Positions 1 through 64,000 of a stretch of 64,000 nt of DNA are shown piece by piece; within the stretch, counting starts at the first letter, position 1; every line of letters starts with the position of its first letter. Below the pieces are notes generated by a model. The model searched no databases and was not told the origin of the DNA. It saw only the letters and a program-made list of their open reading frames with translations. Made by a program: the position numbers and the translations under genes. Source of the stretch: Colwellia sp. Arc7-635. GTDB lineage: Bacteria > Pseudomonadota > Gammaproteobacteria > Enterobacterales > Alteromonadaceae. Location: assembly GCF_003971255.1 (NCBI RefSeq), contig NZ_CP034660.1, positions 806,001 through 870,000 on the forward strand. Direction: 5' to 3'.

Positions 1-1518
1 ATGGGGTTACAGGGTGTTCAAAAGCAAGATAAGTCGGGCAAAATGTTTGGTGTATTAGTGGTACAAAATAACCAACAACAGATTGGGTATTTAGCGGCCT
101 ACTCAGGACAGCTTGAAGAGGATACCAGCGGCATCGAATTTGTTCCCGCTGTTTCAGATATGCAATTGAATGACGGCGAATTTTTAGCTGAAAATCGTAT
201 TATCAACAACATTAATGCTGAAATTAAACAGTTAGAACAAAGTTCTGAACTAAGTATTGCCACACAAGCAACGGATGAAGCAAACACAACTTATCAGCAA
301 GAATTGTTAGCGCAGCAAGGTTTGATTGTCGCAGGTCGTCAGCAAAGAAAATTGCAAAGGCTTGAGGCTATTGACGTGTTAGCTGAAAATGATTTTGACC
401 AGTTGAAAGCAAAATTAGCTGGGCAAAGTATTGAAGAGAAAAAGCAACTGCAGGCGCTGAAAAAGCATTGGCAAGACAAACTGACTTTATTGCAACAAGC
501 TTTAGCGAAGATTACTGATGCGATAGACAAGTTAAAAAAGCAACGTAAAGCGCGCTCTAAAGACTTACAGAAAAAACTTTTTGCCCAGTATCAGTTTCTC
601 AATGCTGATGGTGCAGCTAAAGATCTTAATGTTATTTTTGCTGAGTTACCTGAACATACTCCCCCTGCGGGTGCCGGTGATTGTGCAGCACCTAAATTAC
701 TGCAATATGCGTATCAACAGGGTTTAACGCCATTGGCAATGGCTGAGTTTTGGTGGGGCGCGGCGCCAAAGTCTGCCATTAGGCATCATAAAAATTATTA
801 CCCTTCTTGCTACAGTAAGTGCCAACCTATTTTGGGGCATATGCTCAAAGGTTTGAGCGTTGAAGATAATCCGCTGCTGATTAACCCTGCCGTAGGTAAA
901 GATTTAGCCATTGTTTATCAAGACGCTGACATGCTGGTGGTTAATAAGCCGGCGGAGTTTTTGTCAGTGCCAGGTAAGAATATTGAAGATTCGGTCTATA
1001 TGCGGATAAAAACGCAGTTTCCGCAAGCTTCTGGGCCTCTTATCGTGCACCGTTTAGATATGTCGACATCAGGTTTGTTGATTATCGCGTTAAATAAAAG
1101 AGCGCATAAAGCGCTACAGAAACAGTTTATTGAACGTACTATCGAGAAGCGTTATGTTGCACTTGTGGCAGGCAATGTGGTTGCTGACAGCGGTATTATT
1201 GAGTTACCACTGATATTAGATTTTGATGATAAGCCACGACAAAAAGTGTGTTATCAGCACGGTAAGCATGCGTTAACGACTTGGCAGGTACTTGAGCGAA
1301 AAAACGATACCACACGCCTACACTTGTTCCCTAAAACTGGACGCACACACCAATTAAGAGTGCATTGTGCGCATAAATTGGGTTTAAATATGCCAATCGT
1401 TGGTGATGATCACTATGGCTTTAAGGCTGAACGCTTGCATCTTCATGCTGAGTACCTGTCGCTACATCATCCTATTAATCATCAGAAGTTAGTGTTTGAA
1501 GTTGCTGCAGATTTTTAA
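1..1518 (+). CDS. RluA-family RNA pseudouridine synthase, probably 5'-truncated by the window edge
   Basis: Enzyme that isomerises uridine to pseudouridine in RNA. The C-terminal ~200 residues are a typical RluA catalytic domain: the signature HRLDMSTSGLL begins at residue 350, with the catalytic Asp at 353, followed by the KRY and GRTHQLRVH motifs. The N-terminal ~280 residues are a lysine/glutamine-rich, probably coiled-coil extension, as in the long (500-570 aa) RluA-like proteins of marine gammaproteobacteria. The frame is open from base 1 and no ribosome-binding site is visible, so the true start probably lies upstream of the window. The RNA target cannot be told from sequence. No obvious terminator follows. 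Confidence 0.88.
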   Translation: MGLQGVQKQDKSGKMFGVLVVQNNQQQIGYLAAYSGQLEEDTSGIEFVPAVSDMQLNDGEFLAENRIINNINAEIKQLEQSSELSIATQATDEANTTYQQELLAQQGLIVAGRQQRKLQRLEAIDVLAENDFDQLKAKLAGQSIEEKKQLQALKKHWQDKLTLLQQALAKITDAIDKLKKQRKARSKDLQKKLFAQYQFLNADGAAKDLNVIFAELPEHTPPAGAGDCAAPKLLQYAYQQGLTPLAMAEFWWGAAPKSAIRHHKNYYPSCYSKCQPILGHMLKGLSVEDNPLLINPAVGKDLAIVYQDADMLVVNKPAEFLSVPGKNIEDSVYMRIKTQFPQASGPLIVHRLDMSTSGLLIIALNKRAHKALQKQFIERTIEKRYVALVAGNVVADSGIIELPLILDFDDKPRQKVCYQHGKHALTTWQVLERKNDTTRLHLFPKTGRTHQLRVHCAHKLGLNMPIVGDDHYGFKAERLHLHAEYLSLHHPINHQKLVFEVAADF

Positions 1519-1737
1519 TGACTTATTTTCAAGAACTCATGAAGCTTAAGACTTATGATATTGTCGAGTTGAGAGCTAATACCTTTGAAACTTAAGCCTT
1601 TAAAACTCAAACGTTTGACATTAACGCCTATCAGCTATTACTAATTAAAAGTAACGGCTGACAGGAAAGGATAAATCATCTAAATGAAATGTTATAAAGT
1701 GATTAATCACTTACATTATAGTTTAATTATAATAACG

Positions 1738-2502
1738 CTATAATTTTCTACCAAGCCTTTTCTCTACTTGTCTCTTTTCCCAATCTGCGCCAAAAAAGCT
1801 ATAAACTTCAAAGACACTTAGTCCGTGAGAAACAACACCGATACCCCAGCCAAATGCTGCCCACCATGCCCAGTAATATCCTGGACTAATTAAAAAATTC
1901 AATAAAAATAATCCTAAAATCACTACAGAATAATTAATCAGGTGACTATAAAAGCCTTTAATATCGCGGACATGCTCGATAACACGATTTTCTTCTTCAC
2001 TATACTTAGTTTCAGGATTCTGTTTATATTTAGTTTCATGGTTCTCGCTGCTCATATTTTTCTCCATTAGCAATTCATCAAGTTCAACTTCAAAAACAGC
2101 GGCAAGAGATTTTAGCGATTCCAAGCCTGCTTTTTGGCCTCGTTCAATGCGTTGAATAGTTCTGATACATACCCGCTCCACTTCAAAATGCAGATTTCAG
2201 CAAGTCAATAACGGGTTAGCACCAAGGCATTGATTGAAGGGAATAGTTATTCTTATTACCGAAATTAATAACGCCGGAGATGACCCGTTATCGGCTTGCC
2301 CGAAGGGAGCTAAGCTAGAAAATCAGTCCTGCGTTGCAATACTTGATAAGGGAGCGACCATTATCCGCGTATTGCGCCTTGATCTGAGTTCCTAGCTTAG
2401 CTCTGAAACGGCATCTTGAAGTGGAACGGGTATTAAACCACTGAACTGCGCTAATTGCTCCTGAGACCATGCTCGTTTAAGTCTTAATTTTCGAACGGTC
2501 AT
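1738..2502 (-). pseudogene. XRE-type HTH / 2TM-domain regulator, split by a MITE insertion
   Basis: The gene is in two pieces. The 5' piece starts with ATG at 2502, preceded by an AGGGAG ribosome-binding site, and encodes 24 residues (MTVRKLRLKRAWSQ...). The 3' piece (2169 down to 1738) encodes the rest of an HTH motif (CIRTIQRIERG), a short linker and a 2TM domain with two hydrophobic segments. Between them sits a 259-bp repeat flanked by TA. Removing the repeat and one TA restores one open frame of 167 codons reading SGLICIRTIQRIERG across the joint, a normal HTH sequence. As it stands, the element carries in-frame stops on this strand, and only a 147-residue remnant could start from a GTG at 2181, without a complete HTH. 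The ancestral gene was probably a small membrane-associated transcription regulator. Seen: both halves and the repeat. Inferred: loss of function. Confidence 0.85.
2172..2430. mobile_element. MITE-like foldback element, copy 1 (diverged), inserted in an HTH gene
   Basis: 259 bp flanked on both sides by TA (2170-2171 and 2431-2432), which fits a TA target duplication. The ends are inverted repeats: left CCCGCTCCACTTCAAAATGC and right, read on the other strand, CCCGTTCCACTTCAAGATGC. The interior matches copies 2 and 3 but is visibly diverged, so this is the oldest or least constrained copy. No transposase is encoded, and movement would need one acting in trans. Confidence 0.85.
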
Positions 2503-3236
2503 TTAAACTCCCTTTGTTTCTGTTCGTGTTGAATTATTCATTAATGGATATTATTTTGCTACGGCATTTACCTGACACTTACCTGACAGTACTTAAAATT
2601 CAATAGCTTATAGTATATACTTTTCAGTGTAGCATGAGTTATTTGTTTTATACCTAACAATAATTTTAACTGAATATGTTTAACATAACGGTTAGTTTTA
2701 CGTTGTTCCGTTAATGTTACGAACTTGTAGTTGAGTTGGATAATCAACGACAGTATAAGCTGATAGAAATATCAAACTTGAAAAAGCTGATATACCCAAG
2801 CCACTTGAAGATGCAGGATTGTGCAAGTCGAGAAAGGGTTAGCACCAAGGCATTGATTGAAGATAATGGTTGTTCCATTGTCGAAATCAATAACGCCGGA
2901 GATGACCCTTTATCGCCTTGCCCGAAGGGAGCTAAGCTAGAAAACCAGCTCCGCGTTGCAGCACTTGATAAGGGAATAACCATTGTCTTCGTGCTGCGCC
3001 TTGACCTGATTTCCTAGCTTGGCTCTGAAACTGCATCTTCAAGTGGTTTGGGTATATTACCCTTGAGTTTATTTTCATTTCTATTCAATTATTCTAGTGA
3101 GTAGTGAACAATATTTGTTGGCTAGCTTGAACGTTGATTTAAGCTAAAGTGAAAGAGAACGGGTATAGTGGGCATCTTAATAGTAATAATTAACGGTAAA
3201 GCGAGATATTTAGTAAACTCACAAATTGAGGAATGT
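2503..3236. other. Gene-free stretch with MITE copy 2
   Basis: It holds the upstream region of the split HTH gene, a stretch of AT-rich DNA with no recognisable gene, MITE copy 2 (2795-3052), and the upstream region of the lipoprotein gene at 3237. Open frames crossing the MITE are part of the repeat and recur at copy 3, so they are not called as genes. Confidence 0.6.
2795..3052. mobile_element. MITE-like foldback element, copy 2
   Basis: 258 bp with nearly perfect terminal inverted repeats (left CCCAAGCCACTTGAAGATGC; right end GCATCTTCAAGTGG then TTTGGG), bounded by TATA on each side. Nested inverted segments inside (GCTAAGCTAG against CCTAGCTTGGC, and GCAGCAC against GTGCTGC) mean a single strand could fold along most of its length. 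It is nearly identical to copy 3 at 4950-5207. It has no coding capacity beyond spurious frames. Confidence 0.88.
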
Positions 3237-3794
3237 ATGCGTAATTTTATATTGTTGGTCGTTTTATTGTTAACTAGTTGCGTTAGTACGCAGCAAAACA
3301 AAATGATGCTGACCAATACCTCTATTGGCGATATGCCAATTGGTGTCGGTAAGGAAATATCGCTTGCCGACATAAAGCAGTATTTTCCTCTCTATACAGT
3401 CAGCCATAAAATTGCTTCGGGTGATTCTCCAGATTACCACTTATATGTATTATCAAGCCAAGAAGGTGAGGTTTTAGTTTCTTTTATTTCCTATATTAAC
3501 CAACCAGATGGCTACAAAAATAGCAGAGTTAAGCTCGATGAAATTATTGTGCATAGCTCAAAAATTCAAGACCAGTTTGGAGTAACACCCAATATGGCAA
3601 TAAATCAGGCTCTTGCTAAGCGCAATAACGTCAAGTTTGGTGCTGGCCACACTAACAATTACCTAGGTAATGATAAAATTTGGTATATGTTTTCAGTTAA
3701 TCAACTTCATGGCACACAAGTAACGAAAGCAATGGCAGTCGCAGTAAACCCTAATATTGAGTCGATCACTTGGCCTAATCCTCGATGGAATTAA
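3237..3794 (+). CDS. Predicted lipoprotein of unknown function
   Basis: 185 residues. The start at 3237 is chosen because it follows a GAGGA ribosome-binding site and begins a clean lipoprotein signal: a hydrophobic stretch then a lipobox LTSC with Cys15. An upstream in-frame start at 3168 would bury the signal peptide. The mature part has no recognised domain; its pattern of short beta-like strands and a C-terminal IxxITWPNPRW is loosely reminiscent of the YfeY/DUF1131 lipoproteins, but this is a weak resemblance only. It stands alone between two MITE copies. Location is probably the outer or inner membrane, facing the periplasm. Confidence 0.7.
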   Translation: MRNFILLVVLLLTSCVSTQQNKMMLTNTSIGDMPIGVGKEISLADIKQYFPLYTVSHKIASGDSPDYHLYVLSSQEGEVLVSFISYINQPDGYKNSRVKLDEIIVHSSKIQDQFGVTPNMAINQALAKRNNVKFGAGHTNNYLGNDKIWYMFSVNQLHGTQVTKAMAVAVNPNIESITWPNPRWN

Positions 3795-4084
3795 AGGCAG
3801 TATTTTTCCACGAAAAACTACGGGGTTATTACTGCCATTAGCATGGCTGTAGATAATAAAATTTTCAGTTTATTTTTCTATACCAAGAAGATAAGTTACA
3901 GCCGCTGCAAAGCATAATAGCAGTTGAGGTTAGTATGTTATTTATGACTTGGGATATAAAGATGACTACAGACCATAGTAACTTTACACCGTTATAATCA
4001 TTTTTCTTACTGATTAATAAAGTAATACTATTAAATTTTCATTTTATTAATCAGTGTTATGTCGATGATATTTTGAATATTAGT

Positions 4085-4711
4085 CTATAGCTTGACGCTT
4101 CTTTGCGCCTCGACTTGCTTCAGGAAAAACTCTTCAGTTTCGTTGCCTGCACTTCTGTCGAGTATGCTTTGTTTTTCATCGACTAATTTCGTTAAGTTTT
4201 CTTCAACTTTTTTTGTTAGTGTTTGTTGTTGGTCTTTTCTTATCAAGCCTTTATCCGCATCATCGTCGATTTCTTTCTGGGCGAGATTTAAGATCTCCAT
4301 TCTTGTTTCTATTCTTTTTACATCTAAAAAGCTGATGCCCAAGCGATTATATAAAATAGCGGTATTAATTTCGTCTCGATCGATTTTTACTTCAATCGGG
4401 ACAGTCATAATTTTATCTATAGTAGCGTCGTGATAATTATTAGGTGTGAGCGATTTGTTTTCAAAATTAGTGTCATCAAGTTCTTTTCTGGCAAGCTGCT
4501 TTATCGCTTCATAATGAACTTTGATCTCTTCAGGTTTTATATTTGAAATATAACGCGAGCTTTTAAGCTCTTCTATTGAAGTGGCATTAGGGGCTAAGTC
4601 TATAGCCGCATTATTCGCTGATGATATTTGTTTGTTTTGGTTAATTGAGCTTGCGCTATCGGTTTTAAATAGCGCATGCATATTGTTTTGGTTATTTATC
4701 GTAATAGACAT
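4085..4711 (-). CDS. Hypothetical protein
   Basis: 208 residues, not recognised. It has no signal peptide or membrane segment, so it is probably cytoplasmic. The N-terminal ~50 residues are rich in Asn, Ser and Gln (probably disordered). The remainder is charged and likely helical, with a basic/acidic heptad-like stretch near residues 150-200. The start ATG at 4711 follows a purine-rich stretch (AAGGAAATATC, i.e. AAGGA about 8 bases upstream). It lies alone between two intergenic regions that each hold a MITE copy. Codon use looks like the neighbours, so it is probably a real lineage-restricted gene. Confidence 0.6.
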   Translation of the reverse strand: MSITINNQNNMHALFKTDSASSINQNKQISSANNAAIDLAPNATSIEELKSSRYISNIKPEEIKVHYEAIKQLARKELDDTNFENKSLTPNNYHDATIDKIMTVPIEVKIDRDEINTAILYNRLGISFLDVKRIETRMEILNLAQKEIDDDADKGLIRKDQQQTLTKKVEENLTKLVDEKQSILDRSAGNETEEFFLKQVEAQRSVKL

Positions 4712-5684
4712 AATGATGATATTTCCTTATAAGGCTTAGCACATCTACGGGATATCTTGCTTTATTTGTAGCTGTGCAAAATGTAAGCCAAAAGGGGGGA
4801 ATTGAATACTATCCACTAAATACTGTATTGTGACTAAATCGAATAATGCCACTATAATAAGTTTATTTTTTACTCAATAAGATTTAAAGGCTGAAAGGCA
4901 CAGGTTCACAATACCAGGCAGAACCTGAACACCTAAATGCACGTGTATACCCAAGCCACTTGAAGATGCGGAATTCAGCAAGTCGAGAAAGGGTTAGCAC
5001 CAAGGCATTGATTGAAGAGAATGGTTGTTCCATTGTCGAAATCAATAACGCCGGAGATGACCCTTTATCGCCTTGCCCGAAGGGAGATAAGCTAGAAAAC
5101 CAGCTCCGCGTTGCAGCACTTGATAAGGGAATAACCATTGTCTTCGTGCTGCGTCTTGACCTGATTTCCTAGCTTAGCTCTGAAACCGCATCTTCAAGTG
5201 GTTTGGGTATAGTATCGATTGAAAGAAGTGGTTATTCTAGGTGCTGATCCTGCGTTAGCCTAAATGCTCTAAACCCCTGTAGAGACCTTATCAAGTCGAT
5301 ATAAAAACGAATGATTTTTCTTACGGGTTGTGTGAAAAGTCAGGTTAGCGGCAAGGTAATGAAGCTACCCGGTGATATTTGCCATAAAGAGGAAATAAAT
5401 TACCCGCGTAAGTTTAGTGGCAAAAAGATTAGAGGAAATATAATATCAGCCTAATTTAGCTGTAATTAGCATCGGTTATCGACAAGATCAGACAAGATTA
5501 AGCTAAGCTTGTAAAAATATAATTCCGTTCATCTTCAGTGCACTTCAAATGAGTTTATGCCAATAGCTTTTATCATGCTATTGGCGTGACTATTTTGCTG
5601 TATCAAGAGAAAATAATTTACTAAGTGACGCCTGACGCTATCTGATGATCAAACAAGTTCGACTAACCTTTGGCAATTAAAAAA
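4712..5684. other. Gene-free stretch with MITE copy 3
   Basis: Nearly 1 kb without a convincing gene. It contains a short inverted repeat (AGGTTC ... GAACCT, about 4903-4928), MITE copy 3 (4950-5207), and about 480 bp of AT-rich DNA downstream with many stops in all frames. No RNA gene or regulator site was recognised. Confidence 0.55.
4950..5207. mobile_element. MITE-like foldback element, copy 3
   Basis: 258 bp, with the same ends (CCCAAGCCACTTGAAGATGC and its inverse) and interior as copy 2, bounded by TATA (4946-4949 and 5208-5211). The close match of copies 2 and 3 points to recent spread or gene conversion. The small frames on both strands inside it are products of the repeat. Confidence 0.88.
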
Positions 5685-6404
5685 TCACCTATGCTCAGAC
5701 TTATCTTTAGGCAGATATTTGTAGCCATTAAACATTGCCGAAACAATGGCGCTACGCTCTCGCCTTTCAGCAATAATTACCCCAATAATATGCAAAGGAA
5801 TAAGAAATAGAAGACAGTAAAATGCATAAACGTGAGCGGTAATAAATGGCTTTCTGATATCCCTCATTACTTTATAGGCCTCTGCATCTACATTGTCTTT
5901 TGAATAGGGCTTTATCGCGTCTAAATTGTCTTTATCAATGGCAATGCTTTCTGCGAAATATTTACCCAGTGGTGGGTAGTAAATATCGGTACCCGCGATA
6001 ACAAGACCTGAAATCATTTGAATCGACATGACACTTAATAGTGCTAAAACCATTAATTTCCCTGCAGGATTATGCCCTTTGTAAGCGACTTTCTTTTTTT
6101 GTCTAAACTCAGCTAATTCTGCCTTGAAGCCTTTATTGAAAGGTAGCGTTTTATGCCATTTTTCATATGCTTTACCAATAAAACCAAGAGTAATACGAAA
6201 AATTAAATTTGCTGCAAAAACATAACCCACCAACACATGTATGGTTTTTAGCAAAATTTTTCCGTCGGTACTCAGACCAAAAAGCTTACCATTAAATATC
6301 ACTAAGCCGATGGCGAGAAGTAATAGAATAGCGGTTACGTTTATCCAATGAAATAGTCTGATGTTACGACTCCAGACAAAAACTTGTTCTCTTTTAGTAT
6401 CCAT
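5685..6404 (-). CDS. Cytochrome b561-type membrane protein (cytochrome b/b6 domain)
   Basis: 239 residues with about four to five transmembrane helices. The N-terminal WSRNIRLFHWINV (His about residue 19) is typical of the prokaryotic di-haem cytochrome b561 / Ni,Fe-hydrogenase cytochrome b subunit family. Further candidate haem-ligand histidines lie in helix 2 (TIHVLVGY) and the last helices (AHVYAFYCLLF, PLHIIGV). It probably carries electrons between quinol and a periplasmic partner, but no partner gene is adjacent. The start at 6404 is the only good one. The soluble loop near residues 150-185 is longer than in the smallest family members. Confidence 0.8.
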   Translation of the reverse strand: MDTKREQVFVWSRNIRLFHWINVTAILLLLAIGLVIFNGKLFGLSTDGKILLKTIHVLVGYVFAANLIFRITLGFIGKAYEKWHKTLPFNKGFKAELAEFRQKKKVAYKGHNPAGKLMVLALLSVMSIQMISGLVIAGTDIYYPPLGKYFAESIAIDKDNLDAIKPYSKDNVDAEAYKVMRDIRKPFITAHVYAFYCLLFLIPLHIIGVIIAERRERSAIVSAMFNGYKYLPKDKSEHR

Positions 6405-6755
6405 ATCAGTCTCGGTTATTTGGGTATGGGTTTATTTTTTAATGTTTAAAGTAACCACTTTTTAGCTTAGCTATTAACTGCGATTTTACATGTTAGAACG
6501 ATAAAATACTTAGTATTATCCTTTAGTTAATAGTTTAGTATTTTGGGGTGGTATGAGTACTTAACATCATTAACAAATCAATAGCTTCAAGTTCTTTAGT
6601 CAATTTAAGATCAATTCGACTTTGCTGTTTTATTATCAGTGATATTATATGAAAGGTCATTAGACATACGTCGAAATTTAAACAATTTATGCTTATTTAT
6701 CTCTAGGGTACATATGTCCATTGTTTTTTTAATTTAATGATTTAAAAGAGGTTTT
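6405..6755. other. Divergent intergenic region
   Basis: About 350 bp between the minus-strand cytochrome gene and the plus-strand LuxR-type gene. Both promoters must lie here. It is AT-rich; no conserved operator, repeat or RNA was recognised. Confidence 0.4.
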
Positions 6756-7247
6756 ATGAAAGATAAAGTTATAGCATTGATTTTAATTATTATAATGTTA
6801 TTGAATTTTTTTGATGTACTCACTGATATATCGTTAGGCGTTCCTTTCTGGCATATTTTCTCTGAGAGTTTCATTGTTATTGTTTCAGGCCTTGGTGCAC
6901 TGTTATTAATTAGAGATATTAATACTCGTACATTAAATACCGTTAAGTTAACGCAAGACTTAGCTTTTTCAGATGATAAGTTACGCAATGTTTCAGCAGA
7001 AATGAAAAACGCCCGTGACGAATATCGTCGTGTGATTCAGCAACAGTTTGAGCAATGGAAATTAACCCCTAGCGAGCAAGAGGTTGCCATGTTGTTACTT
7101 AAAGGACTGAGCTTGAAAGAGGTCAGTGCGGTTAGAAATACCAAAGAAAAAACGGTGAGACAACAAGCCTCTGTTATATATAGTAAGGCAAATATAGAAG
7201 GGCGGCATGAGTTAGCTGCATGGTTTTTAGGTGATTTTATAGGTTAG
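6756..7247 (+). CDS. Membrane-anchored LuxR-family HTH regulator
   Basis: 163 residues. Two hydrophobic helices (about residues 5-22 and 33-53) are followed by a coiled-coil-like segment (about 60-100) and a C-terminal LuxR/GerE HTH (about 103-160: KLTPSEQEVAMLLLKGLSLK, then EKTVRQQASVIYSKANI). It lacks a receiver or autoinducer domain, so the input is probably through the membrane segment or a partner. An AAGAGG ribosome-binding site precedes the ATG. It lies divergent from the cytochrome b561 gene, but no regulatory link is shown. Small proteins of this architecture are common in marine gammaproteobacteria. Confidence 0.78.
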   Translation: MKDKVIALILIIIMLLNFFDVLTDISLGVPFWHIFSESFIVIVSGLGALLLIRDINTRTLNTVKLTQDLAFSDDKLRNVSAEMKNARDEYRRVIQQQFEQWKLTPSEQEVAMLLLKGLSLKEVSAVRNTKEKTVRQQASVIYSKANIEGRHELAAWFLGDFIG

Positions 7248-7571
7248 AGCGAATGTAATCACCACCACCATCATCATCCCCAAGATGTGCCTTTCGCACT
7301 GTGTATTATAAAATGCTAGTGTTGATAAACACTTGCTTTATCAACACTAGCTTATGATCGCTATCAATTAGTCGATAACTGAGTTCTGGCTTCCTGCATG
7401 TCGCTAGCCTGCAGCTCATCGAAAACTCAACTCAAGTAAAGTTCAGCTTTCTTATTTCTCTTCAACTTTACTACACGCCGGTTTAATTTAGCTTACTTCA
7501 ACTTCATGTTTGTTCAGTCATCATGTTCCAACTTTTAGCTAGAATATTGGTTTTAGCGTATTTGCTTAGTA
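7248..7571. other. Convergent intergenic region
   Basis: About 320 bp between the LuxR-type gene and the end of the hybrid kinase gene. It contains a perfect 15-bp hairpin (7315-7351). The remainder shows no gene. Confidence 0.5.
7315..7351. terminator. Perfect 15-bp hairpin, possible terminator
   Basis: GCTAGTGTTGATAAA (7315-7329), a 7-base loop, then its exact inverse (7337-7351). It sits between convergent genes, as terminators do, but has no T-run on either side. It may act as a transcript-end stabiliser or be a small inverted repeat. Confidence 0.4.
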
Positions 7572-10500
7572 TTAAAAACTTATTTCTTTTAGCAGCATAG
7601 CGGCATCGTCAAATTCATAGACTTCAACCTTAGCCATAATATCTTTCAGTTGTTGGTTGTATGCTTGTTGTTGAGTCATCGACAGTAATGCATGAATAGT
7701 ATCTATAGCAGCAACATCATAGTTATCAACATCAATAACCAGTTGCGCTATCAGTGCTTTACAGGCAGAAGGATCAAAGCTGACAACGTTAGCAGGTTCT
7801 TGCGGTACAAGTTGCTTTAATGACGCTTGAATACGGCTTAGTTCATCCTGACACTGTGCTAAAAGTGAAGGCTGTACGGTTTGTTGGATGGCATCACTTT
7901 CTAATAATTGGCACAACTCATAAAGTTTCGCTGCGCCAATATTGCCCGTAACACCTTTTAAGGTATGAGCTAGCTGTTCGGTGGCGGCAAAGTCATTATT
8001 TGCTAATGCTATTTCCATTGGTGCGATAGCATATTGATAATTATCTTTAAACTTCATCAGCAAGCGTAAGTAAAGCGCCTGATTATTTTGTGCTATTGCT
8101 AAGCCTGCTTTAATATCTATACCATCAATTTCAGGGATGTTTATCGTATCATCTTGTGCTCGACGGGTGATTTTTTTAACCTTATTTGGGTAACTTGGAG
8201 TGACCCATTGCGCTAATTTAGTAAATAATTCACCGGTGTTTATTGGCTTGCCAATATGTTCATTCATACCTGACTCAAGGGCTTTTTCGCGATCACCGGC
8301 CATGACATTCGCGGTCATTGCGATGATAGGTAACTCTATAAACCTAGGATCTTGACGAATTTCTCTGGTCGCTATATAGCCATCTTTAACTGGCATTTGG
8401 CAGTCCATTAGCACGCCATCAAAGCGTTGATTATTGAGATGGTCGATCGCTTCTTGACCATTATTAGCAACAACAACTTCAATACCGTGATGAGTCAATA
8501 ATTCAGTAGCAAGCTCTTGATTTATTTCATTATCTTCAACCAATAATATTTTTGCGCCTTGTAATGCCTTTATCGCTGATTGCTCTTCTAATGGCGCTGT
8601 TCTATGTTTGACGCTGCGCAGGTTTTCTTGCCCTAAAGTAACCAACAAGCTGTCGAGTAGGTTAGATGAGGTTATTGGCTTGCAAGTCACAAAATAGTGT
8701 TGGTCTTCGCTTAATGAGCGTGTTGGGACTTCTTGTCGGTTAGATAATATGTGCAATATCGGTAAAGTGATCCCGGCCTCTCGTATTGAATTTATATCAG
8801 CGCAGCTCTTATCATTGCTGCATTTAACTAAATCAAATACTAAGGCATCAAATATACCTTCTTGTTGTACTAGTTTTGGTAGCGCTTCGGTCACTGAACT
8901 GTAGGTTTCGATGATAAAGCCGAAGGATGTTAAAATGCGCTGTAAAATAGGTTTGTAGCTTTCGTTGTCGGCAATTAAAGCAAGTTTTAATCCTTTAATA
9001 GAGGACAAGTAAGGTCGTTTAGATTCAATTTGTGCTGATGATTGGCTTTGATAATTAACGGTAAAATGAAATTGGCTGCCGTTATTTTCTTCGCTTTCTA
9101 ACCATATTTCACCGCCAAGTAATTCAACCAAGTTTTTACATATCGCTAAGCCCAAACCTGTGCCACCATATTTTCTGGTGGTTGACGCATCAGCCTGACT
9201 GAACGATTGAAATAGTTTTTCTTGCTGCAGCGTACTCATACCAATACCGGTATCGCAGATAGAAAACTTTAAGGTTACGTTGTCATCTTGTTTGTTAAGG
9301 CATGAAATATGAACTTTTATTTCACCATTATCGGTAAACTTTGCCGCGTTGCTACCTAAATTAGTTAAGATCTGGCTAAGGCGTAAAGGATCGCCAATAA
9401 GATCGATAGGTACGTCATTTTCGACATCAAAAATAAGCTCTGTTTGTTTCTCATTAAGCTTATCTACCAACATATTACTGAGGTTGTCGAGAATATCATC
9501 TAAGCAAAATGGAATAGATTCAATATCGAGCTTGTTGGCTTCAATTTTTGAAAAATCTAAAATATCATTCACAATACCGAGTAAAGATTCTGCGGCACGA
9601 TTAACTTTCACAATGTAATTTCGTTGTTGTGGTGATAAATCTGACTTTAACGCTAAGGCTGACATACCAATGATGGCATTCATTGGTGTGCGAATTTCAT
9701 GTGACATATTCGCTAAAAAGTTAGATTTAGCGGTAACCGCATCTTCTGCTAAAGACTTTGCGTGGGCCAATGTTTGCTCAGCCATTTTTTGCTCGCTAAT
9801 ATCAACAAAAGTCCCTAGTAAGCCACCAATGCTACCATCTGATTTTTCAAAACTTTTTACCCAGTACATCGTTGAATGTATTAAACCATCACCGTAGGTC
9901 AGTGGTATTTCTTTTCGCACCATGCCTCTTGAGTTTAGTATTTCGGTATCTTCAATTTGATAGGCTTTTCTATCGGCAACTGGCAAGTACTCAAGGTCGA
10001 GTACTGTTTTGCCAATCACATTTTCTCTTTTTACATTGAAGGTATCTTCATAAGATTTATTAACATTAATAAAGCGCGAGTCAGGGCCTTTCACAAATAT
10101 TGGATACGGAATAGTGTCGGCTAATGCTTGTTGAAATAGTACTTGTTCAGCCAATATAGTGTCATTTAGCTTACGTTCAGTAATGTCTCGAACAATGGCA
10201 ACAATAAAGCGATCATTATGAATATCAATTGAATTAACGGTTACTTCTGCAGAGAATTCATCACCATTTTTGCGTTTGCCAATAAGCTCCAATAGCTGCT
10301 TTTCAGGATTAGGTTCATGTAGTAAGTTTTCAAAGACATGTAAACGCTCTTCTTCAGGTAATAATAGCTCTATTTTTTCACCAATAAGTTCTGCTTTTTC
10401 ATAGCCAAACATACTCAGTACTTGCGAGTTAACAATGCTATGTTCTCGGTGTTTGTCTAGCATCAAAATGGCATCCGGAGCTGATTCCATTAAGGCGGCA

Positions 10501-13187
10501 AATTGCGCTTTCGCGGCATTCTTTTGGGTTACATCGATTAAGGTTAAGCGAACTTCGATTAACTTCTCATCGTCATTGTAAACGGGTAGTGCTGAAAGCA
10601 AGGTGTCTATTGTTTTTGTTTCGCTAATCTTTACCGGAATTTCACATTCGAGTAAGTGTGACTTATCCTGAAATATTTTGTGAACATAATGTGCAGGGTC
10701 AACAAAACTTTGCCAGTTTAATGTCACGAAAACTTCACGTGGTCGCTTAAACATTTGCGCAAAGGCACAATTGTGTTTAATAAACTGACCTTGGCAATTT
10801 AGCGTAGCGTACGCCACTGGAGCATGTTCATATAGCTCCCACATTGCTCGCTCACGTTGATGAAGTTCAAAGGTGCGTTGCTCAACAATTTTTTGTAACT
10901 CTTCTTTTGTACGGCGCATATATTTTGTTGAGCGCTGGCCAACGGTGACGGTAAAAATATTAGATGTTAATGTCAGCAATAGCGTAACGAAGGAGATCAA
11001 CATCAGCATATTTCGTAGCGCGTTAACATCTTGCAGGGCTTCGTCGACGTCGATTTCGGTGGCAATACCAAAGCCGTGTTTATTGTCCCATACCCAAGCA
11101 CCGTAAACGTTAACGCCACGATAGTCATTGTAACCAATAACATTAGTGGTCACTTTATTCTCTGTTATCAAACTGATGTTGTCTGAGCGGGCGCTATTCA
11201 TTAAATGGTTTGCCATAAAAGTATACGGCAGTTGTTGTTCATCAATAATAGCGTCAGTGTGTTTTGTCAGGTCGATTAATGGATTTTTAAGCGTGATAAG
11301 CTGGTTATTCTTACCGTATTTTTGAAAGTGAGTTAGTGTCGACAGCTTTGCTTCAAAGCGGCTTTTAGACAGCATTTGTCCTAAATCATTGACTAAATAA
11401 CTTTCGCCAGAAGCGCCAACTCGGCTTTGTTGCATAAGAGCTGATATTTGCCCGCTGGGTTGAATTCTTGACGCTAAAGCTGCAATGACTTGTTTGTCGC
11501 CATTCATTATCGGCGTGACGATAAACATGCTGTATTGATCAATGCTGTTAGTGGTGTTAACAAATGACGGATTAATATCTGACTTTATCGGTGAAACAAA
11601 GCGTGTTTCGCCGGCGAATACAGCCGCTAAAATTTCCGGCTTTTGTTGTGCAATTAAGTTTATTTCTCCTAAGTTTTCATTATGACTAGAACCAATATTG
11701 ATATTGTCTCTGTTGATAACAAAAAAGCCTTGGCCTTCAACACTGCTTTGTCGACAATACTGCCGAACTTCCTGTAAAGGTGAAGAGGTTATTAATGCAT
11801 TTTGTAATGCAGGAACTTGTAGTAAGTTATTGACCAATTTAATCATTTTTTCGTCGGTACTGACTTGTTTTAGCAGTTTTTCTTGATCATTTATCCAATC
11901 ATTCAGTCTTGTTTTTGTTGCTTCTATAGCAAACTCAAGATTCTTTTTCATGCTAGCTTGTGTGCTTTTTTCGTTATCTTGTAAGGTCAGATAAATAACA
12001 CTAAAAATAATGGCAATATTTAATATTGAAATTGAATGCACAATAAATGGAAAGCGTCTTGATGACATAAATGAGGATAAACGCTGTTGGGTGATTAATT
12101 TGGGCAGTAACAATGTGATGGTTATTAATAATAATGATATCAATACCATAGATATTATTAATGAGATGCTGCTGTCGCTAGTAATACGTTCGTCTGCAAA
12201 GTGCGCTAACGCATCCTCAAGTAAGATATTTTCAGGCAAAAACGGTGTGTCTAACATATTCAGCTGGTGATAGATTTCGCTTATTTTTTCCATGCGTGTA
12301 CGGGCAATTGAACCGATAGGAATAAAGTTGGGCAGAATGATTTTATCAATCTCATCAGCTTCAAATGCTAAATGCGCGCTAGACTTACCCTGAGCATTAT
12401 ATTTTGCTTCAATGAGACGAATAATTTCCACTTTATGGTTCAAAGCATACTGCCAGCCTTTGATGGTTGCTTGACGAATAGCTTGTACGCGTTGAGGATT
12501 ATTTTTAACTTCTGACTCGCTGGTAAATAAATTATCACCGTAGAAATCAACGCCATAATCTCTTGGATCGATAATAAATATATCGGTATTTTCTTGCTTG
12601 AATTTGAAGGGCTCGTCGGTGTTATAAATTAGAATAGCGTCGGTTTCACCTTTGACGAGTGCCGAGAATGGATAACTTTGTTTTAGCCAATTAAAGGCCG
12701 ATGGTTGCTGCTCTGTTTGGGTTAGCATGGCAATAATAGGCGCGTAATTTTCTAGCTTCGCGTCTGCCATAATACGCTTGCCAATGAGATCAAAAGGACT
12801 GGAGATATTAGAAGAACGTAATGTCGCCAGTGTCGCCGGAGAATGCTGGAATATTTGCGCGACAATAACAACCGGCTTACCTTTATCTTTGGCCATTAAT
12901 AAGCTGGAGTTGCTGATACCGTAATCAGCACGACCATCGATAACATAGTCTTCAATAACGCCCTGGTTATTAAATTCTCTTAGTTCGACATCTAAACCTA
13001 ACGCCTGATAAAAGCCTTGCTCTTTCGCCGCATAATAGCCTGCAAATTGAAATTGATGCAGCCAGTTAAGTTGAATCGACACTTTTTCAAGCTCTTGTGT
13101 TTGCGCTGATGTTTGAGAACTTATAATAAAAGCTAGTGTGCAACATACAGCGATTAGACCTTGTCTAATGCGGAGAAAATTTAACAT
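7572..13187 (-). CDS. Giant hybrid sensor histidine kinase with NMT1/THI5-like periplasmic sensor
   Basis: 1871 residues. Order of parts: signal peptide (1-29); NMT1/THI5-like substrate-binding domain (about 33-300, starting VSIQLNWLHQFQFAGYYAAK); a membrane helix (about 340-365) and a second one (about 378-400); an extracytoplasmic Cache-like region (about 405-710); a third helix (about 718-745); three PAS domains (about 785-1110); HisKA with phospho-acceptor His1163 (SHEIRTPMN); HATPase with GTGLGLAI; a first receiver-like domain with Asp1452; a second canonical receiver with Asp1595 (MDCQMPVKDG); and an Hpt domain with His1741 (AHTLKG). It is a complete phosphorelay of the BvgS/ArcB class, whose output regulator is not nearby. 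THI5-like domains bind pyrimidine or thiamine-precursor-type and other small organic ligands, but the ligand here is unknown. The gene is monocistronic. Confidence 0.9.
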   Translation of the reverse strand: MLNFLRIRQGLIAVCCTLAFIISSQTSAQTQELEKVSIQLNWLHQFQFAGYYAAKEQGFYQALGLDVELREFNNQGVIEDYVIDGRADYGISNSSLLMAKDKGKPVVIVAQIFQHSPATLATLRSSNISSPFDLIGKRIMADAKLENYAPIIAMLTQTEQQPSAFNWLKQSYPFSALVKGETDAILIYNTDEPFKFKQENTDIFIIDPRDYGVDFYGDNLFTSESEVKNNPQRVQAIRQATIKGWQYALNHKVEIIRLIEAKYNAQGKSSAHLAFEADEIDKIILPNFIPIGSIARTRMEKISEIYHQLNMLDTPFLPENILLEDALAHFADERITSDSSISLIISMVLISLLLITITLLLPKLITQQRLSSFMSSRRFPFIVHSISILNIAIIFSVIYLTLQDNEKSTQASMKKNLEFAIEATKTRLNDWINDQEKLLKQVSTDEKMIKLVNNLLQVPALQNALITSSPLQEVRQYCRQSSVEGQGFFVINRDNINIGSSHNENLGEINLIAQQKPEILAAVFAGETRFVSPIKSDINPSFVNTTNSIDQYSMFIVTPIMNGDKQVIAALASRIQPSGQISALMQQSRVGASGESYLVNDLGQMLSKSRFEAKLSTLTHFQKYGKNNQLITLKNPLIDLTKHTDAIIDEQQLPYTFMANHLMNSARSDNISLITENKVTTNVIGYNDYRGVNVYGAWVWDNKHGFGIATEIDVDEALQDVNALRNMLMLISFVTLLLTLTSNIFTVTVGQRSTKYMRRTKEELQKIVEQRTFELHQRERAMWELYEHAPVAYATLNCQGQFIKHNCAFAQMFKRPREVFVTLNWQSFVDPAHYVHKIFQDKSHLLECEIPVKISETKTIDTLLSALPVYNDDEKLIEVRLTLIDVTQKNAAKAQFAALMESAPDAILMLDKHREHSIVNSQVLSMFGYEKAELIGEKIELLLPEEERLHVFENLLHEPNPEKQLLELIGKRKNGDEFSAEVTVNSIDIHNDRFIVAIVRDITERKLNDTILAEQVLFQQALADTIPYPIFVKGPDSRFINVNKSYEDTFNVKRENVIGKTVLDLEYLPVADRKAYQIEDTEILNSRGMVRKEIPLTYGDGLIHSTMYWVKSFEKSDGSIGGLLGTFVDISEQKMAEQTLAHAKSLAEDAVTAKSNFLANMSHEIRTPMNAIIGMSALALKSDLSPQQRNYIVKVNRAAESLLGIVNDILDFSKIEANKLDIESIPFCLDDILDNLSNMLVDKLNEKQTELIFDVENDVPIDLIGDPLRLSQILTNLGSNAAKFTDNGEIKVHISCLNKQDDNVTLKFSICDTGIGMSTLQQEKLFQSFSQADASTTRKYGGTGLGLAICKNLVELLGGEIWLESEENNGSQFHFTVNYQSQSSAQIESKRPYLSSIKGLKLALIADNESYKPILQRILTSFGFIIETYSSVTEALPKLVQQEGIFDALVFDLVKCSNDKSCADINSIREAGITLPILHILSNRQEVPTRSLSEDQHYFVTCKPITSSNLLDSLLVTLGQENLRSVKHRTAPLEEQSAIKALQGAKILLVEDNEINQELATELLTHHGIEVVVANNGQEAIDHLNNQRFDGVLMDCQMPVKDGYIATREIRQDPRFIELPIIAMTANVMAGDREKALESGMNEHIGKPINTGELFTKLAQWVTPSYPNKVKKITRRAQDDTINIPEIDGIDIKAGLAIAQNNQALYLRLLMKFKDNYQYAIAPMEIALANNDFAATEQLAHTLKGVTGNIGAAKLYELCQLLESDAIQQTVQPSLLAQCQDELSRIQASLKQLVPQEPANVVSFDPSACKALIAQLVIDVDNYDVAAIDTIHALLSMTQQQAYNQQLKDIMAKVEVYEFDDAAMLLKEISF

Positions 13188-13531
13188 ATTATTCGGCTAC
13201 CCGATGGTGAATTGTCATACAGAGAATTGCGCTTTGATGGCTAGTATCTCACTTAAATTATTAAGAAAACAATCCGCTGACTCAATTTTGTATTATTTCT
13301 CGTGCACACTCAGGCTGATAGTCGCTTTTATCGTATATTTACGTCCAGCCGTATGCCATTATTGCTGCTTGTAGTCATCAGTGCTTGTAGCCATTATCGG
13401 TGACATATCAAAAAGCGCATAGTCAACGAAATATGATTGTCCGTAATGGCAATGTTTACTTTAGCAATGATTAAGCTAACCATATTTAACCTAATAATAT
13501 TCAACCTAAATAAGGTTCAACAGAGATAATT
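13188..13531. other. Divergent intergenic region
   Basis: About 340 bp between the divergent hybrid-kinase and DUF1499 genes. A short plus-strand frame overlapping the kinase start has no gene-like features. No repeat or RNA was recognised. Confidence 0.4.
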
Positions 13532-14263
13532 ATGAAAAAGATAGATTTTAGTTTCCTCGCTCTAATTATTGCATGCGTTTGTGTTTTAATTGCCGCATTA
13601 ATGGTACTTGGCTCGTCGCTCGGTTTATGGGAGCCTATTGTTGGTTTCATTGCTAGCCGCAATTATAATAACTTACTCGGTTATATTTCGATTGCTGCTG
13701 GGGCATTTGCGTTAATAGTTAACTTATACAATAAACAGTTCAAGACAAATACAAAGTCTATCGTCGCTATAGCGCTAGGCTTGGTTGTATTAACGCCGAC
13801 TATTATAAACTTAATAAAAGAACCGGTTCGTTATCCTCCTATTCACGATATAACCACTGATACTCAAACGCCACCACAGTTTAGTTTTTTGACTGACGAG
13901 CGAGCGGGTGCAAAAAACACATTAGTTTACGGTGGTGAGGAAATTGCAACGCAGCAGTTGGCAGCATTTCCTGATATTAAACCTATAACATCAAAACTGA
14001 GCGCAGAACAAGCCTATCTTAAAAGTATAAAGGTTGCTCAAACGATGGCATGGGAAATTGTTTACCAAGACCAAAAAACACTACGTTTTGAAGCTACAGC
14101 GAGAACACCATTCTTCAATTTTGCTGATGATGTTGTTGTCCAAGTGTTAAGTAAAGAAACGGCGAGTATTATTCATATTCGTAGTGTCTCGCGAATTGGT
14201 CGCGGAGATGGTGGTGTTAACGCACAGCGTATTCGAGACTTTACCAAAGCGTTTGAAAAATAA
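13532..14263 (+). CDS. DUF1499 family membrane protein
   Basis: 243 residues. Three hydrophobic helices occupy the first ~105 residues. They are followed by a DUF1499 domain (about 120-240) that begins near RYPPIHDITTD and ends with the family's RSVSRIGRGDGGVNAQRIR-type signature (here about residues 215-235). The biochemical function of the family is unknown. It starts at an ATG behind CAGAGATAATT. A 10-bp hairpin at 14381-14407 lies downstream, facing the BtuF-like gene. Confidence 0.82.
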   Translation: MKKIDFSFLALIIACVCVLIAALMVLGSSLGLWEPIVGFIASRNYNNLLGYISIAAGAFALIVNLYNKQFKTNTKSIVAIALGLVVLTPTIINLIKEPVRYPPIHDITTDTQTPPQFSFLTDERAGAKNTLVYGGEEIATQQLAAFPDIKPITSKLSAEQAYLKSIKVAQTMAWEIVYQDQKTLRFEATARTPFFNFADDVVVQVLSKETASIIHIRSVSRIGRGDGGVNAQRIRDFTKAFEK

Positions 14264-14380
14264 TATTTTGAATAAAGTGGATACTTGAGAAAACAGTGAC
14301 AGTAATGGTTAAAAGCTGGCCTTGAGGTAAGTAACTAATATTACGACACACGCTATAAAAATAAGGTGATCAGTACTGCA

Positions 14381-14407
14381 CTAAAACGCTGGTTACTAGC
14401 GTTTTAG
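14381..14407. terminator. Hairpin between convergent genes, probable terminator
   Basis: CTAAAACGCT, a 7-base loop, then AGCGTTTTAG: a perfect 10-bp stem between the DUF1499 gene and the minus-strand BtuF-like gene. It has no long T-run directly after it on the plus strand; a run of seven T lies about 10 bases further on. Confidence 0.5.
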
Positions 14408-14457
14408 CCGTGGTGTTTTTTTAAATCACATCATGTGTCGTACTTTTAGTTTTATCG

Positions 14458-15276
14458 CTACTGGCTATTGCGATCAGACCATTGTTTTATAATATCAGCG
14501 AGTTGGTTCACACCATCAGTTAATGCTGCAGGACCAGGTTGGAGAATATCGGTCGAATTTATTTCAAAAATATCGCCATTTTTGATAGCCGGAATTTCTT
14601 GCCAGCCAGCTCTTGATGTCACTTTTTCTTCATCAAATTTACGCCCACACCAAGATGCTATATAGATATCAGGTTGCTTGGCGATAACGTCATTGGCATC
14701 TGCTACGATACGATTTTTTGCCAATGACTGTTTTGAAAACTCACTATAACAGTCGATGCCACCTGCAATTTCTATCAGTTCACTGACCCAACCAATACCG
14801 GTAATAATAGGATCGAACCATTCTTCAAAATAAACCTTTGGGCGTGTTGGTAGTTTATCTGCTTCTTGTTTAATACGCGTTAAATTACTTTGTAAGTCTG
14901 CGACGAGTTTTATGCCTTTTTCCGGCTGACCAATTAAGCCTGATAAGGTACGTATCATCTGTAGTGTTTCGCTAATGCTACGATGATTAAAGCAATGTAC
15001 TTGTATGCCTTCTTTGATTAAATCGGCGACGATATCCGCCTGCATGTCTGAAAACGCTAAGACTAAGTCAGGTTTTAACTCTAGAATTTTTTCGGTTCTG
15101 GCGGTGATATAAGCACTGACTTTGGTTTTTTCTTTACGTGCCCGTTCTGGGCGCATGGTATAAGCAGAAATACCAATAATACGATGGTCTTCCTCCATCA
15201 GGTAAAGTGCTTCGGTGGTTTCTTCGGTTAAACAGATAATTCGCTCAGGCCATTTCGGTTCAGGGATTGTGTGCAT
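14458..15276 (-). CDS. BtuF-like cobalamin/metal-chelate-binding protein without signal peptide
   Basis: 272 residues of the helical-backbone metal-receptor fold (BtuF/FhuD class). Recognisable parts are the opening RIICLTEETTEALYLM, the ISAYTMRP segment, LKPDLVLAFSDMQADI, and a C-terminal lobe with GIGWVSELIEIAGG. In E. coli BtuF delivers B12 to BtuCD in the periplasm. This protein has no signal peptide: the start at 15276 follows AAGGAACCAC, and the upstream frame gives no hydrophobic leader. It would therefore be cytoplasmic unless the start is wrong. No btuC or btuD is present. Being next to the B12 genes supports a corrinoid role, perhaps intracellular binding or storage, but that is inference. 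Confidence 0.75.
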   Translation of the reverse strand: MHTIPEPKWPERIICLTEETTEALYLMEEDHRIIGISAYTMRPERARKEKTKVSAYITARTEKILELKPDLVLAFSDMQADIVADLIKEGIQVHCFNHRSISETLQMIRTLSGLIGQPEKGIKLVADLQSNLTRIKQEADKLPTRPKVYFEEWFDPIITGIGWVSELIEIAGGIDCYSEFSKQSLAKNRIVADANDVIAKQPDIYIASWCGRKFDEEKVTSRAGWQEIPAIKNGDIFEINSTDILQPGPAALTDGVNQLADIIKQWSDRNSQ

Positions 15277-15549
15277 GTGGTTCCTTGCTGACGCGTTATA
15301 TTTAGTAGATTATTTTTACTTTATCAAAAGAGCAGACGTTATGAATACTTTAAGTGAAACATTTTTTAGCTCAGCTTTTTAGCTTCGGCATTTTTGCTTA
15401 AGTATTTTTCATCAGGCGGCTATTAACAGAAGTTCAGGTTATTTAGCTAAATTGCTAAACTTATTTGCTAGACTGTAGCCAATCTCGATGCCAACACTAA
15501 TGATAGAATCACTAACACCATACATAAAGTCGTCAAAAGGAGGGTAAGT

Positions 15550-16287
15550 TTGTCAGTAGCTAATATTTATTTATTACGTCACGGAGCGTTAGTACAAAGT
15601 GGTATTTTATGCGGCCGTACTGATATTGCCTTATCGGATCAAGGTGAGCAACAGCTTATCGAGGCGACGAAAAACTTGCCTAAAATTTCACAATGTTATA
15701 GTTCGCCACTGATTCGTTGCCGACAATTTGCTCAGCAGTATGGCCAACAACACGGACTTTGCGTGCAGGTTTTCGCTGAGTTACAAGAAATGAACTTTGG
15801 TGATTGGGACGGAAAAAGCTATCAAACACTTTGGCAGCCAGAGCTTCAACCAGAGCTTCAACCAGAGCTTCAACCAGAGCTTCAAGTAACGCCTCAATCA
15901 GCACAGCAGCGAGCTCAACCGACAAAAGAAAAATTAACCACCTTAGGCGATTTTTGGCAAAACCCTTGGCAGTACCAACCTCCCAATGGTGAGACCATGA
16001 TTGACTTTACGCAACGAGTAGACCATTTTTGGCAAAACTTGTTGGCAGAGCTTATACAAGCTGAGCAAGAACAGAAGCAGAACGAAAGCCAGAGCAGCCA
16101 GCAGCAAGAAAATATTTTGGTGGTCAGTCATGGCGGCGTTATTCGTTATATTTTAGCTAAAGTGTTGGGCTTGCCTTTACCGGGTGTAAATCACATGACT
16201 AATATTGATGTGCCTTATGGTGGCTTGATTCATTTGCAAGTGATTATTGATGACAGTGGCAATGCTTGGCCTAAGTTGATGCTATAG
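15550..16287 (+). CDS. Histidine phosphatase, alpha-ribazole phosphatase-like, with PELQ repeat
   Basis: 245 residues. It has the phosphoglycerate-mutase fold motif LLRHGAL near the N-terminus and a second catalytic His in VVSHGGVIRY. Family members near B12 genes (CobC) remove the phosphate from alpha-ribazole-5'-phosphate or adenosylcobalamin-5'-phosphate. The start is TTG at 15550, supported by a strong AAAGGAGGG ribosome-binding site five bases upstream. A four-fold repeat of PELQ (residues about 97-112) and a Gln/Glu-rich insertion near residues 165-190 make it longer than the usual ~200 residues. It lies just upstream of riboswitch 1. A second, conventional cobC-like gene lies at 27173-27754, so this one may have another substrate. 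Confidence 0.75.
   Translation: MSVANIYLLRHGALVQSGILCGRTDIALSDQGEQQLIEATKNLPKISQCYSSPLIRCRQFAQQYGQQHGLCVQVFAELQEMNFGDWDGKSYQTLWQPELQPELQPELQPELQVTPQSAQQRAQPTKEKLTTLGDFWQNPWQYQPPNGETMIDFTQRVDHFWQNLLAELIQAEQEQKQNESQSSQQQENILVVSHGGVIRYILAKVLGLPLPGVNHMTNIDVPYGGLIHLQVIIDDSGNAWPKLML
15838..15885 (+). repeat. 12-bp tandem repeat, four perfect units
   Basis: CCAGAGCTTCAA repeated four times in frame inside the phosphatase gene, giving PELQ x4. Perfect identity of the units suggests recent slippage. Copy number could vary between strains without breaking the frame. Confidence 0.95.
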
Positions 16288-16519
16288 CTACAAGCTTTTT
16301 AGTCCTTTAGTACGACTAAGTATTAACCGAAATAATGGTCAGTTTTTTTATATGTTCAGGCAGGGCGCTATATTGCGATGATTTTTATGTCAAAGCATGA
16401 GGAGCTTTATGCTTTTAACCGTGCAGCAGGTTAAAAATAATTCTTGCTATTTCGTCCTAGCTGTCGATAATCGCGCCATTATTTAAATAATGTCATATTC
16501 AATTTTACTTACTTTTATG

Positions 16520-16710
16520 CTTTAAGGCATCACTGATAATGTAAAACTGGGAATGTGGTGAAAGTCCACAACTGTACCCGCAACTGTAAACAGAGAGATA
16601 TAGCGCTAAGCTTTTATTAAAGCTTAAATTGGCAATATCTAACGACTGTAAGTCAGGATACCAGGGGAAATATGAGCATTAATGACCACGTCGAGCGGGT
16701 TACTCGAACA
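16520..16710 (+). ncRNA. Cobalamin riboswitch 1 (upstream of cobT operon)
   Basis: The conserved core is present in order: GGGAATGTGGTGAAAGTCCA, then ACTGTACCCGCAACTGTAA, then the B12-box AAGTCAGGATACCAGGGGAA (about 16651-16670). Downstream, the hairpin CGAGCGGGTTACTCG (16692-16706) carries a loop complementary to the CCCGC of the core (16577-16581), i.e. the L5-L13 kissing loop expected for this class. A candidate intrinsic terminator follows (16740-16762). It should repress cobT-cobS-cobU-cobQ when adenosylcobalamin is abundant. Confidence 0.93.
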
Positions 16711-16739
16711 TTGGAATTTTTATCTTGTCATTGGTTACT

Positions 16740-16762
16740 GGCTCATTTTGAGTCGTTTTTTT
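16740..16762 (+). terminator. Candidate riboswitch-controlled intrinsic terminator
   Basis: A 6-bp stem (GGCTCA / TGAGTC, one G-T pair) with a TTT loop, then G and seven T. It sits between riboswitch 1 and cobT, where a regulated terminator would be expected. The stem is short, so this is tentative. Confidence 0.45.
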
Positions 16763-16901
16763 AAGTAGCTTACTTTGACTAGCGCACTTTTGATCAGCTC
16801 ATTAGTGACACAAGATATTCTCCCCTAAGTTTAAACCGTATCGATGTTCATCTTATTATATCAATCAACTTCATTTGGATTGGTACTATCTAGGTAATAA
16901 A

Positions 16902-17966
16902 ATGTTTGATATTAAAGCGGTTAGTTGCGAACAGTCAGAAAAAATTCAAGCGGTTATCGATGGTAAAACCAAGCCCTTAGGCGCGTTGGGTGCTCTTGAA
17001 ACCTTAGCTAAGCAAATCGCAAAAATTCAATTAACCGCTAGTGCTTTTGAAGCCCCTAAACATCAGCAGAATAAATTACAGCTTAGTGCTCCCCATTTAA
17101 CCATTTTTGCTGGCGACCACGGTGTGGCGCGTGAAGGTGTTTCTATTGCGCCCAGTGAAGTAACTAGCCAGATGGTGGCCAACTTTGCCCGTGGCGGCGC
17201 AGCAATTAATGTTTTCAGTCAGCAATTAGGCTGGCAGCTCAATATTGTCGATGCGGGTATATTAGTGCCGGTTGTATCGCCAAGCGTTAAAAATCAGCGT
17301 TTAGGTGATATTACTCAACCTATTAATCAACAAGCGGCGATGACTCAAGCACAAGTTGAGCAAGGTTTTATTTATGCTAAACAGCATATTGCTGAACTAA
17401 ACACTAGTGGTTGTAATATTATTGCTTTTGGTGAAATGGGTATTGGCAACACGACGATAGCGTCAGCGATTATGGCGGCGTTAATGGCTATTCCAGCCAG
17501 TGAAGCGGTTGGTCGCGGCACAGGTGTTTCTGATGAAATCGTGCTGAAAAAACAGCAAGTGGTGGAGCAAGCGTTAGCACTGCATCATGAAAACCTTAAC
17601 GATGCCGAGTCTATTTTACGTTGCTTAGGCGGCTTTGAAGTCGTGCAAATAACGGCTGCCATGTTAGCGGCTGCAGAAAACGGCATGCTGATTATTGTTG
17701 ATGGCTTTATTTGTACCGCGGCCGCAATGTTAGCGATTGAGTTTAATGCCAAAGCGAAAGATTACATGATATTTGCTCATTGTTCGGGTGAGCAAGGTCA
17801 CGAGAAAATGTTGGCTTGGCTTGATGTTAAACCATTATTAAACCTAGGTTTACGCTTAGGTGAGGGCACAGGCGCTGCGTTAGCCTTGCCGATTATACAA
17901 GCTGCTGTGGCTTTTTATAATGATATGGCCAGCTTTGCCGATGCTGAGGTCACTGATGTCACCTAA
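16902..17966 (+). CDS. cobT: Nicotinate-nucleotide--dimethylbenzimidazole phosphoribosyltransferase CobT
   Basis: 354 residues, the usual length. It makes alpha-ribazole-5'-phosphate from nicotinate mononucleotide and a lower-ligand base such as dimethylbenzimidazole. Seen: KPLGALGALE near the N-terminus, AGDHGVAREGVS at residue 70, and GLRLGEGTGAALALP with the catalytic Glu at about 321. The ATG at 16902 is preferred over a TTG at 16875, because it gives the family length. It is first in a four-gene operon behind riboswitch 1 and overlaps cobS by 11 bases. Confidence 0.95.
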   Translation: MFDIKAVSCEQSEKIQAVIDGKTKPLGALGALETLAKQIAKIQLTASAFEAPKHQQNKLQLSAPHLTIFAGDHGVAREGVSIAPSEVTSQMVANFARGGAAINVFSQQLGWQLNIVDAGILVPVVSPSVKNQRLGDITQPINQQAAMTQAQVEQGFIYAKQHIAELNTSGCNIIAFGEMGIGNTTIASAIMAALMAIPASEAVGRGTGVSDEIVLKKQQVVEQALALHHENLNDAESILRCLGGFEVVQITAAMLAAAENGMLIIVDGFICTAAAMLAIEFNAKAKDYMIFAHCSGEQGHEKMLAWLDVKPLLNLGLRLGEGTGAALALPIIQAAVAFYNDMASFADAEVTDVT

Positions 17967-18849
17967 ACTTGATGATCAACAAGTTGAGGCTGCTAGGCGA
18001 GAGCTCAAGCAAAAGTCATGGCCAGCACTGTTGGCAGAGCAGTGGCAATTATTGTTATTGGCAACCAGTTTTTTTACCCGAATTCCGGTCGGTATTAGTG
18101 CTGAAGTCAGCGGTAAAATGTTAAATGAGGCAAGTCGATATTTCGCTTTAGTCGGTGTATTTATTGGTGTTGGCTCAGCGTTAGCTTTTTATCTTGCCGC
18201 CAGTATTATGCCGGTAGAACTTGCTTTATTAATTGCCATGGCGACCAGTGTGCTTTTAACCGGTGCTTTTCATGAAGATGGTTGGGCCGATGTTTGGGAT
18301 GGTTTTGGTGGCGGTTGGACCGTTGAGAAAAAACTTAACATTATGAAGGATAGTCGTTTAGGGACTTACGGCGCGGCGGCATTATTTTTTATCTTAATGA
18401 TCAAATATCAAGCGTTGTTAGCACTTATTCAGCAAAATATAACCCATACGGCTTTGTTAAACGAAAGCATGCTAAGCGAGAGCTTGAGCGTGTTGTCGAT
18501 ACTCGTTTTAGGCCATGGTTTAAGCCGAGTGCTGGCAACCAGTTTAATTGCTGATATGCCTTATGTCAGTGAAGATGCAACTTCAAAAGTAAAACCCCTA
18601 GCGCAAACATTATCGACTAACAGCTATTTAACTTTGCTGACCACTGCTGCGCTGATACTGCTATTTAGTTTGTCTTTTAGTGTTATATGGAAACTTGTGC
18701 TGGTTTTATTACTGACCCGTTGGTGCTTAAAGCGTTGGTTCACGAAACAATTAGGCGGCTATACCGGTGATTGTTTAGGAGCAGCGCAACAGCTTTCAGA
18801 AGTGGTTATTTACATTTCATTGTTGGCATTTTCAGCCGTGAGCGTATGA
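17956..18849 (+). CDS. cobS: Adenosylcobinamide-GDP ribazoletransferase CobS
   Basis: 297 residues; joins alpha-ribazole(-phosphate) to adenosylcobinamide-GDP, the last assembly step, at the inner membrane. Seen: TSFFTRIPVGI, the signature FHEDGWADVWDGFGGG (from about residue 105), MKDSRLGTYGA, and about six hydrophobic helices. The ATG at 17956 is chosen because GAGGT lies just upstream, inside the end of cobT; earlier in-frame starts exist. The N-terminal ~30 residues extend beyond the ~250-residue enterobacterial enzyme. It ends in a 17-bp direct duplication that includes its stop codon. Confidence 0.93.
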   Translation: MSPKLDDQQVEAARRELKQKSWPALLAEQWQLLLLATSFFTRIPVGISAEVSGKMLNEASRYFALVGVFIGVGSALAFYLAASIMPVELALLIAMATSVLLTGAFHEDGWADVWDGFGGGWTVEKKLNIMKDSRLGTYGAAALFFILMIKYQALLALIQQNITHTALLNESMLSESLSVLSILVLGHGLSRVLATSLIADMPYVSEDATSKVKPLAQTLSTNSYLTLLTTAALILLFSLSFSVIWKLVLVLLLTRWCLKRWFTKQLGGYTGDCLGAAQQLSEVVIYISLLAFSAVSV

Positions 18850-18873
18850 ATAAAGTGAGCGTATGAATAAAGT
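18840..18873 (+). repeat. 17-bp direct tandem duplication at the cobS-cobU junction
   Basis: GAGCGTATGAATAAAGT occurs twice without a gap. The first copy holds the cobS stop (TGA within GTATGA). Each copy carries ATGAATAAA, the same nine bases that begin cobU at 18895, so there are three such starts in a row, of which only the last is followed by the long frame. Confidence 0.9.
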
Positions 18874-18894
18874 AAGCGATGGGACTGAGCAAAT

Positions 18895-19584
18895 ATGAAT
18901 AAAATACAGTTAATTATTGGCGGCGCTCGTTCAGGCAAGAGCTCGTTGGCAGAGCAATATGCTAAGGCGTCAAACCTACCGGTAACTTATATCGCTACCG
19001 CACAAGCATTTGACGTGGAAATGGCGCAAAGGATCAGCCTGCATCAAGCTGACCGACCACAACATTGGGCTTTGATAGAGTCACCTTTATTACTGGCACA
19101 AGCTATTGAGTCAGCAATGGCGTCCTCGAGCAATGGCGAAGGTATTTGCCTACTAGTCGATTGTCTAACTTTGTGGTTGAGCAATAGTTTGTGTAAGCCA
19201 AGTGATGTCTTAGCGGACGACTGCCTTCAGACAGACACTCAGTCGGGCACTGATACAGACACTCAGCCAGAAAATTATGCAGTCAACCTTGATTGTTGGC
19301 AACAAGAAAAAACGCAATTACTTGCGTTACTCGCCCGTATTTCCCAACAAGCATGTCACGACAATAACAATAACGAGGTCGGGCGTATTGAAATTATATT
19401 GGTGAGTAACGAGGTCGGTCACGGCATAGTGCCGATGGGAGAGTTATCTCGACAATTCGTTGATCAAGCGGGCTGGTTGCATCAAGCCATTGCTAGCATT
19501 GCTGATAATGTTGAATTCGTTATGGCAGGCTTACCGTTAACATTAAAATCAGCTGAAAAAACTAACAACAAGGTTCAATTGTGA
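18895..19584 (+). CDS. cobU: Adenosylcobinamide kinase / adenosylcobinamide-phosphate guanylyltransferase CobU
   Basis: 229 residues. It phosphorylates adenosylcobinamide and transfers GMP from GTP to it. Seen: P-loop GGARSGKS (residues 9-16), [12 protein letters not shown], and the C-terminal [19 protein letters not shown] then DQAGWLHQ. Compared with the ~180-residue family norm it has an insertion of about 35 residues after WLSN, rich in Asp, Thr and Gln and encoded by imperfect short repeats (CAGACACTCAG-like). The insertion is probably a surface loop. It is third in the operon, and its last bases overlap cobQ by GTGA. Confidence 0.93.
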
Positions 19585-21074
19585 AAACATTAATGGTGCA
19601 AGGCACTACCTCTGATGCAGGAAAAAGCACCTTAGTTGCGGGCTTATGCCGCGTATTAGTGAATGCCGGTATTAACGTCGCGCCATTCAAACCGCAAAAT
19701 ATGGCGCTAAATAGCGCGGTCACTAAAGATGGTGGCGAAATTGGTCGCGCTCAAGCCTTGCAAGCGATTGCGGCAAAGGTTGAAGCACGAGTTGATTTTA
19801 ATCCTATTTTGTTAAAACCTAATAGTGACACTGGCGCGCAAGTTATTGTCCATGGTAAAGCAATATCCAACATGGAAGCCGGCAAATATCACGACTACAA
19901 AAAAGTGGCAATGCAAGCGGTGTTAGAATCGCATCACCGTTTAGCTAATGATCACGACGTACTGCTCGTTGAAGGAGCAGGTAGTCCCGCTGAAATTAAT
20001 CTTCGCGCCCATGATCTTGCCAATATGGGATATGCCGAAGCCGTCGATTGCCCGGTTATTATAGTGGCTGATATTGATCGTGGCGGTGTATTTGCTCACT
20101 TAGTTGGCACATTGGCGCTACTCTCTGAGTCAGAGCAAGCAAGAGTGAAAGGTTTTATTATCAATCGTTTTCGCGGTGATATTAAATTACTTGAATCGGG
20201 CTTAGATTGGCTTGAAGAACGTACAGGTAAGCCGGTATTAGGTGTGCTGCCTTATTTACATGATTTAGCGTTAGACGCAGAAGATGCCGTCGCACTTGAT
20301 AACAAAGTCACGCAAGCGAGGGTGAAAATTTTTGTTCCTCTGCTACCACACATGAGCAACCATACCGATTTTGACCCATTGCGCTTACAGCCTAATATTG
20401 ATTTGCAATACATCCGTATCGGTCAGTCGTTGAAAGGGGCTGATTTAATTATTATTCCAGGCAGTAAAAATGTCACTTCTGATTTAAGCTTTTTAAAGCA
20501 ACAAGGTTGGCAGCAAGAAATAGAGCAACACCTGCGCTATGGCGGCAAAGTTATGGGCATTTGTGGCGGTTATCAAATGTTGGGTAAACAGATATTCGAT
20601 CCTGAACATATTGAATCGCATGTTGATCAAATATCAGGCCTAGGCTTGTTAGATTTCACCACCACGCTAACGCAAAACAAAACACTAAGCCAAGTAACGG
20701 CGAGCATGACGTTAAATGGTGAAACTTGTCAGTTAAAAGGCTATGAAATTCACTGTGGTGTCTCTACTGGTCCAGCGTTAACTCAACCACTACTGCATAT
20801 TGAAAGTGATGGTACGGGCGCAAAGCAGCAGATACCTGATGGTTGTATTTCGGATGACGGACAAATTATCGCTACCTACTTACATGGCTTTTTTGATTGT
20901 CCAGAGCCAAGTGAAATGGTGTTGAATTGGTTAGGTATTAAAGACTTACAAACACCGGTGATTGATATTAATCAACATCGAGAAATTCAACTTGAGCGAT
21001 TGGCGGATGTTTGTAATGAGCATTTGGATATGGACAAAATTCAGCAAATTATTGCTCAGGGTAAAGAAACTTAA
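19581..21074 (+). CDS. cobQ: Cobyric acid synthase CobQ/CbiP
   Basis: 497 residues; ATP- and glutamine-dependent amidation of four carboxylates of adenosylcobyrinic a,c-diamide to cobyric acid. Seen: an N-terminal dethiobiotin-synthetase-like ATPase ([44 protein letters not shown]) and a C-terminal class-I glutaminase-like domain with Cys328 in [10 protein letters not shown] and a His in [10 protein letters not shown]. The start is GTG, overlapping the cobU stop by four bases, which implies coupling. The operon ends at the terminator at 21136-21165. Confidence 0.95.
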
Positions 21075-21135
21075 CATTGATACTATTTCATTAAATTGTT
21101 TGTCATGTAGATAATCAGGGCATAAAAACATAAAT

Positions 21136-21165
21136 AAAAAAAACCGCTAAAAAGCGGTTTTTTTA
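21136..21165. terminator. Bidirectional intrinsic terminator (cobQ / btuB-operon lipoprotein)
   Basis: A run of A, then CCGCT-AAAA-AGCGG, then a run of eight T. It is symmetric, so it can end both the plus-strand cob operon and the minus-strand btuB operon. Confidence 0.88.
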
Positions 21166-21195
21166 TAACTTAATATCTTATAGATATAATGTAAC

Positions 21196-22677
21196 CTATT
21201 CAATAAAAGCAATTGCAGTAGGGTTTAGCTCAGTAGTAAGTCTTGGTAACTCTTTTGTATTTGTTTCAGTGTCTACTATATCAAGCCCTGGATTTTCTGG
21301 ATTACTAATACTCATCCAAAGATAATTTGCCGCATCTAAATTAATATGGCTAATTTGTTCAGTGCCTGTTTCTGCAACTACTTCATCAGCAATAACACCT
21401 GTTGTCGGGTTGAAAGTATAAACCGTTGACAGCTCACGATAAGGTGAGTAAAAAACTTCACCTGCAACAAAGTAGCCTTTAGTCTCTGAAACAATTACGC
21501 TTGAACCAATAAATGCAGCAGTGTTATCTGTTATATCTTCAGCAGTTAGTACTGTTCGTAAGCTGTAATCGCTTGCTGTGATCGCTTCAACACGACTTAA
21601 GGTTAAGTCAGTGCTGCTGTATGAATTGCGAGTGGTGACATAGACAACACCGTCTTTGCTAACAACGCTGTTATTTAATGGGTTTAATCCAGTTAAAGGA
21701 ATACCTTTTACAGTGTCATCTGAGTTAGCGTTAGTTTCAAGTTCTTCGTCAGTTTCAATGTCAAAAACAGCAACATAGGCAGTGTTTGGTGCGTAAGAGT
21801 CAGACAAACGTTGTAAGGCAATAAATAATTTACCGTCGACAATTGTACCTGATGAAGGTCTAGGTGTGTCGTTAGTATTATCGTCTGGTACATACGCTTC
21901 AAGGTTCAATTCACCGGTTTTAAAGTCGTCAGCTGATGTTGCTTGAGGGTTTACAATCCAAACTTTGCTTGAACCGTAACGTAATATATAAGCTTTTGTA
22001 TCACTAACCGAAATGATGTCGTATGGGTTACGAGAACTTGAATCTGCTGTGTCTTGCGTAGTATAAGTCCAAACGGCAGTATCAAGTGCATCTGCATTGT
22101 ACTTGGAAACCGTGTCGATGTTAAAACGTCCAATATGATAAACGTCTTGTTGGTAGCTACGTACAGTGTAGTCAGAACCATCTTTAATGTAATAACCTTT
22201 CGTTACCTGTTGTGTTGCAGGATCTACGGTCACAACTTCTGAGCCTGAGTAGTCAGGTGCAACAGTTTGTACAACGGCAAATGATGGAGTGTCTTTAACA
22301 TCACCAACACTTACTTCAATGGCTAATTCGCCTGTTAAGCTTTTTTTACTGTCGTCGGTTGCTACGATAGTGACAGCGAATGGACCAGTATCACCACTTT
22401 CAAAATCAGGCGCGGTTAAAAAGCTCAACTCACCAGCTTGTGTGATAGTAAATAAGCTGCTTGAAGTACCGCTCAGTGATAATGTAATAGCATCACCATC
22501 GGCATCAGTTGCGTTATAAGTGCTAACAACGGTGGTATTTTCTTCAATAACAGGATTAATTGCACCAGCCACTGATGGGGCATTTTCACTGTCTGAGCTG
22601 CCGCCACAACCTGCAAGTATTGTTGCTCCTAAAGCTAAACTTACTGGCAGTATTTGTTTTTTTAAATTTGTTAACAT
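21196..22677 (-). CDS. Surface-lipoprotein candidate with cadherin-like and propeller-like regions, btuB partner
   Basis: 493 residues. It has a lipoprotein signal with lipobox LAGC (Cys about 24) and a Ser/Gly-rich tether. A cadherin/Ig-like repeat follows (about 45-125: NATDADGDAITLSLSG, then APDFESGDTGPFAVTIVATD). The last ~360 residues are repeated beta-strand blocks (NPYDIISVSDTKAYILRYGS, SGTIVDGKLFIALQRLSD, NSVVSKDGVVYVTTRNS), resembling a YncE/DUF5074-like beta-propeller. The ATG directly abuts the btuB stop (TAAATG), with the GAGGG ribosome-binding site inside the btuB end, so the two are co-translated and both fall under riboswitch 2. In Bacteroides, BtuG is a propeller lipoprotein that caps BtuB and binds B12; an analogous role here is inferred. 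The ligand is not shown by sequence. Confidence 0.75.
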   Translation of the reverse strand: MLTNLKKQILPVSLALGATILAGCGGSSDSENAPSVAGAINPVIEENTTVVSTYNATDADGDAITLSLSGTSSSLFTITQAGELSFLTAPDFESGDTGPFAVTIVATDDSKKSLTGELAIEVSVGDVKDTPSFAVVQTVAPDYSGSEVVTVDPATQQVTKGYYIKDGSDYTVRSYQQDVYHIGRFNIDTVSKYNADALDTAVWTYTTQDTADSSSRNPYDIISVSDTKAYILRYGSSKVWIVNPQATSADDFKTGELNLEAYVPDDNTNDTPRPSSGTIVDGKLFIALQRLSDSYAPNTAYVAVFDIETDEELETNANSDDTVKGIPLTGLNPLNNSVVSKDGVVYVTTRNSYSSTDLTLSRVEAITASDYSLRTVLTAEDITDNTAAFIGSSVIVSETKGYFVAGEVFYSPYRELSTVYTFNPTTGVIADEVVAETGTEQISHINLDAANYLWMSISNPENPGLDIVDTETNTKELPRLTTELNPTAIAFIE

Positions 22678-24675
22678 TTATAATCCCTCGATTGTGTATT
22701 TAATTTGAAAACTGCGACCTTGCGATGTTCTATTCGCTAGATCTTGATATTGGTCATTGAATAGATTGTTGGCACTAAAAGACACGTGATGATTGTCTTG
22801 CTTCCAGTATATGGACAGATCAGACACTGTGCGGTCTGACGGGTTACCATTACCAAAACCGCTAACGTCATTTTGAAATCTGTTAATAAGATTGAAATAT
22901 AACTCTTTGTCTTGACTGGTTTTAAAGGATACTTGCCATGCTTTGTTTACTTGGTATTTTAGCGCAATACTGTATTGTTGATGGTAGATACCCGGTAATT
23001 TATTATTATCAAAAGCGACGAAGTCAGATTCAATTTCACTGTCAATAATGTTCGTTTGTAACGACAAAGATAGCGGTTCAAATAATTGATAGTTAACTTG
23101 AATTTCAAAACCCCGTAAATCTGCATCACTGACATTACTATAGCTGCCAACATTACTTGAGTTGAAAATAGCGACAATAGAATTTTCTAATTTTTGTTGA
23201 TAAATCGAAGATGATATCGACAGCTTCTTATCGGTATATTGCCCACCAACAGACAAGGTTAATGCTTCTTCTGGAAGTAGATCATCATTACCTTTAAAAG
23301 AGCCGCGATCACCAAATAATTCATAGAGTGTAGGAGTTCTTACACCATCACTTAAGTTGGCAGTGATTTTAAAATTTTCTTGTTTGAGGCTAAGGCCTAA
23401 TTCGGTGGTTAAGTAATCTTCATTATCTTGAAATTTTTCGGCATCGGGTTGATTTAATGCCGTGTTCGAGTTTTCCTCTCGTAAATTACTAACGAGTAGA
23501 TAAGCTTCTAAGGGCAAAGATATGGGTTGCCATTCTAAACGAGAACCGACGTTGAATTGCTTTTGCTTGGCTGAAATATCACAAGAGCCAATACCATTAC
23601 ACTGTGTTGGCTGACCATTATGTAGACTCACGGAAGTAAATTCTTGTTTATTGAAACTAACAAAAGGGATCAGGTTGAAGGTGTGCCAAGTGAGCAGAGG
23701 CTTAAAACCTATATGATGCTTTTGGGTTTCATAATCATTGGTATCGAGCTGTATTGAATCAGGGCTCGATATATAGCGCTCATTTTTATCTTCTGTATAC
23801 GCCTCAAACTCTATTGAGTCTAACCAAGATGAATCGCTTAACCATTGATGTTGGTAGCTATAGCGCAAGCTGTCTGAATTTAAGGCTGAGCTATTTTCAG
23901 GGGAGTTATTACGGTAATTTGGTAGCGCTTTTTCTTGATCATTGTATTGTATATTTAATCTGATCTGGTGTTGATCGAACTGAAGAATGTCATTAATGAA
24001 AAAAGTTTTTTTAGTAAATTCATTATTTCTTAATGCTTGTTCGTCGGATTGACTGCTGTCTTCGAAACTTTGCGGTACCAGAAAATCATAATCATTGTCG
24101 CTATTAACATAATTACCACCAAATGACAGGCTATGAACTTTAAAAGCCTTATTGAATAGTAAGTTAGCTTCACGGTAACCAAATGAGCCAGTCGCTAATG
24201 TTAACTTCGCGGCGTCTTGAGTCGGATTATAAGTATTAATACGAATAACACCGCCAATAGGGGTAGAGCCCGTGCCAATGGCTTGGTTTTTACTTATTTC
24301 AATACTTTCAATTTGTTCAGTAGGAATTTGATTTAAATCGAAACCACCAAATTGACTGTCATTAATCAACTGTCCATCAATATATAGCTGTACTTGTTTG
24401 CTACTTGATCCTCGAATTGAGACAGATACAGGGTTACCAATACCGCTTATTTGACGGATTTGAATACCATTAACAGATTGTAAAATGTCGGCGAGTGTTT
24501 GTGATGAGTGAACAAAGCTTTCTCGTTGTAAAACTTGATAGTTTGGTGAGTTAAAACTTTGATCATTAACAACTTCAATGATCTCGATGTCTTCATTCGA
24601 AGCAGGTTCTACTTGTGCAAAAGCGGGCATTGCCACAGGGCAAATTATAGGTAAATATCGTAAACAAGAGAACAT
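22678..24675 (-). CDS. btuB: TonB-dependent cobalamin receptor BtuB
   Basis: 665 residues. Signal peptide (MFSCLRYLPIICPVAMPAFA), a TonB-box-like segment (IEIIEVV), a plug domain (LADILQSVNGIQIRQISGIG, then VSIRGSSSKQVQLYIDGQLI) and a beta-barrel ending in a hydrophobic strand rich in aromatics. It imports corrinoids across the outer membrane using TonB energy. The B12 substrate is assigned from riboswitch 2 directly upstream and the B12 neighbours, and from the BtuB-like plug. ATG at 24675 is chosen over a GTG at 24681 because GAGG lies five bases upstream and gives a clean signal peptide. That GAGG can be hidden in a hairpin (24681-24698). Confidence 0.92.
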   Translation of the reverse strand: MFSCLRYLPIICPVAMPAFAQVEPASNEDIEIIEVVNDQSFNSPNYQVLQRESFVHSSQTLADILQSVNGIQIRQISGIGNPVSVSIRGSSSKQVQLYIDGQLINDSQFGGFDLNQIPTEQIESIEISKNQAIGTGSTPIGGVIRINTYNPTQDAAKLTLATGSFGYREANLLFNKAFKVHSLSFGGNYVNSDNDYDFLVPQSFEDSSQSDEQALRNNEFTKKTFFINDILQFDQHQIRLNIQYNDQEKALPNYRNNSPENSSALNSDSLRYSYQHQWLSDSSWLDSIEFEAYTEDKNERYISSPDSIQLDTNDYETQKHHIGFKPLLTWHTFNLIPFVSFNKQEFTSVSLHNGQPTQCNGIGSCDISAKQKQFNVGSRLEWQPISLPLEAYLLVSNLREENSNTALNQPDAEKFQDNEDYLTTELGLSLKQENFKITANLSDGVRTPTLYELFGDRGSFKGNDDLLPEEALTLSVGGQYTDKKLSISSSIYQQKLENSIVAIFNSSNVGSYSNVSDADLRGFEIQVNYQLFEPLSLSLQTNIIDSEIESDFVAFDNNKLPGIYHQQYSIALKYQVNKAWQVSFKTSQDKELYFNLINRFQNDVSGFGNGNPSDRTVSDLSIYWKQDNHHVSFSANNLFNDQYQDLANRTSQGRSFQIKYTIEGL

Positions 24676-24680
24676 GAACA

Positions 24681-24703
24681 CCTCAAAAAGTTTTGAGGGA
24701 GGT
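24681..24703 (-). promoter_or_regulatory. Hairpin that can sequester the btuB ribosome-binding site
   Basis: On the minus strand CCTCAAAACTTTTTGAGG forms a 7- to 8-bp stem whose 3' arm is the GAGG ribosome-binding site of btuB. A second ACCTC just upstream could pair with GAGGT instead. This suggests riboswitch 2 acts on translation initiation. Confidence 0.65.
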
Positions 24704-24747
24704 ACGGAAGATTATTGACGGTTTAGCGAGAGCTAATGTCATTATAT

Positions 24748-24905
24748 TTCCGTAGCGCCCACCGCACTGCAAATAATTCTTTCTTGTTTAGGCCGGTCTC
24801 CGGGCTTAACTTTGTAAATAACAAAGTATTACCGTTGCGGGGGCAGCGTCAGAATTATGCATATAGCACTTACTAACTTCCCGATTATCTCTTCATTTTT
24901 ACGTT
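24748..24905 (-). ncRNA. Cobalamin riboswitch 2 (upstream of btuB)
   Basis: Read on the minus strand: GGGAAGTTAGTAAGTGC, then GACGCTGCCCCCGCAACGGTAA (core at 24837-24843), then the B12-box-like AAGCCCGGAGACCGGCC (24791-24807). Downstream GTGCGGTGGGCGC (about 24755-24767) is complementary to GCTGCCCCCGCA of the core with one bulged T, the expected L5-L13 kissing contact. The expression platform is probably the ribosome-binding-site hairpin at 24681-24703. It controls btuB and the lipoprotein gene. Confidence 0.92.
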
Positions 24906-25017
24906 ATTAGCGTATAAATATCGAGCACCTAAGCAATTTTGAGCCGCAATTCTGAACCGATTACTATGGCTTGTCAACCGTTAGGTTATTAAAATCATTT
25001 ACAAAAAAACTGGGCTA

Positions 25018-26082
25018 TTAAGAGGTATTATTTTCTAATGTTGGCGGTGAAGTCAGCTTTTTTTGAGCAAGTAAACAAGCATCTTTCAAATGTGAAAGCG
25101 CTTCTTCCGTAGTAATACCAAACCTTAAGGTATCTTGCTCATCAGCAAGTCGGCAATAAATGCCTTGTTGGCATAGCAGATGATAAAGCTCTTTTGCGCT
25201 ATCAGCTTGGTGAAAGCTGACGGTGAGAAACAGATCGCATCCTGTAATGTTAGCAATTAGTGTTGTTGGAAATACTTGTCTTAGCATCCTTTCTTGTGTG
25301 GTTCTAAGCTCGTTTAAGATCTTTTTTTGTTTGGTGTGCCAATGATTGTCACTTAAAGCTCGCTCGGCAATAATTTGCGCTGGACCATTAACTTGCCAAG
25401 GTCCTAATAGTTCGGTGAAGGTGCTACACCAGTCATTATTCGCCACTAAAAAACCAATACGAATACCAGCTAAACCGAAAAACTTACCAAATGAGCGTAA
25501 TACTAAGCAGTGCTTGTTATGTACTTCTGAGCAATATGACTGTTTGCTTGGCATAACGTCAATAAAGGCTTCATCAAGGACCAATAAACCCTCGAGTTGG
25601 CTAACTTTATGGTGATATTGTTTGATAACCTCTCGAGCAAAAAACTGACCTGTTGGGTTGTTTGGGTTGATGATGACCACGACACAATGGGGTGTTAACA
25701 AGTTTATTTCAGGTAATAAGTCTTGGTAAAAGTGTAAATTGTAGCCGGCAATTCGCCAAGCATGTGCATGCTCTTTATAGCCACGTTCTGGTAAATAGAC
25801 ATCTTTTGCGTTGCTATTTTTTTGCTGATAGAGCGCGGGCAGCGCTTTTATTATGGCTTGACTACCATTTGTGATAACCAGCTCTGAGCATTGATAATAC
25901 TGTTTTGCCGCAGATATAAGTTTAAGGCTTTGTTGCGGTAATTGCTGCCATACACTTAACGCAATATCAGGAATGGGGTAACTGTTGGGGGCAATACCGG
26001 TTGATAGATCAAGCCAGTCAGCCGTAGGAATTCTATATTGTTTAGCTACTTTTTGCAGTTGCCCACCATGAATTAACGCCAT
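25018..26082 (-). CDS. cobD: Threonine-phosphate decarboxylase CobD (CobC-type aminotransferase fold)
   Basis: 354 residues of the class I/II PLP aminotransferase fold. It makes (R)-1-amino-2-propanol O-2-phosphate from L-threonine phosphate for the nucleotide-loop linker. Seen: HGGQLQKVAKQYRIP at the N-terminus, WLDLSTGIAPNSYP, ITNGSQAIIKALP, NPNNPTGQ, the PLP-adjacent VLDEAF, and the Schiff-base Lys in LRSFGKFFGLAGIRIGF. Histidinol-phosphate aminotransferase is the close alternative; the STGIAPNSYP opening and the B12 context favour CobD. It is last in a minus-strand set with cbiB and cobC. Confidence 0.9.
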   Translation of the reverse strand: MALIHGGQLQKVAKQYRIPTADWLDLSTGIAPNSYPIPDIALSVWQQLPQQSLKLISAAKQYYQCSELVITNGSQAIIKALPALYQQKNSNAKDVYLPERGYKEHAHAWRIAGYNLHFYQDLLPEINLLTPHCVVVIINPNNPTGQFFAREVIKQYHHKVSQLEGLLVLDEAFIDVMPSKQSYCSEVHNKHCLVLRSFGKFFGLAGIRIGFLVANNDWCSTFTELLGPWQVNGPAQIIAERALSDNHWHTKQKKILNELRTTQERMLRQVFPTTLIANITGCDLFLTVSFHQADSAKELYHLLCQQGIYCRLADEQDTLRFGITTEEALSHLKDACLLAQKKLTSPPTLENNTS

Positions 26083-26099
26083 CTGATTCCTATTGCTTT

Positions 26100-27113
26100 T
26101 TATATTGAAGGTAGTTGAAGGTAACTTGTTAGCTGGTAAGAAAACACCATAACGAGTAGCAGTAAGCTTGCTCGAGTGACTAGCGTTAAACTTGCAGGAA
26201 TATCATCTATCGTTACTTTTTTACCCGCTCCTAACGCGAGCGAATGGGTTACTTTACCGTGATAAAGTGCACTACCGCCTAATTTTCTGGCCATGACTGT
26301 TGCTCCTGCCGCCATTACCCAACCACCATTATGGCTTTTGTATTGATTACCTTGTTGATAGGCATTGATAAAAGCTTGTTGGCAGAGTCCTCGTGTTAAG
26401 CCTTGTAAGGCATAGAGTAAAGTACAGCATTTACCTGAAATAAAGCCCAAAACATCATCAAGACGAGCGCTAGCATAACCAAAATGATTAAAACGTGAGT
26501 TTTTGTAGCCCCACATCGCATCTAAGGTGTTTGCTAATCGATGTAAAATAACCAGTGGCGCGCCACCAATTAAGTAGTAAATAAGTGAAGCAATAACAGC
26601 ATCATGACCATTTTCTAGCATTGATTCAACGGTGGCTCTCGACATTTCTTGCTCAGTAAGTGCTGCGGTTTCTCTACTGACAATATAGCCGGTGAAGTGC
26701 CGAGCGTTATCAAGGTCGCCAGACTTTAATGGTCGGTATATTTGCATAGCATGTTGATGCAAACTATTGAGGCCTAAACAGAGATAAAGTACAGATGCAT
26801 CAAGTAAAATCTGCCAGTACCAAACAAGGTGATTAAAGTAGTAGAAATAAATCATCGGCAAAGGCAATACTAATAGGCACCAAGCGAATGTGCCGAATAA
26901 TTTAGCTTTTATAATGCTTTGTGTTGACGGACTGACATTCAACGTTTTTTCTAATTTATTAGCTAGCCAACCAAAGCCGATAAGATAATGAAAGTGTTTT
27001 GCTTCACCGAAAACTTTATCAAACAATAAGGCGAGGGCGAGCGTGCAAACTATAGCAAATGCGGGCAGCAGCATAAGTGTCTGATTGAATAGGTTGTCGA
27101 TTAATGTTGCCAT
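26100..27113 (-). CDS. cbiB: Adenosylcobinamide-phosphate synthase CbiB
   Basis: 337 residues; inner-membrane enzyme that joins aminopropanol (phosphate) to adenosylcobyric acid. Seen: about five hydrophobic helices, ALALLFDKVFGE at the N-terminus, and the family core SRATVESMLENGHDAVIASL, YYLIGGAPLVILHRLANTLD, MWGYKN, FGYASARLDDVLGF. The C-terminal NGGWVMAAGATVMARKLGG is also typical. It is separated by only 17 bases from cobD and 59 from cobC, so the three genes probably form one transcript. Confidence 0.93.
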   Translation of the reverse strand: MATLIDNLFNQTLMLLPAFAIVCTLALALLFDKVFGEAKHFHYLIGFGWLANKLEKTLNVSPSTQSIIKAKLFGTFAWCLLVLPLPMIYFYYFNHLVWYWQILLDASVLYLCLGLNSLHQHAMQIYRPLKSGDLDNARHFTGYIVSRETAALTEQEMSRATVESMLENGHDAVIASLIYYLIGGAPLVILHRLANTLDAMWGYKNSRFNHFGYASARLDDVLGFISGKCCTLLYALQGLTRGLCQQAFINAYQQGNQYKSHNGGWVMAAGATVMARKLGGSALYHGKVTHSLALGAGKKVTIDDIPASLTLVTRASLLLLVMVFSYQLTSYLQLPSI

Positions 27114-27172
27114 GTAATTAACACTACGCTCGGGTTGATGTGATTAAGCAATAACAATCATGTTATTTGCTA

Positions 27173-27754
27173 TTAAGATAAAAGTTGAAAACACTCATTG
27201 TCATGTTGATAGTTTAAGTGAAACATACAGCCATTATCGAATAACTCATAGGCATTATCAGTTGAACCGTGGCCCAATTTAGCTAAAAAACAACGTAGCG
27301 CTTCACCATGAAAAATCACTAATAAGCTTTTATTTCGATAACGTTGAGCCAACAATGTCAGGCTTTGCTCAATACGTTCGCCACAGGCTAAAGCACTTTC
27401 CCCATCAGTTGGTTTTAGGCTAGTAAATTGATGTAGTATTTCGTGGTAATGACGGTCACTTTTAATATTATCAACATGCAATCCTTGCCAATGACCCAAA
27501 TCTCGTTCGATGAGTTCTTCAATAGCCAACACTGGAACATTCAACTGTTGTTGGCAGATATTAGCGCTTGTTATTGCGCGTCCTAAGGAAGATGAAATGA
27601 TTAAATCTATTTCTTGGTCGATAAGGTTTAGTGCTAGATTTTCGGCTTGCAGTTTACCTGTTTCGGTTAAATCACTATCCAATTGGCCTTGAAAACGTTG
27701 TACTTTATTCCATTGCGTTTGTCCGTGACGGGCTAAATATAAGTGTGTTGTCAT
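27173..27754 (-). CDS. cobC: Alpha-ribazole phosphatase CobC
   Basis: 193 residues, the normal length. Histidine-phosphatase motif LARHGQTQWNKVQRFQGQLD near the N-terminus and a second His in VIFHGEALRCFL. It dephosphorylates alpha-ribazole phosphate or adenosylcobalamin phosphate. Encoded upstream of cbiB and cobD on the same strand. It is the second histidine phosphatase in the B12 island; it looks more canonical than the one at 15550. Confidence 0.85.
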   Translation of the reverse strand: MTTHLYLARHGQTQWNKVQRFQGQLDSDLTETGKLQAENLALNLIDQEIDLIISSSLGRAITSANICQQQLNVPVLAIEELIERDLGHWQGLHVDNIKSDRHYHEILHQFTSLKPTDGESALACGERIEQSLTLLAQRYRNKSLLVIFHGEALRCFLAKLGHGSTDNAYELFDNGCMFHLNYQHDNECFQLLS

Positions 27755-28459
27755 TGCTTAGCGGTAAACCTTTATAGCCACTGAATAGCCATAGAAATCA
27801 TTAATTGGACGAGGAGAATAACGAAATCATTAACTTGATTCAATGCAAATATAATTTCCGTTGGTTTTTATGCTTGTAGAGGTTTGATAAGTCATGTTAT
27901 TGGTTGAATAACCGTCATGCTTGGCGTAATATCAGCGCTGATTTAGGTGTCTTAGTTGTTATTGTTTTAACTCGATAAAACATAGTTAGTAACGATAATT
28001 AGCAAAGATGAAACGTGAAACTGGTGAAATACCAGTACTGCCCCCGCAACGGTAACTGTGAGCAGCAACAAAACCACTGTATTAAATCACTACTTTATTT
28101 AACAAAATAGTGACGATATGGGAAGGTGTTGCAAGTGCGATGAACAGGAGTCCGGAGACCGGCCTATTCAATTTTATTGATAGTAAATATTTAAGCTAAA
28201 GGTTAAGCATTGATTTACGATGCTAGATTTTAGCAATAGATTATATCGATAAGACTCGACAACTGCGGTGGGCGGTGATTCAGAGAACAGTAAGCGGACT
28301 GAATTTTAGCTTTACCATCGTATGATGTTTTATTAGCGTACTTTTATGTATAAATTAGACATAAATCACTCCCAATAAAATTTTACGTAATTAACCCGTT
28401 TACTCACTTTGATTTCCAACACCGTTAACATTACAGATGTTTAAAACAACGGGATCGTT
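27755..28459. other. Divergent control region with riboswitch 3
   Basis: About 700 bp. It must hold the promoter of the minus-strand cobC-cbiB-cobD set and, on the plus strand, riboswitch 3 with its downstream platform. No second aptamer was found on the minus strand. Confidence 0.6.
27990..28285 (+). ncRNA. Cobalamin riboswitch 3 (upstream of the BtuM-like/cobB/cobN-like operon)
   Basis: Core: GAAACTGGTGAAATACCAGT, ACTGCCCCCGCAACGGTAA (CCCCCGC at 28041-28047), a long variable arm, then the B12-box AGGAGTCCGGAGACCGGCC (28147-28165). Downstream CTGCGGTGGGCGGT (28263-28276) is complementary to ACTGCCCCCGCA with a single bulged T, again the L5-L13 contact. Near the next start, CCCGTT (28395-28400) is complementary to AACGGG (28448-28453), which contains the presumed ribosome-binding site, so control may be translational; that last point is tentative. 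Confidence 0.93.
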
Positions 28460-29071
28460 ATGAAATCAGACCAACAAAAATTACCCTTTAACTTGTTTGT
28501 TGCCGTATTGGCAATATTAACCTTGCTGATGCTTGCTACGCGCACCCATCATTTTTCCAGTTTTAACCATTTGCCCAGTGCATCAATCGCTATTTTCTTC
28601 TTAGCTGGGATGTATTTGAGAAATATTAAAGCGTTTTGGTTTTTTTATATTTTGACCCTTACCGTTGACCTTGCTTCATCATACTATCGTGGCCAATTTG
28701 GCGACTGTATCACTACTTCATATCCTGCCTTGGTATTGAGTTATGGCGTTATGTTTACTGTTGGTTATTACACTCGCCCTAACTGGCAGCAAAGTGATTG
28801 GCATGTCAATATTATTAAGGTGGCATTAGCTTTATTGGTTGCTAGTTCAATTGCTTTCTTTATTTCAAATGGTAGCTATTACGTATTATCGGGTAAGTTT
28901 CCTGAGTTGTCTTGGGCTGAATATGGAACCCGGGTTGACAAGTACTTCTTTAAATCTATTTCTAATCCTATTTTCTATGTCACTTCCGCTATGGTTATTG
29001 ATTTTACAATCAACCGTTTCTTTGTTGATAAAGTGATAAATGACAATAACTACGCCAATAATGGTCATTAG
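28460..29071 (+). CDS. BtuM-like membrane protein, candidate solitary corrinoid importer
   Basis: 203 residues with about six hydrophobic helices and short loops, like an ECF-transporter S-component. It contains a single cysteine, Cys83, in QFGDCITTSYPALVL, between helices 2 and 3. In the BtuM family (known from Thiobacillus denitrificans), a conserved cysteine in the corresponding region (Cys80) binds the cobalt of B12 and removes cyanide. The gene is the first behind riboswitch 3 and no btuCD is present, which fits an inner-membrane B12 carrier. Opening LPSASIAIFFLAGMYL is also seen in related DUF6580-type proteins. Family assignment is by architecture and context, not by alignment. Confidence 0.65.
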   Translation: MKSDQQKLPFNLFVAVLAILTLLMLATRTHHFSSFNHLPSASIAIFFLAGMYLRNIKAFWFFYILTLTVDLASSYYRGQFGDCITTSYPALVLSYGVMFTVGYYTRPNWQQSDWHVNIIKVALALLVASSIAFFISNGSYYVLSGKFPELSWAEYGTRVDKYFFKSISNPIFYVTSAMVIDFTINRFFVDKVINDNNYANNGH

Positions 29072-29110
29072 TGATTAATAGTAAAATAGGCTAAATAGAC
29101 GGAGCACTCG

Positions 29111-30574
29111 ATGACCCTAGCGAATAAAAAAACCTTATCAACACAGAGCAGCAACATTAAGAATAAAGATAAGGCAGTACCACATAAAGCGTTTGAGCAT
29201 AAACCCGAGCAGCAAGTGGGTAGTGGTGTTATGTGTTCAGCATTAATTATTGCTGCGCCGCATTCTGGCTCAGGTAAAACAACGGTGACGGCAGCATTGG
29301 CTCGTTATCACCGAAATCAAGGCCGTAAAGTCACGGTGTTTAAAGTTGGACCTGACTTTATTGACCCGATGATTTTACGCCAAGCCAGTGGTGAATTAGT
29401 TTATCAATTAGATCTCTGGCTCGTTGGAGAGCAGGGCTGCCAAGAATTGCTTTACCGTGCCGCACAAGAATCTGATCTTATTCTGATTGAAGGTGTCATG
29501 GGCTTGTTTGATGGCAACCCGAGTAGTGCAGATTTAGCTGAATACTTTAATATTCCAGTGCTCGGGGTTATTGATGCTAAAGCGATGGCACAAACCTTTG
29601 CTGCGGTTACGTTTGGCCTAGCAAAATTTAGAAAAAACTTACCTTTTTCTGGCGTGATTGCTAATCGTGTTAATAGCGAGCGTCATATCGAGCTGTTAAG
29701 TGAAGGCTTTCCAGAAGAGTTTCGCTTTTATGGTCGGCTACCAAAAGACGAAACTATTACCTTACCCGCACGCCATTTAGGCTTAGTGCTAGCACAAGAA
29801 TTATCTGATATTGATGCACAACTTGATCGAGCTGCAGGTCATATCGCTAATACCGAATTGACAGAGTTACCTGAAAAAGTCGAGTTTTTTGCGAGCAATA
29901 CTGATAGCAATACCGATAGCGAAGAAATCGTTACTGAGCAAGCACTGCTCGGCACGCGTATTGTTATTGTACGAGATAGCGCCTTTAGCTTTATTTACGC
30001 GGCTAATATTGCTTTTTTACAGCAAGCTGGCGCAGAACTAGTGTATTGCTCTGCACTGACTGATGCACACCTACCAGAGGGCGATATTTTATATATTCCT
30101 GGTGGTTATCCTGAACTCTATATTGAACAATTAATGGCGAATGTTACTTTTCTCGATGATGTTAAAGGCTTTGCTGCTAGCAATAAGCCTATTATTGCTG
30201 AGTGTGGCGGTATGATGTATTTACTTGAACAACTTACTGATATGTCAGGGCAAGAATTTTCGATGCTAGGTTTATTGCCTGGTAAGGCGATTATGCAGAA
30301 AAAAGTCGCTGCTATCGGTTCTCAGTGGGTTAATTTAACGGGTTTTGGTAAAGCTGCTAACAACACCGACAACATCATGCGTGGGCATAGCTTTCACTAT
30401 TCTGCTGCTGAAATTGATTTACAGCCTAGCGGCCAAACGACACATCACCCAAGTGAACGAGCAGGTGAATTTGTTTACCAGCATAATAATATTCTTGCTT
30501 CTTACATGCATTGGTATTTACCTAGCAACCCGAGTTTAACGTTACGTATTTTTGATAAAACGCGCTGTTTTTAG
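29111..30574 (+). CDS. cobB: Cobyrinic acid a,c-diamide synthase CobB/CbiA
   Basis: 487 residues; glutamine- and ATP-dependent amidation of the a and c side chains of (hydrogeno)cobyrinic acid. Seen: N-terminal ATPase APHSGSGKTTVTAALARYH, VFKVGPDFIDPMIL, LIEGVMGLFDGNPSSADLAE, and a C-terminal glutaminase-like domain with YIPGGYPELY and the nucleophile Cys in AECGGMMYLLEQL. There is a ~60-residue N-terminal extension rich in charged residues before the ATPase. The substrate is an early intermediate, yet no ring-building genes are near, so the cell either makes the ring elsewhere or salvages cobyrinic acid. Confidence 0.92.
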   Translation: MTLANKKTLSTQSSNIKNKDKAVPHKAFEHKPEQQVGSGVMCSALIIAAPHSGSGKTTVTAALARYHRNQGRKVTVFKVGPDFIDPMILRQASGELVYQLDLWLVGEQGCQELLYRAAQESDLILIEGVMGLFDGNPSSADLAEYFNIPVLGVIDAKAMAQTFAAVTFGLAKFRKNLPFSGVIANRVNSERHIELLSEGFPEEFRFYGRLPKDETITLPARHLGLVLAQELSDIDAQLDRAAGHIANTELTELPEKVEFFASNTDSNTDSEEIVTEQALLGTRIVIVRDSAFSFIYAANIAFLQQAGAELVYCSALTDAHLPEGDILYIPGGYPELYIEQLMANVTFLDDVKGFAASNKPIIAECGGMMYLLEQLTDMSGQEFSMLGLLPGKAIMQKKVAAIGSQWVNLTGFGKAANNTDNIMRGHSFHYSAAEIDLQPSGQTTHHPSERAGEFVYQHNNILASYMHWYLPSNPSLTLRIFDKTRCF

Positions 30575-30618
30575 CGCATGACTAGCACTATAAAGCGTTA
30601 AATTCTTAACGCTTTTTT

Positions 30619-30816
30619 ATGAGACATTTCATGATAAGCAGTATTATTGGCAAACATAACACGGATTTTAGCTCTAGTTTTAGTTCTGATTGTAACTCTG
30701 GTTTTAACTCTGACCTGAGTTCAGAACTTAGTCCAGAGCTTAGTCCCGAGCTCAGCTCGAACCTTAGCGCTAAGTCCTATTCTGGTTCGTACCTTAAATT
30801 ATTGCTCAGGCGCGGT
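30619..30816 (+). repeat. Degenerate Ser-rich short-repeat segment upstream of the CobN-like signal peptide
   Basis: The open frame of the CobN-like gene extends 66 codons upstream of its likely start. This segment is a degenerate 6- to 12-bp repeat (TTTTAGCTCTAG-like, then CTTAGTCCAGAG-like units encoding ELSP/ELSS). It lacks gene-like sequence and would bury the signal peptide, so it is treated as leader DNA rather than protein. Confidence 0.55.
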
Positions 30817-33800
30817 ATGAAAAATCACTATCTTTCAATGTTGCTATGTTTCATCACCTTGATACATAGTTTTACGCTAAGTGCTGCAGAAACTAAAATG
30901 CTAGCGTTTGTTTCAGACCGCTCTGCTGCCAGTATTGTTGCAGGAGCTCACCAGTATCTTGAAACAAAAAAGTTAGGCAAGCAAAACGCTGTCAGCGAGC
31001 CACTATCGAAAAGTAATATTACTATCCGCAGCGTTAGCCAGCTTAATCAACTGACGAATAAGCAAATACAGCAGTTAATTAATCAACACCAAGCCTTAAT
31101 TATTGCCGGTGTGTTTGGTGAATCAGTTGAGCGTTTATTGGCGTTGAATTATCAGCCAAAGCAAACACGCTTAATATTAAATACCGATCGACGCTTAATG
31201 GTGTTACACCACGATGTTCAAGGTGGTCGTGTTGCTGACTTGTCAAAAAAACAGCTCCAGAGTTTAATGTCATCGTTAGACAAAAATGATTATTTACCGG
31301 CACTGAGCGCAAAACAACAAGCGTGGCCAGCGTTTTCTTACTGGTTGCAAGCACGAGCTTATTGGCAAAATAGAGGCAAAGAAAATCTAGGTTATTTGTT
31401 TGCTTGGTTGGAAAAAGTGTCAGTACTTAATACTGATGCCAACGAGAAAAATACAGATAACGATATTTTATTGGCCACAGCGGCGAAAATTTTACCGCTA
31501 CAACCGGTGCGTTTTTATTGGCAAGAACAACTGATCAGTGTTGCTCAGTTAAAAGAAAAGCTAACCGAAAATCAAGATAAGCCGGTGATCTTTATTATTG
31601 ACCATGATACTGGCGATCAACCCGGACAATGGCAATTGCATCAGCAATTATGCCAGCAGCAATGGCGATGTGTTTCAGTACTCGCTGGTTGGGGTAAACC
31701 TAGCGAACAAGCCATAGAAGCGATTCGCACCTTTGAATCAACTCAGCCTTTTGCACTCATTGCCTTACAAGATTTTGTGATTGGTGGCGGTGAAGGTCGT
31801 GAAGCGGTTACAGAAAAATTTAAAACGCTGAACATTCCGATCTTTAAGGGCATTAGAGTGACCGAGCTTAGCGATTTACAATATAAACTGTCGCCAACAG
31901 GATTGCCCAGTGACAGTGTTCATTACCGTGTCGCAATGCCTGAATTGCAAGGGGTCTCTCAACCACATGTGTTAGCGTTGGCTTCTAGTGCGAAGTTAGA
32001 TTTACTAACGGGGGCAAGCTTATCTATTAGCCAAGTGTTAAGTAAAGAAATTGAACGTTTACAAGCACGGGTAAGTGCTTGGCTGACGTTAAAAACACTT
32101 GATAATGCCAAGAAAAAAGTTGCGATTGTTTATTATAATCACCCACCAGGACGACACAACATTGGTGCCGATAATCTCGATGTACAGCAATCGTTGTGGC
32201 AAATATTGTTAAAGCTAAAAGCACAAGGTTATGATCTTGGCCCTGAGGCTGATTTTCCAACGTCAGCTGAACAGTTGTTAGATCTTCTACAGCTAAAAGC
32301 GGTTAATTTACCGCAAGATGCTGGCGCACTGAATAAAATGGCACCTTTAATTAACGCCATGTCAGTCAATGATTATCAAGGTTATTTTGATACTCTGCCG
32401 GAGATTGTTAAAGCAGAAATGATTGAAGGTCCGTTAGGTTACTTGCACGCTAGAGTGAAGTTTTACCTGCTTGAACAGGGCCAAGCGCAATTAAGCGCAT
32501 TATCATCGATTGAGCGCAGCGCCGTGTTGAAAGCATTACTTGAAAATGTTGAAAACACCGCGGTTGATTTACACCATGCCTTAGACGGCATTCGACATAA
32601 AGGTCGTGCTCGCGCTTTAGATTTATTAGCTCAACTTACCCAAGCTTATCGCACATTAATCGCGCGTAAACTTGAGAATAATTCAATGGTCAGTGAGCCG
32701 TCAGCTGCCAGTGAGCAATGGCAAGCCGCCGATGCTTTGAAGCAAGCGTTAATTGCTATGCAAATTGAAGGTATTCGGGGTTGGGGCAAAGTCCCGGGTA
32801 AAACCATGGTTTGGCAAAATGAAATTTTGTTACCCGGTGTGCAATTTGGCAATGTTTTTTTAGGACCACAACCACCAAGAGGCTGGGAGCTTAATGAAGA
32901 GTTATTACATGCCAATATGACGTTTCCACCGCCGCATCAATATTTAGCCTTTTATTACCATTTACGAGACGTATTTAAAGCCAACGCGATTGTTCATTTA
33001 GGGCGACATTCTACTTATGAATTTTTACCCAAACGTGCGGTTGGTTTATCTGCTAGCGATTACCCTTCACTGATCATCGAAAATATTCCGAGCATTTATC
33101 CTTATATTGTTGACGGTGTAGGTGAAGGTATTCAAGCGAAACGTCGTGGTGTTGCAGTGATGTTAGATCACTTAACACCACCGTTAGCAACAACTGAGCT
33201 ATATGATGGCTTGTTGCAATTACGACAATTAATTGAAAGTGCAGAAGCTGCATCGAATCAAGATACCAAGAAAAAGGCCATTAAAGCCCTGCGACACAAA
33301 ATTGAAGTATTGCACTTAACCGATGAATTAGTGGCCAGTATGGATGAAGAGTTACAAGTGCGAGGCATCGGCTTTGGTGAGGTTGACGATGACTTTTTAT
33401 TACATGAAGTAGGCCATTATCTGACTAAGCTACAAGAAGATTTTATGCCGTTAGGTTTGCATGTTTATGGGAAAGATTGGCAACAAGATGCAATTAAAAC
33501 CATGATGATCTCGATTGAAAAAGGCGATTTGGACTTTGACGATGTGCAACGAGAGCAAATTAAAAGCAATCTTATTAAGTCACCAAAAAGTGAAATGGCT
33601 GCATTTATAAATGCGCTCAATGGTGGTTTTGTCGCACCGGGTAAAGGTAATGATCCTATAAGATCTCCTGATGCTTTGCCAACGGGTCGTAACTTTTATG
33701 CACTTGATGGTAGCTTAATTCCTTCTCAACTTGGTTTTGCAACCGGAGAGCAATTGGCCCATAAAGCCAGAGAGAAAAGTCCTGTTGTTGATAAAAATCA

Positions 33801-35421
33801 TAAGGAGGCTGTGATTTTATGGGCCTCAGATGCGGTGCGCGATGAAGGGGCGATGATCGCTTTTGGTATGGACATGCTCGGTGTGAAACCTGTGTGGAAT
33901 CGCCGCGGCATTTTAAAGTCTTTAAAGCTTGTCCCACTTGATGATGAACGTACTGAGCGTCGTGATATTGTTTTTACAACGTCAGGTTTATTTCGAGATT
34001 TATATGCTCAGCAGTTAGCTTGGCTCGATCGCTCTGTGTTACTCGCGCTGGCGGCCAGTAAAAATATAATAGAACGCGATCATCCGGCATTAATTAGTGC
34101 ATTAAATGCTGCATTAGAGCCCGTTGAACATATGTTTGAGCAACAAAAACATGATTTTAATGAAAGCCTTGCTAGTAATATGGTGGCCAGTAATTGGTTA
34201 CGTGAAGCGCAAATGTTATTGCGAGCAAATGCCAGCATAAGCCCTAAGTTATTGGGACGACAAGCGAGTTATCGTATTTTTGGCACAGCGCCAGGGGCCT
34301 ATGGTGCGGGCATTAACCGTTTAGCTGAACGCTCAGGTGCTTGGCAAGAGCGTAAAGAATTAGGTGAAGCTTATATCAAACGTATGAGTCATGCCTATGG
34401 CGTGCCTAATGCTGATGTTGAAATGGGCAGTAACGTGCAAGCGTTGTTTCGCCAGCAACTCGCCCATGTTAATAACACTTATTTAGGGCGAGCTAGTAAT
34501 CTTTATGGCTTAATTGATAACAACGACGCCTACGATTATCTTGGTGGTTTAAATTTAGCGATAGAGACGATTACGGGCGAACAGCCAGACAGTTTTGTTA
34601 TTTCGCATGCCAATAGCCAGCAGTTGTCAATTGACCCACTACAAACAGCGTTATTGTCTGAACTGCGTGGGCGTTTTCTTAATCGTCAATGGATTGAGCC
34701 GTTAATGAAACAAGGCTACGCAGGGGCAAGAACAATGGGCAGTGAGTTTATTGAAAACTTATGGGGCTGGCAGGCGACTAGCCCAGAGATTATTCGCTCG
34801 TGGGTTTGGCAAGATTTAAAAGCGATTTATATCGATGACAGCTTAGATATTGGTTTAGATGAATTTTTACAAGCAAAGCATAATGTGCACGTACAAAGTA
34901 ATATTTTAGCGGTAATGCTGGTGGCAATCGAAAAAGGCTTTTGGCAAGCAGACCAACAAACTCAACAAGCGTTGGCTGAAAAGTTTGCACAAAATATTGT
35001 CGAAAACGGTATTCCAGGTAGCGGCCATACTCATGCTAATCATCCTATCTACGACTTTATTAAACCTATGTTATCAGCGCAGCTTAACCGTCAGTTGGCT
35101 GAAGTATTGGCTGCAGCAAATCACACACCTGTTGGTGAAGTTGCCTCAGGCGTTCAGCATATTCAAGAAATAAGTACCGATATTGAACAACAAAATGATC
35201 AGGCTTTAAAAGAACGTTCATCAGCACTGAAGTCAGAGCCGAAATCAGAAGAAAATAAGGCTGAGGCAGATAAGTCTGAGCAAGATGCAAGTCAAGAAAG
35301 TGCCAATGAGTCATTAGCAGAAAATGAACCCTTATTGCTGGCATTAGTGGTGGCTATTTTACTGCTTGTTTTGGCGGGATATATTCGAGCGCGTCGTCAG
35401 TTACCAAAAGTGGAGTCTTAG
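30817..35421 (+). CDS. CobN/HmuS-like chelatase-type protein, exported and membrane-anchored
   Basis: 1534 residues from the chosen ATG (30817), which follows CAGG and starts a signal peptide (MKNHYLSMLLCFITLIHSF). The body is a CobN/magnesium-chelatase H-type protein: YYNHPPGRHNIGADNLDVQQ, HLGRHSTYEFLPKRAVGLS, GEGIQAKRRGVAVMLDHLTP, and ASYRIFGTAPGAYGAGINRL. After an acidic linker comes one C-terminal helix (LLLALVVAILLLVLAGYI) and a basic tail. So, unlike the cytoplasmic CobN of the aerobic cobaltochelatase, it should face the periplasm. The AAA+ partners are absent. It is followed by an ExbB/TolQ-like and a DUF2149 gene, the same trio as around the CobN-like HmuS of Bacteroidetes haem operons. 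Role inferred: chelation or removal of cobalt, or other corrinoid handling, outside the cytoplasm. Confidence 0.85.
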   Translation: MKNHYLSMLLCFITLIHSFTLSAAETKMLAFVSDRSAASIVAGAHQYLETKKLGKQNAVSEPLSKSNITIRSVSQLNQLTNKQIQQLINQHQALIIAGVFGESVERLLALNYQPKQTRLILNTDRRLMVLHHDVQGGRVADLSKKQLQSLMSSLDKNDYLPALSAKQQAWPAFSYWLQARAYWQNRGKENLGYLFAWLEKVSVLNTDANEKNTDNDILLATAAKILPLQPVRFYWQEQLISVAQLKEKLTENQDKPVIFIIDHDTGDQPGQWQLHQQLCQQQWRCVSVLAGWGKPSEQAIEAIRTFESTQPFALIALQDFVIGGGEGREAVTEKFKTLNIPIFKGIRVTELSDLQYKLSPTGLPSDSVHYRVAMPELQGVSQPHVLALASSAKLDLLTGASLSISQVLSKEIERLQARVSAWLTLKTLDNAKKKVAIVYYNHPPGRHNIGADNLDVQQSLWQILLKLKAQGYDLGPEADFPTSAEQLLDLLQLKAVNLPQDAGALNKMAPLINAMSVNDYQGYFDTLPEIVKAEMIEGPLGYLHARVKFYLLEQGQAQLSALSSIERSAVLKALLENVENTAVDLHHALDGIRHKGRARALDLLAQLTQAYRTLIARKLENNSMVSEPSAASEQWQAADALKQALIAMQIEGIRGWGKVPGKTMVWQNEILLPGVQFGNVFLGPQPPRGWELNEELLHANMTFPPPHQYLAFYYHLRDVFKANAIVHLGRHSTYEFLPKRAVGLSASDYPSLIIENIPSIYPYIVDGVGEGIQAKRRGVAVMLDHLTPPLATTELYDGLLQLRQLIESAEAASNQDTKKKAIKALRHKIEVLHLTDELVASMDEELQVRGIGFGEVDDDFLLHEVGHYLTKLQEDFMPLGLHVYGKDWQQDAIKTMMISIEKGDLDFDDVQREQIKSNLIKSPKSEMAAFINALNGGFVAPGKGNDPIRSPDALPTGRNFYALDGSLIPSQLGFATGEQLAHKAREKSPVVDKNHKEAVILWASDAVRDEGAMIAFGMDMLGVKPVWNRRGILKSLKLVPLDDERTERRDIVFTTSGLFRDLYAQQLAWLDRSVLLALAASKNIIERDHPALISALNAALEPVEHMFEQQKHDFNESLASNMVASNWLREAQMLLRANASISPKLLGRQASYRIFGTAPGAYGAGINRLAERSGAWQERKELGEAYIKRMSHAYGVPNADVEMGSNVQALFRQQLAHVNNTYLGRASNLYGLIDNNDAYDYLGGLNLAIETITGEQPDSFVISHANSQQLSIDPLQTALLSELRGRFLNRQWIEPLMKQGYAGARTMGSEFIENLWGWQATSPEIIRSWVWQDLKAIYIDDSLDIGLDEFLQAKHNVHVQSNILAVMLVAIEKGFWQADQQTQQALAEKFAQNIVENGIPGSGHTHANHPIYDFIKPMLSAQLNRQLAEVLAAANHTPVGEVASGVQHIQEISTDIEQQNDQALKERSSALKSEPKSEENKAEADKSEQDASQESANESLAENEPLLLALVVAILLLVLAGYIRARRQLPKVES

Positions 35422-35422
35422 T

Positions 35423-35929
35423 ATGTTGTATGGTTTTTCGTTAGAATTAATGCACTTGATCACCTCATGGTTGTTGCAACCAGTAGTTTGGGGCTTATTG
35501 TTTTTTACGGCGTTAGCTGTTTATGAATTTGGTTTAGCCATTGGTGAGCGCTTTTCTGTTATTCCCGCGTTAGTGGCTGCAAAGCAAAAACGTCAGTTAA
35601 TTGAACAAGGTAAAAAGCGCATTGAGCGCGCCGATTTTATTACCCGTATTGCGCCAATGCTTGGTTTAATGGGCACTTTGATCCCTTTAGGCCCAGGGTT
35701 ATCAGCACTAGGTTCAGGTGATATTAGTATTTTAACCACCGCAATGACGGTTGCATTTGATACTACTATCATTGGCTTACTCGCTGGTGTGATGGGCTTT
35801 GTGTTGGGAAGAATGCGCAGACGTTGGTATGATAACGCCATGCAACGTTTAGATGATGAAAATAGCACTAACCTAGCTGCGACAACAGTTTTGTCGAATG
35901 ATGAACCGACTTTAATAACAGGTGCTTAA
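35423..35929 (+). CDS. MotA/TolQ/ExbB-family proton-channel protein
   Basis: 168 residues, shorter than ExbB (~240). Helix 1 is at about 12-35. The conserved MotA/TolQ/ExbB block spans about 68-135: FITRIAPMLGLMGTLIPLGP, then ILTTAMTVAFDTTIIGLLAG and a third helix. ATG at 35423 is chosen because TGGAGT lies just upstream and because it starts right after the CobN-like stop. The family couples proton flow to work on a partner across the envelope; here the likely partners are the DUF2149 protein and the CobN-like protein. No exbD or tonB is adjacent. Confidence 0.88.
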   Translation: MLYGFSLELMHLITSWLLQPVVWGLLFFTALAVYEFGLAIGERFSVIPALVAAKQKRQLIEQGKKRIERADFITRIAPMLGLMGTLIPLGPGLSALGSGDISILTTAMTVAFDTTIIGLLAGVMGFVLGRMRRRWYDNAMQRLDDENSTNLAATTVLSNDEPTLITGA

Positions 35930-35932
35930 GCA

Positions 35933-36262
35933 ATGAGCGATGCATGGCGTAGCAGCCAATTTGATAGCCAAGAGCAAGAGCCGTTAGGGCCCTTAGCTAA
36001 TTTGATTGATATTATGTTAGTTTTTGCTTGTGGCTTAATCGCAGCCTTAGTTGCGCTGAGTCCTGAATTAGAACAACATTTTCAGATAAATAAAGCTGAG
36101 AGTGCTGCTCAGGTTCAACCAGTAAACTCAGTCGGTAAAGAGCTGAGTACAGCGCCAGAGGCGTTAAAGAATAAATTGCAAAGCCAAGAAGGCTATCAGT
36201 CGATGGGGCAAGTGTACCGCGATCCAGAAACAGGCAAACTGATCCTGATAAGTAATGAATAA
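35933..36262 (+). CDS. DUF2149 family protein (ExbD-like partner candidate)
   Basis: 109 residues with one membrane helix near the N-terminus (about 20-42: LANLIDIMLVFACGLIAAL), starting with the typical PLGPLANLIDIMLVF, and a C-terminal YRDPETGKLILI motif. The layout of cytoplasmic tip, single helix and periplasmic tail resembles ExbD/TolR, and the helix contains an Asp (ID) where ExbD has its proton-carrying Asp. Only three bases separate it from the ExbB-like gene. DUF2149 genes recur beside CobN-like genes. Function in the trio is inferred. Confidence 0.85.
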   Translation: MSDAWRSSQFDSQEQEPLGPLANLIDIMLVFACGLIAALVALSPELEQHFQINKAESAAQVQPVNSVGKELSTAPEALKNKLQSQEGYQSMGQVYRDPETGKLILISNE

Positions 36263-36343
36263 CCTGCCATGACAGTTAACCACCAGACACGATAAATAAT
36301 GCGGTTGTGCATACACCGACAGCGATGAATAGAGAGAGAAGCA

Positions 36344-36973
36344 ATGAACGATATTGAACAGCAAGCAGCATTAGCAAAAGCGAAAGAGCAAAAACATATT
36401 GAACGTCAGAAAAAGATTAAAGCCAGTGTTGATGAACGTGTAGCGCAAGCCACAGAAGAGCGTGGCGTACTCGTTGTTATTACTGGCAATGGTAAAGGGA
36501 AAAGTACTTCAGGTTTTGGCACCGTATTACGCGCCATTGGCCACGGTCAAAAAGCCGGTATTGTTCAATTTATCAAAGGCTCGAAATGGGAATGTGGTGA
36601 AATGAATATTTTAAAGCAATTTCCTATTCAACATCACGTTATGGGGACAGGTTTTACTTGGGAAACCCAAAGTACTGAAACTGATATAGCGGCCGCCAAA
36701 GTAGCATGGCAAAAAAGTAAAGAAATGTTGAGCGATGAAAGTCTTGATATCGTGTTACTGGATGAAATGACTTACATGGTTAAATACGGCTACATTGAAT
36801 TAGATGAAATTATTGAAGTGTTGAACAATCGCCCTAAGATGCAACATGTATTGATCACAGGCCGAGCCTGTCATCGCAGATTAATTGAGTTGGCTGATAC
36901 TGTGTCTGAAGTTCAACCCATTAAACATGCCTTTAAAGCCGGCGTAAAAGCGCAAAAAGGCCTTGATTGGTAG
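36344..36973 (+). CDS. cobO: Cob(I)yrinic acid a,c-diamide adenosyltransferase CobO/BtuR
   Basis: 209 residues; attaches the 5'-deoxyadenosyl group to cob(I)alamin or its precursors. Seen: P-loop VVITGNGKGKSTSGFGTVLR, GIVQFIKGSKWECGE, VLLDEMTYMVKYGYI, and the C-terminal VQPIKHAFKAGVKAQKGLDW. The N-terminal ~35 residues are a charged helix typical of the family. An AGAGAGAAG ribosome-binding site precedes the ATG. It is last in the riboswitch-3 group, 81 bases after the DUF2149 gene. Confidence 0.95.
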   Translation: MNDIEQQAALAKAKEQKHIERQKKIKASVDERVAQATEERGVLVVITGNGKGKSTSGFGTVLRAIGHGQKAGIVQFIKGSKWECGEMNILKQFPIQHHVMGTGFTWETQSTETDIAAAKVAWQKSKEMLSDESLDIVLLDEMTYMVKYGYIELDEIIEVLNNRPKMQHVLITGRACHRRLIELADTVSEVQPIKHAFKAGVKAQKGLDW

Positions 36974-37332
36974 ACCGTTTTTCGTAATGACAGCATCAGC
37001 TGTTCATAGGTGAATTAGCACTATAAATAAAGTGTAGGACTGTTTCTAACTGATGGTATAAGCGTTTAAGATAAATAGCTATTGGCTACTTTAAGTGCAC
37101 TGATAGCTAATGATAATTCAACCTTAATCGTCACTAAGATGTTGTTTAATAATTAGATATACTTTGTTTAGTGAGTATATCTAATTATTGATAAAGTGGA
37201 GCGGGTATAAAATAAGTTAATGAGCGATTTGCTAGTAGATAATAGAACATATCTAACTGTGCTTAAGCCTTCAATAAAGAAAACTTTGATTTACCATAAA
37301 TCATTTTAATGTATTAGAAAGGTCGTATATTT
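36974..37332. other. Intergenic region with perfect AT-rich hairpin
   Basis: About 360 bp after cobO. It holds a perfect 15-bp inverted repeat (AATAATTAGATATAC, 37148-37162; inverse 37175-37189; 12-base loop). This could be a transcript-end hairpin or a dimeric operator for the next gene. Nothing else was recognised. Confidence 0.5.
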
Positions 37333-38022
37333 GTGAATTTTTTTAAACACTTGTTTACTATTGCTGCATTGACGGTAGCTCAATATAGCGCTGCTGAATC
37401 AATCACTTTGGCGGTTGAGAATAGCTGGCCACCTTTTGCAGATAAGAACGGTAACGGTATTTCCAAAAAAATCATTCAAGCCGCCTATAACTCTGTGAAT
37501 ATCAACGTCGAATTCATTGCGGTGCCATATGCCAGGGCATTAAGAATGGTTGAACAAGGGCACGTTGATGGTGCCTTCAATGTCACAAAACAAAAAAGCA
37601 CGTTGGAAAAATTTCACTTTGGTGAAGTACCTATTTTGAAAACTAGCGCCTCTTTTTACTACCACACCGACTCAGTAATGAACTTTCTCTCCACCAGCGA
37701 AATGCTTAAAGACACCTCTGTTGGTGTTATTATTGGGTATGAATATGGTGATAAATACGAAAGAAATAAGCACCGATTTAAAGAAGTTAAAGTTGCTAAC
37801 CAAGCACAACTTATTCAGCTCTTGAGAAAGAAAAGAATCGATGTGGCGATTATGTTTGATGAAGTTGTTAAAAGTAAGTTAGAGAATATGAAGCTTAGTC
37901 TTGATGACATCAGAAAAGGTCATATTAACCACGAAAGTGATATTCATGTCGCCTTTAGTAAGGCAAAAGATACTGCGAAGGCTATGCAGTTACTCGACAA
38001 AGGCTTACGCAATATTAAGTAA
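37333..38022 (+). CDS. Periplasmic solute-binding protein, family 3 (amino-acid-type)
   Basis: 229 residues with a signal peptide (MNFFKHLFTIAALTVAQYSAA) and the SBP_bac_3 opening ITLAVENSWPPFADKNGNG. LRMVEQGHVDGAFNVTK and VGVIIGYEYGDKYE are further family blocks. The start is GTG at 37333 with AAAGG upstream. No permease or ATPase genes are adjacent, as for many stand-alone family members of marine gammaproteobacteria. The ligand is unknown. Confidence 0.8.
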   Translation: MNFFKHLFTIAALTVAQYSAAESITLAVENSWPPFADKNGNGISKKIIQAAYNSVNINVEFIAVPYARALRMVEQGHVDGAFNVTKQKSTLEKFHFGEVPILKTSASFYYHTDSVMNFLSTSEMLKDTSVGVIIGYEYGDKYERNKHRFKEVKVANQAQLIQLLRKKRIDVAIMFDEVVKSKLENMKLSLDDIRKGHINHESDIHVAFSKAKDTAKAMQLLDKGLRNIK

Positions 38023-38310
38023 TGCTCTCTAAGTTTAGTAATACGGCCTTTATTTGAGCTAAAGATATTTCTTGGTGTTAGTGAATAACAGTAGTCACTG
38101 AGTAAACCTTCGTATTATCAACCCCTTTTATGCTAACTCTATCGATTAGATAGCATTATTCAGGCGGACAGTTATCGTTAAATACAAAGTTTTTAGCCTG
38201 TTTGATTTAATTAAAAATAGAAATAATTATATTTAATTAAATCAAGTAGTAATACATAATAAATGGCTTGTTCTTTGCTTGTGTAATACTCTTGTTCAGA
38301 TAAAGCTCAA

Positions 38311-40119
38311 ATGGAAAGTGATATGCCGGTTAAAAACGATACACCTTATAAGTATAAAGAAAATAAGCACTTTTGGCGTACCGGTGTCGCAGATGTAAAA
38401 TTAGGTCATGAATTAGTTCAATCACTTCATGATATAGCGATTGAACAAGAAGATGTAAAAATAGCCTCAATAGGCTCCTGTTTTGCACAGCATGTAGGCC
38501 ATTGGCTAATTTCAAATAACTATCCTTTTAGCCAAAGTAAGCTGGATACAGCAAGAACATCAAGTTTTGCTTTTGGTAATATCTATACGCCAAAATGTTT
38601 TTTACAGTGGCTCAACCATGACGCTAAAGTATCCCATCGCTTTGATATCTACCATTGTCAAAAAACTGGCAACTATTTTGATTTACTAAGACCAACATTA
38701 AATGAAGCGGGTTTTATTTCAAAAGAAGAGTTACTTTCGCAAAGAGAAAATGCCAAGTCTGAGCTTTATGAGACATTACGAACCTGTAACGTGTTAATTT
38801 TTACCCTCGGTCTTACTGAAGCATGGAAAGATATTGATCATGTTTTTTATCCTAGTTGTCCTGGCGTTATTGCGGGGGAATTTGATGATGAACTCTACAG
38901 TTTTCATGAGTTTCATTACGATGAGATTTTATCTGATATCACTGCGATTAAAGCCAAGCTTAAAGCTATTAATCCTGATCTAAAAGTTATTTTGACCGTA
39001 TCTCCTGTACCGCTAACGGCCACAGCTACCAACAAACATATACTAGTGGCTAATCAATACTCTAAAGCTGTTTTGAGGTCTGTTGCAGGATACTTGTCAA
39101 GTACCGATGATTGCTTTCAATACTTTCCATCATATGAACTGATTACGGTAAATAATGAGAATGATTTTAGATTTGAAGGTAACAGAAGAACGGTATCAAT
39201 GGATGGTGTTAATTATGTTATGCAGCATTTTAATCATGCATTTGCCGATAACGCAAAAGTAACGTCTAAAGCAGCCCCTAAAGTTATGCTAGCGAATAGT
39301 TCGCCAGCCATTGCTCACGAAGCCGAGTGTGAAGAAGAGCGGTTGGAAGCGATTAAAAAATTGAAAAAAAATGTAAACACCAATCAAACAAAAATGCTGA
39401 CGTTAATTGGTGATTCTCATATGGGTAAATTGTCGAGCGCATTTACTGATTTAGGTATTGCACATTGTGGCGGTATGATTATGAACGGCTCAGGTTTTGC
39501 TCAAAAAAGATTTTTTAGCTGTCCTGATGAATACATGGTTCCTTTAGAAAGTGCTGAATCTCGAACATTATGGGCTCCGGCACTAAAAAATATAAAATTA
39601 CATGAAGAGCAAAACTTTCAGCAGCTTTCCGTTATTATTTCGAATATTGGCTTACAAACACATCAAAATGTCGGTCGAATGGTGCAGTCTTTACGTCGCA
39701 AAGGTCTTCACGATATTAATGCTCTATCAACTGAGCAATACGTTGATTTTTTTCAAGAAGACCAACTGGAACAGCTATCAATACTGATCAACCTTAGAGA
39801 CGCTGGTCATGATGTGATTGTTATTTCAGACACTCCTTTTTGCCAATACTTTGAGCACTCAAAAGCAATGAAACCTTTGATCTACGCATACCATGCAGCG
39901 CTAGAGTTAACATTGTCTAACGTTGATATTCCATTTTTGAATGTGGCACATATATTTGATGAAGAAATAGAAGAACCTTCAATTTACATGTCAAATTTTG
40001 TCGATGAAAATGGCTTAAATGATTGGTATCATGGCAATGAAAATTACTATCGATGGATTGCTAAAAAGTTAGTCTATGAGGTGTTAATGCCGGTTATGCA
40101 ACCTCAAGATGAATTGTAA
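38311..40119 (+). CDS. GSCFA-domain protein with a second SGNH-like domain
   Basis: 602 residues, cytoplasmic by sequence. The N-terminal half is a GSCFA domain (SIGSCFAQH at 54-62; TLGLTEAW; SPVPLTAT), an SGNH/GDSL-hydrolase relative found in capsule and glycan loci. After a Lys/Glu-rich linker (about 335-360), a second block opens with LTLIGDSHMGK (Asp368, Ser369, His370), resembling an SGNH block I. The C-terminus has YRWIAKKLVYEVLMP. Two SGNH-like units in one chain are unusual. The start may be 38311 or 38323; the latter has GGAAAG five bases upstream. No glycan genes are adjacent. Substrate unknown. Confidence 0.75.
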   Translation: MESDMPVKNDTPYKYKENKHFWRTGVADVKLGHELVQSLHDIAIEQEDVKIASIGSCFAQHVGHWLISNNYPFSQSKLDTARTSSFAFGNIYTPKCFLQWLNHDAKVSHRFDIYHCQKTGNYFDLLRPTLNEAGFISKEELLSQRENAKSELYETLRTCNVLIFTLGLTEAWKDIDHVFYPSCPGVIAGEFDDELYSFHEFHYDEILSDITAIKAKLKAINPDLKVILTVSPVPLTATATNKHILVANQYSKAVLRSVAGYLSSTDDCFQYFPSYELITVNNENDFRFEGNRRTVSMDGVNYVMQHFNHAFADNAKVTSKAAPKVMLANSSPAIAHEAECEEERLEAIKKLKKNVNTNQTKMLTLIGDSHMGKLSSAFTDLGIAHCGGMIMNGSGFAQKRFFSCPDEYMVPLESAESRTLWAPALKNIKLHEEQNFQQLSVIISNIGLQTHQNVGRMVQSLRRKGLHDINALSTEQYVDFFQEDQLEQLSILINLRDAGHDVIVISDTPFCQYFEHSKAMKPLIYAYHAALELTLSNVDIPFLNVAHIFDEEIEEPSIYMSNFVDENGLNDWYHGNENYYRWIAKKLVYEVLMPVMQPQDEL

Positions 40120-40194
40120 AAACATTAAAATATTCTAGCTTGGTATCTATTGTTCTAGGGAAATATCAAGCTTACTTAAAAGTTATAAAATTTT

Positions 40195-41283
40195 TTATTC
40201 TGGCGTAGATAACACTATTTCAGCCAATAAACTGTCCTGCTTGCAAAACAACTTATATAGATGTAATTGATTTTCTGCTCTGACTAAATTGTGTGTAGCA
40301 TAATCGATTTTAAAGTATTGGTTACCGTTTAAAAAGTCAGTTAAAAATCGAATGGCTAGCATAAAGGGCATTAATTTTACGCCCAAGAATAAACTTTTTT
40401 GTTCTACTTTTGTTAAGCTGCCATTAAAACCTGCAATATAGCCACGACTTAATGCCGTTACTAGATCAAAGTTGATTACCATATCATTTAATTCAGCGCT
40501 ATCTTCAGCAACGGAAGCACAGCAACTTCGTACCATATCGCCAAAGTCGTGCATCAGATAACCTGCCATGCAGGTGTCTAAATCGATAACGGCGATGGGT
40601 TTATTTGTTTTCTTGCTAAAAAGTAAGTTGTTAATTTTAGTGTCGTTGTGTGTCACACGTAACGGAATTTCTTTGGTGATTTTAGCAATATCATCTATAA
40701 AATCTTGTTGAAATTGAATAAAGTCGATACTATTTTTAGCTTGTCTGATGAGGTCACTTGAGCTGTTTTCAATCGCTAAACTAAGTTGATCTACTCGACT
40801 AGATAAATTATGAAAATTAGGGATTATTTCGGCTAGTTTTTTACTGTCAAAATCACTTAGTGCTAGCGAAAATTGGGCAAAGGCACTGGCGACATCGTTA
40901 GCTTGATCTATGTTGTTGATAGCTTCTAAAGTAAAGCAATCTTCAATGTAATGTAAGCTGCGCCAATATTGTCCAGCTACTTCGACATGATTTTTATCAT
41001 CTAAACTGCGCAACTGCCAAATAGGTGTTAAAACATAATCATGTTTTGCGTGCTTATTGCTTAAGTGTTCACTGATTAAGTCTATATTATTAGTGACATG
41101 CTCAGGCACACGAAATACCTGTTGATTTAAGCATTGTAAAACAAAAGTTTTATCATCAGCCTTAACTAAATAAGTGTTGTTAATCAGGCCATTGCCAAGT
41201 GTGCTTACCTTGCAATCAGCTAAGGTGTAACCAAACTGTGGAAGCACCAAGGCTAGTGAGTGATTAGGTATAGTTTCAGTCAT
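40195..41283 (-). CDS. Aminoglycoside-phosphotransferase-fold kinase (sugar/choline-kinase-like)
   Basis: 362 residues. Kinase motifs: a nucleotide-binding LGNGLINNTYLVKADDKTFV, the catalytic loop VTHNDTKINNLLF (HxDxxxxN-like) and AVIDLDTCMAGYLMHDFGDM, the metal-binding Asp. The pattern resembles N-acetylhexosamine 1-kinase (NahK/MdsC) and related APH-family kinases more than drug-resistance enzymes. It stands alone on the minus strand. A glycan-salvage role is plausible but not shown. Confidence 0.75.
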   Translation of the reverse strand: MTETIPNHSLALVLPQFGYTLADCKVSTLGNGLINNTYLVKADDKTFVLQCLNQQVFRVPEHVTNNIDLISEHLSNKHAKHDYVLTPIWQLRSLDDKNHVEVAGQYWRSLHYIEDCFTLEAINNIDQANDVASAFAQFSLALSDFDSKKLAEIIPNFHNLSSRVDQLSLAIENSSSDLIRQAKNSIDFIQFQQDFIDDIAKITKEIPLRVTHNDTKINNLLFSKKTNKPIAVIDLDTCMAGYLMHDFGDMVRSCCASVAEDSAELNDMVINFDLVTALSRGYIAGFNGSLTKVEQKSLFLGVKLMPFMLAIRFLTDFLNGNQYFKIDYATHNLVRAENQLHLYKLFCKQDSLLAEIVLSTPE

Positions 41284-41373
41284 TTTTTATTCGTTAACCT
41301 GAGTATTGTGCATGAAAGATTAATGCTTAAATAAAATAAATAGCTTACGAGTTTAATAAAAATCACAGTAAGG

Positions 41374-42753
41374 CTAAAGAATCTTTTTTTCAGCTTGCAG
41401 TGGCAAAGAGATGATAAAGCATGCGCCAGTTACTTCTTTAATTAATTGCGTTGTTTCCTTTGCGTTTTTCATTGTACTTGTCAATAACTCCGCTCTATTT
41501 TTAGCGTGAATACTACCATCATGCCAATGAACAACTTTCTCTGAAATTGCTAAGCCTAAGCCAAAATGACCAAGCTCTCGAGAGCGATCAGCATCGAGTT
41601 TTACAAAAGGAGAAAAAATGCTATCGATGCTTTCCGGAGGAATGCCTTTACCATCGTCTTCAATGCAAATATGTAAAAAATTATTCTGACAATAAGCCGA
41701 AAGTGTCACTGTACTCTGTGCGTATTGCACCGCATTACTAAGTAAATTTTGAATAGCACGATAACACCAATGAAAATCAAGCGATAAGCGAACGTCTTGT
41801 TTGATAAATTCAGCGCTTACTTGATATTCTAGTATGACGGCATGTTGATCCGCTAACGACTGAAAGTCAGCGTTGATCGTTTCAAGTAAATGATTGATGC
41901 TTATTAATTCTCGTTTTAAATGAAAACCTTGGCGCTCCATGCCGGCATAATCTAAAAATGCAGTGGTCATGTCTTCCATGCGGGTTAATTCAGTTTCCAT
42001 ACGTGCTAGGTAGACATTTTTTTTCGTGATGTCTTTGGTATCCATCGCGGCTTCAACACCAAAGCGTAAGCATGACATAGGTGTGCGTATATCATGTGAC
42101 ATGCTGCGGGCAAGAATTTTATTATCCGCGACTAGTTTCTCTATTTGAGCCGCCATGCGATTAAAGCTACTTTCCAATAAGCTGATATAAGAGAAGCGAC
42201 TTGCTGGCACGCGCGCATTTAAATGGCCTTCACCAATGCTAGCTGCTGTGTTAGTGAGTAGGTACAAACGCCGTGTTAAAGGGAATAGCCAAATTAGCAA
42301 AATAAGACAAACGCCTAGGTAGAGAATAGCTGTTAGCAAAATATTAATATTTTGATTTTCTATTTCCACGGCAGGCAATGATAATTGAATTATGTAATCA
42401 GGGTGGCCAGATAATTTTTTTAATAAATAGGGCTGGGTTTCTGATGCTAATAATAGCCCTCCCATTTGTGTTAGTTTGCTACTAAGCTCACTAGGTAAGG
42501 CAATATTTTCACTTTTATCTAGTAGTAATGTAACTTGGTAAGCCTCACTTAGTGCTTCACTGAGCGTAGCTAGTTCTTCAGTTGAGCTAATTGAAAGTTG
42601 GCTGTCAAAACCTTCAATTAACTGCTGATAAATGGCGTATTCATTTTGTGCTTGCTCGGGTTCTTGTTTAGCAACTATTTTATCTAGCCCCCAGGTAATA
42701 ATGAAGAGAGAGCCAATAACCGTTAGAATAATGCTGATGTATAAACGACGCAT
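41374..42753 (-). CDS. Sensor histidine kinase of the mipA operon
   Basis: 459 residues. Helix 1 at about 5-25, a periplasmic sensor region to about 135, helix 2 at about 137-158 (INILLTAILYLGVCLILLIW), HAMP, then HisKA with MSHDIRTPMSCLRFG and HATPase with DDGKGIPPESIDSIF and GHFGLGLAI. It is the RstB/EnvZ type. A Lys/Thr-rich insertion lies near the end of the ATPase domain. It begins two bases after the response regulator, so the pair is co-expressed. The signal is unknown; the mipA and DUF3019 products encoded upstream are candidate sensors or targets. Confidence 0.88.
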   Translation of the reverse strand: MRRLYISIILTVIGSLFIITWGLDKIVAKQEPEQAQNEYAIYQQLIEGFDSQLSISSTEELATLSEALSEAYQVTLLLDKSENIALPSELSSKLTQMGGLLLASETQPYLLKKLSGHPDYIIQLSLPAVEIENQNINILLTAILYLGVCLILLIWLFPLTRRLYLLTNTAASIGEGHLNARVPASRFSYISLLESSFNRMAAQIEKLVADNKILARSMSHDIRTPMSCLRFGVEAAMDTKDITKKNVYLARMETELTRMEDMTTAFLDYAGMERQGFHLKRELISINHLLETINADFQSLADQHAVILEYQVSAEFIKQDVRLSLDFHWCYRAIQNLLSNAVQYAQSTVTLSAYCQNNFLHICIEDDGKGIPPESIDSIFSPFVKLDADRSRELGHFGLGLAISEKVVHWHDGSIHAKNRAELLTSTMKNAKETTQLIKEVTGACFIISLPLQAEKKIL

Positions 42754-42755
42754 GG

Positions 42756-43487
42756 TTATAAAAGGTTTTGCTTTTCATTAGTCCAAGCATCGGCAACGAA
42801 TAGATAACCTTTGCCCCAGACCGTTTTAAATTTTCGAGGTTTTTGTGGGTCGTCATTAAATATTTTACGTAACGTTGATAGCATGACATCGAAACGACGG
42901 TCTTGTCCGTCATACTCTCTATTTTTCAATGCCTTGAATACGGTATCACGATCAACTACTTCACCAGCATGGCGAGCTAAGAAACATAGAAAGGCGAATA
43001 AGCTTGTTGATAGCTCTATTTCATTACCTTGGTAAGTGACCCGATTGGCTTCGATATTAATGAGCAAATCACCGTGTTGTATATCAGAAGAAACTTCAGC
43101 TGTCGGGGTGTTTTGTTTCAATGCACCTGAAATGCGAGCTAATAAAGCCCGTGGACGCACTGGTTTGATAACATAATCGTTCGCACCAGCTTCAAGGCCA
43201 ATAACCTCATCAAATTCATCGGCGCGTGCTGTTAGCATAATAATGGGGGTTTGCATTTTTTGTCGAATTTGGCGACAAACTTCAATACCATTTAAACCAG
43301 GTAACATAACATCAAGTAAAACTAAATCAGCTTGAAACTTTTCTAGGCACGCCATGACTTTATCACCACGGGTACAGTGCATAACTGTAAAACCTTGTTC
43401 GGTCAAATATTCACTTACCCAATCGCCTAACGTAAGGTCGTCTTCAACTAATAATATTTTTGGGGAATCGATCATCATTTTTTCCAT
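42756..43487 (-). CDS. OmpR-family response regulator of the mipA operon
   Basis: 244 residues: receiver domain (KILLVEDDLTLG; phospho-acceptor Asp in LVLLDVMLPG; Lys in YVIKPVRPRALLARI) and a winged-helix DNA-binding domain ending KFKTVWGKGYLFV. The ATG at 43487 overlaps the stop of the DUF3019 gene (TAATG), implying coupling. Start codons three and four codons later (43478, 43475) are alternatives with GGA just upstream. It probably regulates its own operon, which is inference. Confidence 0.9.
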   Translation of the reverse strand: MEKMMIDSPKILLVEDDLTLGDWVSEYLTEQGFTVMHCTRGDKVMACLEKFQADLVLLDVMLPGLNGIEVCRQIRQKMQTPIIMLTARADEFDEVIGLEAGANDYVIKPVRPRALLARISGALKQNTPTAEVSSDIQHGDLLINIEANRVTYQGNEIELSTSLFAFLCFLARHAGEVVDRDTVFKALKNREYDGQDRRFDVMLSTLRKIFNDDPQKPRKFKTVWGKGYLFVADAWTNEKQNLL

Positions 43488-43900
43488 TAAAATAAACGCC
43501 AGCGGCGTTTTCTCGGTGAAGCTTCGTGTACCCAACTCACTTCGATAAGTGCGTGGGCTATCACCTGATCTTGGTCATATGCGACCAACTTGTATTGTAA
43601 ACTTTTACTTGATTCAAACTCAAACGTGGTGGTGTTTTGTTGTTGATTATACCAACAGTCTAATGCCTGCTTTTTACCTTCTTGATAAATACAATAATTG
43701 CCTTTAACAGGGGCTTGCCATCGTAATGTCACAGATGCAAAACATTGTCGTCCTTGTGTTAATGTGATGCATTTGGCTGGCATCGCTGACAGGTTGGTGC
43801 TCAACATTATTGTTGCTGGTTGCTGCTGTGCAGAGACTGTAAAGGTGCTAAAAAAACCATAAGTTAATAAGACAACTCCTATGTCCCATTTAGAAAACAT
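43487..43900 (-). CDS. DUF3019 family periplasmic protein
   Basis: 137 residues with a signal peptide (ending near TVSAQ) and the DUF3019 pattern of four cysteines (CITLTQGRQCFASVTLRW, then NYCIYQEGKKQALDCW), likely two disulphides in an Ig-like beta fold. Its start overlaps the mipA end by 11 bases and its stop overlaps the response-regulator start. DUF3019 genes commonly sit between mipA and a two-component pair in Shewanella/Colwellia-type bacteria. Function unknown; possibly a sensor accessory. Confidence 0.82.
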   Translation of the reverse strand: MFSKWDIGVVLLTYGFFSTFTVSAQQQPATIMLSTNLSAMPAKCITLTQGRQCFASVTLRWQAPVKGNYCIYQEGKKQALDCWYNQQQNTTTFEFESSKSLQYKLVAYDQDQVIAHALIEVSWVHEASPRKRRWRLF

Positions 43901-44753
43901 AGATCACCCCTAGCATAACTTGCGTGATATTTTTTCTATCAACAAGCGGACTTTTCTCTATGCTTTTAGAGTAATAGCTATGGCTTATCCCTCCGGAGAA
44001 TGACCATTTTTCAGAGATCGGATGTTGGGCAAATAACTCTAACTGTATGCGGTTGCCAGAATCTGACTGATGAAAAGGACGTGCTGCAGTGACTTCACTT
44101 GAATTAACGCCATAGTAATAGTCCATCACTTTTTGAGAGTAGTGGGTGTATCCTGCGCTTAAGTAGATATCCCAGTTTCGATAGGGTAAAACGTAACTAT
44201 AAAAAACATCAATAACCCAACCATTGGCGCTACTGAGTGGCGCTAAGGTTGCAAGATCTACTGACAGAACTGAGTTTCGGTGGTACCTAGAATAACGCAG
44301 ACCAATACCTTCTCCTGCTGATCGTTCTTTAAGCCCAGCCAATGTTGGAATACTTTTACCTGCATTGTCGATAATATCGTCGGGAATGTATCCTGACACA
44401 TAGGTTTTACTGATAATATCGAGCTCCCAGTCAGGAGTGACTTTCAGTTGATAGCCAAGCTCGGCACCTTGCAGTAACCCTGAAGCGCGTCGATGATTTG
44501 ATTGGATGAAAAATCCCTTGTAGTAAACATCGAGTAGCAATGAAGCACCAACATAATCAAAGGCATCTTCTTGATCTTGGCCTTTAAGTAGCGAAGGGTT
44601 ATAAATAAGTGACATATTCGCCATGGCTTGCCAGCTGAACGTTTCGTTGAACACAGTGGTTTCATTTTCGGGAATTTTTTCATTAGCGACACAAAAAAAA
44701 CTGCTAGTGGATAGAAGGATGATAATTAGTGAGAGCAGGTATTTATTCTGCAT
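43890..44753 (-). CDS. MipA/OmpV family outer-membrane protein
   Basis: 287 residues. Signal peptide (to about residue 23), then beta-barrel strands ending in GVIYVF with terminal Phe, as for outer-membrane proteins. GASLLLDVYYKGFFIQ and GLRYSRYHRNSVLSVDL resemble the MipA/OmpV family. The family is often linked to envelope stress, antibiotic or polyamine responses; the role here is unknown. First gene of mipA-DUF3019-regulator-kinase. Confidence 0.82.
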   Translation of the reverse strand: MQNKYLLSLIIILLSTSSFFCVANEKIPENETTVFNETFSWQAMANMSLIYNPSLLKGQDQEDAFDYVGASLLLDVYYKGFFIQSNHRRASGLLQGAELGYQLKVTPDWELDIISKTYVSGYIPDDIIDNAGKSIPTLAGLKERSAGEGIGLRYSRYHRNSVLSVDLATLAPLSSANGWVIDVFYSYVLPYRNWDIYLSAGYTHYSQKVMDYYYGVNSSEVTAARPFHQSDSGNRIQLELFAQHPISEKWSFSGGISHSYYSKSIEKSPLVDRKNITQVMLGVIYVF

Positions 44754-44979
44754 GATAAGACCTTATCAATATTGTTCCAGGTGTCATTTCGAATGCTGTA
44801 TTGACTGTCGTATTGAGTACCATATCGAGTGCCATCATAGGTTAATTCTGAACTTTATTGTTATTATTTTGAACTTGTATGTTACCAAATGTAAGGCTGT
44901 TACGGCATAGCTAAGCACTGATAAATTGTTTAAAAAATGTAAGCATAATACCTTGCTAGCTTATATGTACTTGTTCTGA

Positions 44980-45816
44980 TCATAGGTCATGACTATGTTT
45001 TCGTGCTAGACGCTTTAAGTTATTGATTGCTGATGATGATTTTGAATAAGCTAAAACTATTTCCCTAGTCAATTGTAAGCCTGCTATTGGTCTAAATACC
45101 ACTTCGCTTTGTTTAATTATTTCGCTATGTGCAGGCAGAAATGCACAACCTAAACCAGCATGTACTAGCCCAATAGCATAGTCGATGGTAGTTATTTTTG
45201 CTCGCACATCTAGGCTAATACCGGCTAGTGCTAAAGTATCTTGTAAATTATTCCATGCACTGCAAGGTGTTCGCTGAATAAAAGGTAAGCCATCTAACTG
45301 CTTCAAGCTGACGGTATCGTTGAGGGCAAGTATGTGGTCATAAGGCAAAGCCAGTAAGTAGTCTTCGTGCCACATGTCAATATACTGTTCATTTTCTGCT
45401 AATTCGTCTTTCAAAATAATACGGGCATCAACATTTTCGGTATGCGGTACTAAAGTGAGTTCAACAAAAGGCTTTGCTGAGGTGAAGTCTTTTAGCAATA
45501 AACTCATGCGTTCAACGCCTAAACCTCGAGTAACGCCCAAGTTGAATGGTTGTTTACTGGTTTTTTCGGCAAAAACCGTTTTAATAGCACCGGCCTGTCC
45601 TAATAACTTTTTGGCTAATGGAAAAAGTTTTTGGCCTTGCTCTGATGGTGTTACACCACGGGCATGGCGAATGAAAAGCTGAACATTAAGTTGTCGTTCT
45701 AATTGTGCTATTGCTGCCGATATTGAAGGTTGGGCGATATAACAGGCTTTTGCCGCGGCACTAAAGCTTTTTAATTCATAAACCGAAATAAAATAATTGA
45801 GTGATTTTAAATCCAT
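44980..45816 (-). CDS. LysR-family regulator, divergent from gcdH
   Basis: 278 residues: N-terminal winged HTH (FSAAAKACYIAQPSISAAIA, then QLERQLNVQLFIRHARGV) and a substrate-binding domain. It is slightly shorter than the ~300-residue norm. The divergent arrangement with glutaryl-CoA dehydrogenase, 129 bases apart, suggests it controls gcdH, as such regulators do elsewhere; the inducer (glutarate/glutaryl-CoA?) is inferred. Confidence 0.88.
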   Translation of the reverse strand: MDLKSLNYFISVYELKSFSAAAKACYIAQPSISAAIAQLERQLNVQLFIRHARGVTPSEQGQKLFPLAKKLLGQAGAIKTVFAEKTSKQPFNLGVTRGLGVERMSLLLKDFTSAKPFVELTLVPHTENVDARIILKDELAENEQYIDMWHEDYLLALPYDHILALNDTVSLKQLDGLPFIQRTPCSAWNNLQDTLALAGISLDVRAKITTIDYAIGLVHAGLGCAFLPAHSEIIKQSEVVFRPIAGLQLTREIVLAYSKSSSAINNLKRLARKHSHDL

Positions 45817-45945
45817 GTTGATCTTTTTTATCTTATGTATAGAAAAAAACTATAGCAGATAACGGAAAATAATATTTTAACTTTGGCTAAGTATTGCTTA
45901 TTATTTTTGCACTTTAATTGCATTCACACTCATACAGGTAACTTC

Positions 45946-47139
45946 ATGTCTAATTCAAACAGTGCAAACCGTCCATCGTTTAAATGGCAAGACCCACTTT
46001 TACTCGAATCATTATTGTCTGAAGAAGAGCGAATGATCCGTGATAGTGCTCATCAGTATTGCCAAGAAAAGCTCATGCCACGGGTCTTAGAGGCAAATCG
46101 TAATGAAGTATTTGACGTTGCGATTATGCGCGAGCTGGGTGAACTAGGCCTACTTGGGGCAACGTTACCGGAAAAATATGGCTGTGCTGGCGTAAATTAT
46201 GTGACTTATGGCTTAATTGCTCGCGAAGTTGAACGTGTCGATAGTGGCTATCGTAGTGCGATGAGTGTGCAATCGTCATTAGTGATGCACCCAATATATG
46301 CCTACGGCAGTGAAGAGCAACGAATGAAGTATTTACCTAAATTAGCAACCGGTGAATATATTGGTTGTTTTGGTTTAACTGAGCCGAATTCAGGTTCAGA
46401 TCCTGCCAGTTTATTAACTCGTGCTACTGCTGTTGATGGTGGTTACCGTATTACGGGTAATAAAATGTGGATCACAAATTCTCCCGTTGCCGATATTTTT
46501 GTTGTTTGGGCCAAGCTTGATGGTGTTATTCGTGGTTTTGTTTTAGAAAAAGGTATGGAAGGTTTAAGTGCACCGAAAATTGAAGGCAAATTTTCCTTAC
46601 GCGCATCAATCACAGGCGAGATTGTTATGGACAACGTTTTTGTGCCTAGCGATAACATGCTGCCCAATGTTAAAGGCTTATCAGGTCCATTTGGTTGCTT
46701 GAATAAAGCTCGTTATGGTATCGCTTGGGGCGCTTTAGGTGCTGCTGAGTTTTGTTGGCATGGTGCACGCCAATATACCCTCGACCGTGAACAATTTGGT
46801 CGTCCTTTAGCTGCAACACAACTGGTGCAGAAAAAACTGGCAGATATGCAAACGGATATCAGTGTCGGCTTATTAGCTTGTTTACAAGTTGGACGCTTAA
46901 TGGACACCGATCAATTATCGCCAGAAGCTATTTCGCTGGTTAAACGTAATTCATGCGGCAAAGCACTGGAAATAGCACGTATTGCACGTGATATGCATGG
47001 TGGTAACGGCATTGCCGATGAGTTCCATGTAATTCGTCATATGATGAACCTTGAAGCGGTTAATACCTATGAAGGTACCCATGATATTCATGCCTTAATT
47101 CTCGGTAGAGCACAAACCGGCTTACAAGCTTTTTTCTAA
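45946..47139 (+). CDS. gcdH: Glutaryl-CoA dehydrogenase GcdH
   Basis: 397 residues of the acyl-CoA dehydrogenase family; oxidises and decarboxylates glutaryl-CoA to crotonyl-CoA in lysine/tryptophan breakdown. Seen: [67 protein letters not shown], and the catalytic Glu in [20 protein letters not shown] at 45946 is chosen (CAGG eight bases upstream, family length); a longer frame from 45883 reads through a non-conserved leader. A terminator follows at 47154. Confidence 0.93.
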
Positions 47140-47153
47140 AATCAGTAATCAAT

Positions 47154-47180
47154 AAAGGCGTAGTTAATACGCCTTTTGTT
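47154..47180 (+). terminator. Intrinsic terminator after gcdH
   Basis: AAAGGCGTA-GTTAA-TACGCCTTT, a perfect 9-bp stem followed by TGTTT. It separates gcdH from the E1 gene, so the latter probably has its own promoter in 47180-47283. Confidence 0.75.
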
Positions 47181-47283
47181 TATGTGGCATTTACGTTTTT
47201 ACCTATCCTATGTTGGGGACAGCTAATCAGCCTTACAACGTCAATGTTAAACCGCAGCAATAATAAACGTTTTTCGTGGAGAT

Positions 47284-49491
47284 ATGATGTCTGATCGTAA
47301 TCAATTGGTGAAAGAAAATTTTATCAATTTTGTTCGTGCCCAAACCCTACCCGAATCAACATGTGCTTTAAGCCCAAGTGATGTCGGCTTAAGCGCTGCG
47401 GACATTATTGACTTGTTTGAAACACAAGCAATGAGTCGTCACTTAGATTTGCAGTCTCGTGTGATGCAGAAAAAAGGCCAAAGCTTTTATACTATCGGTA
47501 GCTCTGGCCATGAAGGGAATGCCGCTTACGCGAAAGCATTTCGTCCAACGGATATGGCTTTTTTACATTATCGCAGTGGTGCTTTCGTTATACAGCGCGG
47601 TAAACAAGTCCCAGGCCAAACACCTTTATATGACATGCTATTGTCATTTGCCGCCTCGAAAGACGATCCTATTTCCGGTGGTCGTCATAAAGTACTGGGC
47701 AGTAAAGCGCTCTCTATTCCACCGCAAACCAGTACCATAGCGTCACATTTACCTAAAGCAATGGGCGCAGCTTATAGCATTCCATTAGCTAAACGTTTAG
47801 CACATAAAGGTGAGATCCCAGATGACGGCATCATTATTTGTAATTTTGGTGATGCTTCGTCAAATCATTCAACAACGCAAGGCGCAATTAACAGTACTGC
47901 TTGGGCGTCGTATCAATCGATACCCATGCCGATTGTTTTTATTTGTGAAGATAACGGCATTGGCATTTCAACCGCAACACCTGCAGGCTGGATTGCCGCT
48001 AATTATAAAGATAGAGCCGGTTTAACATATATTTATTGTGATGGCTTAAACATTTTAGATACCTACAAAGCGGCGAAAGAAGCAGAGCGTATTGCCCGAG
48101 AGCTGCGTAAACCGGTATTTTTGCATGTGCGCACAGTACGCTTACTTGGCCATGCAGGTTCAGATGCTGAATTTGTTTACCGAGAACTCGACGATATTAC
48201 CGCAACAGAGTTTCAAGACCCGCTATTACACACGGCACGTATTATCTTAGAGCACAATTTGTTAACGGCTGAAGAACTGATCGCCATGTACGAAAATATT
48301 GCTCAGCGTATTGCGGTCATTGCTGACAGCGCGGCCAGTAAAGAAAAGCTCACTAGCGCTGATGCGATAATGGCGAGCATTATTCCAGAGCTTACTAAAG
48401 CACGCAGTTCAATAGTCGTTAGTGATGAAACTCGCGCAGAAATCTTCAAGCATGAAAAGCACAACCTATCCAAGAAACAGCATTTAGCGAAATTGATGAA
48501 TTGGACATTGATGGATTTAATGGCTGAATATCCCAACATAATTATGTGCGGAGAAGACATTGGTAAAAAGGGGGGCGTTTATAATGTAACGGCCAAGCTG
48601 TGTGAGCGTTTCAGCAAAAACCGAGTCATTAATACTCTGCTTGATGAGCAAACCATTTTAGGCACGGCTATTGGTTTGGCGCACAATGGCTTTTTACCGA
48701 TACCTGAAATTCAGTTCTTAGCTTATGTGCATAACGCGGAAGATCAAATTCGTGGTGAAGCAGCAACCTTACCATTTTTCTCTAATGGCCAATTCACTAA
48801 CCCTATGGTGATTCGCATTGCCGGCCTAGCTTATCAAAAAGGCTTTGGTGGTCACTTTCATAATGATAACTCTTTTGCGGTTTTTCGTGATATTCCCGGA
48901 TTAATTATTGCTTGCCCGTCAAACGGTGCCGATGCGGTGGAAATGATGCGCGCTAGTGTTCGTTTAGCACAAGAGCAACAACGTATGGTGATATTTTTAG
49001 AACCAATAGCACTTTACATGGCGAAAGATTTACATCAAGAAGGTGATGGACTGTGGACCTTTAAATATCAGCCTCCGGTATTGACGGATAGTGCCATTGA
49101 TTTAGGCGTTAAGGCCGCCGGCGAAGGTAAGCAGCTTTGCATTTTAACTTACGGCAATGGTTATTATCTGTCGCGCAAAGCACAAGTATTGCTGGCTGAG
49201 CAGGGCATTGATGCACGGGTTGTTGATTTACGTTGGTTAGCTCCACTTGACGAAAAAGGTATTTTGGCGCAGGTAAATGCTTGTGAGCAGGTGTTAATTG
49301 TTGATGAATGCCGCCAAACCGGATCTATTAGTGAAGCTTTAGTGACGTTAATTCATGAGCAAGCGACGAACCGTTGTAAAATAAAGCGAGTTACGGCCAG
49401 TGATAGTTTTATTCCATTGGGCGCAGCCGCTTATGAAGTGCTGCCATCAGTGGAAAATATTGTGATGGCTGCGAAGGAGATTTGCCAATGA
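47284..49491 (+). CDS. Fused alpha/beta E1 component of a 2-oxoacid dehydrogenase (thiamine-diphosphate enzyme)
   Basis: 735 residues. The first ~350 are the E1-alpha half (IGSSGHEGNAAYAKAFRPTD, HYRSGAFVIQRG, the ThDP motif GDASSNHSTTQGAINSTA, CEDNGIGIST). The last ~340 are the E1-beta half (MCGEDIGKKGGVYNVTAKL, LDEQTILGTAIGLAHNGFLP, EIQFLAYVHNAEDQIRGEAA). The branched-chain or 2-oxoisovalerate type is the closest family. No E2 or E3 gene is adjacent. Its stop overlaps the FabD-like start (ATGA), so the two are coupled. It may feed acyl groups to that acyltransferase or share an E2 encoded elsewhere; both are inference. Confidence 0.85.
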   Translation: MMSDRNQLVKENFINFVRAQTLPESTCALSPSDVGLSAADIIDLFETQAMSRHLDLQSRVMQKKGQSFYTIGSSGHEGNAAYAKAFRPTDMAFLHYRSGAFVIQRGKQVPGQTPLYDMLLSFAASKDDPISGGRHKVLGSKALSIPPQTSTIASHLPKAMGAAYSIPLAKRLAHKGEIPDDGIIICNFGDASSNHSTTQGAINSTAWASYQSIPMPIVFICEDNGIGISTATPAGWIAANYKDRAGLTYIYCDGLNILDTYKAAKEAERIARELRKPVFLHVRTVRLLGHAGSDAEFVYRELDDITATEFQDPLLHTARIILEHNLLTAEELIAMYENIAQRIAVIADSAASKEKLTSADAIMASIIPELTKARSSIVVSDETRAEIFKHEKHNLSKKQHLAKLMNWTLMDLMAEYPNIIMCGEDIGKKGGVYNVTAKLCERFSKNRVINTLLDEQTILGTAIGLAHNGFLPIPEIQFLAYVHNAEDQIRGEAATLPFFSNGQFTNPMVIRIAGLAYQKGFGGHFHNDNSFAVFRDIPGLIIACPSNGADAVEMMRASVRLAQEQQRMVIFLEPIALYMAKDLHQEGDGLWTFKYQPPVLTDSAIDLGVKAAGEGKQLCILTYGNGYYLSRKAQVLLAEQGIDARVVDLRWLAPLDEKGILAQVNACEQVLIVDECRQTGSISEALVTLIHEQATNRCKIKRVTASDSFIPLGAAAYEVLPSVENIVMAAKEICQ

Positions 49492-50552
49492 GTTCATTAG
49501 AAAATAATGTTGCTAAAAGTAAGCAAAGAGCCGTTATTATTTGCCCAGGGCGTGGTACTTACAATAAAGAAGAGTTAGGCTATTTACAGCGTTTACATAG
49601 TGATAAAACTGAGATCGTTAACCTGATTGATGATTATCGCGATAGTAAAGGACAAGCGAAAGTGTCTGAGCTCGATGCTATGGAAAATTATAGTATGCGA
49701 GTGCACACTGCTGGCGAAAATGCTTCTGCACTGATTTATGCTTGTGCTTTAGCTGACTATCAAGCGATTAATAAAACTGAGTTTGATATTGTTGCGGTGA
49801 CAGGCAATTCGATGGGCTGGTATATTGCGCTAGCTGTGGCACAAGCACTTCAACCTCAGCAAGCGATTGAGTTAATTAATACCATGGGCTCAATGATGAC
49901 GGATGGTGTTATAGGCGGACAAATGATCTACCCAATCATTAACGATGATTGGCAAGTCGATGCACAAAAGCAACAACAGGTAATGCAATGGCTGGCAGAG
50001 GCGAATCAACCCAGTGGTTGTGAAGTTTATCTATCGATTAGCTTAGGTGGCTATCTAGTTTTTGGTGGTAATAAGGCGGGGTTAAAAGCACTTGAGGTCT
50101 TATTACCTGTAGTTCAAGATCGCTATCCGATGAATTTATTTAATCATGCTGCCTTTCATACACCATTACTTCAGGATGTTTCGACACGTGCTATGTCGCT
50201 AATGTCAGCCGATATTTTTAATGCGCCTAAAATCCCTTTGATTGATGGTTTAGGGCAAGTATGGCAACCCTACAGTTGCGATGTTGAGCAATTGTATAAC
50301 TACACCCTCAATACCCAAGTGGTAACACCATATAATTTTTCAAAAGCAATTGAAGTAGCAATTAAAGAGTTTTCACCAGATAAACTGATTATTTTGGGGC
50401 CCGGCTCTACTTTAGGCGGTGCTGTCGCACAAAGCTTGATCAGCCATCATTGGTATAACTTACAAAATAAAAGCGACTTTATTACTTTGCAAAAGCAAGA
50501 CCCTTTTATACTTGCGATGGGCTTAGCTGAACAGCGTAATAAGGTCTTGTGA
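49488..50552 (+). CDS. FabD-like acyltransferase coupled to the E1 gene
   Basis: 354 residues. Acyltransferase-fold features: ICPGRGTYN near the N-terminus, a nucleophile-elbow-like GNSMGW (FabD has GHSLGE), HAAFHTPLL with the catalytic His, and LGPGSTLGG near the end. Where FabD has the malonyl-binding Arg (RGxxM), this protein has TMGSMMTDG, so the substrate is probably not a malonyl group. ATG at 49488 has AAGGAGA seven bases upstream. Function unknown; possibly transfers the acyl product of the E1 enzyme. Confidence 0.75.
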   Translation: MSSLENNVAKSKQRAVIICPGRGTYNKEELGYLQRLHSDKTEIVNLIDDYRDSKGQAKVSELDAMENYSMRVHTAGENASALIYACALADYQAINKTEFDIVAVTGNSMGWYIALAVAQALQPQQAIELINTMGSMMTDGVIGGQMIYPIINDDWQVDAQKQQQVMQWLAEANQPSGCEVYLSISLGGYLVFGGNKAGLKALEVLLPVVQDRYPMNLFNHAAFHTPLLQDVSTRAMSLMSADIFNAPKIPLIDGLGQVWQPYSCDVEQLYNYTLNTQVVTPYNFSKAIEVAIKEFSPDKLIILGPGSTLGGAVAQSLISHHWYNLQNKSDFITLQKQDPFILAMGLAEQRNKVL

Positions 50553-50666
50553 GTAACTAAAAATAGGCCTGAAATAAGCAATAAAAATTATTGTATGAAA
50601 TATAATGGCTGAATTTTTTTTATTTTTATACAATAGAGCATAGAAATTTCCGTTTTGAGTTAACTA

Positions 50667-51146
50667 ATGATAACAAGCCGTAAAAAAAATGAAGCAGAAT
50701 TAATACTTGCGTTTAAGGCATTACTAAAAAAACAGTGTTATGGCTCACAAAGTCAACTTGCGGATGCCCTTGCTTTGCAAGGCTTTAAGAACATGTCTCA
50801 AGCAAAAATATCTCGTTTGTTATCTAAACTTGGCGCAGTAAAAATGCGTAATGCGAGTGAGCAGGTGGTTTATATTTTGCCTGATGAGCTAGCGGTGCCA
50901 AAATCAAAGCAAGCGATTCAGTCGGTAGTTATTAGTGTAAAACACAATAATATGCAGATTATTCTAAAAACGGGTATTGGTGGCGCGCCACTAATTTCAA
51001 GAATGCTGGATAGCTTAGGCGAATCAACTGGCATTTTGGGGACCTTGGCAGGAGACGATACTATTTTTATTGCGCCAACTGATGTTAGCCGTATCGATGA
51101 AATAACCAAAGATATTAGTTTGCTGTTAGGTGTTTCAATATCGTAG
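50667..51146 (+). CDS. ArgR-family arginine-type regulator
   Basis: 159 residues: N-terminal winged HTH (YGSQSQLADALALQGFKNMS, AKISRLLSKLGAVKMRN) and the C-terminal oligomerisation/ligand domain with GILGTLAGDDTIFIAP. It is not beside mdh or arg genes as the housekeeping argR often is, so it may be a paralogue with its own targets, perhaps the upstream catabolic genes. The terminator at 51176 follows. Confidence 0.85.
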   Translation: MITSRKKNEAELILAFKALLKKQCYGSQSQLADALALQGFKNMSQAKISRLLSKLGAVKMRNASEQVVYILPDELAVPKSKQAIQSVVISVKHNNMQIILKTGIGGAPLISRMLDSLGESTGILGTLAGDDTIFIAPTDVSRIDEITKDISLLLGVSIS

Positions 51147-51175
51147 CGAGATAGCATATTGAGTGGCAAAAAAAT

Positions 51176-51207
51176 AAAAAGGTAAACAGTTTATGTTTAC
51201 CTTTTTT
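51176..51207. terminator. Bidirectional intrinsic terminator (argR-like / galM)
   Basis: AAAAAGGTAAAC, a 7-base loop, then GTTTACC and six T. Symmetric and between convergent genes. Confidence 0.88.
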
Positions 51208-51225
51208 ATTGGCTGTTTATGTTTT

Positions 51226-52329
51226 TTATATCGGCATAGTTTCAAAAATAAAACGAGTTTTACTATAGAAAGGCTGTTTAGCTTGAAGAATGGTATTGTT
51301 GATGTTGGCAGCAGTATTTGCGTTAGCTAGTCGTTGTGGTTCAAAACAAAAAGCGCTATGTTTTTGGTAAAGATAGTTCTCTTTTCCTGTTTGACTGCCG
51401 TCAATATAATTTGCTGTGTATAAAACTATACAGGGCTGATCGCTGTATATTGTTAGTTGTCGTCCAGAGTTTGCTTCAAAGGCTCTAGCGATATAGGTTT
51501 TACCACTTATTGCACTTTCATTGGCTAACCAATAATTATCGTAGCCATTAGCAATCATCACTTGTTCATCAGTGGAGTTTATATGTTGCCCTAATGCTGC
51601 CGCTTGCCTGAAATCATGTACGCTATCAGCGACATTTCTTATTTCTCCGGTCGGATAGATATTGTCATTCATTGGTAAAAATTGCTCGGCATTTAGCTGA
51701 ATTTGATGCTGGTATATATCACCAGAGTTATGTCCAGCAAGGTTAAAATAGCTATGCTGAGTGAGATTAATTATCGTTGTTTTATCACTCATGGCAAAAT
51801 ATTCAACAGACAATTCATTGTCGTTATTAAGACTATATTTTACTTTAAAATTAACTGTACCAGGAAAACCATTATCGCCATCAGGGCTAGTGTGTTGCAG
51901 TACTAAACTTACTTCGCTTGCAGAACATTCAGTGCTTGCGTGCCAAAGTTGCTTGTTTAGTGCTTGGAAGCCACCATGGAGTTGATTGTCATTGTTGTTG
52001 ATACTGAGTTGGCGTTTTTTGCCATCAATAGTTAATAAACCTTGATCAATTCTCCCTGCATAACGGCCAATAATAGCGCCTAAGTAATAGGGATCGCTTT
52101 CATAAGATGCAATGTTATCGTAGCCCAGTACGATATCGCTTCGCTGCCCGTATTTATCTACTGTTTCTAATGAAACAATGATACCGCCATAGTTACTAAT
52201 TTTTACTTGCACGCCATTGGTATTTGATAAGGTAAAAAGCTTTGTCTCTTCGCCATTACTCAAACGACCAAAACTACGTTGACTGATACCTAAGCGACTA
52301 GAGCTAGGTGCACTGGGGATGTTTGGCAT
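51226..52329 (-). CDS. galM: Aldose 1-epimerase (mutarotase) GalM
   Basis: 367 residues; interconverts alpha and beta anomers of sugars. Seen: VKISNYGGIIVSLETVDKYG, VLGYDN, GRYAGRID, the catalytic His in LTQHSYFNLAGH, and the catalytic Glu region AFCFEPQ. It has a short N-terminal extension before the domain. No gal operon genes are adjacent, so the sugar is not specified. Confidence 0.9.
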   Translation of the reverse strand: MPNIPSAPSSSRLGISQRSFGRLSNGEETKLFTLSNTNGVQVKISNYGGIIVSLETVDKYGQRSDIVLGYDNIASYESDPYYLGAIIGRYAGRIDQGLLTIDGKKRQLSINNNDNQLHGGFQALNKQLWHASTECSASEVSLVLQHTSPDGDNGFPGTVNFKVKYSLNNDNELSVEYFAMSDKTTIINLTQHSYFNLAGHNSGDIYQHQIQLNAEQFLPMNDNIYPTGEIRNVADSVHDFRQAAALGQHINSTDEQVMIANGYDNYWLANESAISGKTYIARAFEANSGRQLTIYSDQPCIVLYTANYIDGSQTGKENYLYQKHSAFCFEPQRLANANTAANINNTILQAKQPFYSKTRFIFETMPI

Positions 52330-52644
52330 ATTTTACATGTTTGGTTGCACAGTATGAGAAGACTATAACAAATGCGTTTGAGGCTCTACTACTAGAGAGT
52401 AGTTTTTTGCAGCGTATTTCTTAAATATCTTTTCGTTAGTTGACTCATGACTGATGCCAAACGATACATATGGGCCACTTATGCGATTACATTATTTAGA
52501 ATGTTATCGATACTTTAAGAAAGTAGAGGGGTTTTATCTTGAACTTATTAGGGATATATAAGTGAATTAAAGCCAAGGTTGGCTAAAAGCTAGCTGTTGC
52601 TTTAATTCACTTAGCTTTATCTATACTAGAAGGCTTAACAGAGG
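52330..52644. other. Intergenic region between galM and ispB
   Basis: About 315 bp, AT-rich, on the minus strand between ispB (upstream) and galM. It contains a modest inverted repeat in the ispB 3' region (AGCTAGCTTTTAGCC-like, near 52575-52615). No gene was recognised. Confidence 0.35.
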
Positions 52645-53616
52645 CTAGTGACTGCGATTAGCAGCAATATGTGCTAATGATATCAAAGCCTGCTTGTGCT
52701 CTGACTCAGGCAGCATAGCAATAGCATTAATGGCTTTATCGGCTTCTTGTTCAGCTTTTTTCTGTGTGTAAACTAATGCACCAGTTTGTTTCATGGCCGA
52801 AAGAATGGCATCTAAATGCTCCATACCGTCGCCATGTTCAATAGCATTCCTGATCATGGTTCTTTGTTGTTCATTACCATGTTCCATGGCATATAAAAGT
52901 GGTAATGTTGGCTTGCCTTCAGCGAGATCGTCACCAACGTTTTTACCCATTTCTTGTGCGTCAGCCGTGTAATCCATAATATCATCAACAAGTTGAAAAG
53001 CCGTGCCTAAATGCTTGCCATAATTTTGCATGGCCAGTTCAGTTGCTTGGTCTTGTTTGGCAATAACGGCCGCAAGACGCGTCGCCGCTTCAAATAACTT
53101 CGCTGTTTTGCAATAGATAACCTGCATATAGCTATCTTCTGTAGTGTCAGGATCATTACAGTTCATTAACTGTAATACTTCACCTTCAGCAATAATATTG
53201 GTTGCGTCAGATAAAATATCCATAATTCTTAAATTATTTAATTCACTCATCATTTGAAATGAACGAGAATATAAGAAGTCACCGACTAACACGCTAGCGC
53301 TATTACCAAACATAGCATTCGCTGTTTCACGACCACGGCGCATATTTGACTCATCGACCACATCATCATGTAATAGGGTGGAGGTATGAATAAACTCAAC
53401 GATTGCGGCAAGTTGTAAATGCTCATTACCTTGATAACCAATAGCTTTGGCTGCTAATACAGTTAGAAGCGGACGCATGCGCTTGCCGCCGCCATTAACA
53501 ATATACACACCTAATTGATTAATAAGAGCAACATCAGAGTGAAGTTTAGAAAAGATAAGATCGTTGACTGCTGTCATGTCTTGTTGAGCTAAAGCTTGGA
53601 TATTTTTGATATTCAT
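52645..53616 (-). CDS. ispB: Octaprenyl diphosphate synthase IspB
   Basis: 323 residues; chain-elongating prenyltransferase for the quinone side chain. Seen: GGGKRMRPLLTVLAAKA, the first Asp-rich motif LLHDDVVDE, GDFLYSRSFQM, and the second Asp-rich motif LVDDIMDYT followed by GDDLAEGKPTLPLL. Divergent from rplU, as in most gammaproteobacteria. Confidence 0.95.
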   Translation of the reverse strand: MNIKNIQALAQQDMTAVNDLIFSKLHSDVALINQLGVYIVNGGGKRMRPLLTVLAAKAIGYQGNEHLQLAAIVEFIHTSTLLHDDVVDESNMRRGRETANAMFGNSASVLVGDFLYSRSFQMMSELNNLRIMDILSDATNIIAEGEVLQLMNCNDPDTTEDSYMQVIYCKTAKLFEAATRLAAVIAKQDQATELAMQNYGKHLGTAFQLVDDIMDYTADAQEMGKNVGDDLAEGKPTLPLLYAMEHGNEQQRTMIRNAIEHGDGMEHLDAILSAMKQTGALVYTQKKAEQEADKAINAIAMLPESEHKQALISLAHIAANRSH

Positions 53617-54068
53617 AAAGCGTAACGAGTTACCTTAAATTTACGTTCTATCAAACGTATTAAATAATTCTACAACCACTTAGAGTGAACTTAAAAGTCT
53701 ATTAGCAATGCTATCAATTTTAACTAAGGAATACCCTTTGTTTTAACTAATTTATACCGATATAACGTTGGTATGAGGTTCAATTGGTAACTATAAACCT
53801 GCAAACCACAACTTTTTTAACTCTCACTAAGCGAACAATCATTTAGTCCGATTAATATTATGTTAGAATGCTAGCGATTTCATTGGCCAATTTTACACGA
53901 AATTCATGACGATAGAAGTTTTCCGGGTGAGAAGTTTTTGTTTAGGTGAAAATAATAATAAATCATTACTTTTATACTTGCCCTAACCGATTTCTTCGCG
54001 TAGAATTCGCGCCCTATAATTTTAAATTTAAGCGTCGTCCTTAGATGATGACGCAGTACGGAGTAGCT
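53617..54068. other. Divergent control region of ispB and rplU
   Basis: About 450 bp. It holds a clear promoter for rplU (see separate entry) and AT-rich DNA. No gene or attenuator was recognised. Confidence 0.5.
53978..54006 (+). promoter_or_regulatory. Sigma-70-type promoter for rplU-rpmA
   Basis: TTGCCC (53978-53983), a 17-base spacer, and TAGAAT (54001-54006), 63 bases upstream of the rplU start. The spacing is ideal and the gene is highly expressed, so this is a good candidate. Confidence 0.6.
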
Positions 54069-54380
54069 ATGTACGCGGTATTCCAAAGCGGTGGTAAACA
54101 GCATCGTGTAACTGAAGGCCAAACAGTTCGTTTAGAAAAAATTGAACTTGAAATTGGTGCTGCAGTAGAATTCGAAAACGTTTTAATGATCGCCGATGGC
54201 GAGAGCATCAATGTAGGCGCGCCTTACATTGCTGGTGGTAAAGTTGTTGCTGAGGTTGTAAACCAAGGTCGCGCTGACAAAGTTAAAATTGTTAAATTTA
54301 AACGTCGTAAGCATTCACGCAAAGAAGCGGGCCATCGTCAATGGTTCACTGAAGTGAAAATTACTGGCATTAACGGCTAA
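54069..54380 (+). CDS. rplU: 50S ribosomal protein L21
   Basis: 103 residues, the usual length: [20 protein letters not shown] at the start, and [20 protein letters not shown] near the C-terminus. ATG at 54069 with GGAG upstream; a longer frame from 54045 is not the family start. Followed 16 bases later by rpmA. Confidence 0.97.
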
Positions 54381-54396
54381 TTAGGAGCGATTTACA

Positions 54397-54654
54397 ATGG
54401 CACATAAGAAAGCTGCGGGTAGTACACGTAACGGTCGTGATTCAGAAGCTAAACGCCTAGGTGTTAAACGTTTTGGCGGCGAAGCTGTTTTAGCGGGTAA
54501 CATCATTGTTCGTCAACGTGGAACTCGTTTTCACGCTGGTAGCAACATGGGTATCGGTAAAGACCACACTCTATTTGCTTTATCTGATGGTAAAGTACAA
54601 TTTGAAGTTAAAGGTCCTAAAAACCGCAAGTTTGTAAGCATTATCGCTGAGTAG
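54397..54654 (+). CDS. rpmA: 50S ribosomal protein L27
   Basis: 85 residues: [49 protein letters not shown] ribosome-binding site. Second gene of the rplU operon, ending at the terminator at 54674. Confidence 0.97.
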
Positions 54655-54673
54655 TAATACGCAAACTTATAAA

Positions 54674-54701
54674 ACCCTGCTGTTACGCAGGGTTTTTTTT
54701 T
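54674..54701 (+). terminator. Intrinsic terminator after rpmA
   Basis: ACCCTGC-TGTTAC-GCAGGGT followed by a run of nine T. Strong rho-independent type. The rest of the 327-bp gap to obgE shows only AT-rich DNA with a TATAAT at 54936-54941 that may be the obgE -10 box. Confidence 0.92.
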
Positions 54702-54975
54702 GCAACTAATACCAATCTAACTAATTATCTGATCATTTCAACTGGTTGAAACAGCCAACTACTGCGTTACTTAATAGTTAATAGAACTAACTATTAAAAT
54801 AAATGCCTTATATTTGAATGTTTTTCCTAAGTATAAAGTAGAGCCGCTAATTAATGATATTGGTTAAATTTATGACTATTCGTTACAAATTGTATAAAAA
54901 ATGACATTGTTCAAACCAAATTGAAATAAATCATTTATAATACACAGCAGAAGATAAAATTTTGGAGTGTTTTAA

Positions 54976-56142
<1,167 letters not shown>

Positions 56143-56162
56143 AACGTGTTGAGTTTCTATCG

Positions 56163-56198
56163 AAGGTGCATTTGTAGCAATACAATGCACCTTTTTTG
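56163..56198 (+). terminator. Intrinsic terminator after obgE
   Basis: AAGGTGCATT, an 11-base loop, AATGCACCTT and a run of T: a 10-bp stem directly downstream of obgE. Confidence 0.88.
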
Positions 56199-56258
56199 TT
56201 GCCTGTAATAACGTATAATACGTTAATATTTAGCAAATCTATAAATGATAAAAACTTT

Positions 56259-56747
56259 ATGACCATACTTTCAATGATAGCGGCTCACGCTAATAATCGT
56301 GTTATCGGTAAAGATAATGATATGCCGTGGTATTTGCCGGCTGATTTAGCTTACTTTAAAAAAACGACGCTAGGTAAACCGATTATTATGGGGAGAAAAA
56401 CCTATGAGTCTATTGGACGACCTTTACCTGGCCGAAAAAACATTGTTATTTCACGCGATGGAGACTATAAAGCCACGGGCGTTGAGGTAGTTAATTCTGT
56501 CGAGGCTGCATTGGCTTTAGTTAGTGATTGCGAAGAGGTCATGGTGATTGGCGGCGGTGCTATTTATCAGCATTGCTTGGTAGCTGCACAGCGCCTTTAT
56601 ATTACCCATATTGAAGCCGATATAGCTGGCGATACCTATTTCCCTGAATATGATTTAAAAGTATGGAAAAAAGTCTCTAGTACGCTTCACCCTAGCGATG
56701 ACAAAAACCCCTATCAATTAGATTTTTCGGTTTATGAAAAAGTGTAG
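56259..56747 (+). CDS. folA: Dihydrofolate reductase FolA
   Basis: 162 residues, the normal length. Seen: MIAAHANNRVIGKDNDMPWY, LPADLAYFKKTTLGKPIIMG, RKTYESIGRPLPGRKNIVIS, VMVIGGGAIY. The ATG at 56259 is chosen over an upstream frame start at 56196. Chromosomal housekeeping type. Ends at the terminator at 56768. Confidence 0.97.
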   Translation: MTILSMIAAHANNRVIGKDNDMPWYLPADLAYFKKTTLGKPIIMGRKTYESIGRPLPGRKNIVISRDGDYKATGVEVVNSVEAALALVSDCEEVMVIGGGAIYQHCLVAAQRLYITHIEADIAGDTYFPEYDLKVWKKVSSTLHPSDDKNPYQLDFSVYEKV

Positions 56748-56767
56748 ACTGATCATTGATGAGATAT

Positions 56768-56796
56768 AAAAAAAGAGCGCTTAAGCGCTCTTTTTT
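56768..56796. terminator. Bidirectional intrinsic terminator (folA / chemotaxis receptor)
   Basis: A-run, GAGCGC-TTAA-GCGCTC, T-run; between convergent genes. Confidence 0.9.
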
Positions 56797-56824
56797 ATTT
56801 GATAGACTTTTAGCTAAGAAATAA

Positions 56825-58843
56825 CTAAAGTTTAAACTCTTGTACTGATTGTTGTAACTCTTCAGCTAAGCGTGCTACTTCGCTGCTTGACTCGGCTGTT
56901 TGTTGTGAGCCTGCAGTGGTTTGCTCTGCAATAGCAACAATAGATTCCAAGTTTTCACTTATTTCGTGAGCTACAACACTTTGCTCTTCAGCAGCTGTGG
57001 CAATTTGTGAGCTACGATCAAAAGCTTCATGTACCGCATGAGTAATGGTATCAAGCGCTTTTTCAGCTTCAACACTTTGCTCAACACAATTGGTTGCTTG
57101 TTCTTTACCTGCATCCATAACTGAAACCGCTTTTTCAGCACCGCCTTGAAGCACTTCAATCATGTTTTGAATCTCTTGGGTAGAGACTTGCGTACGACTT
57201 GCTAGTGTTCTTACTTCATCAGCAACAACAGCAAAGCCTCGACCATGCTCACCAGCACGAGCGGCTTCTATCGCAGCATTTAGTGCTAGTAGGTTGGTTT
57301 GGTCTGCAATGCTTCTAATAACATCAAGAATACCGCCAATTGACGCACTATCTTGTTGTAGTTTATTGATAACTTGTGAGGCAGACTCTACTTCATTAGC
57401 GAGTAGCTCTATTGTCTCACGGTTGCGGCTAGAAATAACTTTAACTCGCTCTGCTTCGTCATCAGCTTGTTTAATTTCGCCTAAGGCGTCATTAGCGCTA
57501 GATAGTACGCTATGCGCTGTACTACTCATTTCTGTTGTTGCAGACGCTGCTTGTTCTACTTGTGTACGTTGCTCATTAATTGCCGTTGTACTTTGTGCTG
57601 TTACTGCTGAGGTTTGTTCGGCAGCTGTTGCTAACTGAGTTGAGCGACTAACAATACTTTGAATTAAATTTCTTAAACTATCAATTAACAAATTACAGTT
57701 GCGTGAAAGTTGTGCGAACTCATCATTGCCACTTTCATCTAATTTACGTGACAAGTCTCCAGAAGCAACCACATTCAGCATTTCATTTACACGGTGTAAT
57801 GGACGGGTAATACTTGTTAATGTTACCCAAGCAATGACTACAGCAGAAACAATTGAAATTAAAGTGATTAGAAAAGTATTGCGTGTGCCATCAGATACTG
57901 ACTCTTTAACTAAAGCGCCTGTTGCTATGGTAGTTTCATTTGCTAAGTCTACTTGCTTAGCTAGTATTTCATTAGCACTGCTTATACCACTTTCTGCTGC
58001 TTTCAAACTAACCGTTGCTGCTGCGATTGCATTTAGCTGATTTGTTTTATTGATAAAAATTTTGTTACTGCCGGTGATGTAACCTTGTAGTTCAGAAAAA
58101 CTATCAGTTAACTCATCAGAAATATCAGACATATCCTGTAAGTTGAGTTCATTAACAACATCATTAACTGACTGTTCAATGTCATTAAAAGCATTCTCAA
58201 TTTCGCTAGTCACTAACTCAGCCGATTGCAGATCTTTAACTTCACGAAACTCAAAAGAAGAACTAACAATGCTATTGAGTAAAGTTTCTAAACGCTCGGC
58301 TAAACTTACCGCGCGTTTTAATGTTGTCGAAGCAAGCTCATGATCCCCTAAATCCAATAAGATTGTTGCGGTATCATCTGCTTTTTCTTCAATAATATCT
58401 ATTTTATCAACTAGTGCTAGACGTTGTTCTATAGCCGTTTTTCGATTACTGATAACGTTACTGATAGCATTTTCTAAACTATCATAAACCGTATCGACTT
58501 CACGTAGGTTCGCGATTAAGCTTTTTTCTTCTTGTACAATGCTTTTAAGCTTTTTCAACTGTGCTCTGAAATCACTTTTATTTGCATCAAAAGCAAGTTG
58601 ATTTTCGGCAAGTGGGGGAAGGGCTGTTTGGTAATAAGCGCGAAGTGTTAAGTTGCCAATGCCAGTTAAATCTGTCGCTAACTTGTTACTTCCTTTTAAT
58701 GTCGGTATCGCAAGTTCATTTTGCTGTTTTGTGGCGCTGTCAATAGTATCTAAACTACTCCATGATATTACGCTAGTTAAAATAAGTAAAAGTGAAATAA
58801 TGGTAAAGCCACCAATTATCTTCATTGCTACTGTTAATTTCAT
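56825..58843 (-). CDS. Methyl-accepting chemotaxis protein
   Basis: 672 residues from ATG 58843 (a TTG at 58855 is the longer alternative; GGTGGGA precedes the ATG). Helix 1 at about 7-28, a long helical periplasmic sensor (~300 residues, rich in Leu/Asp/Ser, probably a four-helix or double-helical bundle), helix 2 at about 325-348, HAMP, then the signalling domain with the hairpin [37 protein letters not shown]. There is no C-terminal CheR-docking pentapeptide. Single-gene unit; ligand unknown. Confidence 0.93.
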
Positions 58844-59020
58844 AGATCCCACCAATATGTAAATTAAATTATGTATAGATTATCAGTTCAATAATAAACG
58901 CTATTATTGATGTGAGTCACTATTAATTATTATTAGACTACAAGGAATGCAGAGAAGTCTTTTCATTAGTATAACAAGCTGAGATACTTTTGAAACCTAT
59001 GTCTGCTATATCTTAATTTT

Positions 59021-59842
59021 TTATCTTATTGTGCTTTTATGTGATTGTTCTGTAAATAGCTTTTTATCATGCCATCTCAACATCGTTAGATGTTGCCCCC
59101 AAACGCAGCCAGTATCGAGCGCGTGAATATTATCGAATGGGCAAGCCCCCATCAATGCAGCCCAGTGACCAAATATCCATTGGGTATTCTCTTTAATATG
59201 CTTAAATTCAAACCAAGGGGCTAAGTTTTTAGTTGCATCATTAGGATTGTCTTTGCAGGTAAAGTTTAAACTACCGTCAGTGTAGCAATAACGCATGCGG
59301 GTAAGTGAGTTGATGGTAAACCTAAAACGGCTTAGCTCATCATCTGCATCTATCCAACTTGTTGGTTGTTCTCCATACATATTACTTAACCAATGCGAGC
59401 TAGCGGAAGAGTTTAAATACTTCTGTGCTATTGTTGCCTGAATAAGGGCAGTTTCAGGAGTCCACTGAGGTGATAACCCAGCGTGACTCATATAAGTTTT
59501 TTCATCAGGGAGTTTTTGGATAAGAGGCTGTTGAATTAGCCAATCCATTAACGGTGCAACGTCAGGAGCTGATAATAATGGGCCTAGTAAGTCCTGAGCT
59601 TTTACTTTTTTGATACCGTGATAAACGGATAGTAAATGTAGATCATGATTACCTAATACTACCTTGGCATTATTATTGAGTGACTTAATGAAGCGTAAGG
59701 TTTCAAGAGAGTCTGGTCCTCGAGCAACTAAATCACCAGCAACATAAAGTTGATCGTTATTAGAGGAAAACCCAACTTTCGTTAGTAAAGCATCTAGTTC
59801 GCTATAGCAGCCTTGAATATCACCAACAAAATAGACTGCCAT
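59021..59842 (-). CDS. apaH: Bis(5'-nucleosyl)-tetraphosphatase (symmetrical) ApaH
   Basis: 273 residues; hydrolyses Ap4A to two ADP. Metallophosphatase motifs: FVGDIQGCYSE, AGDLVARGPDS, LGNHDLHLL. The C-terminal TGCVWGQHLTMLRW is typical. Last in the surA-pdxA-rsmA-apaG-apaH order, nine bases after apaG. Confidence 0.95.
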   Translation of the reverse strand: MAVYFVGDIQGCYSELDALLTKVGFSSNNDQLYVAGDLVARGPDSLETLRFIKSLNNNAKVVLGNHDLHLLSVYHGIKKVKAQDLLGPLLSAPDVAPLMDWLIQQPLIQKLPDEKTYMSHAGLSPQWTPETALIQATIAQKYLNSSASSHWLSNMYGEQPTSWIDADDELSRFRFTINSLTRMRYCYTDGSLNFTCKDNPNDATKNLAPWFEFKHIKENTQWIFGHWAALMGACPFDNIHALDTGCVWGQHLTMLRWHDKKLFTEQSHKSTIR

Positions 59843-59851
59843 AAACGTGCT

Positions 59852-60244
59852 CTAATTTAATATGTTGGGTTTTGCTAAACGAAATACGGGAATATCAACC
59901 TGAATCAATTTTGCCGAACTTGTTTGCATTTGATAATGCCCTTGCATATTGCCTAGGGGAGACTTTAATAAACAACCACTACTATAAGTAAAACTTTCGT
60001 TTACCTTAATATAAGGCTGCTGACCAATAACACCTTCACCTGACACTTCGCTAGTGTCGCCATTCGCATCTGTAATCAGCCAATAACGGCTTAAAAGTTG
60101 AACGGTTTCAGCGCTATTGTTGGTAATAGTAATAGTATAACTGAAGACAAATTGTTGCTCAGCCTCAACAGATTGCTGAGCAATGTATTGGCTAACAACT
60201 GACACCGAAACGTCAGTTGTTATCATTGTGCTTTCATCACTCAT
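59852..60244 (-). CDS. apaG: ApaG protein (Co2+/Mg2+ efflux-associated family)
   Basis: 130 residues of the all-beta ApaG fold: [60 protein letters not shown]. Starts inside the rsmA end (8-base overlap). Function of the family is not settled; it is conserved next to rsmA and apaH. Confidence 0.95.
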
Positions 60245-61058
60245 CGTTAGTTTCTATCGGGTTATCAGTGACAAAATTCGCTAACATAACAAAATCTGCC
60301 AACGATAAGTTTTCAGGGCGTAAGCCAGGATCAATACCTAACTGTTCTAGTTGCTCAGCAGAAATTAATTTTTTAAAACTATTGCGTATTGTTTTTCGGC
60401 GCTGATTGAATGCTGCTAAACACACTTTATTGAGTGAATTAATATCTTTCACTGGGTTTTTAATGGTTTTATGTGGTATCAACCTAACGATAGCCGAGTC
60501 TACTTTAGGTGCGGGTTTAAAAGCTTCAGGACCTATTTCCATAACGGGGATAACTTGACATTGGTACTGTGTCATTATTGATAAACGACCATAAGCTTTA
60601 CAATTTTCACCTGAAGCCATGCGCTGAACAACTTCTTTTTGCAGCATAAAATGCATGTCTTTAACTTTGTCTTTAAAGGTCAACAAATGAAAAATAAGCG
60701 GTGTCGAAATGTTATAGGGTAAGTTACCAAAAATACGAAGCGGCTTTTCGTCACTAGCTAATTGTGAAAAATCAAATTTTAAGGCATCTTCTTCATAAAT
60801 AGTTAACTTTGGTGCTAAAAATGGATGATGACGTAGTCTGTGTGCTAAATCTCTGTCTAGTTCGACTACGCTTAATTGACCAGCACGATCGACTACAGGC
60901 TCAGTTAGAGCACCTAATCCAGGACCAATTTCAACTAAGTTTTCATTAGGCTCCGGGTTAATAACGTCAACAATATTACTGATAATAGCGTCGTTATGTA
61001 AAAAGTTTTGTCCAAAGCGTTTTTTAGCTTGATGACCTAAATGGGAGTTCTTACTCAT
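60237..61058 (-). CDS. rsmA: 16S rRNA (A1518/A1519) dimethyltransferase RsmA/KsgA
   Basis: 273 residues; dimethylates two adjacent adenines near the 3' end of 16S rRNA. Seen: [15 protein letters not shown], the SAM motif [25 protein letters not shown], the catalytic [18 protein letters not shown]. 23 bases after pdxA. Confidence 0.96.
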
Positions 61059-61081
61059 AGTTTATTTTTGCTCGATTAATC

Positions 61082-62065
61082 TTATGCTTGATTGCTAGCT
61101 AATGTTATTGCACTGTTGATGGCTTCATTAAAGCTGCCAACATCTGCTGTACCTGTACCCGCTAAATCTAAAGCGGTACCGTGGTCAACAGATGTTCTAA
61201 TAAATGGTAGCCCAAGAGTTATATTGACTGATGCGCCAAAACCTTTGAATTTCAACACTGGTAACCCTTGATCATGAAACATACTCAAAATGGCATCTGC
61301 TTCATCTAAGTATTTTGCTTGAAAGATTGTGTCAGCAGGTAGTGGACCCACGAGATCCATGCCTTCTTGACGTAATTCATTTAAAGCTGGGATCATAACA
61401 TCTATTTCTTCACGTCCGAGATGTCCGTCTTCACCAGCATGTGGATTTATGCCACAAACATATATTTTCGGATTTGGAATACCAAATTTATCAATTAAAT
61501 CTCGATGTAATATACGGGTTACTTTCTGCAACCTTTCCCTAGTAATGGCTTTAGAGACATAAGCTAAAGGAATGTGCGTTGTTACTAGCGCTACTCTTAA
61601 CCCTTCAGTGGCAAGCATCATGACGACGTCAGAACAATTTGCCTGGTGAGCAAAGTATTCTGTGTGACCACTGAATGCAATACCCGCTTTATTAATTAGT
61701 CCTTTATGAACAGGACCTGTAACGACCGCATCAAACTCACCAGAGATATTTTTTTCACTGGCAACACGTAAAGTTTCAACGACATAGTGGCCGTTATTAA
61801 CATTAAGAATGCCTGGTTGGCAAATATCATCTAACTCGACAGGCAACACTATCAGCGTGCCTGCTTTGTGAGCTTTTACTGGGCCATCAGCATCATATAA
61901 TTCAATATTTAGCGGTAAGTTCAATAGTTTTGCTCTTGAACTTAATAGCTCAGCAGAAGCGACAGCTACAATCTGGGTTGGCCAATCTTGTTGTGCTATT
62001 TTTATCAACAGATCAGGGCCGACACCTGCCGGCTCTCCTGGTGTTATTGCAATTCTTTTTAACAC
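61082..62065 (-). CDS. pdxA: 4-hydroxythreonine-4-phosphate dehydrogenase PdxA
   Basis: 327 residues; pyridoxal-phosphate synthesis. Seen: [38 protein letters not shown], a metal-binding His set ([24 protein letters not shown]), [15 protein letters not shown]. Start GTG at 62065 shares a base with the surA stop (TAGTG), implying coupling. Confidence 0.95.
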
Positions 62066-63366
62066 TATTCTTGTTCCACTTCGAGAATTTCTATATACGC
62101 TTCGTCACGTAACTCTTTAATCCAACGTGCGCCTTCCATACCAAATTGACGATTATAAAGTAACTGATAAGCGCGACTTTCGTTCATTTGCTCAGTGGCA
62201 TCTTGAATTCTTCGTCCCGTTAATTTGGCTATATGCCAACCAAATGATGAACGAAATGGTTTATGTACCTCATCGATATCCAAGCTAGCTAAGGCTTCTG
62301 AAAACGCAGGATCATATTTACTTGGATCTGACCAACCTAAGTCACCACCACGAACAGACGTAGGACCTTCTGAATACTCTTTAGCAAGCTCGGCAAAATC
62401 GGCTTCACCAGCATTTAATTTATCTACAAAACCTTGTAATAATGCTTTAGCTTTTGCTTCACTAAGGATGATTGAAGGTTTAATTAAAATATGGCTTGCT
62501 TTGACTTCTTCAACCTCCATTGTTTGGCGGCCACGAACATCAACTAATTTTACGATACTAAAACCTAAACCGGTACGAATTGGACCAAAAACACTACCCT
62601 TTTTCTGACCGTCTACTAACTCAGAGAATAAAGTCGGCATTTCATTGATACTTTTCCAGCCTAAATCACCACCTTCTAATGCGTTCGCGCCACTAGATGA
62701 GGTCATCGCAATGTTAGTAAAGTCGCTACCATTATTTAATAACTCAAGTACTTTATCGGCACGTATTTTAGCTTCATTAATATCACTTTGCTTTGGATTC
62801 GTTGGAAATTCTATTAAAATATGGCCCAATCGATATTCTACATCAGCATTAGTTTGTTCTTTCATTACTGATAATAAGTTACCTATCTCTTGAGGAGATA
62901 CGTAAATTCGGCGGCGCAAACTAGCACGGCGCACTTCACCAGAAACGAGTTCATTACGAACATTTTCTCGATATTTTTCATAATCTAGACCATCTGAAAC
63001 AAGTGATTGGCGAAATGCATCAAGCGACTGATTGTTATCTTTAGCCATATTTGACAGTGTTTCATCTAGCTGAGCATCGCTGATTTGAACACCCATGCGA
63101 TCACCTAGCTGTAATACTATGCTGTCATTAATTAATTTTTCCATCACTTGAACACGTAAGGCTCGATCAGACGGTAATGCCTTGTTATTCTTTTTTGCTT
63201 GTAAGGTAACTGAAGTGATGAGATCTTTTATTTCAGATTCTAAAACGACGCTGGTATTAACGATAACGGCTACTCGGTCTAGCTCAACTTCAGCTGCGAA
63301 GGCTTGCCCAATAGAGCTAAAACTAAGTACCGAACCAAGAAGTAATAATTTCAATGAATTTTTCAT
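62065..63366 (-). CDS. surA: Periplasmic chaperone and peptidyl-prolyl isomerase SurA
   Basis: 434 residues from ATG 63366, which starts a clean signal peptide ([20 protein letters not shown] to AFA); the frame extends upstream to 63450 without signal features. SurA N-terminal domain ([20 protein letters not shown]), then two parvulin domains (about residues 175-275, with [11 protein letters not shown] and GGDLGWKS; about 285-385, with [11 protein letters not shown] and RGGDLGWSD). Helps fold outer-membrane proteins, including the LptD encoded just upstream. Confidence 0.95.
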
Positions 63367-63385
63367 GTAACGTAAATTTCTTTTA

Positions 63386-64000
63386 TTAGTTATTGAGGAA
63401 GTAAGGGCGTTTATAGCCAAATATACTCGAATTAAACATATCTCCAACACTGTTGGAAGGTTTGTTGCTATTTATACCATTATATACAAATTGAATGTTA
63501 AAACTGCTGTCAAATGCATCACGATTGTCATCTATATTGCCGATTTCGTCTATTTTTGAGTTAATGTTGCGATGATACGTAAAACGAATTCCCCAACAAC
63601 AACTACTATATTCAAGTCCTGCATAGCTTTCGATACTGCGCTTGCCTTGTAAATCTTGTGTAAAACGACCCACAAGTTGCCATTGTTGAGCAATCTTAAC
63701 ATTTGTTGCCATGGATACTTGTTCTAATGTCTCTCCTGAGACATCGCGAGCATATCGATGGTTCAATTGAATTGTTTGATTGTTGGAAAATAAATAATCA
63801 ATCGTAGTTTGGCTTTTATTTGTCTTACGAGAATCAGTATTGTATTGAATATCTGAGCTAAACTGCCAATTACGACTTAAATGCACAAATATGTCGGCAG
63901 CAAGTGCCGATTTATCAACTAAAGTGTCTTGCCCGCTGCTGTTAAAGTTACTCTCATTAAAATAAACGATACGGCCTAAACTAAAACGTAGTACTTCATT
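63386..64000 (-). CDS. lptD: LPS-assembly protein LptD, C-terminal part (cut by window end)
   Basis: The frame runs to the window edge; the visible 204 residues are the C-terminal barrel strands. The first codons read NEVLRFSLGRIVYFNE, typical of LptD, and the late pair of adjacent cysteines in SSCCWGIRF matches the conserved C-terminal Cys pair that forms disulphides with the N-terminal domain. A nearer GTG (63886) is internal, not the start. Followed by surA on the same strand. Confidence 0.92.
   Translation of the reverse strand, partial: NEVLRFSLGRIVYFNESNFNSSGQDTLVDKSALAADIFVHLSRNWQFSSDIQYNTDSRKTNKSQTTIDYLFSNNQTIQLNHRYARDVSGETLEQVSMATNVKIAQQWQLVGRFTQDLQGKRSIESYAGLEYSSCCWGIRFTYHRNINSKIDEIGNIDDNRDAFDSSFNIQFVYNGINSNKPSNSVGDMFNSSIFGYKRPYFLNN

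What the first reader, a model, noticed from the sequence alone, without database searches (positions are those of the whole stretch)
30817..36262. Exported, membrane-anchored CobN-like protein with an ExbB-like channel and DUF2149 under a B12 riboswitch
Seen: a 1534-residue CobN-type protein with a signal peptide and a C-terminal membrane helix, followed within a few bases by a MotA/TolQ/ExbB protein and a single-helix DUF2149 protein. Canonical CobN is cytoplasmic and works with the AAA+ subunits CobS/CobT, which are absent. Known: Bacteroidetes haem operons carry the CobN-like HmuS with a TolQ-like and a DUF2149 protein. Inferred: a proton-driven envelope machine acting on corrinoid or cobalt, for example inserting or removing metal or extracting ligand outside the cytoplasm. 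I know of no established mechanism for this B12-linked version.
Basis: partly seen in the sequence, partly recalled or inferred. Interest (0 to 1): 0.8.

Follow-up and report, generated by a model that had tools for sequence, protein, structure and literature searches.

The report
B12-switched periplasmic cobalt-chelatase-like machine
A marine bacterium that seems unable to build the vitamin B12 ring carries an exported relative of the cobalt-inserting enzyme, paired with an ion-channel-like motor and switched by B12 itself, and probably uses it to make scavenged B12 precursors usable.

Summary
The trio is real and intact: an exported CobN-like protein with a C-terminal anchor (30817-35421), an ExbB-like protein and DUF2149. 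It lies in a B12-riboswitch operon with a BtuM-type importer, CobB and CobO. It is neither CobN nor HmuS. The genome lacks ChlI/ChlD-type AAA+ partners and the corrin-ring marker CbiC, and holds a separate HmuY/HmuS-type heme trio about 340 kb away.

The link to B12 is firm. Of 80 named relatives, 54 have a B12 riboswitch within 800 nt upstream (3 of them weak), 15 further upstream, 8 elsewhere in the locus, 3 none; 16 loci of heme, zinc and cytoplasmic types have none. ExbB accompanies 84 of 85 and DUF2149 83 of 85. Of 49 named host genomes, 44 lack CbiC, 49 have CobQ and 39 have CobB.

Best reading: an extracytoplasmic chelatase-fold module, probably powered by the proton gradient, that processes scavenged corrin rings earlier than cobyric acid. 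The reaction (cobalt insertion is my choice; ligand or redox handling is close behind) is inferred. The catalytic His and Glu of the superfamily are invariant (82 of 82). My searches of open-licence papers found no published function for this B12-linked version.

The parts
27970..28181 (+). cobalamin riboswitch heading the operon
   Evidence: Rfam RF00174 82.4 bits, model 1-189/189; R1 130 bits (this riboswitch was in the training set of R1)
28460..29071 (+). BtuM-like solitary B12 S-component (203 aa), invariant Cys83
   Evidence: profile of 12 homologues hits 8c7p (cobalamin transporter) at E 1e-27; AF2 model (mean pLDDT 68.4) has BtuM 8ovv/8c7p as best fold matches, E about 1e-3, prob 1.00; Cys83 invariant in 12 of 12
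29111..30574 (+). [quoted passage not shown]
   Evidence: NF002204 432 bits, cut-off 254
30592..30615 (+). hairpin followed by a U-run between cobB and the cobN-like gene (possible attenuator or terminator)
   Evidence: seen; folds at -9.9 kcal/mol; not listed by the scan
30817..35421 (+). exported, C-terminally anchored CobN-like protein (1534 aa); His731, Glu770, Asp1237 invariant; subfamily motifs HLGRHST, YYNHPPGRHNIGADN, HExGH, DNNDAYDYLGG, GSGHT
35423..35929 (+). ExbB/TolQ/MotA-like proton-channel protein (168 aa)
   Evidence: PF01618 E 1e-9; T85 and T115 100%, D113 99% over 84 sequences
35933..36262 (+). DUF2149 single-helix protein with invariant membrane Asp26
   Evidence: PF09919 E 9e-13; D26 100% over 83 sequences
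36344..36973 (+). CobO/BtuR corrinoid adenosyltransferase
   Evidence: PF02572, NF004637
24774..24947 (-). second cobalamin riboswitch, before a BtuB-like TonB receptor (22678-24681) and a lipoprotein (21196-22677)
   Evidence: RF00174 65.6 bits; receptor PF00593/PF07715
16498..16683 (+). third cobalamin riboswitch, before nucleotide-loop genes and cobQ (16875-21074)
   Evidence: RF00174 65.2 bits; CobQ NF001989 681.6 bits at G000:C1:825584-827053, that is window 19584-21053; the other gene names in this block are read from the sequence, not scanned

Best explanation
An extracytoplasmic, membrane-anchored class-I-type chelatase module for corrinoid salvage. When adenosylcobalamin is short, the riboswitch turns the operon on. 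Incomplete corrin rings (earlier than cobyric acid) enter by a TonB-dependent receptor. The CobN-like protein binds the ring in the periplasm, and the ExbB-like/DUF2149 pair supplies from the proton gradient the conformational work that CobS/CobT or ChlI/ChlD supply from ATP in the cytoplasm. The most likely reaction is cobalt insertion into scavenged hydrogenobyrinate-type rings, or other processing of the metal centre of cobyrinate-type rings. The ring then enters through BtuM (or BtuFCD), is amidated by CobB, adenosylated by CobO and finished by CobQ and the nucleotide-loop enzymes. Shown by computation: anatomy, export-type termini, B12 riboswitch control across lineages, absence of ChlI/ChlD-type partners in six genomes, absence of the CbiC marker in most hosts searched, association with CobQ and CobB, invariance of the catalytic His and Glu. 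Inferred: proton drive, corrin as substrate, direction and identity of the reaction, the route of import.
For: B12 link: of 80 named loci a B12 riboswitch lies <=800 nt upstream on the same strand in 54 (51 if the 22-25 bit hits of L096, L099 and L104, which Rfam did not confirm, are dropped), 800-3200 nt upstream in 15, elsewhere in 8, none in 3; 0 of 16 control loci with heme-, zinc- or cytoplasmic-type paralogues has one. Salvage: CbiC absent from the own genome, from 5 of 6 trio genomes of the order and from 44 of 49 named hosts. Entry at the CobB/CobN level: CobQ in 49 of 49 named hosts and 6 of 6 order hosts (one genome is in both sets) against 9 of 25 other CbiC-less order genomes picked by handle number. 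CobB in 34 of 44 CbiC-less named hosts and in 4 of 5 CbiC-less order hosts, against 5 of 259 CbiC-less order genomes without the trio (p 3e-6, relatedness ignored). Five genomes with one heme- or zinc-type trio only (G134, G160, G234, G254, G273): 0 of 5 have CobB. Chemistry: His731 (HmuS His538, needed for turnover, PMC12583661), Glu770 and Asp1237 are invariant in 82 of 82. The residue before the His is basic in the B12 type (R, 82 of 82) and in CobN (K, 8 of 8) but Thr in heme/zinc types (8 of 8). Motor: ExbB T85/T115 and DUF2149 D26 invariant.
Against: No activity data. Metal-free corrins in the sea are not shown by anything here, and no cobalt-delivery (CobW-like) gene was sought. HmuS, the nearest characterised relative by sequence, works in the removing direction. 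10 of 44 CbiC-less named hosts lack CobB. Shelton et al. (PMC6461909, passages) report cbiA/cobB in 46% of precursor salvagers in general. 5 of 49 named hosts and G023 have CbiC; G023 has anaerobic-type genes (CbiD, CbiE, a CbiG-like protein below its cut-off, CbiM), where metal-free rings are not expected. An Asp found in 15 of 16 other members is Asn1236 here (81 of 82), which could weaken metal exchange. A PepSY_TM-type protein lies just upstream of the trio in L106, L109 and L121, which would fit redox handling of Co(III) corrinoids better. The own genome also has a BtuFCD-like importer under its own riboswitch. DUF2149 is not ExbD by profile. G121 has the trio without CobB and without a riboswitch at the locus.
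Confidence: 0.38

Rival explanations
1. A corrinoid capture and hand-off machine: the CobN-like protein binds Co-containing corrinoids in the periplasm without changing the metal, and the ExbB/DUF2149 motor forces release to BtuM or BtuFCD, perhaps with reduction or upper-ligand removal.
For: Operon with a BtuM-like importer and CobO; TonB-receptor relatives near 28 of 84 loci; PepSY_TM-type protein between riboswitch and trio in L106, L109, L121; Asn1236 next to the metal site in place of Asp.
Against: Superfamily catalytic His731/Glu770 are invariant (82 of 82), more than a mere carrier needs; uptake of complete B12 would not require CobQ, yet 49 of 49 named hosts have it; the own genome already has a BtuFCD-like importer.
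Confidence: 0.3
2. A de-chelatase working like HmuS: it strips cobalt or a wrong metal (Zn, Cu, Ni, Fe) from tetrapyrroles or corrins outside the cytoplasm.
For: Best solved-structure sequence match is HmuS 9d26 (E 1.6e-110), also first in Foldseek; same trio architecture as the heme system in the same genome.
Against: Destroying cobalamin under a switch that is on when B12 is short makes little sense; HmuS His1209 and His254 are not kept (Asp1237, Glu326); no B12 riboswitch at the heme-type loci searched. Removal of a wrong metal remains possible.
Confidence: 0.12
3. An ordinary cytoplasmic cobaltochelatase subunit mis-read as exported, with AAA+ partners elsewhere.
For: PF02514 membership; fold closest to CobN 7c6o by VIA; CobS/CobT-type partners were not searched for.
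Against: N-terminal hydrophobic stretch in 73 of 81 and C-terminal helix in 72 of 81 relatives by crude thresholds; none of 7 cytoplasmic-type CobN proteins shows a C-terminal helix there, though two have a marginal stretch near residue 26; no ChlI/ChlD-type partner in 6 of 6 trio genomes; no CbiC in the own genome.
Confidence: 0.03

Closest known systems
HmuS heme de-chelatase (hmuYRSTUV; PMC12583661)
   Same: exported, anchored CobN-like protein; catalytic His kept; ExbB-like and DUF2149 partners (recalled for Bacteroidota; seen here in the own paralogue L005)
   Different: B12 riboswitch instead of heme genes; Arg and Ser around the His; HmuS His1209 is Asp, His254 aligns with Glu; BtuM-like, CobB and CobO neighbours
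CobN of the late-insertion (aerobic) B12 pathway with CobST or ChlID
   Same: PF02514, chelatase fold, basic residue before the catalytic His, Asp1237 position
   Different: exported and anchored, no ChlI/ChlD-type AAA+ partner, most hosts searched lack CbiC, below the NCBIfam CobN cut-offs
PA1922-PA1925 of Pseudomonas aeruginosa (TonB receptor, CobN-like, ExbB/ExbD-type, DUF2149; Zur regulon, PMC4542158 and PMC9431628, passages)
   Same: same trio
   Different: zinc control, no B12 genes named there; L043 has the same gene order
[quoted passage not shown] the 2003 paper not held)
   Same: exported CobN-like proteins thought to salvage metallotetrapyrroles
   Different: members tested genetically act on heme; the B12-switched clade has no function in the papers I found
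BtuM solitary B12 transporter (PMC6072759)
   Same: orf 28460-29071 has its fold and a conserved Cys; co-localised with btuR/cobO
   Different: here in one operon with the trio and CobB

Membership tests
HmuS heme de-chelatase | HFG(T/A)HG motif | tested here: not met
   HLGRHS in window; R730 and S732 in 82 of 82; the His itself is kept
HmuS heme de-chelatase | LSLDHxxEFMGG with His1209 | tested here: not met
   LIDNNDAYDYLGG, His replaced by Asp1237; the heme-type proteins of the order also have Asp here, so this motif is that of Bacteroidota HmuS
HmuS heme de-chelatase | axial heme ligand His254 (site 1) | tested here: not met
   His254 aligns with Glu326 in the phmmer alignment
HmuS heme de-chelatase | axial heme ligand Met79 and Met-rich insertion | not tested
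   outside the aligned stretches
HmuS heme de-chelatase | hmu operon context (HmuY, HmuR) | tested here: not met
   not among the neighbours in the window; present at the paralogue L005 (PF14064 HmuY)
HmuS heme de-chelatase | iron removal from heme | not testable with these tools
   needs biochemistry
CobN cobaltochelatase subunit | PF02514 domain and chelatase fold | tested here: met
CobN cobaltochelatase subunit | NCBIfam CobN equivalog cut-offs | tested here: not met
   for example 610 vs 1619, 521 vs 1248, 499 vs 822 bits
CobN cobaltochelatase subunit | ChlI/ChlD-type AAA+ partner in the genome | tested here: not met
   TIGR02442 at most 47 bits in 6 of 6 trio genomes; 446 and 330 bits in two genomes with cytoplasmic CobN
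CobN cobaltochelatase subunit | CobS/CobT-type AAA+ partner in the genome | not tested
   TIGR01650, TIGR01651, PF06213 not run
CobN cobaltochelatase subunit | corrin-ring synthesis in the host | tested here: not met
   marker PF02570 (CbiC/CobH) absent from the own genome and from 44 of 49 named hosts
CobN-like + ExbB + DUF2149 trio (BtuS type) | three genes adjacent, CobN-like protein with export-type termini | tested here: met
   the family name is taken from PMC6460266
ExbBD-type proton motor | ExbB homologue with channel Thr residues | tested here: met
   PF01618; T85 and T115 invariant; that these match the E. coli ExbB threonines is recalled
ExbBD-type proton motor | ExbD (PF02472) partner | tested here: not met
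   0 of 29 DUF2149 members hit ExbD up to E 10; membrane Asp26 invariant, its resemblance to the ExbD Asp is recalled
Cobalamin riboswitch RF00174 | score over the gathering cut-off | tested here: met
   82.4 bits vs 31.5
BtuM B12 transporter | S-component fold with the conserved Cys | tested here: met
   8c7p E 1e-27, best fold match 8ovv, Cys83 in 12 of 12

The most novel reading that the evidence does not exclude
An unrecognised branch of B12 economy: bacteria that cannot make the corrin ring scavenge metal-free or incomplete rings leaked by aerobic producers and insert cobalt outside the cytoplasm, with a chelatase driven by the proton gradient in place of an AAA+ ATPase, under direct B12 riboswitch control.
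Probability: 0.25. Interest if true: 0.92.

Novelty: new variant of a known kind. Interest (0 to 1): 0.74.

Why it matters
Among exported CobN-like proteins, the papers I found show a reaction only for heme-type HmuS; a 'third type' of CobN was proposed in 2003 (as cited in PMC6460266) and its non-heme members remain unassigned. This work separates a B12-switched clade with its own motifs, found in records named as Gammaproteobacteria, Campylobacterota, Nitrospirota, Nitrospina and Myxococcota (several are metagenome-assembled), and ties it to organisms that mostly lack CbiC but keep CobQ and often CobB. If the reading holds, it adds a corrin-precursor salvage step to marine B12 exchange and shows how a proton-driven motor could replace an ATPase on a chelatase. 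Even if the reaction differs, genes of this clade carried under the name 'cobaltochelatase subunit CobN' are probably misnamed, and CobN or CobB alone should not be used as markers of B12 producers.

Tried and rejected
A first two-box pattern for the riboswitch missed 2 of the 3 window riboswitches, so a covariance model (R1) was built. A looser pattern gave 0 hits on 2.04 Mb of reversed sequence. R1 was trained on 11 riboswitches: 1 of the window, 4 of order genomes (L036 is the same genome as L061) and 6 of the 80 surveyed loci; those six had been found by Rfam first. Rfam was run on 28 of the 80 loci; the rest rest on R1 alone.

Rejected: a biosynthetic chelatase of a complete pathway (no CbiC in 44 of 49 named hosts; Azotobacter L125 has a separate 1247-aa CobN at L179); a heme role (heme-type paralogue elsewhere, no B12 switch there); simple replacement of BtuFCD (own genome has a riboswitch-ABC ATPase-FecCD-CobO-like-binding-protein locus). 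DUF2149 as ExbD by profile: no hit. The ExbB-like protein against solved structures: only weak PomA hits (E about 0.8). The lipoprotein next to the receptor as BtuG: only weak designed-propeller hits and no Pfam family. HExGH (863-867, 82 of 82) suggests an extra metal site; I could not place it in space, as no model coordinates were in the Python box.

Papers seen: PMC12583661 (abstract, passages, sections 5, 14, 21), PMC6460266 (abstract, sections 17, 20), PMC6072759 (passages, section 12), PMC4542158, PMC9431628, PMC7689651, PMC9227772, PMC8123684 and PMC6461909 (passages). Others, such as PMC13227078, PMC10434189 and PMC10206600, only as search listings. Rodionov 2003 not held. Searches: (open-licence PMC only).
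Full report
What is there. The window carries three genes in tight order: a CobN-like protein (30817-35421, 1534 aa), an ExbB/TolQ/MotA-like protein (35423-35929) and a DUF2149 protein (35933-36262), with 1 and 3 nt between them. Upstream lie a cobalamin riboswitch (27970-28181, 82.4 bits), a 203-aa membrane protein and CobB; downstream lies CobO. The 203-aa protein had no Pfam or NCBIfam name, but a profile of 12 homologues matches the solved cobalamin transporter 8c7p (E 1e-27), its predicted model (mean pLDDT 68.4) finds BtuM structures first, and its Cys83 is invariant. Two more B12 riboswitches in the window precede a BtuB-like receptor and a block of nucleotide-loop genes with cobQ.

Topology. 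The CobN-like protein has an N-terminal hydrophobic stretch followed by a signal-peptidase-like site (by eye) and a strong C-terminal helix. By crude thresholds an N-terminal stretch is seen in 73 of 81 and a C-terminal helix in 72 of 81 relatives. None of 7 cytoplasmic-type CobN proteins from the order shows a C-terminal helix there; two have a marginal stretch near residue 26. No signal-peptide predictor was at hand.

Two paralogous trios in one genome. The genome (4.74 Mb, one contig) has a second CobN-like gene. Its locus (L005) reads TonB receptor, HmuY (PF14064), ExbB, DUF2149, CobN-like: a heme-type system. So the window trio is not the heme system of this organism.

B12 control is a property of the clade. 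A scan of genome contigs with an alignment of six window-type proteins matched 265 stretches, 237 of them relatives; the best 80 were kept. Rfam found a B12 riboswitch directly upstream in 6 of 6 first tested. With a covariance model and Rfam together, 54 of 80 loci have one within 800 nt upstream on the same strand, 15 at 800-3200 nt, 8 elsewhere in the locus and 3 none. Three of the 54 (L096, L099, L104; 22-25 bits) were not confirmed by Rfam. None of 16 loci of heme, zinc or cytoplasmic types had a hit. Among the six window-type genomes of the order, five have the riboswitch at or near the locus (window, L036, L037, L038, L039; the one just before the gene in L039 scores only 33.5 bits) and one (L040) has none. 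ExbB follows in 84 of 85 and DUF2149 in 83 of 85 loci.

Who carries it. CobQ is present in 49 of 49 named hosts and 6 of 6 order hosts, against 9 of 25 other CbiC-less order genomes (one genome is in both host sets). CobB is present in 39 of 49 named hosts, that is in 34 of 44 without CbiC. In the order, 4 of 5 CbiC-less hosts have CobB against 5 of 259 CbiC-less genomes without the trio (p 3e-6). Against the nine CobQ-bearing CbiC-less genomes without the trio it is 4 of 5 to 0 of 9 (p 0.005), but G029, which has CobB without CbiC and no window-type trio, was left out of that set; counting it gives at most 1 of 10. Five genomes with one heme- or zinc-type trio only have no CobB. These tests ignore relatedness, and Shelton et al. 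(PMC6461909, passages) report CobB in 46% of precursor salvagers generally.

Mechanism. The simplest account is that the hosts enter the B12 pathway at the level of the (hydrogeno)cobyrinic ring, where CobB and CobN act in aerobic synthesis, but do the CobN-type step outside the cytoplasm. ATP is not available there. ExbB keeps two threonines and DUF2149 keeps a membrane aspartate in a NLIDIMLVF segment that resembles ExbD from memory, although no profile relation to ExbD was found. I therefore infer that the proton gradient replaces the AAA+ motor. Cobalt insertion is my first choice of reaction. Corrinoid hand-off with or without reduction is close behind, because a PepSY_TM-type protein, a family I recall as holding membrane reductases, sits just upstream of the trio in three loci, and because Asn1236 replaces an Asp found in 15 of 16 other members.

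Standing in the literature. [quoted passage not shown] A heme member is now characterised (PMC12583661), and a Zur-controlled trio is known by expression in P. aeruginosa (PMC4542158, PMC9431628, passages). Ten searches of open-licence PMC found no description of the B12-switched version.

Noticed in passing
L005 10921-19424 (own genome C1:495920-504423): A proteobacterial TonB receptor-HmuY-ExbB-DUF2149-HmuS-like heme locus; such loci are usually described from Bacteroidota.
   Followed up: partly
window 21196-24681: BtuB-like TonB receptor followed by a large lipoprotein with weak beta-propeller matches, under its own B12 riboswitch; possibly a BtuG-like surface capture protein.
   Followed up: partly
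L106 8322-9899, L109 8293-9861, L121 8319-9836: PepSY_TM-type membrane protein between the B12 riboswitch and the trio (L109 and L121 by Pfam, L106 by similarity to them); a candidate periplasmic corrinoid reductase.
   Followed up: partly
window 33403-33417 (residues 863-867 of the CobN-like protein): HExGH motif in 82 of 82 B12-type proteins and absent from the 16 others aligned: possible second metal site.
   Followed up: partly
L159 5371-9248 (own genome): B12 riboswitch, ABC ATPase, FecCD permease, second CobO-like gene and binding protein: a BtuFCD-like importer coexists with the trio.
   Followed up: yes
L043 4474-11037: TonB receptor, CobN-like, ExbB, DUF2149 in the order of the P. aeruginosa Zur-controlled PA1922-1925: a possible zinc-type flavour of the trio.
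   Followed up: no
window 30619-30816: In-frame extension before the CobN-like start encodes a short Ser/Glu/Leu/Pro repeat; probably untranslated.
   Followed up: no
window 37333-38022 and 7572-13187: A family-3 solute-binding protein (PF00497) and a 1871-aa protein that reads like a hybrid sensor kinase with a periplasmic binding domain flank the B12 region.
   Followed up: no
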